33,237 nucleotides of DNA. Origin: a virus. The translations under genes and the position numbers were made by a program. How positions within the stretch are numbered: the first letter of the stretch is position 1; the number at the start of each line of letters is the position of its first letter. Below the pieces are notes generated by a model. It did not search any database and had not been told where the DNA came from. It was given only the letters and a program-made list of their open reading frames with translations. The stretch is taken from positions 1 to 33,237 of the IMG/VR virus record IMGVR_UViG_3300037264_004223. The stretch is one strand, 5' to 3'. Positions 1 through 33,237 of the stretch are shown here, piece after piece.

Positions 1-149
1 ACGCCGCAACCATCATAGGCGTTAGTGTGCCCCCTACCAGGGTAGTTCCAGGCGATTATTTCACATTCGAGATGGGACTAACCAGCGTAGGAACCAATGC
101 TGGTTCAGATCATTTCAGAACCATATTCTCTGCTAAGAAGGAAAACTAA
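1..149 (+). CDS. C-terminal end of an unidentified protein, probably virion
   Basis: A reading frame enters from the left edge (first full codon at base 3) and stops with TAA at 147-149, leaving 48 visible residues. The fragment contains the stretch PGDYFTFEMGLTS and ends in a basic KKEN tail. I do not recognise a family. Its stop overlaps the next start (TAATG), which suggests translational coupling. Because the following genes look like virion components, this is probably one as well, but that rests on position only. Confidence 0.6.
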   Translation, partial: AATIIGVSVPPTRVVPGDYFTFEMGLTSVGTNAGSDHFRTIFSAKKEN

Positions 150-550
150 TGCCGGGACGACTAAAGCTCTTTGACGGAACTCAATTCGTTGAGATTACCA
201 CTACTTCTCAGAAGCAGACTAAAAGTTTCACCACGATTACTGTGGCTGGTACTGGGGGTTCCGGGCAATTCAACGAAGCTAGCTTCAATAACCGCTCTTG
301 GGTTAGGAAACTCACGGTTACTCCCACCGTCGGATCGGTAAACAGCTACGTCATTGAGTTCTTCCATGACGGCACCTTTACCGCGGACAAGTTGGAGTAC
401 AAGGCCACGGCCAGCGGCACCTTCATTGACAACGCGGGTTGGTTCCATGAGGACGAAGAGAGTTCCGATGAACTGCATTTGAGGATCACCAACAATTCGT
501 TGGCAAGTAGTACTTTCACAGTTGCGCTGGTGGCGGAGGTTTTCGCCTAA
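149..550 (+). CDS. Hypothetical protein, probable virion component
   Basis: This gene encodes 133 residues, rich in Thr, Ser, Val and Phe with an alternating polar/hydrophobic pattern, so an all-beta fold is likely. There is no signal peptide, membrane helix or recognisable catalytic motif. The start overlaps the preceding TAA, and its own stop overlaps the next ATG, so it is coupled on both sides. It lies directly before two paralogous proteins and the large repeat protein. A small tail, baseplate or head-decoration protein fits this setting. That is inferred from position and composition; no family was recognised. Confidence 0.65.
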   Translation: MPGRLKLFDGTQFVEITTTSQKQTKSFTTITVAGTGGSGQFNEASFNNRSWVRKLTVTPTVGSVNSYVIEFFHDGTFTADKLEYKATASGTFIDNAGWFHEDEESSDELHLRITNNSLASSTFTVALVAEVFA

Positions 551-1446
551 TGAGTTTCATCTATCAAAACCTTACAGTTTCTGGCTCCAGGGCTGATACA
601 GAAGGGGCTTCCAAGTTCATTACGGTGGCGCGCACTTTTCTAGAAGCGGCCGGCTGGCAGATGATTGACGACCGCACTGCCCAGGCCGGTAGCGCTACGC
701 CTTCCCTAACTCATAAACTGGTCTTTTCATCCCTAGGTGAGACAGGAAACCTTCCCACCTACTACATGACTATCTTTTCGGGAACCGGTGCAGCTGTAGC
801 CAGCAGCCTGGTTTCTTTCATGATGAGTACTGCCTACGACACGGTTGCCCACGATGTTCCTTCTAGCGGGGTATCTACTAACGTCAGCAATGCCCAGGAT
901 GTTCAGACTGTTCTAAATACCCCCTCGGAGGCTAACTTTGAAGTTTGGATGTCCGGGGATTCCCAAGGGGTAGTTTTTGTTACTCGTCAAGCCTCCACCT
1001 ATGACACCATCTGTGTAGGCAGAGCGAATTCTTTTTCTTCCGTAGCGCAAAATTCTTTCCCATTGTATATCAATGGGGCCAGTGGTAACGTTATTACAGT
1101 TACTAATACCTCGACCGTGCGGACTATAGGTGGGAATCCCCCTCAGTCTTTCAACGCGACGTCCGAGGCCTCGATCGGATTTACCAGCCTGGCCAGTACT
1201 AATCAGCCATACGACTTGGATGCGGCCACTTCTATTTTCCTAGCTGTCCCTCTTGCCTTACGCTACAGTGATGCCAATCCTGTCCGTAAGGGGGTGGCGG
1301 GCACATTGCGTAATGTATGGGCCACTGTTGGGACTGCCGCCGGGGCTTTTGCGGAAGGACGGCTTACTGCCTCGGGTACCTTTGGGGTTCAAACTTACCG
1401 AGTTTTCCCTAATGCTGCGGATGCTTTACTAATCAGAGAAACATAA
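550..1446 (+). CDS. Hypothetical virion-type protein, paralogue A of a tandem pair
   Basis: This 298-residue protein is clearly related to the gene just downstream (1459-2340). Both begin with MSF, then share a TEG-x-SK element near residue 20, a GW-x3-DDR-x-AQAG-x-A block near residues 36-50, a THK, an LGE-x-G, a STAYDT-x-AHDVP block in the middle, an NQP-Y element, a PVRKG motif near residue 250, and a C-terminal LLIR. The protein is beta-rich with no membrane helix or signal peptide. Its ATG overlaps the upstream TAA, so translation is probably coupled. Position between other structural genes suggests a tail or baseplate role, but I know no family for it. Confidence 0.75.
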   Translation: MSFIYQNLTVSGSRADTEGASKFITVARTFLEAAGWQMIDDRTAQAGSATPSLTHKLVFSSLGETGNLPTYYMTIFSGTGAAVASSLVSFMMSTAYDTVAHDVPSSGVSTNVSNAQDVQTVLNTPSEANFEVWMSGDSQGVVFVTRQASTYDTICVGRANSFSSVAQNSFPLYINGASGNVITVTNTSTVRTIGGNPPQSFNATSEASIGFTSLASTNQPYDLDAATSIFLAVPLALRYSDANPVRKGVAGTLRNVWATVGTAAGAFAEGRLTASGTFGVQTYRVFPNAADALLIRET

Positions 1447-1458
1447 GGAGATATTGCT

Positions 1459-2340
1459 ATGTCATTTGCTTACAGACAAGTTACTATTTCTGGTCATCGA
1501 ATCGGAACCGAAGGAACCTCCAAGGCCCTCAATGAGATCGTTGACGTAATGGTCAACCAGATGGGCTGGGTATTGAATGATGATCGCCGGGCCCAGGCTG
1601 GAAATGCCAGCATCATTACCACTCATAAGGTAGCCTTGCGTTCTAATTTGGGAGAATCCGGAGATCAGCCGCAGTGGCATGTGGTCCTTACCTCGGGAGT
1701 TGCCGCGGCTGTTCAGGATAACAGCATTGGGTGCCAGATTTCTACGGCTTACGATACGGCCGCCCACGATGTTCCGGGTACGGGAATTGAGACCCCCGCC
1801 GATCACACTAACCAAGCCTTGAACACTGATTCGGATGCCCAGTTCATCTTATGGATCTCTGGAAACAAGGATGGAGTTGTCCTAGTAACTCAAGAACAGG
1901 GCCAATTCAACTGGATGAGTTTCGGTAGAAGCCAGCATTTCCTGGCTAACAACCTAGAACCTTATGGTTTGTATCTGGTTTCGGGCAACGCGACCGCTAA
2001 CCCTAACGTTACTCAGGTTCCATCTATTGCCGGACAGCCCCCTCAGCAGTTTCTCGCCACGGAGGCGGGCTTTATAGACTATCCCCTGGCTACTACTAAC
2101 CAGCCCCAGTATAGTTTGGGAGAGACAGAGGCCATTTTTACTGCCTTTCCTCTTATCCATGTAGTAAACGATAGCGCCCCCGTTCGTAAGGGAGCGATTG
2201 GCATCTGCAATAATTTCTGGTCAGCAGTGAGCGACAATGCAGGCATCATTAGTCCCACTGAATTCGTGGTTTCTGGTACCGGCGAAAGATATATGGCATT
2301 CGGATCTACCACCGCCACCCTGCTTATTCGAAAGAGCTAA
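1459..2340 (+). CDS. Hypothetical virion-type protein, paralogue B of a tandem pair
   Basis: This 293-residue protein is the second copy of the tandem pair. It keeps the shared blocks in the same order: GW-x3-DDR-x-AQAG early, STAYDT-x-AHDVP in the middle, PVRKG near residue 250, and LLIR at the end. Overall similarity is moderate, so the duplication is old. Unlike its neighbour it has an independent, strong ribosome binding site (AAGGAG at 1445-1450, 8 bases before ATG), so it can be translated without coupling and perhaps at a different level. The function is unknown. A tail-associated role is inferred from its neighbours. Confidence 0.75.
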   Translation: MSFAYRQVTISGHRIGTEGTSKALNEIVDVMVNQMGWVLNDDRRAQAGNASIITTHKVALRSNLGESGDQPQWHVVLTSGVAAAVQDNSIGCQISTAYDTAAHDVPGTGIETPADHTNQALNTDSDAQFILWISGNKDGVVLVTQEQGQFNWMSFGRSQHFLANNLEPYGLYLVSGNATANPNVTQVPSIAGQPPQQFLATEAGFIDYPLATTNQPQYSLGETEAIFTAFPLIHVVNDSAPVRKGAIGICNNFWSAVSDNAGIISPTEFVVSGTGERYMAFGSTTATLLIRKS

Positions 2341-2343
2341 TCT

Positions 2344-2955
2344 ATGGCCCTAAACACTTCCCCGCCACTTACAAGCGGTGTAGTTGTACTATCGGGAAGT
2401 GATTTTTTCAGCCCGCTGTCTAGTGATTTTCCTGTCCTAATGCAGTTAGAGCAGGTGGATCCGATTTTCAACAGCCCGGCCTCTGGTTCTGTACTCATCT
2501 TGGGTAATGCCCCTCACGTGAATTCTACTGGAATTTTCAACAATACGTTAATGGGGCTAATGCTTACCGATCCCACTGCCGCGGGCACATCCAGGACCAC
2601 GGCCGAGCGCCCGCTTCGTCTTACTAATCCTATCACCATTACCAGCGGAATCTCCAGTACCGCGGTTAAAGGTTTGATGCACACTGATGTGCGTGTAACC
2701 GAGGGGAATAACCTGCTCATTGCCCAAGTAATGCGGGTGCCCCAAGATACCGGAATTCGCCGCACCGATGTAACCACAAGCGGGGTGGTGATTTTGGACA
2801 TCTTCCCGGACGCCGGCTCCGCCGCAGAGGTTTTCGTTCCGCCAGTAGTAATCAATGCGCGTGTCTTCCCGCTATTCCAGGGGCCATTCCCCGCTCATGA
2901 TAGGAGGATCTTCCCAGTCCTACCGCAATTCTCTACGCTGACTCCAGGAGACTAA
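2344..2955 (+). CDS. Hypothetical protein, probable virion component
   Basis: This gene encodes 203 residues with low charge, many Ser, Thr, Val, Pro and Gly, and no membrane segment or catalytic motif. The C-terminal third is rich in Pro and aromatics (VFVPPVV, FPLFQGPFP). The ribosome binding site is weak (AAAGAG shortly before the start) and it begins four bases after the preceding stop, so coupled translation is likely. It ends five bases before the 1250-residue repeat protein. Small proteins placed directly before a large receptor-binding protein are often tail-tip or connector proteins. That is inference; no family was recognised. Confidence 0.65.
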   Translation: MALNTSPPLTSGVVVLSGSDFFSPLSSDFPVLMQLEQVDPIFNSPASGSVLILGNAPHVNSTGIFNNTLMGLMLTDPTAAGTSRTTAERPLRLTNPITITSGISSTAVKGLMHTDVRVTEGNNLLIAQVMRVPQDTGIRRTDVTTSGVVILDIFPDAGSAAEVFVPPVVINARVFPLFQGPFPAHDRRIFPVLPQFSTLTPGD

Positions 2956-2960
2956 CCTAG

Positions 2961-5900
2961 ATGACGTATAATCGGTTTCTTTACAACACCGCGCTATGGA
3001 ATGCCGGGCGTGAAGAAGCCGCAGGTATCGCTAGGTCTATCATCCAGGCCCACACAGGCCCCCACATTCAAGCTGTTGTTGGTAATGATGGGGGCACCAG
3101 TTTCATTTCAGACTTCGTCATTACCGAAGGCACGGTCGTCAAGCCTCCCACCCAGTTCAATTTCCCGGACTTGAGTGCGTGGATTCGTGCCTACCAAGTT
3201 GGCCCATCGTCCGAAGGCACCGCTGGCGGCTATGCCAAGGATGACCTTGCTTCTCTGATTAGAGCCCAGCAGTTCAAAGATCTGCCGGCCTGCATCTTCT
3301 TGGTGAACAATCTTCCCAACTTGCCGGCCCGCATCTTCGGTCTGTTGCAAGCCAACCTCATCGCCACCATCTTGGGTGAGCTGGGCATGCACGACTTGCC
3401 TGCTATCATTCAGGCGACGGTCGCGAATTTGCCAGCCAGGATGCTGGGTATCAATGCGCCCAATCTTCCTGGTTTCATCTTTGTCAATCCTCCGGGAAAC
3501 CTTGGGGCTCGTATTTGGTCACCGTTGGATTTGCGCGCTACTTTGTCCCCAGTGCAGTTCCAGGATCTACCAGCCAGCATTCGCGGTTTCCAGTTTTCCG
3601 ACTTGCCTGCCAGAATGTTGGGTATTGCCGCCCCCAACTTCATTGCATTCATTCGTGGTGTGGCCGCGGACATCAAAGACATGCCTGCCCGCATGTTGCC
3701 GTTGGTCTTTGACCCAGGACTACCTGCCACCATCAACCCAGTCTTTACGGGAGATACCGGCTTCGGGGTGGGCCTAACAGCCCAGGTTGCCGGTCACGGT
3801 GGCTTCCAAAGTCTCCAAGGTATTGTCAAGTCGATAACCAGCACTACAAGCAGTCTGAGTGCTGCTATTATTGCGGGAGGAGTAGTAGATCTTCCTGCCA
3901 TCATTGAACTTCTGGGTGCTGGCAATCTAATCGCTACCATCGGAACCATTCCTCTAAACGAGAGAGATAGGTTCCTCAACGCCTTCCTACACGCACTTAT
4001 CCCGGCGGATCTGGGCGCAACGATGACCATCAGTGAGAACGTGGCGTTCTTGGCTGCTACGATTTCGTCTCTACGACAAATAGATGATTTGTCAGCATTC
4101 ATTAGGGTGGCCGAAACTTTCGTTACTGCCATTCTCACTATTAGCACCTTGGCCTCTCGCGATCTACGTGCAACCATTGGTAATCCTAACTGCGAAGGTG
4201 GTTCGGCCAGCGTTCTACTCAGCGCAATTGCCACCGCCCAGCACAAGGGTGACATTAGCGCGTTCATTCAGTCTTTCGCCGAAAAGAATCTGATTGCCAC
4301 TATCAATACGACCGATACCTTCTTTGCCTACGATACCATTTCCATTACCTTCAGCCCCCGACCTCGGGCCACAGTTCCTCCAGGCACTCCGTTCAATACA
4401 ACGGATACTATCACGATCAACTTTGCTCCGTTCCGAGGTAAGAACCTCAGCGCGCTACTCAATGCTATTCAGAACAACGTTTACCTGGGCGCTACCATTA
4501 CAGCAGTGTTCCCGCTTCCGAAAGTTGTGCCGGCGGTCAATAGACTCACAGCTGCAGACCTACGCTTGGGCGAAGATCAGAACATCCAAGAGATCACCCT
4601 CCAGTTGGAAGGTGCCCTACTAGAGTACATTTATGTCAATGGTACCGATCAAGCCTTCATCAAGGACCCCAACGAGGATTGGAAGATCAATGTTCGTTCC
4701 TTCCGACCTATTGCTGCCGGCCTGTTTGGGGATCGCGCCGCTGGTAAGATCTGTCGCTTGGGCAATCTGGCCTCCTTCCACACCATGGACGAAGCTGTTC
4801 GTTCCTGCATTCAAGCCGTTCTTGGTTACACCGATGAGTCTAACATGGTCGCCTACATTCAAGCTAGAGGCTATATTAACGATTTCCCGGCCACCATCAG
4901 CATATCGGATGTCTTTGACGACTTGAATGCTTTTGCTGGGCGCGTGTTTCCTGTTGATCTCGGCGCGTTGGTGGGTGTGAAGAGTATCAGTAATCCCAAC
5001 TTGGGTGCGTACATCCGAACTACCTACACGGGCGTCATTGGTAACATGGGTGCCTTCATCGATCTGGTACGAGAGCTGACCCTGACAGGAACGATCAGCG
5101 GAGCTGGCGGCGCACCTTACCAACCGGGAGTGCTGAATGCCTATCTTCTCGGCGCAACCATCCCGTCTATTTACCAAACCTCTGCCCTCATGGCTTTTAT
5201 CGACCCCGGATCAAACACAGGCTCCTTCCTCTTCCCAGGCACTAGCGGGGGCATCATCAAGCCTCGCCTTACTGTGGGGTTGGGTTCGGACATCTTCTCC
5301 TTTGCTCTCTACCGACGCAAGTTCTCGATTTCCTTCTGGGTGCGTTGGGACAATACAGTTGGTAATCCAGCCACAGCTGATACCATCCTGGGCATGGCTA
5401 CTGATTTCACCAAAGCAGATGGGTTGGGTTTTGATTGGGTCGCAGCGACTGCATCGGATCCGCCCGCTATCCGCTTTTACGTAAACAACCAGTCTACTAC
5501 AACCGCCCAGGGTATCACCAGCGGAGATAGTACCCCCTTTACTACCGACCAGTGGGTCCATGTAGTTGGCACGTATGATGCTAATGCGGCCTCCAACAAC
5601 GTTCGTCTCTACATGAACGGAGTTCAGAAGGCCACCAAGACGCACACCATTGATCTGTCAGGGCTGAGCAACGCTCTGGAGATTGGCAGAATTAGTTCGG
5701 CGACCCCAGATGCCAACTACCCCACCCAGCACTTCGATGAGTTCGGACTCTGGTTAGGCGTGGCTTTGTCGGGAAGCGAAGTTACTGCTCTCTTTGATGA
5801 GGGCTTCACTCCTGCCCACGATCTCCGCTCTAATCGAGGAGCTTACACCCACGCTTCCGATTTGGCTACCTACTACCGCTTTGAAAATACTGCCACAACC

Positions 5901-6713
5901 TTCCCGACCGAAGTCAACGCAGTTACAGCGGGCGTGTTTGACGGAACCTATGCCGATTTGGCAGTAACCGATGCGTCTGACTATACCCCTTCGGACGATG
6001 CGGCCGCCATGGACTTCAACAGCAGCACTCGCTTTGACGCGACAGGTACCGACTTACCACTCCTGGTCAACACCTCGGGTAGTTTCAGCGTAATGGCCTG
6101 GGCCAACAAGAATACAACCACTGCTTTGAAGTACCTGGCTGGCAGCTGGCACTCCAGCGACACTACTGGAATTATTCCCACCATGCGCATTAGTACCTCC
6201 AGCTCTAACCGCTGGACTTTAGAAATGAACACTCAGGGCAATAGCCCTACTACCATTACTGATTCGACTCAAACAGTCGTCAACAATGGTACCAGATGGT
6301 ATCAGGTAGTTACTACCTACGATGTCAGCAATCGATCTATGCGACTTTATGTGGATGGTACATTGGTATCTTCCGGCACTTTGTCCGCTAGCAGTAAACG
6401 CATCAACGAATTTACTATTGGCGCAGCGCGCACCAGCAATAGCCCCGGCGCATCACCTTGGGATGGATTCATAGATACTGTAGCAGTCTGGGATACCAAT
6501 CTCAGTACCACGGATGTGTCAACAATGTACAATGGCGGCACTGCTGAAACTGATTTGCGCACCTTGAATACAGTGGCCAATCTGCAGGTTTGGTACCGAT
6601 TAGGTGAGGCAGGGGATACCCTGACCGAAATCGTCGATCGCTCTGGGCATAATCGTGATTTGCCAAGAACTAACTCTGGAAATTCCATCGTGGATGAAAC
6701 TCCGTTCCTATAG
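2961..6713 (+). CDS. Large adhesin/tail-fibre-like protein with short tandem repeats and two LamG-like domains
   Basis: This 1250-residue protein has three parts. Residues about 70-746 carry roughly 35 copies of a motif [DN]-[LF]-x-A-x-[IM], often written DLPAxI or NLPARM. Between residues 95 and 253 these recur every 10-14 residues, mostly 12, which suggests a solenoid or beta-helical stalk; later copies are more widely spaced. Residues about 755-970 and 1010-1220 look like two LamG (concanavalin A-like) jelly rolls: each has an F-S-[IV]-x-x-W strand near its start, then W-[VY]-[HQ]-V-V-x-T-Y-D, and R-L-Y-[MV]-[ND]-G. Such domains bind glycans. The start has AGGAG at 2946-2950. A host-binding fibre or spike is likely, but virion location is inferred from context. 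Confidence 0.8.
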   Translation: MTYNRFLYNTALWNAGREEAAGIARSIIQAHTGPHIQAVVGNDGGTSFISDFVITEGTVVKPPTQFNFPDLSAWIRAYQVGPSSEGTAGGYAKDDLASLIRAQQFKDLPACIFLVNNLPNLPARIFGLLQANLIATILGELGMHDLPAIIQATVANLPARMLGINAPNLPGFIFVNPPGNLGARIWSPLDLRATLSPVQFQDLPASIRGFQFSDLPARMLGIAAPNFIAFIRGVAADIKDMPARMLPLVFDPGLPATINPVFTGDTGFGVGLTAQVAGHGGFQSLQGIVKSITSTTSSLSAAIIAGGVVDLPAIIELLGAGNLIATIGTIPLNERDRFLNAFLHALIPADLGATMTISENVAFLAATISSLRQIDDLSAFIRVAETFVTAILTISTLASRDLRATIGNPNCEGGSASVLLSAIATAQHKGDISAFIQSFAEKNLIATINTTDTFFAYDTISITFSPRPRATVPPGTPFNTTDTITINFAPFRGKNLSALLNAIQNNVYLGATITAVFPLPKVVPAVNRLTAADLRLGEDQNIQEITLQLEGALLEYIYVNGTDQAFIKDPNEDWKINVRSFRPIAAGLFGDRAAGKICRLGNLASFHTMDEAVRSCIQAVLGYTDESNMVAYIQARGYINDFPATISISDVFDDLNAFAGRVFPVDLGALVGVKSISNPNLGAYIRTTYTGVIGNMGAFIDLVRELTLTGTISGAGGAPYQPGVLNAYLLGATIPSIYQTSALMAFIDPGSNTGSFLFPGTSGGIIKPRLTVGLGSDIFSFALYRRKFSISFWVRWDNTVGNPATADTILGMATDFTKADGLGFDWVAATASDPPAIRFYVNNQSTTTAQGITSGDSTPFTTDQWVHVVGTYDANAASNNVRLYMNGVQKATKTHTIDLSGLSNALEIGRISSATPDANYPTQHFDEFGLWLGVALSGSEVTALFDEGFTPAHDLRSNRGAYTHASDLATYYRFENTATTFPTEVNAVTAGVFDGTYADLAVTDASDYTPSDDAAAMDFNSSTRFDATGTDLPLLVNTSGSFSVMAWANKNTTTALKYLAGSWHSSDTTGIIPTMRISTSSSNRWTLEMNTQGNSPTTITDSTQTVVNNGTRWYQVVTTYDVSNRSMRLYVDGTLVSSGTLSASSKRINEFTIGAARTSNSPGASPWDGFIDTVAVWDTNLSTTDVSTMYNGGTAETDLRTLNTVANLQVWYRLGEAGDTLTEIVDRSGHNRDLPRTNSGNSIVDETPFL
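3243..3734 (+). repeat. Coding region for about fourteen tandem ~12-residue units
   Basis: Within the 1250-residue protein, residues 95, 107, 120, 132, 145, 156, 168, 180, 190, 202, 214, 226, 240 and 253 each begin a unit of the form [DN]-L-P-A-x-[IM]. The spacing is 12, 13, 12, 13, 11, 12, 12, 10, 12, 12, 12, 14 and 13 residues. The repeat is clear at protein level but diverged at DNA level, so it is old and kept by selection on the protein. Confidence 0.8.
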
Positions 6714-6716
6714 CCC

Positions 6717-6753
6717 TTGACTTTCTCAAATAGATCTCGTATCATTGTATCAT
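6717..6753 (+). promoter_or_regulatory. Sigma70-like promoter for the replication block
   Basis: TTGACT at 6717-6722 and TATCAT at 6740-6745 are separated by exactly 17 bases, close to the bacterial sigma70 consensus. A second TATCAT lies at 6748-6753. It sits in the 80-base gap between the tail-type gene and the sliding clamp, one of very few gaps in the window. The same layout recurs at 32896-32924. The clamp gene follows with a GGAGAGG ribosome binding site at 6783-6789. Confidence 0.7.
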
Positions 6754-6793
6754 AAGAGGCAGGATACCCCTGTCTTTACAACGGAGAGGTAAA

Positions 6794-7945
6794 ATGAAAT
6801 TCAGTATTCTTGCCAAAGATCTGAAGCGGGCTCTCGCTACATGCAATGAGATTGCTCCCGCAAGTTCTGCCATTGCAGAAGAGAAGACTGGTGTGCTTGT
6901 TCGCACCCAGAAGGATAGCGTAGTTTTTATGGCGTCGGACGACACGTCCTACGTTAGCGTTAGTGTTCCTGCTCAAGTGAAGGAGCAGGGTGAGGCTCTG
7001 GTACGTTGTGGGTCTGTGACCAGTTCCGTCTCCGCCACCTTTGAAGAGGACAATAACGATGTCCAGGTGGAGAAGACGGACAAGGGCACCCTCAAGGTTT
7101 CCGGGCTGAGTACGGTACGCCACACCCGAAACTTCCCGCTGCTCAACGCGGGGTTCTTTGTAGAGACCCCCAAGTTTGAGAGCGACAAGGCCACTCAAAT
7201 CAAGGCCTTGGACTTCCAGGATGGTATTCTTGCGGTAGCCCACGCGGCTTCCCGAGATACCTCCAAGTTGCACTTCAACTGCATCGCCACCACCTTCGCT
7301 GATAGCGAAGTTGTTTTCGCCGCTACTGACGGCATCCAAATCGCTGAATTCCGCAAAGCCGCGCAGATCCCCAAGAAGGGACTACGCGGCTCTTTTATTT
7401 TGGGCCTAAAATTCGCGAGCGTCGTTAGCAAGCATGTGGCGGACATCCTTCGTGAGGGTGAAGGTGTAGATGTAGTCGGGATCTACGTGTCGGGAGACAA
7501 CTTCTTTCTACGCAGCGGAGAGACCATACTCGTTGGTACCCTGCTCAACACCAAGTTCCCGGAGTATGCGCCCTACCTTCAGACCCAGGGCAAGCTCCTG
7601 GCCATCTTCCCGCGTGAGGCTTTCCTCAAGACCCTATCGGGTCTTCAGCCCACCGTTGATGCCAAGAGCCATCGCATGGTCCTTGATGCTCGACAGAAGG
7701 AAGGCGAATGCGTGCTGTCCAACTCCAGTATCACTGGGGAAGGTGTCAGCTCCGAACTCAACGTTAAGACTCCGGAAGACTTTACCTTCCACTTCGACTC
7801 CATGCTGCTCCAGAACTCGGTTCGACAGCTGAAGGGTGAGGATTTTGAGCTTTACTTCGTGGCTAACGCCCCGCATGTGGTACTCAAGTCCCCGAAGAAT
7901 GACGACTTCAAGGCCCTGGTGTGTACGCTCAAGCCGGTTAGTTAA
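6794..7945 (+). CDS. dnaN: DNA polymerase III beta-type sliding clamp
   Basis: This 383-residue protein matches bacterial beta clamps in length and in landmark segments. It begins MKF-x-I with a following amphipathic helix. The middle has ATDGIQIAEFRKA, corresponding to the ATDGHRLA segment of DnaN, and then a T-K-FPEY segment corresponding to the FPDY element. It ends with a short C-terminal strand (LKPVS), as beta clamps do. Beta clamps are rings that encircle DNA and tether polymerases and other enzymes. It is the first gene after a good promoter and has a clear ribosome binding site. No clamp-loader subunit is visible in the window, so the phage may use the host loader or encode one elsewhere. 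Confidence 0.9.
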   Translation: MKFSILAKDLKRALATCNEIAPASSAIAEEKTGVLVRTQKDSVVFMASDDTSYVSVSVPAQVKEQGEALVRCGSVTSSVSATFEEDNNDVQVEKTDKGTLKVSGLSTVRHTRNFPLLNAGFFVETPKFESDKATQIKALDFQDGILAVAHAASRDTSKLHFNCIATTFADSEVVFAATDGIQIAEFRKAAQIPKKGLRGSFILGLKFASVVSKHVADILREGEGVDVVGIYVSGDNFFLRSGETILVGTLLNTKFPEYAPYLQTQGKLLAIFPREAFLKTLSGLQPTVDAKSHRMVLDARQKEGECVLSNSSITGEGVSSELNVKTPEDFTFHFDSMLLQNSVRQLKGEDFELYFVANAPHVVLKSPKNDDFKALVCTLKPVS

Positions 7946-8511
7946 TGAGTTCTCTCTACTTTGATGAAGAAGAGGCCGTCAGAGAGCTGAAAGAACGTGG
8001 GTATCGCGTACTTAAGGTGGATTTTCCTGACAAGGTTTCCAACATCAAGGATTTGGTAGATTACTTCTACGCCCGGCGTATGTACTACAATCAAGAGCGA
8101 GAGTTTCCGATTAGTCGGAACTTCGATGAAGATCAGAAGTACATGAGTGTGTTTGTGAAGAAGCGGCAGGATACGGGCTTGAGCCGCATCCAAGCAGTCC
8201 GAGAATGTTCGATGCTTATCGAAGCTACCTTTAGGTTCGAAAAGCATCTCAAGTTGAGAGAGCCCATTTTGAGCCCGCAGGCTCTTACGGTTGGCTTTAT
8301 CATCGCGAAAGTGTGCGCTATCGTCAATGACGAGATCGCCGAAGCCAGCGAAGCGGAAACCGGGCGATACATAGACGAGATCAACGAAGTTTACGAAACG
8401 GAATTTGCCCAGCGCGACGCCGAGCGCGCCGCTGAGAGCAGACGACGTATAATGGAGGGTTTACATGACCAAAGAGACAGGAAATCTCAAAGTCGTACAA
8501 AATGCGATTGA
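7945..8511 (+). CDS. Hypothetical protein between sliding clamp and RecA
   Basis: This gene encodes 188 residues that look largely helical and strongly charged, with no membrane segment. The first 60 residues are acidic/basic with several aromatics (YFYARRMYYN), and the last 50 form a long charged helix rich in Glu, Ala and Arg. It starts on the clamp stop codon (TAATG) without its own ribosome binding site, and its end overlaps the RecA gene by 47 bases, so the three genes are translationally linked. I do not recognise the family. Position suggests an accessory protein of replication or recombination. Confidence 0.7.
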   Translation: MSSLYFDEEEAVRELKERGYRVLKVDFPDKVSNIKDLVDYFYARRMYYNQEREFPISRNFDEDQKYMSVFVKKRQDTGLSRIQAVRECSMLIEATFRFEKHLKLREPILSPQALTVGFIIAKVCAIVNDEIAEASEAETGRYIDEINEVYETEFAQRDAERAAESRRRIMEGLHDQRDRKSQSRTKCD

Positions 8512-9571
8512 GAAGGAATACGGCCCGCTAATCAAATGGTTGGGAGAAGCCGCTGACGCAACACCGGAAGTTATTTCCACCGGTTGTATTGGCCTCGACC
8601 AAGCTGTAGGTAGAGGTGGTTTAGAGCGCGGTCTTATTGCAGAGTTTTTCGGCCCGGAAGCCAGTGGTAAAAGCTTCTTGGCTTATTCCGTTATCAAGCA
8701 GGCCTGTGTCTCGGGGCACAAGTGCGCAATCATTGACGCAGAGCATACGATTGATCCCCGACTGCTGGAGAAGATCGGTTTGCCGCGGGACAAGGTCCTT
8801 GTGGTGGACGGAGCCCCTACAGGAGAACAGAACCTATCCATCGCACAGAAGTTGATGGAGACGGGCGAGTTTGCGGTGGTACTGATTGATAGCGTCGCTG
8901 CCCTTCTCCCGGATGCCCGAGCTGACGCGGACTTCGATCAGCAGTTCATGGGACTACACGCTCGACTCATGAGCGCAGGTCTCCAGAAGCTGGCCCCGGT
9001 AGTCAAGAAGACCAACACCCTGTTGATCTTCGTCAACCAGATCCGCTTCAAGATTGGTGCGTATGGCAATCCGGAGACCACGACGGGTGGAAACGCCCTG
9101 TTGTTCTATGCGGGGTATCGCATCCACGTCAGTGGCGGAAAGTCCAAGTCCAGCCGTTTGGCCGATAAGGGAACGGGTGAGATCTATGGACACCGAACCC
9201 ACTTCATGGTGGAAAAGAACAAGCGATCAGCACCTTTTCGTACTGCCGAGGTTGACTTAATCTACGGAATGGGTTATGATACAATAGGGGAGATTGTAGA
9301 CATCGGTATTGACGTAGGATTGATTGAACAAGGGGGAGCGTGGCTCACCTACAAAGATCATAAGTGGCAAGGCAAGGATAAGGCCAAGCTTTCACTTCAA
9401 GGCGATACCACCCTGAGGAACGATCTGGAAAATCAAATCCGTTCAATCATTTCAGGTGGCGCTTTTCAGATTGCCCCCGTAGAAATCCCCGAGGAACTTG
9501 AAGAGGTCGTAGATAATGACAAGCCTGCTCGCAAAAAGCGTGTTGCAAACACTGAAGCAAGCGTTTCCTAA
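8465..9571 (+). CDS. recA: RecA recombinase
   Basis: This 368-residue protein has the RecA core. Walker A (GPEASGKS) is at residues 63-70. IDAEHTIDP at about 90-98 contains the catalytic Glu (E93, matching E96 of E. coli). Walker B (VVLIDSVAAL) is near 138-147. The DNA-binding loop L2 region FVNQIRFKIG...GNPETTTGGNAL spans about 189-212, almost as in bacterial RecA. It polymerises on single-stranded DNA and drives strand exchange, serving recombination-dependent replication and repair. GGAGGG a few bases before ATG supports this start despite the overlap with the upstream gene. It is closer to cellular RecA than to T4 UvsX. Confidence 0.93.
   Translation: MTKETGNLKVVQNAIEKEYGPLIKWLGEAADATPEVISTGCIGLDQAVGRGGLERGLIAEFFGPEASGKSFLAYSVIKQACVSGHKCAIIDAEHTIDPRLLEKIGLPRDKVLVVDGAPTGEQNLSIAQKLMETGEFAVVLIDSVAALLPDARADADFDQQFMGLHARLMSAGLQKLAPVVKKTNTLLIFVNQIRFKIGAYGNPETTTGGNALLFYAGYRIHVSGGKSKSSRLADKGTGEIYGHRTHFMVEKNKRSAPFRTAEVDLIYGMGYDTIGEIVDIGIDVGLIEQGGAWLTYKDHKWQGKDKAKLSLQGDTTLRNDLENQIRSIISGGAFQIAPVEIPEELEEVVDNDKPARKKRVANTEASVS
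9252..9280 (+). promoter_or_regulatory. Possible internal promoter inside recA
   Basis: TTGACT (9252-9257), a 17-base spacer and TATGAT (9275-9280) lie inside the recA coding region. The fit to sigma70 is as good as the two intergenic promoters, but the bases also encode conserved-looking protein, so this may be chance. If active it would drive the nuclease and helicase genes downstream. Confidence 0.3.
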
Positions 9572-9872
9572 TACACGCATCAACGACGAATACTATGTCA
9601 ACTACAATGGGCAGAAGCTATTCTTCGATTTCCATCTTCCTAACTTGAACATAGTGGTTGAGGTTCAAGGGGTGCAACATACTGAATTCAATCCTCACTT
9701 TCACGGCACCGCAGAGACTTTCAAGGCTCAAAAGTACCGAGATCGATTGAAGACGGAATGGTGCCACATCAACGACATGTCGTTGGTATGTATCAACCAC
9801 ACCGAGGTTCCCATAGAAGTACCCGATCTTCTTCGCAAGATCGAGGAGGCCCAGAATCTTGATGGACGATAG
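9516..9872 (+). CDS. Small PD-(D/E)XK endonuclease, Vsr/resolvase-like
   Basis: This 118-residue protein has the compact core of the PD-(D/E)XK superfamily: strand FFDFHLP with Asp38, then NIVVEVQGVQH with Glu49 and Gln51 in the E-x-[KQ] position, followed by an amphipathic helix with QKYRDRLK and a strand ending SLVCI. The VEVQG-x-QH form is typical of Vsr-like and small phage nucleases. The start overlaps recA by 56 bases and follows an AGAGGT-like ribosome binding site. Directly after RecA, a role in processing recombination intermediates or nicking DNA is plausible. The exact substrate cannot be read from sequence. Confidence 0.7.
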   Translation: MTSLLAKSVLQTLKQAFPNTRINDEYYVNYNGQKLFFDFHLPNLNIVVEVQGVQHTEFNPHFHGTAETFKAQKYRDRLKTEWCHINDMSLVCINHTEVPIEVPDLLRKIEEAQNLDGR

Positions 9873-10347
9873 AATACGAAATAGGTTGCGCGATACATCC
9901 GAATCGCTATCCCTGTATTCGGCTACTGCTCCGTCCGATATTGAACAGGTCTTCAACTTCAGTGTGCGTGAGTTGGAAGTGGCACCCTCGGTATCTCTTT
10001 CCAGATTCACCATTATGCTTGGTCAGTATCTCATCACCCTTCAGGTTCGATTCAACACTGCCCGCGTAATCGCCAGCCAAAAGAAAAAGGTGCTTGAACG
10101 CAAGGTGCAGGAGTTGATTCAATCTGGAGCGGTTGATGGCAAGACATTGAAAGAACGGGAAGCCAATGCCGTCGCCATTACTCCCGAGTTGCAGTCCCTG
10201 GAACTGGATTACGATGAAGCCGCAGCTGAGCGAGATCTGCTGGATGGTTTGGACAAACCCATCATCGAACTGATCAATGCTTTCAAATCGGAATTGCGCC
10301 GTCGCGCCGAAGAGAAGCACTATACGGATAGAGAAAGAAACGCCTAA
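9862..10347 (+). CDS. Hypothetical helical protein; candidate recombination mediator (UvsY-like)
   Basis: This gene encodes 161 residues, predicted almost entirely helical. A central helix of aromatic and hydrophobic residues (FTIMLGQYLITLQVRF) leads into a very basic run (SQKKKVLERK), then a linker with G-x-V-D-G and a C-terminal helix ending ELRRRAEEK. The ATG at 9862 follows GAGGAGG at 9843-9849; a TTG three bases earlier is an alternative. T4 UvsY is a similar-sized helical protein with a Y-x-x-W helix followed by a KK stretch, and lies next to the UvsX recombinase. That resemblance is by architecture and position only, and the assignment is tentative. Confidence 0.65.
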   Translation: MDDRIRNRLRDTSESLSLYSATAPSDIEQVFNFSVRELEVAPSVSLSRFTIMLGQYLITLQVRFNTARVIASQKKKVLERKVQELIQSGAVDGKTLKEREANAVAITPELQSLELDYDEAAAERDLLDGLDKPIIELINAFKSELRRRAEEKHYTDRERNA

Positions 10348-11792
10348 TGGACTTGGAACAGAGCAAGGCCAAATTCGCACACCCCGGAAACGAAGCCGCT
10401 GTCTTGGCTTGTGTGCTGAAAGACCCTTCTTCCTACTTTGAAGTAGAGGCCAAGCTCACCGATACCGACTTCCTAACCCCGCACCACCGGGCACTTTGGA
10501 CAGTCATCAAGTCTTTGACCCGACAGGATATCATCACCTTCGACGCGTCCACCCTATTGAACCAGGCAATCACGCTTGATCTGGAAAAGAAGATCAGTGG
10601 CCCCAACGTTAGCGCGTACGATTACATCGTTGCTCTAATGGACAAGAACATCGAGCCTGCCAACATTGGTTTCTATCTGACCAGGATGTTGGATGCCAGT
10701 ATCAAGCTCAAGGTTCTCCAAGCCACCGCAGAAATTGCAGAAACCACAGAGCAAAACCGCACCCTTACGGGCGAGACACTCGACGCCAAGACTATTGTGG
10801 ACGACGCTCAGAACAAGTTTCTTCAGTTGGCTCTGGAAACCATGCATGAGGCCGACGCCGTCAACCTGGCAGAGGGCGTTGCTGAAATGCTGGCCGAGAT
10901 CCAGGCTGCGCCCACTGGGATGGTGGGAATCCCTACTGGATTCAGGCGTCTGGATACTGCGATCGGTGGATTGGAACCAGGCACTCTTACCGTGGTGGGC
11001 GCTCGACCCAAAACAGGAAAGTCCACCCTCCTGCTCAATTGGGCCAAGCACATCGCCTACGAATATAAACAGCCCGTGCTCTATGTGGATACGGAAATGA
11101 GCGGGCGCGAGCAGCGCCTTCGCCTACTTTCTACTTTATCCAGCGTTCCCGAGAGAGAGATCAAGACTGGTACCTATTTTCAGGATCCCCAAAACGTGGA
11201 TTCTATTCAGCACGCGCAGGATGTAATGGGCAACGGCCTGATCCTGCACAAGTACTACCCCAACTTTACTCCTGAGGGTATTGCGGCGCTAACCCGCAAG
11301 TACCATCACCAAGGAAAGGCCATGGTGCTTTTCTTTGACTACATCAAGTTGCCTGATGCCGATTTGCAGATGATCAGCAACGTGAAGGAGTACCAAGCCC
11401 TGGGGTATTTGACCGTGGCTTTGAAGAATCTTGCCGGGCAACTGCAGATACCGGTTGTTACAGCCGTCCAGCTGAATCGAGAAGGCGCTAACAAAGGCCA
11501 CGTAGATTCGGCCAACTTTGCAGACTCGGACCGCATTCTGCGCTACGCCAATACTCTCTTGGGGTTAGCATCCAAGCCCAAGAAGGAGTTACAGGAACTG
11601 GAAGAGAAGTTTGGGCACGAACGGTTCATCCGATCGGGAACCCACCGCCTCCAGATTCTGGACACCCGCGCCGGCGGAACTAACTATAGCGGAATCGATT
11701 TGTATTTCCGAAAGAGCACCTTGACTATGTACGAAGCCGAGGAGCAACTATCTTCGGAGTCGAGGTCAGAGGAGGATAACGATGAATCTTAG
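10347..11792 (+). CDS. dnaB: Replicative DNA helicase, DnaB family
   Basis: This 481-residue protein has both DnaB domains. Residues 1-115 form the helical N-terminal domain (HPGNEAAVLACVL, then DFLTPHHRALW). The RecA-like motor starts near 194 with GIPTGFRRLDTAIGGLEPG. Walker A (GARPKTGKS) is at 218-226, the YVDTEMS segment has the catalytic Glu250, and Walker B (VLFFDYIKL) is at 327-335. The hexamer unwinds DNA at the fork and usually binds primase, which lies two genes downstream. The start is coupled to the preceding stop (TAATG). The C-terminal 20 residues are a loose acidic Ser/Glu/Asp tail. Confidence 0.92.
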   Translation: MDLEQSKAKFAHPGNEAAVLACVLKDPSSYFEVEAKLTDTDFLTPHHRALWTVIKSLTRQDIITFDASTLLNQAITLDLEKKISGPNVSAYDYIVALMDKNIEPANIGFYLTRMLDASIKLKVLQATAEIAETTEQNRTLTGETLDAKTIVDDAQNKFLQLALETMHEADAVNLAEGVAEMLAEIQAAPTGMVGIPTGFRRLDTAIGGLEPGTLTVVGARPKTGKSTLLLNWAKHIAYEYKQPVLYVDTEMSGREQRLRLLSTLSSVPEREIKTGTYFQDPQNVDSIQHAQDVMGNGLILHKYYPNFTPEGIAALTRKYHHQGKAMVLFFDYIKLPDADLQMISNVKEYQALGYLTVALKNLAGQLQIPVVTAVQLNREGANKGHVDSANFADSDRILRYANTLLGLASKPKKELQELEEKFGHERFIRSGTHRLQILDTRAGGTNYSGIDLYFRKSTLTMYEAEEQLSSESRSEEDNDES

Positions 11793-12219
11793 TGAGATCC
11801 TAGAGATTTTGAAGTCCTTGGGCGTGGTGATAGCGCTGGGAGTGTTCTTCTTTTTCTACTTCCGTAACCCCAAGTTCAAGGGCATAGTCAATGATGCCAT
11901 GAAGTTCTTACCCAGCCTGCTACGAGCAGGGGCAAGTTTGAAGAAGGATACCAAGGGAGTATTTGATGGCCACGATGCTCTCGTTCTCATGAGTCGAGTG
12001 GCAGATAGAATCAAGGTCACCATTGCTGACCCTGCTAACAAGCGATTCGAAGATGTTGAGCAAGAGGTTTTTGACATTGTGCGCCAAGAGTTGGCACGCT
12101 ACAAGAACCTTCCTGGCGTACCGAGCCTAGATGATCCGGCCATCCGTGTCCAGGTCAAGGTAGTGTTCGAAGCCATTCAGAGGGCCATGCGTGAAGATCC
12201 AACCCGAGACGATAGTTAG
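11782..12219 (+). CDS. Small membrane-anchored protein of unknown function
   Basis: This gene encodes 145 residues with one hydrophobic segment at about residues 13-27 (LGVVIALGVFFFFYF) followed by positively charged residues, giving a predicted N-out or anchored topology with a soluble, helical, charged C-terminal domain in the cytoplasm. A strong ribosome binding site (GAGGAGG, 11769-11775) is six bases before ATG, and the gene overlaps helicase upstream and primase downstream. Single-helix holins of similar size exist, but no lysis genes are nearby. Its place between helicase and primase suggests instead a membrane anchor for replication. Neither role is proven. Confidence 0.65.
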   Translation: MNLSEILEILKSLGVVIALGVFFFFYFRNPKFKGIVNDAMKFLPSLLRAGASLKKDTKGVFDGHDALVLMSRVADRIKVTIADPANKRFEDVEQEVFDIVRQELARYKNLPGVPSLDDPAIRVQVKVVFEAIQRAMREDPTRDDS

Positions 12220-13204
12220 TGTCAAGCAGTTAGTAGATCCTGAGCTACTGCTGAGTCACCTAGGGTTCCACATCCTACGTCGGACCTCCAAAGAGCTACG
12301 CGGCCCGTGTAAGGTTCATGGTGGGGATAACCCCACCGCGTTTCGCTTCAATACGGAATCACGAACGTGGTGCTGCTATACGCGGCATTGTGAAGGGGAG
12401 AAGGATAAGGACATTCTGGGGCTGGTACAGCTGGTAACCAAGCAGCCCTTTGTTGAGAGTGTCAAGTTTATCGCGGACTTGTGTGGTGTCAATCTTGAAA
12501 GCCAAGGTCAGCTAACCGAGGAATTCAAGAAGATCAAGCAACAACAGGAGATGCTTCGGGAAGTTCGTAGGAACAAGCACCGTGCTCCTGTTACCAGTTT
12601 TTTCCCGGAGGAAGTAGTAGAAGAACTACTCCCCCGCCGCTCTGATTACTTTACTCAGAGAGGATTCCCGGAAGAGCTTCTGGACTTCTACGAAGTAGGC
12701 GGCATGACTGATAGCCGAGGAGTCCACCGAGAAACGATCCCGATTAGGGACGAGAACGGTAACCTGCTTACAGTAAGTGCCCGAAGGACAGATTCTGACG
12801 AGGACCCCAAGTATGTCCTCATGAAGGATATTCCCAAGGAAGCTACGCTGTACAACCTGCATGTGGCAAGACACTATGTAGGTCAAGATCGAACCTTGCT
12901 TTTATTGGAAGGCTTCGTCGATGTTTGGAGGATGTCTTTGTTAGGTGTGTATAATGCGGTGGCCATAATGGGCACCCAGCCTACCCCTAACCAGGCACGT
13001 TTATTGTGGAAGTACGCGGAGAACATCACAGTGATGTTAGACGCAGATAAGGCTGGTAGAGAAGCGACTCCTAAAGTAGCGGAAATGCTAACTCAAGGCG
13101 CTGCTGTTAGAGTGATAAATCTACCAGATGGGAAAGACCCAAAGAACTTGACGTATATGGACCTAGTTGAACTAGGCCTAGGAGATAAGACAAATGGCAT
13201 TTGA
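12191..13204 (+). CDS. dnaG: DNA primase, DnaG type
   Basis: This 337-residue protein has an N-terminal zinc-binding domain (GPCKVHGGDNP, then WCCYTRHC, roughly residues 38-68) and a TOPRIM domain. The TOPRIM Glu is in LLLLEGFVDVW and the metal-binding D-x-D is in VMLDADKAGREA. DnaG primases lay down RNA primers for the helicase-coupled fork. It is about half the length of bacterial DnaG and lacks the C-terminal helicase-binding domain, as many phage primases do. The start is GTG at 12191, with GAGGG just upstream; it overlaps the preceding gene by 29 bases and the SSB gene by 11. Confidence 0.9.
   Translation: MKIQPETIVSVKQLVDPELLLSHLGFHILRRTSKELRGPCKVHGGDNPTAFRFNTESRTWCCYTRHCEGEKDKDILGLVQLVTKQPFVESVKFIADLCGVNLESQGQLTEEFKKIKQQQEMLREVRRNKHRAPVTSFFPEEVVEELLPRRSDYFTQRGFPEELLDFYEVGGMTDSRGVHRETIPIRDENGNLLTVSARRTDSDEDPKYVLMKDIPKEATLYNLHVARHYVGQDRTLLLLEGFVDVWRMSLLGVYNAVAIMGTQPTPNQARLLWKYAENITVMLDADKAGREATPKVAEMLTQGAAVRVINLPDGKDPKNLTYMDLVELGLGDKTNGI
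13162..13184 (+). promoter_or_regulatory. Three CTAG elements over the SSB ribosome binding site, possible RNA switch
   Basis: CCTAG at 13162-13166 can pair with CTAGG at 13172-13176 (five-base loop) or with CTAGG at 13178-13182. The second pairing would hide part of the AGGAG ribosome binding site (13180-13184) of the SSB gene. The two hairpins exclude each other. The bases also code for the end of primase, and each stem is only five pairs, so this is suggestive only. Confidence 0.35.
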
Positions 13205-13844
13205 AGGCATCAATAACGTAGAATTGCAGGGCGAGCTGTGCTGGCCTGAACTGAAGTACACGGGAACTGGCAAGCCCCTTTTCAAGGCGAAGGTTCGTAT
13301 TCCTTCCCTTCAGGATCGCAGCGGCGATTCCCAGGACGCATACCTACGCATTACTGCATGGGATGAGTTTGCTACGTACCTGAATTCTCTTCCGGCCCGA
13401 GCCCGCGTACGCGTTTCTGGACGCGTTCAGGAGCGCTCTTTCACCAACCGTGAGGGTAAGAAGCAGAACATTACTGAGATCGTAATCAATGGGGCTGAGA
13501 CTGTGGAGACCGAAGAGGGCATCAACCGCTTCCATCTTCGCGGTGAACTTGTGTGGCCGGATCTGAAGCAGGTCGGCGAGCGCGGAACTAATCTGTTCCG
13601 TTCCAAGGTAGTTGTTCCTTTCTACCGAGAGGACGATCCGAACACCTTGAAGAAGGCCTATGTTCGTATCACTGCATGGGATGAGATTGCGGAAGGCCTG
13701 AATGTTGTTGGACAGAACCCCGGGTCTGTTGTGGACGTAACTGGTCACATCCAGGAACGCTCTGTAACCATGGATTCCGGTCAGAAGCGCGTCTTTACTG
13801 ACGCAGTTGTTACCAACTTCGTACTGGCAGCCGGAGCAGCCTAA
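13194..13844 (+). CDS. ssb: Single-stranded DNA-binding protein with two OB folds
   Basis: This 216-residue protein consists of two homologous halves. Residues about 6-103 and 110-210 each run GEL-[CV]-WP-[ED]-LK, then AY-[LV]-RITAWDE-[FI]-A, then a GR/GH-[VI]-QERS strand. Each half is the size of one OB fold, so a single chain would offer two DNA-binding domains, as in Deinococcus SSB, and probably dimerises instead of forming a tetramer. It coats single-stranded DNA at the fork and during RecA loading. The acidic C-terminal tip of bacterial SSBs is missing; the protein ends VLAAGAA. AGGAG lies 9 bases before ATG. Confidence 0.85.
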   Translation: MAFEGINNVELQGELCWPELKYTGTGKPLFKAKVRIPSLQDRSGDSQDAYLRITAWDEFATYLNSLPARARVRVSGRVQERSFTNREGKKQNITEIVINGAETVETEEGINRFHLRGELVWPDLKQVGERGTNLFRSKVVVPFYREDDPNTLKKAYVRITAWDEIAEGLNVVGQNPGSVVDVTGHIQERSVTMDSGQKRVFTDAVVTNFVLAAGAA

Positions 13845-14191
13845 TGCCCAAACCTCGAACTAAAGGTGTTGCGCCTGGGTTCTTACTTCTGCCCGCCCGA
13901 GAATACGAGTGGGAGTTACAGAGGAAGATCGAGCTACGTCTGCCTCTCAAGGGTAGCATTAGCGAGATCTTGAACAAGGATCGGATTCCCAGCAATGCTA
14001 TTATTGGTGGGGACGACGAGTTCAACATCTTCGAGGATAACACGGTGCTTTTGTGGGAGTTGGTACGTCTGATGTTTGCCGGTACCCGCTACCCCTGGCT
14101 GGAAGACGACGAGTGCCTCAATGTAGTGGCACTTGAATTTACGGAGACGGAAGTTGTACTTTATGGAGAAATCATCAAGAGCCTTGGATAG
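13844..14191 (+). CDS. Hypothetical protein
   Basis: This gene encodes 115 residues. The first 25 are basic with Pro and Gly (MPKPRTKGVAPG); the rest is acidic, with a helix around residues 66-80 (VLLWELVRLMF) and a predicted C-terminal strand. No membrane segment or known motif is seen. The ATG overlaps the SSB stop (TAATG), so it is coupled to SSB and probably made at a similar time. I do not recognise a family and assign no function. Confidence 0.65.
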   Translation: MPKPRTKGVAPGFLLLPAREYEWELQRKIELRLPLKGSISEILNKDRIPSNAIIGGDDEFNIFEDNTVLLWELVRLMFAGTRYPWLEDDECLNVVALEFTETEVVLYGEIIKSLG

Positions 14192-14357
14192 AGAAGACTA
14201 CCCGTATTGTATTTCTTGTGATCAGAAAATGTCCGTGATCTCTATCTTTGACCTTATAGTTACATACAGTTGCGTCTGCGGTGAAGTTGTAGAGGTTCTT
14301 CTCTACGATGAATGGGGAAAAGAAATTGAAAGACTACTACCAGATTCTCGGAGCTGA
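14163..14357 (+). CDS. Small zinc-ribbon-like protein
   Basis: This gene encodes 64 residues from ATG at 14163, preceded by a GGAAG-like ribosome binding site; a TTG at 14133 would add ten residues. It has C16-x2-C19 and C37-x-C39, the spacing of a zinc ribbon, separated by a hydrophobic stretch ([13 protein letters not shown]), and an acidic C-terminal end. It overlaps the gene before it by 29 bases and DnaJ by 50. Small zinc ribbons of this kind bind nucleic acid or protein. No specific role can be named. Confidence 0.6.
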
Positions 14358-15123
14358 GCGATCCGCTTCCCCGGATGATTTGAAAAAGTCCTATCGGAAA
14401 TTGGCCCAAGAGTGGCACCCCGATAAGCATCCGGATGAAACGAAGAGCGCAGCTGAAGAGAAGTTCAAGGAGATTGCCGAAGCATACTCAGTTCTGTCCG
14501 ACGAAGAAAAGCGGCGGAACTACGATGCTACCGGTTCTCCCGAGGGTAAGGGGAATTTCGGATTCCATACCGCGGGTGATCCGTTTGACATGTTCCGACG
14601 GATGGGTGGCTTTGAGATGCATTTTGGACCTCAACAGCCCCGACCTATGAAGGGTCAAAGCATCCAGCACGTCTTGGATATTTCTTTGCGCGATTCCTTG
14701 TTCGGTGTGGAACTCCCCCTTCAATTCTCGGTCATGTCCGCCTGTGAGCTATGTGACGGAAATGGGGCTGTCGACTTTGACCTTTGCGATGCATGTAAGG
14801 GGCAAGGTGGCGTTACCCAGCAGCAGGGAAACATGGTCATGCATCAGACCTGCGGACGCTGTGGAGGACAGGGGCGAAAGCCCAAGTCCTCTTGTCAGTC
14901 CTGCGCAGGCCGAGGGGTAAGTAGGGCGGACAAGTCCCTTACGGTAAGTGTCCCCAAGGGCATTCAGAACGGAATCACTCTTCGCTTGTCAGGACAGGGG
15001 GGCAGAGGTTTCCGGGGTGGTCCGACGGGGGACATGCTCTTACAAATCAGGGTGAAGTACCCTGACGTGGATTCTCTAACGCAAGACGAAAGGACGCAGC
15101 TCGAACAGCTACTATCCAAATGA
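14308..15123 (+). CDS. dnaJ: DnaJ-type co-chaperone, shortened class A form
   Basis: This 271-residue protein has a J domain at residues about 8-72 with the HPD motif at 37-39 that stimulates Hsp70 ATPase, a short Gly/Phe linker (to about 105), and four zinc motifs C-x2-C-x-G-x-G at 146-153, 160-167, 182-189 and 196-203. Cellular DnaJ has about 375 residues. Here the chain passes from the first C-terminal substrate domain ([14 protein letters not shown]) straight to the terminal helix ([10 protein letters not shown]), so the second C-terminal domain, about 90-100 residues, is absent. It probably recruits host DnaK to phage replication or assembly complexes. Confidence 0.9.
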
Positions 15124-15623
15124 AAATACTAGCACTGGATGTCTCAACAAAGAGCACAGGTTGGTTCATTACCAAGAAGTCCTGTGGCAAGATAGTGCCT
15201 GACAAGAAGCTATCGTTTGGTGAGAAACTGGTTGTCTTTAGGATGGAACTGGACAAGCTGCTCCGCAAGCATAAACCCGATGTAGTGGTCATTGAAGACG
15301 CATACTACCGCCCGGGTTTTGGTAACATACATACCTTGAAGGCCCTGGTCAAATTTGCTGGTGTCGCTATAGAACTCTGTACTTCTTACAGAATTGAGAC
15401 AGAAATTATCACAGCGACCGCCGCCCGTAAGCATTGTTGCGGAGAGCACGCAGAAAAGTTTGGCAAACCAGAAGTGTTCAAGTTCTTTGTCGAGAAGTAC
15501 GGCCTCCAGGATTGGACTTTCGAGGAGCACAACGATCTAACTGACGCCATGGCTCTGTCATGGGGGTATCGTGAAATCAAACGGAATCAAAAGAAGAGCG
15601 ATACGCCGCAAGCCGGGAACTAA
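15120..15623 (+). CDS. RuvC-like Holliday junction resolvase
   Basis: This 167-residue protein has the RNase H-like RuvC layout. The first strand [12 protein letters not shown] carries Asp7, the strand VVVIEDAYY carries Glu59, and the C-terminal helix [13 protein letters not shown] carries Asp139 and Asp142. These acidic residues bind the metals that cut four-way junctions. Length fits RuvC (about 170). The ATG overlaps the DnaJ stop (ATGA). Together with RecA and the two other nucleases it would finish recombination and debranch replicating DNA before packaging. Other RNase H-like nucleases share the fold, so junction specificity is inferred. Confidence 0.75.
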
Positions 15624-15924
15624 ACCTCCGGAATACATAGTCCCTTCCCCAAAAAAGAAGGGTAACCACGCTAGAACCTCAGACTACAAGCACTTCGAGG
15701 GGCACATTGTACCCGAAGTAGCCAAGCAATTATCGAACAAGACCGTGATTTGTTGGCAAAATGATCACATGCTTTCGCTTCCGGTGTGTGCGATTTACAA
15801 GTTCTGGAAGCAAAAGTCTTACTGTAAACGATGTTCTCTGTTTCAAGGCGACGAACATACACAAGAACTCCGGTCACTAATAACCAAGTGGGAACTTGAC
15901 GACCTGGAGGAGGAGAAAACATAA
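15571..15924 (+). CDS. Hypothetical basic protein
   Basis: This gene encodes 117 residues starting at GTG (15571) just after GGGGGTATC; it overlaps the RuvC-like gene by 53 bases. The first 35 residues are very basic (IKRRAIRRK, then SPKKKGN), which suits nucleic acid binding. The middle has WQNDHMLSLP and a YCKRC pair, and the end is acidic (DDLEEEKT). Only three Cys are spread through residues about 60-88, so a full zinc site is not certain. No family was recognised. The conserved tight overlaps on both sides support that it is a real gene. Confidence 0.6.
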   Translation: MKSNGIKRRAIRRKPGTKPPEYIVPSPKKKGNHARTSDYKHFEGHIVPEVAKQLSNKTVICWQNDHMLSLPVCAIYKFWKQKSYCKRCSLFQGDEHTQELRSLITKWELDDLEEEKT

Positions 15925-17108
15925 TGCAGATCAAAGGATTATCAGCGACGGGAATCAAGGATTTTCTTCAGTGTTCGCTGAAGGTAGTCTTCCGGTATGA
16001 CCGGGAAATTACGTCTCTCAAGAATGACCATGCCAAGATTGGTATTGCCGTTCATACTGCTCTAGAGCAGTTTACTCGTCGAATGCTTGCCAAGAAGAGC
16101 TTCCCGGATGCTAGCGATTATGAGTTCGCTAACGCAACCTTCATGAACTCTGCCACCGATGAGGGGCTAGAGTCCGTGAACTTCTATGGCGACGGAAAGA
16201 GGATGGTCTCTGAGTTCATTGACCGCTTCGACCCGAGCGAGGAAGTAGTTGATGTGGAGTGCAGGTTCCAGTTGACGACTGAGGATGGCCTTCCGATCGT
16301 TGGCGCTATCGATAAGGTAGTGAAGATCAACGAGGACACCATTGCTATCATTGACTATAAGACGGCTCGTAACGCCCTGACTCCTTGGGAACTACAGGAG
16401 GACATTCAGTTGTCTATGTATGACCTGGCCGCCAGCATTATGTGGCCGCAATACAAGAATCGACTGCTGTTCCTGGACTATGTTCGAATCAACAAGCGAG
16501 TTTCTACCTACCGAACTGATGAGGATCGGAAGACCTTCAGTGAATTCCTGGGTAGTGTTTGGCTTCAGATGCAGAAGCTGAACGAGGAAGAGGTTACGGG
16601 TACAGTAAACAGCCTCTGTGGCTGGTGCGATTACAAGACCTACTGCCCGACTTACGCAGCCTTCCTGAACGCGCGCACCATGGAACTTCCACCATTGGCA
16701 GAAATGACCGATGGGGAGTTCTTGGAGCAGTGGGTTTCAGTATCCGATAAAAAGTCAATCCTAGAAGCTCGTCAACGCGAGCTAAAGATGATTGCCCATC
16801 AGCGCTTTATGAAGGGCGAAACCATCCAGGCCAATGGCCGGGAGCTATACAGCACCCAGCAGTCTCGTACCAACTACGACGTAGAGAAGGTAGTCGAGAT
16901 CATCCCTCAAGATGATCTGTTCTCTATCCTTACGGTGAACAAGACGCGCTTGGATCGCTACGCCAAGGAAGACCCGGACCTCAGGTCCAAGTTGGCCCGC
17001 ATCGCTGAAGTCAACTACAACGCTCCAATCTACAAGACTCGTGGGGCGAAGGAGGTTGTCGAAGAGGATGTCGACGTCACACTTAGCGAAGACGAAAGCG
17101 CAGCTTGA
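15924..17108 (+). CDS. Cas4/RecB-family PD-(D/E)XK exonuclease with probable iron-sulfur cluster
   Basis: This 394-residue protein has the RecB-type nuclease order: an S-x-T-x-I-x-x-F-x-x-C start with Cys17, GIAVHTALEQF with His44, VGAIDKV with Asp130, IIDYKTA with Asp144 and Lys146, and IQLSMY at about 161-166. A C-terminal C232-x2-C235-x5-C241 (CGWCDYKTYC), with Cys17, gives the four cysteines typical of iron-sulfur nucleases such as Cas4 and AddB. They degrade or trim DNA ends. Residues after 250 form a further helical region ending in an acidic tail. No cas1, cas2 or CRISPR array is present, so a recombination role is likelier. The site GGAGGAGGAG (15906-15915) supports the start. Confidence 0.85.
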   Translation: MQIKGLSATGIKDFLQCSLKVVFRYDREITSLKNDHAKIGIAVHTALEQFTRRMLAKKSFPDASDYEFANATFMNSATDEGLESVNFYGDGKRMVSEFIDRFDPSEEVVDVECRFQLTTEDGLPIVGAIDKVVKINEDTIAIIDYKTARNALTPWELQEDIQLSMYDLAASIMWPQYKNRLLFLDYVRINKRVSTYRTDEDRKTFSEFLGSVWLQMQKLNEEEVTGTVNSLCGWCDYKTYCPTYAAFLNARTMELPPLAEMTDGEFLEQWVSVSDKKSILEARQRELKMIAHQRFMKGETIQANGRELYSTQQSRTNYDVEKVVEIIPQDDLFSILTVNKTRLDRYAKEDPDLRSKLARIAEVNYNAPIYKTRGAKEVVEEDVDVTLSEDESAA

Positions 17109-17331
17109 GGAATTAGGCTGGCCCTTCATTGGGATTCAGCTAAAGGATGGAAGTAAGCATTTCGGAAAGGTGACGAAGTTTTCACCACATACGATTTACT
17201 TTAGGGACAGGCACGGGGACGAATTGGATGTCCCCCGCCGTATCATAGAGCGAGCACTACTCGCAATTGACGGAGGAAAGAAAGATGGCGGACCAACCGC
17301 AATTCGTAAAGCGCATCAACCCGCGCGGTGA
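17068..17331 (+). CDS. Small Sm/Hfq-like barrel protein
   Basis: This gene encodes 87 residues from ATG 17068 (AGGAGG at 17050-17055); GTG 17041 is an alternative start. The core, residues about 20-58, reads IGIQLKDGSKHFGKVTKFS, then TIYFRDRHGDELDVP and IIERALLA. This matches the Sm1 pattern (hydrophobic, x, L, x, D-G, x3, x, G, x, V) and the following strands of Sm/LSm or Hfq-type small barrels, which bind RNA. The Hfq signature around its second motif is not present, so this is fold-level similarity. The C-terminal tail is basic and disordered. It overlaps the nuclease gene upstream and the glycosyltransferase downstream. Confidence 0.6.
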   Translation: MSTSHLAKTKAQLEELGWPFIGIQLKDGSKHFGKVTKFSPHTIYFRDRHGDELDVPRRIIERALLAIDGGKKDGGPTAIRKAHQPAR

Positions 17332-18619
17332 TGCACAGCAGAAGAAGGCACGGGTGATTTTCTACGGAGACTCTCCTACTTGTGCTACTGGATTTGGACA
17401 GGTGTCCCGGAATATTCTACCGGCCCTGCACAACTCTGGCAAGTATGAGGTCGATATTCTGGGTATCAATTACTGGGGGGATCCTCACGAGTATCCCTTC
17501 AAGATTTGGCCCATGGCTGTCAATGGCCAACGTGATCCGTATGGGCGGCAGCGCTTGCAGCAGCACTTGATGGATCCTCGGTTGGAGTTTGACATCCTAT
17601 TCTTCCTGCAAGATACCTTCATTCTTGACTTTATGCCGGGAATGTTGGCTAATCTGCTCAAGGCGGGTAAGCGCTTCAAGAGCGTTTACTACTATCCGAT
17701 CGATGGTATTCCGAAGAAAAGCTGGATTGAATCGGCGGCAGCTGTGGATTACCCGGTTACTTACAGCCAATTCGGATTCGACCAGTCCTCAATTATTCGA
17801 CCAGAATTGAAGGATAGACTTCGAGTGATTCCCCACGGTGTCAATCCGAAGGTCTTCTTCCCGGCTCCGCCGGCACAGGTGAAGGAATTCCGTAGCCAGT
17901 TCTTTGGTGTTTTGGCTGACAAGTTCATCGTTACTAACGTCAACCGAAACCAACAGCGCAAGGATATTCCTGCAACAATCAGGGCTTTCAAAGAATTCCG
18001 AGAACATCGTCCGGATTCTATCTTATACTTACATATGATGGCCCATGATCAGGGGTGGAACCTACCGGAAGTGATCCAGGCATTCGGCCTAGACATTACC
18101 AAGGATGTCATTTTGCCGCAGAACTTTACTGCTTCGACGGGATTCCCCCTGGAAATTCTCAACCTCATTTACAACGCAAGTGATTGTGTGGTTAGCACCA
18201 CCGTTGGTGAAGGTTGGGGTCTTTCCTGGACGGAAGCAATGGCAACCAAAACCCCGATTGTGTTTCCGCAGAACACGGTTCTGTCGGAGTACATTACCGA
18301 CGAGACTGGTTATCCCTATCCCAGCGGCGGCGATGCGGACCATATCACAATTCTGCCGCACGACAATGAAGTACCTCGCCCCACTGCCCACATTGGCCAA
18401 ATGGTAGAGCAGATGGTCAAGCTTTACGACAATCGTGAAGAAGGCGTTCGTCGCGCGCAGAATGCATACAACATGGTTCACAGCACTCTACTTTGGGAAG
18501 ATCATATCAACCCGCAATGGGTTCAGTTGTTCGATTCCATTATGGAAGGTCGCGGTCTGCCCGCTGCCCCCACAGCTGGGGATGCAGCCAAGCAGGTCCT
18601 CAAGGGAGATTTGATCTAA
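17285..18619 (+). CDS. Glycosyltransferase family 4 (GT-B fold), first of the cassette
   Basis: This gene encodes 444 residues from ATG 17285, with GGAGG at 17272-17276. The N-terminal Rossmann-like half has IFYGDSPTCATGFGQVSRN, a typical acceptor-side entry of GT4 enzymes. The C-terminal donor half has RVIPHGVNPKVFFP, NVNRNQQRKDI and TTVGEGWGLSWTEAMA, where E-x7-E contacts the nucleotide sugar. It would transfer a sugar from an activated donor with retention, and works in the cytoplasm; no signal peptide or membrane helix is seen. It opens the cassette and is coupled by TAATG to the next GT4. Donor and acceptor are unknown. Confidence 0.87.
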   Translation: MADQPQFVKRINPRGDAQQKKARVIFYGDSPTCATGFGQVSRNILPALHNSGKYEVDILGINYWGDPHEYPFKIWPMAVNGQRDPYGRQRLQQHLMDPRLEFDILFFLQDTFILDFMPGMLANLLKAGKRFKSVYYYPIDGIPKKSWIESAAAVDYPVTYSQFGFDQSSIIRPELKDRLRVIPHGVNPKVFFPAPPAQVKEFRSQFFGVLADKFIVTNVNRNQQRKDIPATIRAFKEFREHRPDSILYLHMMAHDQGWNLPEVIQAFGLDITKDVILPQNFTASTGFPLEILNLIYNASDCVVSTTVGEGWGLSWTEAMATKTPIVFPQNTVLSEYITDETGYPYPSGGDADHITILPHDNEVPRPTAHIGQMVEQMVKLYDNREEGVRRAQNAYNMVHSTLLWEDHINPQWVQLFDSIMEGRGLPAAPTAGDAAKQVLKGDLI

Positions 18620-19752
18620 TGGCAGGAGTCAAATACATCGGGCCCGTCTTTGACGGTAGTGGCTACGCTGAAGCGGCTAGGAACTATGTTCTTTCGATCT
18701 ATCGAAAGGGCTACCCGATTCAGTTGGCTCCTATCACCTTTGAAAAGACCCGCCCAGATTTGGGCGAAGAGGGAGAGATCCTACGGAGTTTGGTGAACAA
18801 CAATGTCAATTATGACAAGGTGATCGTTCACTCGACTCCGGATCTCTGGCACCACTGGACTCGCTTCGAGCACGGGAAGTACATCATTGGCTATACGGTG
18901 TGGGAAACCAGCAAGCTTCCTTCTATCTGGACGGAGGCTTGTAATAGGGTCGGGGAAGTCTGGGTGCCTTGCGACTGGAACATGCAAGTATTCAAGGATT
19001 CCGGTGTGACCGTACCCATGCATAAGATCCCGCACGCCATTGATATTCCGGACCTCAGTACGGTTCCGGATTTCAATCTGGAGGGCATTGGTTCCAATGA
19101 CTTCGTCTTCTACTCCATCTTCCAGTGGCAGGAACGCAAGAATCCTTATGGATTGCTTTCCGCCTATACCGCTGCCTTTTCTGGCAGGGACGATGTGGTA
19201 CTGGTGCTAAAGACCTATCGAAACGACCATGGTGGGGATAGAGATCAGATCATCAAATTGATCAAGGATTTTCGACAATTCATGAATCTTGACCACTATC
19301 CCAAGATGTTCTTGGTGGTAGAAAACATGAGCAGCGAGGGCATCATGGCCCTGCATAAGCGCGGTGATTGCTTTGTCCTTCTCCAGCGCTCCGAGGGCTG
19401 GGGCCTTCCTCACTTTGAAGCCGCTGCTTGTGGTAAGCCGGTAATAACGCCGTCGTATGGCGGGCAAGCAGACTTCTTGAAAGAAGACAACAGCTACCCT
19501 GTGGATTACACATTGACTCCGGTGGGAGGAATGACGTGGTCGCCTTACTATCGAGGGGACCAGTACTGGTGTGAACCAGATCTCAAGGGCGCGATAGAAG
19601 CCATGCGCCACGTGTATGACCACAGAGAAGAAGCCAAAGAAAAAGGGCAACGCGCCCGTCAATTCGTGGGTGACAATTTCACCTGGGATAAGATTGGAGA
19701 CATGGTTGTGGAGAGATTGACCCAGCTAGACCAAGGGGGCACCAATGGCTAA
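18619..19752 (+). CDS. Glycosyltransferase family 4, second of the cassette
   Basis: This gene encodes 377 residues from the ATG overlapping the previous stop. The N-terminus has YIGPVFDGSGYAEAARNY, and GYTVWETSKLP near residue 93 is common in GT4 proteins of surface-glycan loci. The donor half has FYSIFQWQERKNP and LLQRSEGWGLPHFEAAACGKPVI. The protein is only distantly like its neighbour, so the two probably add different sugars or linkages. It is soluble with no membrane segment. It overlaps the following GT2 by 8 bases, continuing the coupled chain. Confidence 0.87.
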   Translation: MAGVKYIGPVFDGSGYAEAARNYVLSIYRKGYPIQLAPITFEKTRPDLGEEGEILRSLVNNNVNYDKVIVHSTPDLWHHWTRFEHGKYIIGYTVWETSKLPSIWTEACNRVGEVWVPCDWNMQVFKDSGVTVPMHKIPHAIDIPDLSTVPDFNLEGIGSNDFVFYSIFQWQERKNPYGLLSAYTAAFSGRDDVVLVLKTYRNDHGGDRDQIIKLIKDFRQFMNLDHYPKMFLVVENMSSEGIMALHKRGDCFVLLQRSEGWGLPHFEAAACGKPVITPSYGGQADFLKEDNSYPVDYTLTPVGGMTWSPYYRGDQYWCEPDLKGAIEAMRHVYDHREEAKEKGQRARQFVGDNFTWDKIGDMVVERLTQLDQGGTNG

Positions 19753-20467
19753 ACCCAGCATCGGCCTCGCTATGATTATGCAGAACGAAGAGTTGCACAT
19801 TCCGGCTGCCATTGCGCAGTTCTACCATTTGGTAGACGATATTGTGGTGATAGACGGGGGCTCTACGGATAAGAGTGTCGAGTGGGCAGAGCGCATGGGT
19901 GCTCGCGTAATTCGTCGCCCCTTCGACAAGGACTTTTCCGCCCAGAAGAACTTCGCCATCGCAACCTTATCTACGGATTGGGTCTATCTACATGATCCCG
20001 ACGAGAGATTAGAGCCCACCTTACTTGAAGTTCTCCCGTTGTTGACCACTATGGAAGGTCAACAGTTTTTGATGCGTGCGGACATCATTCCGCCCAACGA
20101 GCAGTTCTTTGACTGCTTTGGCATCCCTCGGAAAAACTTCATTGACGGGGTGCAAACTGCAACGTACCCTGACTATCAGTACCGACTGTTCCTGAAGTAT
20201 TGCCGTTTCGAAGGGGCGGTTCATGAGAAGATTGTGAACTTTGAGAATCGAACCGAGCTGGATTACCAGCGTCCTCACCAGGCCAAGCCTGAGGAAAAGC
20301 TAGCCGGCAGCAGTAGCGCTGTAGAAACCGAGCGTGGCATCGTCGAAACCGGCGTTAATCCTTTTGATCCGGGGAATATCTCTAGGTTCAACATTCTGCA
20401 CTATAAGAGCAGCACCAAGCAAGAACAGCAAGATGAATTGTATCGTGACATAAGAGGAGAAGTCTAA
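19745..20467 (+). CDS. Glycosyltransferase family 2 (WaaE-like)
   Basis: This 240-residue protein has the GT-A nucleotide-binding start IGLAMIMQNEE, then VVIDGGSTDKS near residue 36, FSAQKNFAI, and the metal-binding D-x-D element HDPDERLEP at about 82-90. The pattern matches small inverting GT2 enzymes related to LPS glucosyltransferases such as WaaE. The C-terminal third has ILHYKSSTKQEQQDEL, a feature echoed in the two GT2-like proteins later in the cassette. It is soluble, without membrane helices. It is coupled to the 4,6-dehydratase-like gene by TAATG. Confidence 0.85.
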   Translation: MAKPSIGLAMIMQNEELHIPAAIAQFYHLVDDIVVIDGGSTDKSVEWAERMGARVIRRPFDKDFSAQKNFAIATLSTDWVYLHDPDERLEPTLLEVLPLLTTMEGQQFLMRADIIPPNEQFFDCFGIPRKNFIDGVQTATYPDYQYRLFLKYCRFEGAVHEKIVNFENRTELDYQRPHQAKPEEKLAGSSSAVETERGIVETGVNPFDPGNISRFNILHYKSSTKQEQQDELYRDIRGEV

Positions 20468-21429
20468 TGAACATGAAGAATGTTTTGGTAACGGGGGCCA
20501 ACGGATTTGTTGGCGCTGCCCTTTGTGAGCGTCTACTCAAAATGAACAAGACCGTGGTGGGCTTAGTCCGTGACCGAAATTACAAATCCAGGCGCGACAT
20601 CCTGGACAATATCTCTGTAGTCTATGGTGATTTGCGAGACTACGATACTGTCCGGTATGCAGTGTCTAAGTATGAGATTGATACCATTTTCCATGTGGGC
20701 GCTATTACCATCTTGAAGATGGCCACGGCGGATCCCAAGACGTGTTACCAAACCAACATCATGGGCACGGTAAACGTAATGGAAGCGGCCCGCGAATGTG
20801 GCCACGTTTCCAAGATAGTGGTAGCTTCCTCGGACAAGGCGTATGGCAATCATGACGTCCTTCCTTACAAGGAAGACTATTGTCTGTTGGCCAGCGACCC
20901 GTACAGCACCTCCAAGTCCTGCACGGATCTGATTGCCCAGTCCTATGCCTACACCTATGACATGGATGTTTCAGTGGTCCGCTCGGGCAACATCTTTGGT
21001 CCCGGCGATCTCAACAAGTCCCGTATTATCCCTGGAGGCATTCTACGAATCCTCGATGGGATACGCCCTGTAATCTACAAAGGCGTAGGCAATTACAAGC
21101 GCGAGTTCATGTACATCAACGATGTCGTGGACGCATACATGTTTGTGCAGGATCGTGGGTTGAAGGGCGAAGCCTACAACATTGGCGGTTCTGGTTTCAT
21201 GAACATTTTCGATACGGTGAAGATCATCATTGACGAGATGGGCGTAGACATTGAACCCCAGATTGTGGAGAAGGACTTCATCGAGATCAAAGAGCAGTAC
21301 TTGGATTGTGCCAAGTTGGAGGGATTAGGATGGAAGTGCAATTTCCCGCTCCGGGAAGGCATCCGAGCCTGTATCCCTTGGTATAAGGAATATCACAAGA
21401 ACCCGACTGCTTTCTATTGGGCGCACTAG
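20467..21429 (+). CDS. NAD-dependent nucleotide-sugar 4,6-dehydratase/epimerase (extended SDR)
   Basis: This 320-residue protein has the NAD-binding GANGFVG motif near residue 10, the catalytic Ser/Asp region VVASSDKAYGN near 117, and the catalytic pair YSTSK near 141-145. SSDKAYG resembles the TSDK element of CDP-glucose 4,6-dehydratases. Extended SDRs oxidise C4 of a nucleotide hexose; dehydratases then remove C6-OH to give a 4-keto-6-deoxy sugar. The next two genes encode the enzymes that would act on such a product. A ribosome binding site (GAGGAG) is close upstream. Whether it is a dehydratase or a 4-epimerase cannot be fixed from sequence alone. Confidence 0.85.
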   Translation: MNMKNVLVTGANGFVGAALCERLLKMNKTVVGLVRDRNYKSRRDILDNISVVYGDLRDYDTVRYAVSKYEIDTIFHVGAITILKMATADPKTCYQTNIMGTVNVMEAARECGHVSKIVVASSDKAYGNHDVLPYKEDYCLLASDPYSTSKSCTDLIAQSYAYTYDMDVSVVRSGNIFGPGDLNKSRIIPGGILRILDGIRPVIYKGVGNYKREFMYINDVVDAYMFVQDRGLKGEAYNIGGSGFMNIFDTVKIIIDEMGVDIEPQIVEKDFIEIKEQYLDCAKLEGLGWKCNFPLREGIRACIPWYKEYHKNPTAFYWAH

Positions 21430-21443
21430 GAGAAGGAATCACC

Positions 21444-22529
21444 ATGCAAATCCCCATTTACAAGCCACAGCTGGCTCCCTACGAAGTAGTTGAGCCTGAG
21501 ATTCGAGCGATGTACGAGTCTGGGATGCTCTATCCCGGGCCCTACACTGATCGCCTAATCCAGGCCATCAAAGAGTTTTGCGATGTGAACTTCTGTCTGC
21601 CGGTATCCAGTTGTTCCCTGGGGCTGCTATTCATGTTGAGCAGCTGCCCCAAGGGCTCTAAAGTCATCATGCCGTCCTTTACCTTCAATGCAACTCTCCA
21701 GGCGCTTGAGTGGAATGATTTGGTGCCGGTAGTAGTTGATGTGGACGACAACGGGCAGATGGATTACGTATCCGCCAGCGATGCGATATCCCGTCATCCC
21801 AATGTGTCTGCCATTCTAGGTGTTCATATGTGGGGTAACCTACTAAACACCTTTGAATTCAACAAGTTAGCCGCAGATAGCGGTGTCAAGATGTTCTATG
21901 ACGGGGCGCACGTTCTAGGCAGCTTTGATGACGAGTCCGTCTCTCCTGGCACGGCTACCTGTTTTAGCATTGCTGCTACCAAGCCGGTATCTGCCGGGGA
22001 AGGTGGGCTAATTGTCACTAACGACGAGGAGTTCTACCTGTTCTTGCAAGACGTATCGACCCATGGCCTTTATGGTAGTTTGGATACCAAGGTCAAGGGA
22101 ATGAATGGCAAGATTCAGGAGTTCAACTCCATCCTAGCTTACCATGCCTTGCAGCGATTCGATGAAACTCGTGCCCGCCGAGCCCAGATCATTGCCTTCT
22201 ATCGAGATAGCTTTGATGATCTTCCTCTGCGTGTGTGGGAGACGCGGGAGGGCGTTGGGCCTGTGTCCTACAAGGATTGCGTGGTTTTTGCCCGTACTAA
22301 GCTCGAACGAAATCAGCTAGACGCATTCGTACAGAGCAGAGGAATTGGAACCAAGCGATACTTTGAGCCGGCCATCCCAGACATGGGTTCGTTCAATGGC
22401 ATTGTGCATAGCGCAGAGAACGCACGTGTCTTGGCTGCTACCTGCCTCACTCTTCCCCTTTACCCCGCTTTGACAGACGAAGAGGTGGAATACATTGTCC
22501 GAACAGTCCGCGAATTCTACGGCGCGTAG
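21444..22529 (+). CDS. DegT/DnrJ/EryC1/StrS-family sugar aminotransferase
   Basis: This gene encodes 361 residues from ATG 21444, preceded by AGGAGAAGG (21428-21436). The PLP-binding Lys is in FSIAATKPVSAGEGGLIVT, corresponding to the ATK-x-x-x-x-GEGG motif of the family, and the cofactor Asp in FYDGAHVLG. The substrate-site segment MPSFTFNATLQAL is also typical. These enzymes move an amino group from glutamate onto a keto carbon of a nucleotide sugar, often C4 of a 4-keto-6-deoxy hexose. Its place between the dehydratase-like and acetyltransferase genes fits that step. Position specificity (C3 or C4) is inferred. Confidence 0.88.
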   Translation: MQIPIYKPQLAPYEVVEPEIRAMYESGMLYPGPYTDRLIQAIKEFCDVNFCLPVSSCSLGLLFMLSSCPKGSKVIMPSFTFNATLQALEWNDLVPVVVDVDDNGQMDYVSASDAISRHPNVSAILGVHMWGNLLNTFEFNKLAADSGVKMFYDGAHVLGSFDDESVSPGTATCFSIAATKPVSAGEGGLIVTNDEEFYLFLQDVSTHGLYGSLDTKVKGMNGKIQEFNSILAYHALQRFDETRARRAQIIAFYRDSFDDLPLRVWETREGVGPVSYKDCVVFARTKLERNQLDAFVQSRGIGTKRYFEPAIPDMGSFNGIVHSAENARVLAATCLTLPLYPALTDEEVEYIVRTVREFYGA

Positions 22530-23172
22530 AGACGAGTACCTGAACATCGTTTCAGGACGCGGGTACTTCATCTATGGCGCAGGTGGTCACGCCCGGGTCG
22601 TGGAGGATTTCTTTCCTTCCGAAACTCTATTGGCGTGCGTATCGGATGATTGGGCCTCCCACTCGATGGCTCCCTGGAAAGACATGGTTTTTGGTCCGGA
22701 TGAAATTCCTGACCAATCGCGGGTGATTGTGGCCATAGGGGATAACTTCGCGCGGGAGAGAGTCACGAAGTACTTGCTAAACACGGGGAAAAGTCTTATA
22801 TTTCCCAACGTGATGCACTCTTCTGCCCAGATCTCTGGACGTGCGGGAGTTGGACGGGGTGCAATGCATTGTGCCAATTCGGTAGTGATCGCGGGAACCA
22901 TGGTAGGGGACTTTGTGATCATCAATACTGGCGCAACGGTGGATCACGATTGCTATCTAGGAGATTTCGTACATATTGCCCCAGGTGTCAATCTGTGTGG
23001 CAATGTCAAGGTTGGAGATCGTACCATTATTGGGGTGGGGAGCTGTGCTCGTCCCAAGATAAGTATCGGAAGTGATACCGTGATTGGTGCCGGCTCCGTG
23101 ATTATCAGCGACATACCTTCCGGCGTGGTTGCATACGGCAACCCGTGCAAAATCATCAAGGAGATTTCGTAA
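22495..23172 (+). CDS. NeuD/PglD-type sugar acetyltransferase
   Basis: This 225-residue protein has an N-terminal nucleotide-sugar-binding segment (YFIYGAGGHARVVEDFF) and a left-handed beta-helix of hexapeptide repeats from about residue 120 to 215 (DHDCYLGDFVHIAPGV, then IGSDTVIGAGSVI). His at TVDHD is the likely catalytic base, as in PglD. It would acetylate the amino sugar made by the preceding enzyme using acetyl-CoA. No ATG precedes the core; the TTG at 22495 has GAGGTGG six bases upstream and is the best start, with a 35-base overlap. O-acetylation is the alternative activity. Confidence 0.85.
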   Translation: MSEQSANSTARRDEYLNIVSGRGYFIYGAGGHARVVEDFFPSETLLACVSDDWASHSMAPWKDMVFGPDEIPDQSRVIVAIGDNFARERVTKYLLNTGKSLIFPNVMHSSAQISGRAGVGRGAMHCANSVVIAGTMVGDFVIINTGATVDHDCYLGDFVHIAPGVNLCGNVKVGDRTIIGVGSCARPKISIGSDTVIGAGSVIISDIPSGVVAYGNPCKIIKEIS

Positions 23173-24086
23173 TGAAGCTTGCGTGGACTTTGCTCTGTCG
23201 AGGACGAACCGACGAGTTCATCTACTCTATCCGAACCCATGCGCCGTTTGTGGATCGTAGTATCATCATTCTGCATGGAGACGATGTAGAGAACAAGGAC
23301 AACAATGAATTTTTGGCTTCTCCCGAGTGCCAGAAGTGGGACTTGGATGTAGTCCGTACCAATATTCCCTATGATCCCAAGGCGTTACGAGACCTGTACA
23401 TGGAACGTCTTGATGACTACATGACCAGTGTTGGGGAACAAGTTTGGTTTCTGATTACCGATTCAGACGAGTACCTGGAGCTACCGGCTCTGTACTCTTT
23501 GCGCTTCATTGCTGGGGAAGCTGAGAAGGCGGATGCGAACATTGTGGGCTTCAACTCCCATGATATTCAGACAACCCCCGATGGTCAGGTTCACGAGAAC
23601 AAATCTGGCTACTGGAACCCCAACTTCAACAAGCACTACGTGGGAATGCGTTATACTCCGGGCACGCACATCGGCATCGCCCGTCCGCAACAGCCTCGTA
23701 TGGCTCAATCTCCGCTACGATACTTCCACGTCAAGACCGTAGGAAGTCAGTGGCTTCGAGGTTGCCGAAACTATTGGACCACCGCCGAGGTAGCCCAGAA
23801 TACAACCAATGATCCGGTCTGGCAGCAATTCAAATCCCTGTGTGCTCAGCACGGATTTGCTACTTTTGACCAGATTGCTGAGGCTATGTATAACGGTACA
23901 ATGCCTGAGGAACTTACGCAGTGGTTCGTGTTCAATAGGAACAGTGAGAACTCCGAGGCCCGGTCCTGGTTCGTTACTTACTACGTCCTATTACACCCCG
24001 ATATGAACTATGGTTGTGCAGGCAATCGAGACTTCACATACGAGCGAAATCGCAAGCCGTGCGCCCGCGACAGCATCACCTTCTAG
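23172..24086 (+). CDS. Glycosyltransferase family 2-like protein
   Basis: This gene encodes 304 residues from the ATG overlapping the acetyltransferase stop. The N-terminal half has a GT-A-like layout: WTLLCRGRTDEF, SIIILHGDD, and a D-x-D element in LITDSDEYLEL. The C-terminal half shares YFHVKTVGS and RGCRNYW with YYHIKSTKD and NACRNYF in the next gene, so the two are paralogues. The classical DGGSTD element is replaced by ILHGDDVEN, so it is a divergent member. No membrane helix is present. Donor and acceptor are unknown. Confidence 0.75.
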   Translation: MKLAWTLLCRGRTDEFIYSIRTHAPFVDRSIIILHGDDVENKDNNEFLASPECQKWDLDVVRTNIPYDPKALRDLYMERLDDYMTSVGEQVWFLITDSDEYLELPALYSLRFIAGEAEKADANIVGFNSHDIQTTPDGQVHENKSGYWNPNFNKHYVGMRYTPGTHIGIARPQQPRMAQSPLRYFHVKTVGSQWLRGCRNYWTTAEVAQNTTNDPVWQQFKSLCAQHGFATFDQIAEAMYNGTMPEELTQWFVFNRNSENSEARSWFVTYYVLLHPDMNYGCAGNRDFTYERNRKPCARDSITF

Positions 24087-24097
24087 GAGACTAATCA

Positions 24098-25042
24098 ATG
24101 GCATCCTTTGACTTCAGTCAGTTTCGTAACAGTGCAGTGCTGACTAATCCCGCGCCAGTTCAACAGGCAGAGGAGCTACCGTCCAGCGAACGCTGGGATG
24201 ATGACTCGATCACCTATGTTACGGTTACACAGGATCGAATCTTCAACAACAAGCGCAACTTTCCGGTCGTTCTTCCTTACGTGGATCGGGCTGTAGTTGT
24301 GGATGGTTTCAGCAAGGATGGTTCCGCTGACTATCTTCGTTCCCTGGGTCCCAAGGTTCAGGTTTTCCAGCGCGAATGGGATGATAGTTTTGCCAATCAA
24401 TACAACGAATACCTGCGACACCTCAAGGGTGGGTGGGTACTGTTGATGGATGATGACGAATTACCGTCAGAGAGCATGCTCCGCACCCTGCGTGATATCG
24501 TCAAGCATTCCGAAAAGGGCACCAAGTTTGATACGGTGGAGTATCGTTCCAATGACATCACCTACCACGAGGGAGACTGGGCTAATCGCGTAGACAACGG
24601 TCCCTGTGAGTACTACCGACAGGTGTTCTACAAGTGGAATCCAAACCTACGCTACTCTGTCCATCTGCACCAGGCTTTGGTTGGCCTGCGCGGGCCCGTG
24701 GCACGTACCAAAGAGCACTATTACCATATCAAGAGTACCAAAGACGAATTGCGCAACGCTTGCCGCAACTACTTCATCTCGGGAGAATGGCCTTCGCACC
24801 CAGTTGAGGAAGGTATCAAGACCCCGGAATGGTCTGAGTTGAAGCAACTTCTCTCCGAGAAGCATCCGGAAGTCAAGGTCTTCAGCCATCTGAATGGACT
24901 CTTGGTTTCCAAGCAGGTTGCCCCGGAAGTCGTACAATGGGCGTTCAAGTATCGTACTCACAATCAGGGCGTCGAAGGCGAGTCCGCGGGTGAACTTCGG
25001 GCGTATGCCCGGTATATGGACATGTTAGGCTACACGAGCTAA
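24098..25042 (+). CDS. Glycosyltransferase family 2
   Basis: This 314-residue protein has about 35 leading residues with low complexity, then a GT-A domain: ITYVTVTQDR, AVVVDGFSKDGSADYL (the DG-x-S-x-DG-S element) near residue 68, and the metal-binding LLMDDDELPSE near 113-123. It shares the YYHIKS...CRNYF region with the preceding gene and, more weakly, with the GT2 at 19745-20467. AGGAGA precedes the start. It ends on the ATG of the next SDR gene. As the fifth transferase it suggests a glycan of several sugars. Substrates are unknown. Confidence 0.82.
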   Translation: MASFDFSQFRNSAVLTNPAPVQQAEELPSSERWDDDSITYVTVTQDRIFNNKRNFPVVLPYVDRAVVVDGFSKDGSADYLRSLGPKVQVFQREWDDSFANQYNEYLRHLKGGWVLLMDDDELPSESMLRTLRDIVKHSEKGTKFDTVEYRSNDITYHEGDWANRVDNGPCEYYRQVFYKWNPNLRYSVHLHQALVGLRGPVARTKEHYYHIKSTKDELRNACRNYFISGEWPSHPVEEGIKTPEWSELKQLLSEKHPEVKVFSHLNGLLVSKQVAPEVVQWAFKYRTHNQGVEGESAGELRAYARYMDMLGYTS

Positions 25043-25932
25043 TGCGCTACCTCGTAACTGGTGGCGGCGGATTCCTGGGAAGCGAACTAGTCGCCGAGCT
25101 AATCAAAGGCAAGAAGAACGAAGTCTACGTCTTTGACAATGCAATGTATGGTGCGATTAGTCGTCCTCCCCCCGCCGTAAAAAGCCACATTGTGGGCAAC
25201 ATCAAGGACTTCTACGCTATTTCAAAGGCAGTAGAGGTTGCTAAACCTGATGTGATTTTCCATCTGGCAGCATTCATCACTCGCCCTGAGACAGTGGGAG
25301 AGTTCCGGATGTGTGCGGAGGTAAATCACCTGGGCACGGCCCATCTGCTGGAGTCTTGTTTACGAGGCAAGGGTAAGCCCAAGCAGATTATCTTTGCTTC
25401 TTCGGAAGCAGTGCGTAATCCCACATCCCACTACGGAATTTCTAAGCGAGCGGCCGAAAGCTTACTTGCTTCGGTATGTCCTGTTACGGGCATCAAACTG
25501 GGCATCCTACGTTTCTCTGAAATCTATGGAGTCAGTAAGGTGCAAAGCTCCAAGTCGTTAGTCAACTTCTTGGTAGACAACATGGTAGTCAATAAGTCAG
25601 TAGCAATCTTTGACGCCAACAAGAAGAAGGATTACGTTCACATCTCTGATGCGGTACGGGCCTGCAAAGCCGCCATCAAAGTAGCAGATCCATTCTTTCG
25701 AGTGGACATTGGCCCAGGCGAACCAGTCGTTACCAAGGATTTGGTAGATAAGCTCCGCACTTTGATTGAGTTCAAAGGGGAGATCAAGTACTTAGAGCAC
25801 GGGGCTGTACGAATAGTAGATTCTATAGCCGACCCTTTACCCGCCAAACAACTATTAGGCTTTGAATGCACAGCCGATTTCGACGCCGAGTTGAAGGCGC
25901 TGATCAAGAAAAGAAAGAAGGATCTTTCGTGA
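25042..25932 (+). CDS. NAD-dependent epimerase/dehydratase (extended SDR), second in cassette
   Basis: This 296-residue protein has the NAD motif GGGGFLG at about residues 7-13, IFHLAAFITRPE, the catalytic Ser region IFASSEAV, and YGISK near residue 137 as the Tyr-x3-Lys pair. The C-terminal half (KDYVHISDAV) is typical for nucleotide-sugar epimerases, which invert C4 or reduce keto sugars. It differs clearly from the SDR at 20467, so the cassette has two different sugar-modifying steps. The likely roles are making a second sugar or epimerising the first. It closes the sugar cassette; its stop overlaps the GTG start of the polymerase. Confidence 0.82.
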   Translation: MRYLVTGGGGFLGSELVAELIKGKKNEVYVFDNAMYGAISRPPPAVKSHIVGNIKDFYAISKAVEVAKPDVIFHLAAFITRPETVGEFRMCAEVNHLGTAHLLESCLRGKGKPKQIIFASSEAVRNPTSHYGISKRAAESLLASVCPVTGIKLGILRFSEIYGVSKVQSSKSLVNFLVDNMVVNKSVAIFDANKKKDYVHISDAVRACKAAIKVADPFFRVDIGPGEPVVTKDLVDKLRTLIEFKGEIKYLEHGAVRIVDSIADPLPAKQLLGFECTADFDAELKALIKKRKKDLS

Positions 25933-27884
25933 AGGAAAAGGTAGAGTACGTCTACATTGACACTGATCACGAGGCTCAACGCGCAGTAGATTATCTCAAG
26001 ACTCAAGATCGTTTGGGCTACGATACAGAGACTACCGGCTTGAATCTCATTGGCGGTTTCTCCAGGCTTCTGCTTATGCAGTTGGGGACCGAAGAAGTAA
26101 CCTATCTGTTCGATGCTCGCCGAATAGATACTCAGATTCTACGAGAGGTTCTGGAATCAGAAACCATTCTCAAGATCCTCCACAACGCTAAGTTTGACTA
26201 TCAGTCTACCAAGCTCGACACAGGTATTGTTCTCAAGAATGTGTTCGATACGATGCTGGCCTATCGTCTACTCACCTCCGGTTTGATAGAGGATGGTAGG
26301 GGCGGGTTTGTTGTAGCGGGATTTCGAGACAAGAACAAGAAGCAGTGGCCCTATAAGCCATTGAAGTTCCTGACTCAAAAGTATCTGGGGATTACCCTGG
26401 ATAAGGCACAGCGAGAAACGTTTGCGACTCACCAATACAATCGAGAGTTCAGTGTTGATCAGCTTCGCTACGCCGCGCAAGACATCATTGTGCTTCAGCC
26501 CCTCTGTGATCTGTTAGGACAGGAGTTGTTGGAAGCCGATCTGATTGATACCGCATTGCTGGAGTTCCAATTCGTTCGCCCCGCAGCTGAAATGGAGATG
26601 AACGGAGTTACTATCAATCGGGACAAGTGGCGCGCGATTATCAAGGAGGCCCAGAAGCAGGCGGACAGCATTGCCAAAACGATGGCTGACATCCTGGCCC
26701 CGCTCTCTGATCAGAACACCCTCTTTGGTGAGAGCTTTATCAACATCAAGAGCCCTGACCAGCTGTTGAGTGCGTTTCAGAAGCTGGGTTTTGATCTTGA
26801 GAACACGGACGAAAAGGCCCTCAAGAAAATTGAGCACCCTCTCGCCGAGTACATCTTGTCTCACCGAGCATACAGCAAGTTGATCTCCACCTACGGGGAA
26901 CCCATCCTCAAGAAGATCAATCGCGCAACCCACCGACTCCACTTTACTTTGCATCAGTTGGGTGCGGATACGGGGCGACTGAGTTCCGAGAACCCGAACA
27001 TCCAGAACATTCCACAGGACAAGGAAGATGCTGAAGTAAAGATCTCCTTCCGTGAGTGTTTCGAAGCTGCGGAGGGTTGCAAGATTCTGAACGCAGACTA
27101 CAGCCAGTGCGAACTTCGCATCCTTGCTGAAGTAAGTCAGGATCGTCGGTTCTTGGAGATCTTCCGCAACGACCAGGACTTGCACATCATTACCTCCCAG
27201 CAGGTCTTTGGTTATACGGATGCTGAACTGGATGTCTTCAACAAGATAAAGAAGAAGGATCACCCGGATGTGAACCTGCACGACTTCTTCCTTGGAGAAG
27301 AGATTGCCACGTACAAGCGGGTGGGTGATTATCGAAACAAGACCAAGACTATCAACTTTGGTATCGCCTACGGGTTGAGTGCTTGGTCACTAGCTGAACG
27401 CTTCAAGATTCCGGACGCGGAAGCTGAGGAGATCTTGAACAACTACTTCAATACCTACTCAGGTATCAAGCGGTGGTTGGATAAGAACGCTCACGAAACC
27501 GTGATCAAGCGCTACGCAAAGACCATTTTAGGGCGCAAGAAGCATTTCCAGTTGGCGGACCCCTTCAATGAGGAGGAGTTCCGTCGTTCGAAGGGCGCTA
27601 CCCGACGAATGGGAAACAACCACGTCATTCAGGGAACCAACGCTGACATTACCAAGGCGGCTTTGATTAGTCTCCAGGAAGCATACGATGCTATTCCCGG
27701 TGCCAAGATTCTTTTCACCGTGCATGACGAAATCGTATCCGAGTGCCCTGAGAGTATTGCTGAGCAGGTAGCTCAGGTCAAAGCCGAGGTAATGAAGGAA
27801 GCATTCCATCGCTTCATCAAAACAGTGCCAGTAGGCAAGAACGATAAGGTATCTGTAACAATCGCTAACCACTGGTCGAAGTAG
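25929..27884 (+). CDS. polA: Family A DNA polymerase with 3'-5' proofreading exonuclease
   Basis: This gene encodes 651 residues from GTG 25929 (AAGGA seven bases before); an ATG at 25866 would overlap the SDR gene by 67 bases and is less likely. The exonuclease is complete: D32 and E34 (YDTETTG), D90 (HNAKFD), Y181-x3-D185. The polymerase domain has TGRLSSENPNIQNIPQ, motif A with D390 (ADYSQCELR), motif B RNKTKTINFGIAYG (469-482) and motif C VHDEIV (598-603). There is no 5'-3' exonuclease domain. About 30 extra residues lie between the FG after motif A and motif B (roughly 429-468). This is the phage replicative polymerase. Confidence 0.93.
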   Translation: MKEKVEYVYIDTDHEAQRAVDYLKTQDRLGYDTETTGLNLIGGFSRLLLMQLGTEEVTYLFDARRIDTQILREVLESETILKILHNAKFDYQSTKLDTGIVLKNVFDTMLAYRLLTSGLIEDGRGGFVVAGFRDKNKKQWPYKPLKFLTQKYLGITLDKAQRETFATHQYNREFSVDQLRYAAQDIIVLQPLCDLLGQELLEADLIDTALLEFQFVRPAAEMEMNGVTINRDKWRAIIKEAQKQADSIAKTMADILAPLSDQNTLFGESFINIKSPDQLLSAFQKLGFDLENTDEKALKKIEHPLAEYILSHRAYSKLISTYGEPILKKINRATHRLHFTLHQLGADTGRLSSENPNIQNIPQDKEDAEVKISFRECFEAAEGCKILNADYSQCELRILAEVSQDRRFLEIFRNDQDLHIITSQQVFGYTDAELDVFNKIKKKDHPDVNLHDFFLGEEIATYKRVGDYRNKTKTINFGIAYGLSAWSLAERFKIPDAEAEEILNNYFNTYSGIKRWLDKNAHETVIKRYAKTILGRKKHFQLADPFNEEEFRRSKGATRRMGNNHVIQGTNADITKAALISLQEAYDAIPGAKILFTVHDEIVSECPESIAEQVAQVKAEVMKEAFHRFIKTVPVGKNDKVSVTIANHWSK

Positions 27885-27888
27885 TTCT

Positions 27889-27902
27889 CTCCCTGCTGGG
27901 AG
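27889..27902 (+). promoter_or_regulatory. Short hairpin before the next ribosome binding site
   Basis: CTCCC (27889-27893), a TGCT loop and GGGAG (27898-27902) form a five-pair stem just after the polymerase stop and one base before the AGGAGG (27904-27909) of the next gene. No T-run follows, so it is not a classical terminator. It may protect mRNA or tune translation. Confidence 0.25.
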
Positions 27903-27914
27903 TAGGAGGCTGCT

Positions 27915-28415
27915 TTGCGAATCGTAAAAGAAACCCTAGAAGAAGCTTTTACAGATTTGATCAGTATATCGGTGGCTGAAAGTCATCTTGAGATTAGCCC
28001 CACCACAGAAGCATATGTTGTTGCCGTAGTTACTGACCTGTCTTCTGGTGTCCACGAAATGGCCTCCAGGAGTGTGTATCTGAACGACTTACTACGCAAA
28101 GCCCTAGACTCCGACGGTTTAGTTCGCAGAGAGTATTTGCGGGTTACCGGCGATGTGGCTTTGTTTGTATCTGGTATCTTTCCAGATGTCTGCGAATCTC
28201 GCAGAACCGCTTTTCAGATAGGGGACTACATAGACATAGGGCAGACGGCGTATAGCCACATTCCTGCTGATGTCTTCTCGGAACTGGCGCACAAGTTTCC
28301 CCAAGTAGTAGATGTTTTGAATTCTGTGAGTGTTAGAATCGATCTAACCTCTAAAGATCTAGCAAGATACATTAGACGGAGGAGAGCAATCGATGCCCGA
28401 ATTACCCGAAGGTAG
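27915..28415 (+). CDS. Hypothetical protein downstream of DNA polymerase
   Basis: This gene encodes 166 residues from a TTG start placed five bases after AGGAGG (27904-27909); no ATG fits. The chain is mainly helical with an acidic first half and a very basic C-terminal end (ARYIRRRRAIDARITRR) that could bind nucleic acid. The middle has GDYIDIGQTAYSHIPADVF, with the look of a folded domain. There is no membrane segment. It overlaps the DUF192 gene by 23 bases. I recognise no family. Its place between polymerase and reductase genes suggests a part in DNA metabolism, without proof. Confidence 0.6.
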   Translation: MRIVKETLEEAFTDLISISVAESHLEISPTTEAYVVAVVTDLSSGVHEMASRSVYLNDLLRKALDSDGLVRREYLRVTGDVALFVSGIFPDVCESRRTAFQIGDYIDIGQTAYSHIPADVFSELAHKFPQVVDVLNSVSVRIDLTSKDLARYIRRRRAIDARITRR

Positions 28416-28758
28416 TATTTGTAAGTTTGGGGAGCGCGAGTTTCATTTTTCGCTGGCAGCTACCGCATTGGAATTGATGAAGGGGCTGCGCGGAGTCACT
28501 AGTTTAGAGCCTTACGATGGTATGCTATTTGATTTTGGTTGCAATTTCAGTCCAATCATGACCCCCAGTGGTTTACGTTTTCCGATAGATGTGGCTTTCA
28601 TTACAAGCCAGGGTAAGGTGGTTGAAATCCATAGGTTAGATCCGGAAGATGGCTTTACCAGATCTACCACACGTCGAGACATTCAATTCGCATTGGAAGT
28701 TCCGGTAGGATTTTTTGATACGAACGACATCAAGATCGGCGACACGCTAGAATTCTAA
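28393..28758 (+). CDS. DUF192 family protein
   Basis: This 121-residue protein matches the DUF192 pattern: an early strand (FHFSLAAT), ELMKGLRGV (E-x3-GL), the signature GMLFDFG with a following PIMT and FPIDVAFI (normally M-x-N/T-x4-LD-hydrophobic), then GKVVEIHRL, and a final ALEVPVGFFD and IKIGDTLEF. DUF192 proteins are small barrels found in bacteria and archaea, often secreted in bacteria; their function is unknown. This copy has no signal peptide. It lies between an unknown gene and the ribonucleotide reductase. Confidence 0.8.
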   Translation: MPELPEGSICKFGEREFHFSLAATALELMKGLRGVTSLEPYDGMLFDFGCNFSPIMTPSGLRFPIDVAFITSQGKVVEIHRLDPEDGFTRSTTRRDIQFALEVPVGFFDTNDIKIGDTLEF

Positions 28759-28785
28759 TCCCATGTCCCTATAGGAGCACGGCAA

Positions 28786-31338
28786 GTGGCTAACTATGTC
28801 CCTGAAACGTATTTTCTGAACCCCGCCCATGAGTCCATCGCACGTTCCAGGTATTATTTGAAGGATGCGACCGGTGCATTGGTAGAGAAGAATATCTTCG
28901 AAGCCTTCCATCGGGTGAATGACTACATCTACCAGAATGATCCAGATCACAAAGAGCTGGCTCAAAGACTATGCGAAGAGAAGAAGATCATGTACGCAGG
29001 TCGTCCCTTGGCACAAGCGGGCACCGGCATCAAGAACATGTTCAACTGCTTCGTATTGGGCATTGAAGATAACCGTGAGGCTATTTCTGAATGCCAGCGA
29101 ATTCATTTCCACATTCAAGCCCATGGCGGTGGTACGGGAATCAACTTCTCGAAGCTACGCCCAAGTGGTGCCTGGTGTAAAGGAGCCAATGCCAGATCCA
29201 GTGGTCCGGAAGGCTTCATTACGGCAATGGGATACTTATCTTCCAACATTCAACAGGGTGGTAACCGCAGCGGTGCCAACATGGGCATCTTGGAAGATTG
29301 GCATCCTGGCTTGCTCAAGTTCATTACCAAGAAATCCCGAGGCAATTGGGAGAATGTCCGTAAGTTTGCGATAGTTACTGACGAGAACCGCTTCAAGCAG
29401 TGGCAATGGATGAATCCCTATCCCTGGCAGACCTTCAATGTATCTGTGGCATTGTCTGACGAGTTTATGCGACAGGTCAAGCGGCAAGTAAAGAAGCCGT
29501 GGGTACTGCATTGGAAGGAAGAGCCCTGGCATCTATGGGACTTTGAGGTTACACTCCGAGATCATACCGCTAACGGCGATGTGATTGAGCTAAAGCTCCC
29601 CATCACGGTGTGCGCACCTGACGAGGAAGTGGCTCGACATGAAGCTATGAATGAAGTGCCGTTCCGAAACACGGACTCGCTCGCTCTCAAGAATGGTCCG
29701 TACGACATCACAGCCCACGATTGGTTCCGACGTATTTGTACCAACGCCTGGGAAGATGGCTGTCCGGGTATCTTCTTCATTGATCGCGCCCGAGAATTTC
29801 ACAATGGTGAATACTTCAATCCTCTCGACGCTACCAACCCTTGCGCAGAGCAGGTCTTACCGCAATGGTCGGTCTGCTGTCTATCCAGCGTAGTCCTCCC
29901 TGAGTTTGTCAAGGGCGACGACATGGATTGGGATGGCCTCAAGGAAGCTGTCTACGCATTGGTGCGAAGCCTGAATTGGATCACTATGCTCAACCATACA
30001 GATGTGCCTCAGATTGATGAGAACACCAAGAAGGAACGACGCATAGGACTTGGGACGATTGGCATGCATGAGGCCCTGATTCGACTTTCTTTGGCCGGGG
30101 AACGAGAGTACCTCTACAGCCAAGATTCCGGCCGCGCTATGGCCAAGAAGATCCTGAAGTTCATCAAGCATACGGCATATGAAGCGTCCATTGAACTGGC
30201 TGCTGAGATTGGCCCCTTCCCGGCCTATGAGTACGAAGGGTTTGTTCAAAGCAAGTTCATTCAACAGCTGCTCAAGGAACGCCCGGACTTCGAAGAGAAG
30301 CTCCGCACCCAGGGTATTGCCAATGTCACTATCTTGACCCAGGCCCCTACGGGAACCACGGGCACCATTACCGGCTATTCCTCGGGTTGCGAACCCTACT
30401 TTGCTATGGCTTACCAGCGGAACTCCAACGTGGGTACCATCATGGATGGCTGCCCCTCTTTCCACCTTTGGCTAAAAGAGAAAGAGATCGACTACGCTGA
30501 CTACGGATTCAGCTTGAAGGAACTCCGCAAGCACAAGCGAGTACCAAAGTTCTTCGAGGAAGCGCAGGATGTTTCTTGGCAAGACCACCTTGCGATGCAG
30601 GCGACGTTTGCAGAGCAGGTGGACTCCTCGGTCAGCAAGACCATCAATCTCCCGTCTAATGCGACTGTAGACGATATCATGGGTGCTTACGTGGGTGCCT
30701 ACGATATGAACATCAAGTCTACAGCCGTGTACCGGGATGGTTCTAAGACCCAGATCTTGGAGACCCTCAAGAATTATGCCAAAAATAGCGACGCTCGGCC
30801 CCAGACCATTGTAACCATCCAGGCCCCTAAACGCCCAGACGATCTCAAATGCCACATCCATGCCGTCAGCGTCAAGGGAGACAAGTGGAAGGTATTGGTA
30901 GGCATCCTCCACGGGAAGCCCTACGAGATCTTCTGCTTCCCGGAAGAACAGATCTCCATTCCGTCCACCAAGACGGAAGGGTTCCTCCAGAAGAACGGGC
31001 ATGGTCGTTACAATCTGATTATCGGTACGGGTGAAGATGCTTGGGCTATCAAGAACGTAGCCCAGTTGCTTTTGAGTGACGAGCACCGCATGATTACCCG
31101 ACTGCTCTCGGCCAGTCTTCGACACGGGGCTCCTCTCAGCGCAATTTTGGCCCAGCTTTCCAAGTGCGATGGTGATGTAACCACGTTTAGTAAGGCACTC
31201 CTCCGGGTACTCAAGAAGTACATTACCGACGAGGAGTATCTGGAAGCCTCCAGATGTAAATCCTGCAGCTCCAAGCAACTTGTCATGGAACAGGGCTGTC
31301 TCCAATGTAAGGATTGTGGCTACAGCGGCTGCGACTAA
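28786..31338 (+). CDS. nrdJ: Adenosylcobalamin-dependent (class II) ribonucleoside reductase
   Basis: This gene encodes 850 residues from GTG 28786, with AGGAG nine bases upstream. It has the redox Cys88 in NMFNCFVLG, the thiyl-radical Cys353 and Glu355 in NPCAEQ, and Cys364 eleven residues later as the redox partner, the spacing of class II enzymes. APTGTTGTITGYSSGCEPYFA near residue 520 is the phosphate-binding and B12-side segment. The end (CKSCSSK...GCLQCKDCGYSGC) is the Cys-rich tail typical of NrdJ. It makes dNTPs from ribonucleotides using B12, with or without oxygen, and needs no second subunit, so it serves phage DNA synthesis in a B12-containing host. Confidence 0.92.
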   Translation: MANYVPETYFLNPAHESIARSRYYLKDATGALVEKNIFEAFHRVNDYIYQNDPDHKELAQRLCEEKKIMYAGRPLAQAGTGIKNMFNCFVLGIEDNREAISECQRIHFHIQAHGGGTGINFSKLRPSGAWCKGANARSSGPEGFITAMGYLSSNIQQGGNRSGANMGILEDWHPGLLKFITKKSRGNWENVRKFAIVTDENRFKQWQWMNPYPWQTFNVSVALSDEFMRQVKRQVKKPWVLHWKEEPWHLWDFEVTLRDHTANGDVIELKLPITVCAPDEEVARHEAMNEVPFRNTDSLALKNGPYDITAHDWFRRICTNAWEDGCPGIFFIDRAREFHNGEYFNPLDATNPCAEQVLPQWSVCCLSSVVLPEFVKGDDMDWDGLKEAVYALVRSLNWITMLNHTDVPQIDENTKKERRIGLGTIGMHEALIRLSLAGEREYLYSQDSGRAMAKKILKFIKHTAYEASIELAAEIGPFPAYEYEGFVQSKFIQQLLKERPDFEEKLRTQGIANVTILTQAPTGTTGTITGYSSGCEPYFAMAYQRNSNVGTIMDGCPSFHLWLKEKEIDYADYGFSLKELRKHKRVPKFFEEAQDVSWQDHLAMQATFAEQVDSSVSKTINLPSNATVDDIMGAYVGAYDMNIKSTAVYRDGSKTQILETLKNYAKNSDARPQTIVTIQAPKRPDDLKCHIHAVSVKGDKWKVLVGILHGKPYEIFCFPEEQISIPSTKTEGFLQKNGHGRYNLIIGTGEDAWAIKNVAQLLLSDEHRMITRLLSASLRHGAPLSAILAQLSKCDGDVTTFSKALLRVLKKYITDEEYLEASRCKSCSSKQLVMEQGCLQCKDCGYSGCD

Positions 31339-31352
31339 TAGGAGGATTGTAA

Positions 31353-32045
31353 ATGGCCATAGCTATCCTCCAGACTTCTACCGCGGAGGTCACTACCAAT
31401 GATCTTACCGCCCAAGTATCTCTATCTGTTCATCCGTCCGCTAACTATGCTGTCTTCTTTGTCGGAGTTTCTGCCCCAATTGATGCCACCGAAAGAGGCA
31501 TTACTGGTATCCTTCATCGCTACAATGGTCATATCGTTTCCGTCATGAAGGAAACGAACCTATTGATGGAGCAGAATAATCGCAAGTTCCGTATGCAGAT
31601 GGCAAGAAAGAGCATACCCGCCAGCGGCACCAATACTTACGAAGTGACCTTCAACTATACCGGACCCAAGACCCTATTGGTAGTAGCCTTGTCCTATAGT
31701 GGGGTGGACATAAGCGGACCGCACTTTGGTTTGCACCCAGTCGAGGGTGAAACTAATCAAGAGAATCCCGCAGGGGTAGGTTTTCAGCAGGCGTTCTTTA
31801 CTACCGTAAGCGGTCTATTTGTAGATGGGGTTTTGTATCGGGAACACATGCCGGGCGGGGCCCCAATGGCCAGCGGTGGCCAAACGGTGCCCACTGTGAG
31901 CGGCATTTTTACCGTAGAGGAGCAGGATTGGGGTATTGTCTGTTCTCAGAGTGGTATTGCCGTCACCGGCACTCAGACTGAAATGGGTTGGTTCGGATTT
32001 ACCAATCGACACATTCAGATGGCCGGTGTGGTAGTTGTGAGCTAA
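31353..32045 (+). CDS. Beta-rich hypothetical protein, probable virion protein
   Basis: This 230-residue protein has AGGAGG upstream of ATG. It is rich in Thr, Val, Gly and Ser with strand-like alternation, and has VTFNYTGPKTLLVVALSYSGVD near residues 98-119; a hydrophobic strand followed by [SY]-[FY]-SGVD is common in jelly-roll or Ig-like domains of secreted and virion proteins. There is no signal peptide or membrane helix. Its composition is like the tail-type genes at the start of the window, but it stands alone after the reductase. A decoration or fibre-associated role is a guess; no named family was recognised. Confidence 0.65.
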   Translation: MAIAILQTSTAEVTTNDLTAQVSLSVHPSANYAVFFVGVSAPIDATERGITGILHRYNGHIVSVMKETNLLMEQNNRKFRMQMARKSIPASGTNTYEVTFNYTGPKTLLVVALSYSGVDISGPHFGLHPVEGETNQENPAGVGFQQAFFTTVSGLFVDGVLYREHMPGGAPMASGGQTVPTVSGIFTVEEQDWGIVCSQSGIAVTGTQTEMGWFGFTNRHIQMAGVVVVS

Positions 32046-32088
32046 AGAAAGGGGAAAAAACTCGGGGAGTGAAGGAAGGTGACTGCCT

Positions 32089-32889
32089 ATGGCAGCACGT
32101 CTTTCTCCCACTGTCAAGTGTGAGATCTGTTTCAGCAGGTTCAAGTCCTTAGCCGGACATTTACGTAAGCACGGCTATAAAGCCAAGCAGTACAAATCAG
32201 AGTTCAACGCGCCTGTACTCTCGCCTCTGACGAGAAAGCGTTTACAGGTAGCTCGCTTGAGGTTTATCCTCAGACAGAAGGGTGTGGTTAGCGGGCAGAC
32301 CTCGAAGGGTCTGAAGATTTCCATCGCTAACCAGGGACGTAGGCACACCCCCGATGCTATTGAGAAGATTAGACGAGCCAGAATTGGCTCTACGCTTTCC
32401 GAAGGGCATAAACTGGCTATCAGCGCTGGTTTGTTAGGACACGATGTGAGCGACGAGACTCGCCGCAAGCTGAGTGAGGTTGTGTTTACCGACGAACGCC
32501 GCCGGAAGATTTCCGAATCGCAGTCTGCTGAAAAAGGCAATGCGTGGAAAGGGGGCGTATCCCGTCATTTGTATTTCGGGAAAGGCAAGCACCGCTTGAA
32601 GAAGATCTTCGGAGACCCCCTGCGCTGCTTCTTCCCTGAATGTGATGTAGTCGAAGGTGAAAATGTACGGGCGGTAGACTGCCACCACCTTGACGGCAAC
32701 CACGAGAACAACCCGCTGGATGGAGCCAATTGGCTGCCCCTCTGTCGGAAGCATCACATGCTGGCCGATGGACGTTTGGCTAATGCGACCGTAGAAGAAG
32801 TCCGCCAGGCCCGTAAGGATGCCCTGGGTGCCCATCGCAACCACATGCGAAAGCACTACGTAGGTGAAATCAAGACGTACCACGAGTAG
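32089..32889 (+). CDS. HNH homing-type endonuclease with zinc finger and NUMOD3 repeats
   Basis: This 266-residue protein has three parts. Residues 11-28 form a C2H2 finger (C11-x2-C14-x9-H24-x3-H28) followed by YKAKQYKSEF, as in Ros/MucR-type DNA-binding domains. Residues about 74-155 carry several NUMOD3-like units (KISIANQGR, KIRRARIG, KLAISAGLLG, KLSEVV, KISESQ), ending GNAWKGG; NUMOD3 binds DNA in homing endonucleases. Residues 180-225 are an HNH domain: C180-x4-C185, CHHLDGNHENN and LCRKHH. It probably cuts a related phage genome and spreads by repair copying. It is free-standing with no intron signs at its borders. Confidence 0.85.
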   Translation: MAARLSPTVKCEICFSRFKSLAGHLRKHGYKAKQYKSEFNAPVLSPLTRKRLQVARLRFILRQKGVVSGQTSKGLKISIANQGRRHTPDAIEKIRRARIGSTLSEGHKLAISAGLLGHDVSDETRRKLSEVVFTDERRRKISESQSAEKGNAWKGGVSRHLYFGKGKHRLKKIFGDPLRCFFPECDVVEGENVRAVDCHHLDGNHENNPLDGANWLPLCRKHHMLADGRLANATVEEVRQARKDALGAHRNHMRKHYVGEIKTYHE

Positions 32890-32895
32890 TGGTAC

Positions 32896-32924
32896 TTGAC
32901 ATTTAGTCGTCTTCCCCTTATCAT
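32896..32924 (+). promoter_or_regulatory. Sigma70-like promoter before the zinc protein and clpP
   Basis: TTGACA at 32896-32901, a 17-base spacer and TATCAT at 32919-32924 lie in the 56-base gap after the HNH gene. The -10 hexamer and spacing are the same as at 6717-6745. The next gene follows with AAGGAG at 32935-32940. Confidence 0.75.
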
Positions 32925-32945
32925 TTGAACGTATAAGGAGATCCG

Positions 32946-33119
32946 ATGACACCTACCGTATCAATCCATAGTAGTCCGTGCCCCGATCCCGGCTGTTTAG
33001 ACGGGAAGATTCTGGTTTACAATGCCTACAGCGCTGAACCTCTGAAGCCAGAGGTGCAGACCTGTGACATTTGCAATGGTACTGGTTATCTGGTGCATGA
33101 AAGCACCCCCCAAAACTAA
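32946..33119 (+). CDS. 57-residue protein with two DnaJ-like zinc motifs
   Basis: This short gene runs from ATG 32946 to TAA 33117-33119, with AAGGAG five bases before the start and a strong promoter upstream. It encodes CPDPGCLDGK near residues 12-21 and CDICNGTG at 40-47; the second is a C-x2-C-x-G-x-G motif exactly like those of the DnaJ zinc centre, and the first is a variant with C-x4-C. Two such motifs form one zinc site in DnaJ. It may bind protein or RNA. Being the first gene behind a promoter and directly before ClpP, it could be a small adaptor. Confidence 0.7.
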   Translation: MTPTVSIHSSPCPDPGCLDGKILVYNAYSAEPLKPEVQTCDICNGTGYLVHESTPQN

Positions 33120-33131
33120 AGGAATCCATCG

Positions 33132-33237
33132 ATGAGCTACCCTTTACCCGTAGTGATCGAGAAGGACGGTAGTAACGAGAAAGCATACGATCTGTATTCT
33201 CGTCTATTGAAAGACCGAATCATTTTCGTTGGCACCC
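33132..33237 (+). CDS. clpP: ATP-dependent Clp protease proteolytic subunit, N-terminal fragment
   Basis: The window ends 35 codons into this gene. The visible residues include [17 protein letters not shown], nearly the same as the conserved start of bacterial ClpP (YDIYSRLLKERIIFLG). ClpP forms a barrel protease that receives unfolded proteins from ClpX or ClpA; in phages a ClpP-like enzyme can also serve as a head maturation protease. The catalytic Ser, His and Asp lie beyond the edge, so activity cannot be judged. A ribosome binding site (AAGGA) is eight bases before ATG. Confidence 0.85.

Follow-up and report, generated by a model that had tools for sequence, protein, structure and literature searches.

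The window analysed here is the whole of a 33 kb virus record (IMGVR_UViG_3300037264_004223; 33,237 nucleotides). It carries on its plus strand, at positions 2961–6713, an open reading frame (ORF) of 1250 residues whose translation contains a short motif recurring about every 12 residues. Is this pattern a genuine repeat, what fold might it adopt, and what would such a protein do for the virus?

Repeat units and their conservation

A sequence-only reading of the window had counted about 35 repeats between nucleotides 3168 and 5198, corresponding to residues 70–746 of the ORF, spaced near 12 residues at first and more widely later. The strict core [DN][LMFI]xAx[IM] occurs 22 times in residues 1–800, whereas 2000 shuffles average 0.30 and never exceed 4; loosened to A/G and I/M/L/V, it occurs 26 times in the same residues. 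Without the D/N requirement, about 41 cores are found (shuffle mean 8.4, maximum 19), so the count of 35 stands under a loose definition only. The spacing was read correctly: from residue 107 the successive gaps are 13, 12, 13, 11, 12, 12, 10, 12, 12, 12, 14 and 13, then wider, giving a dense array with a period of about 12 residues (gaps 10–14) up to residue 254–260 and wider spacing to about residue 746. Residues 60–760 hold 29 units with 13 gaps of 11–13, whereas shuffles give a mean of 0.03 such gaps and random placement of 29 units gives a mean of 2.2 and a maximum of 9.

A search with a profile of the 12-residue unit, which that reading had proposed as a check, was also run. The profile (73 segments, two of them from the window's own ORF) matches the 1250-residue ORF alone in the six-frame translation of the window (E 5e-46). 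Tandem repetition of the unit was not detected in the gene at the DNA level, and the pattern is therefore maintained at the protein level rather than by recent duplication.

A DNA pattern for three units exactly 12 residues apart was found in nine viral contigs, and all nine matches were true repeat ORFs with 10–33 units each. Run as a negative control on 257 Gb of prokaryote contigs, this pattern returned only 12 low-complexity or chance ORFs. Further scans brought the set to 32 non-redundant repeat ORFs, some of them truncated where the contig stops; being biased to strict units, the scans miss looser family members. The 259 units with exact spacing give the consensus D-L-[PGS]-A-[YSIF]-[IL]-x-[GA]-[IVWFH]-x-x-[KR], with the last positions only weakly defined. 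Identity between homologues is 0.54–1.0 at positions 2, 4 and 6 and 0.12–0.69 at positions 3 and 5, an alternation such as a strand buried on one side would show. The dN/dS ratios are 0.11–0.23 in the pairs compared outside a recombined block (two of the pairs have dS near 2, which makes their values rough) and show that the unit is conserved under purifying selection. Short cores do arise by chance in low-complexity ORFs, but the shuffles, the independent relatives and the selection at core positions all argue against a chance or low-complexity pattern, an explanation that we consider refuted.

The recombined block comes from one pair of relatives, L021 and L022, which are 98% identical over 9.9 kb and, within this overlap, diverge strongly only inside the repeat gene. 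In the divergent stretch, nucleotide identity falls to 55–78% and dS is 1.44, compared with 0.14 elsewhere; so high a dS indicates imported DNA rather than rapid substitution. The block in this one pair fits an exchange of host-recognition segments but does not prove it.

Sequence searches of Pfam, PHROGs, NCBIfam and the PDB revealed no relative of the repeat part, which bears out the earlier remark that no named family with this repeat was known. In the PDB, no significant match was obtained with the protein, two alignments or the unit profile as query, and a tblastn search of 50,697 cultured-phage records gave no match for the repeat protein. A literature search of partial coverage returned neither the unit peptides nor any description of a repeat of such kind. 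Repeat-bearing phage fibres are a known kind of protein; the 12-residue unit and the lineage carrying it appear undescribed in the sources searched, of which the literature was covered in part.

Architecture of the protein and its homologues

The N-terminus (residues 1–62, YNRFLYNTALWNAGR...SIIQAHTGPHIQAVVG; 2961–3146, plus strand, as for all parts of the gene) is kept across one of two clades of homologues and is likely the virion-attachment region. The dense array, defined by counts, profile and shuffles, covers residues 70–260 (3168–3740), with the 10–14 residue gaps from residue 107. Core counts and profile comparison place the wider-spaced array at residues 299–515 (3855–4505), which includes two DTIxIxF segments. 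A non-repeat module follows at residues 521–640 (QEITLQLEGALLEYIYVNGTD...TMDEAVRSCIQAVLG; 4521–4880), recognized by profile comparison and by blastp in loci found through the neighbouring sliding clamp gene, and the last array units, seen in core counts and with the repeat profile, occupy residues 628–746 (4842–5198). Two LamG domains (LamG_3, PF13385) lie at residues 785–941 (5313–5783; 60 bits) and 1033–1187 (6057–6521; 70.9 bits); both exceed the curated cut-off of 27.6 bits, and they are the only two such matches.

The array had been thought to join two LamG-like heads. This does not hold, as both domains are in tandem at the C-terminal side of the array, which therefore does not lie between them, and many relatives have no LamG at all. 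LamG is present in L003, L004, L015, L159 and L169 and absent from the complete genes of L160, L163, L166, L168, L170, L172 and L177. The array and the module are thus the constant part of the protein, and LamG is an optional end. The two C-terminal domains resemble LamG/Concanavalin A-like proteins, from which the protein differs in that LamG is only an optional tail, while the array and module belong to no Pfam family.

The 32 ORFs fall into two clades that share the array and the non-repeat module. Clade 1 (the window, L003, L004, L013, L015, L017, L020–L022, L147 and others) has the N-terminus described above, and clade 2 (L006–L012, L014, L018 and L019) has a different one. Profile comparison of the clades gives E 1.2e-43 over residues 68–636, and the aligned region includes the module around YIYVNGTD...TMDEAVR. 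The clade 2 counterparts of the DTIxIxF segments are DK(L/F) segments.

Fold of the array

The unit profile and the alternation of positions 2, 4 and 6 with 3 and 5 support the earlier suggestion of a beta-structured array, and each unit likely forms one beta-strand and a turn. In such a strand, L2, A4 and I6 would face a tight core, and positions 3, 5 and 7 would point outward. AlphaFold models of residues 1–770 (nine sequences, pLDDT 28.3) and of a clade 2 homologue (eight sequences, pLDDT 29.4) both have a pLDDT below 30 and are therefore not used for fold claims; failure with eight or nine sequences does not discriminate between folds. In the clade 2 model, the cores all form strands, which positions 9–12 for the most part do not; this lends the one-strand unit weak support. 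Foldseek with this model against BFVD gave nothing at E<=0.001, which is unsurprising for a model of so low confidence.

Several known repeats share features with the unit. Pentapeptide repeats consist of tandem A[DN]LXX every five residues, and hexapeptide left-handed beta-helices place aliphatic residues at i and i+6. Both resemble the present array in being beta repeats with [DN]L near a small residue. However, tandem pentapeptide pairs number zero in 18216 array residues and there is no Pfam match; for the hexapeptide repeat, the aliphatic fraction is 0.97 at position 2 vs 0.15 at position 8, and 1.00 at position 6 vs 0.14 at position 12. RTX (GGxGxD) and collagen ((Gxx)n) repeats are not found in the arrays.

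Two sub-models of a fibre are weighed here. In a monomeric beta-solenoid, the fold suggested by the earlier reading, each unit would make up either a whole coil or one side of a larger one. Coils of 12 residues occur in the beetle antifreeze protein TmAFP, a beta-helix with the repeat TCTxSxNCxxAx and disulphides (PMC8038014), and the strand-turn periodicity of the present arrays is regular; the likeness to TmAFP ends with the 12-residue period, as the arrays have no TCT and 0.5% Cys. Further, no super-period of 24 or 36 residues is found between units (a 48-residue signal is weak and comes from few non-independent runs), gaps from 10 to more than 50 residues are frequent, and AF2, which is often able to model solenoids, failed, though with only eight or nine sequences. 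A monomeric solenoid is possible on these grounds, if rather doubtful.

The other sub-model is an intertwined oligomeric beta-fibre, in which each chain would contribute one short strand per unit around a common axis, as in triple beta-helices or the Orsay virus CP-delta beta-bracelet. The bracelet is built of phi-x-phi-x-phi strands with the consensus (V/L)xVxV that point towards a shared core, and it has E/D/N in the loop, an 8-residue period, three-residue loops and a Val core (PMC7565637). Short strands of this type recur here as L-x-A-x-I after D/N (L2/A4/I6 in 259 units, a generic feature), together with an acidic or Asn loop residue, predicted segments joined by loops of differing length and the probable setting of a virion fibre. 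The strict A/G at the mid-position suits a tight axis, variable loop lengths would be tolerated, and failure of monomer modelling would be expected. Against this, the period is 12, the mid-position is A/G rather than Val, gaps range from 10 to more than 50 in place of three-residue loops, the virus is unrelated, and the likeness may go no further than that between any two amphipathic strands; PDB sequence searches gave no link to the Orsay fibre. The intertwined oligomer is a serious candidate, somewhat short of an even chance, and at least as likely as the monomeric solenoid. More tentatively still, and with the balance against it, the unit could represent a viral fibre fold not seen before, in which the chains of an oligomeric beta-shaft intertwine around a core lined with Ala/Gly; a large lineage of uncultured phages would use this shaft as its standard fibre for adsorption.

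Gene neighbourhood and probable role

The repeat gene is followed by a replication cassette, the first gene of which encodes a sliding clamp (6794–7945, plus strand; Pfam DNA_pol3_beta, phrog_947, synteny). Where at least 2 kb of downstream sequence is available, 24 of 25 repeat loci have clamp/RecA/DnaB-type cassette genes there; the exceptions to the usual arrangement are L046, which has no cassette downstream, and L015, in which the cassette is inverted. This inverted cassette (L015 4457–7809) is unlike all other loci and may be a misassembly or a rearrangement. Conversely, 25 loci were located through the clamp, several of them on contigs that the repeat had also picked out. All 22 of these with at least 600 bases upstream have the repeat gene, or else its LamG end, just ahead of the clamp. 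In L156, L157 and L165, the contig breaks off within the gene, and only the LamG end precedes the clamp. L167 retains the repeat gene, with an inserted ORF (4278–4868; possibly an HNH-type endonuclease by eye) between it and the clamp. Contigs with this locus reach 296–298 kb. Also, a small gene with a phrog 'homing endonuclease' match (window 9516–9872) sits between RecA and DnaB in 15/15 cluster loci and hence looks more like a constant component of the cassette than a mobile element. Elsewhere in the window, a sugar-metabolism cluster (17267–25932) contains two related glycosyltransferases, an aminotransferase and nucleotide-sugar epimerase-type genes in related pairs.

The upstream part of the window is short, with only four uncharacterised genes; two adjacent ones (window 550–2340; 298 and 293 residues) have no family match, fall in one sequence cluster and are probably paralogues. 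In relatives of 115–120 kb, all from clade 2, a long upstream block contains a tape-measure homologue followed by large proteins that bear LamG, F5/F8 C, DUF2341 and BclA_C/C1q domains, and the repeat gene ends this tail/adhesin block. The block includes a 2378-residue protein with BclA_C/C1q-like and LamG domains (L035 8057–15190) and, unexpectedly among tail genes, an adjacent pair resembling by eye the halves of a thiamine-diphosphate decarboxylase (L041 14003–15003, L037 6715–7814). In siphovirus tail adhesion devices, the genes for adhesion come after the one for the tape measure (PMC7291167). The same order is seen here, and a sheath protein was not found in the two large relatives; the difference is that no Dit/Tal or known receptor-binding family is recognisable in the genes scanned.

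The repeat protein is probably a tail-fibre or tail-tip adhesin of a tailed phage with the repeat array as its shaft, and a fibre or adhesin role, as read earlier, fits the gene neighbourhood. The unit profile, the strand-like alternation and the dN/dS values point to this, as do the single strand per unit even in a low-confidence model, the tape measure homologue and adhesin-domain proteins upstream in the large relatives, the C-terminal LamG fusion in the window and some relatives, and the confinement of the L021/L022 divergence to the repeat gene. Weighing against it are the low pLDDT of both models, the scarcity of family matches among upstream proteins (most have none) and the array core without LamG in many relatives, with receptor binding putative. 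That the gene closes the structural block on its 3' side and adjoins replication genes would also suit a tail protein that is internal or ejected and repetitive by happenstance, but the LamG fusion and the adhesin-rich neighbours make this unlikely. As a fibre or adhesin, the protein would be anchored to the virion by its N-terminus and carry an elongated, probably oligomeric shaft, and LamG, or neighbouring LamG/F5-F8/DUF2341 proteins, are predicted to contact the cell surface; the sugar binding proposed earlier is a putative property of the LamG domains. Variable spacing and block recombination may let the array change while the core is retained.

The repeat family is kept beside the replication cassette in nearly every lineage member found, on contigs of up to ~298 kb, and the repeat protein has no relative in the cultured-phage collection searched. 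The protein is a marker of this large-phage lineage. It is a probable host-recognition protein, and its array offers a small, expressible target for discovering new fibre architecture.
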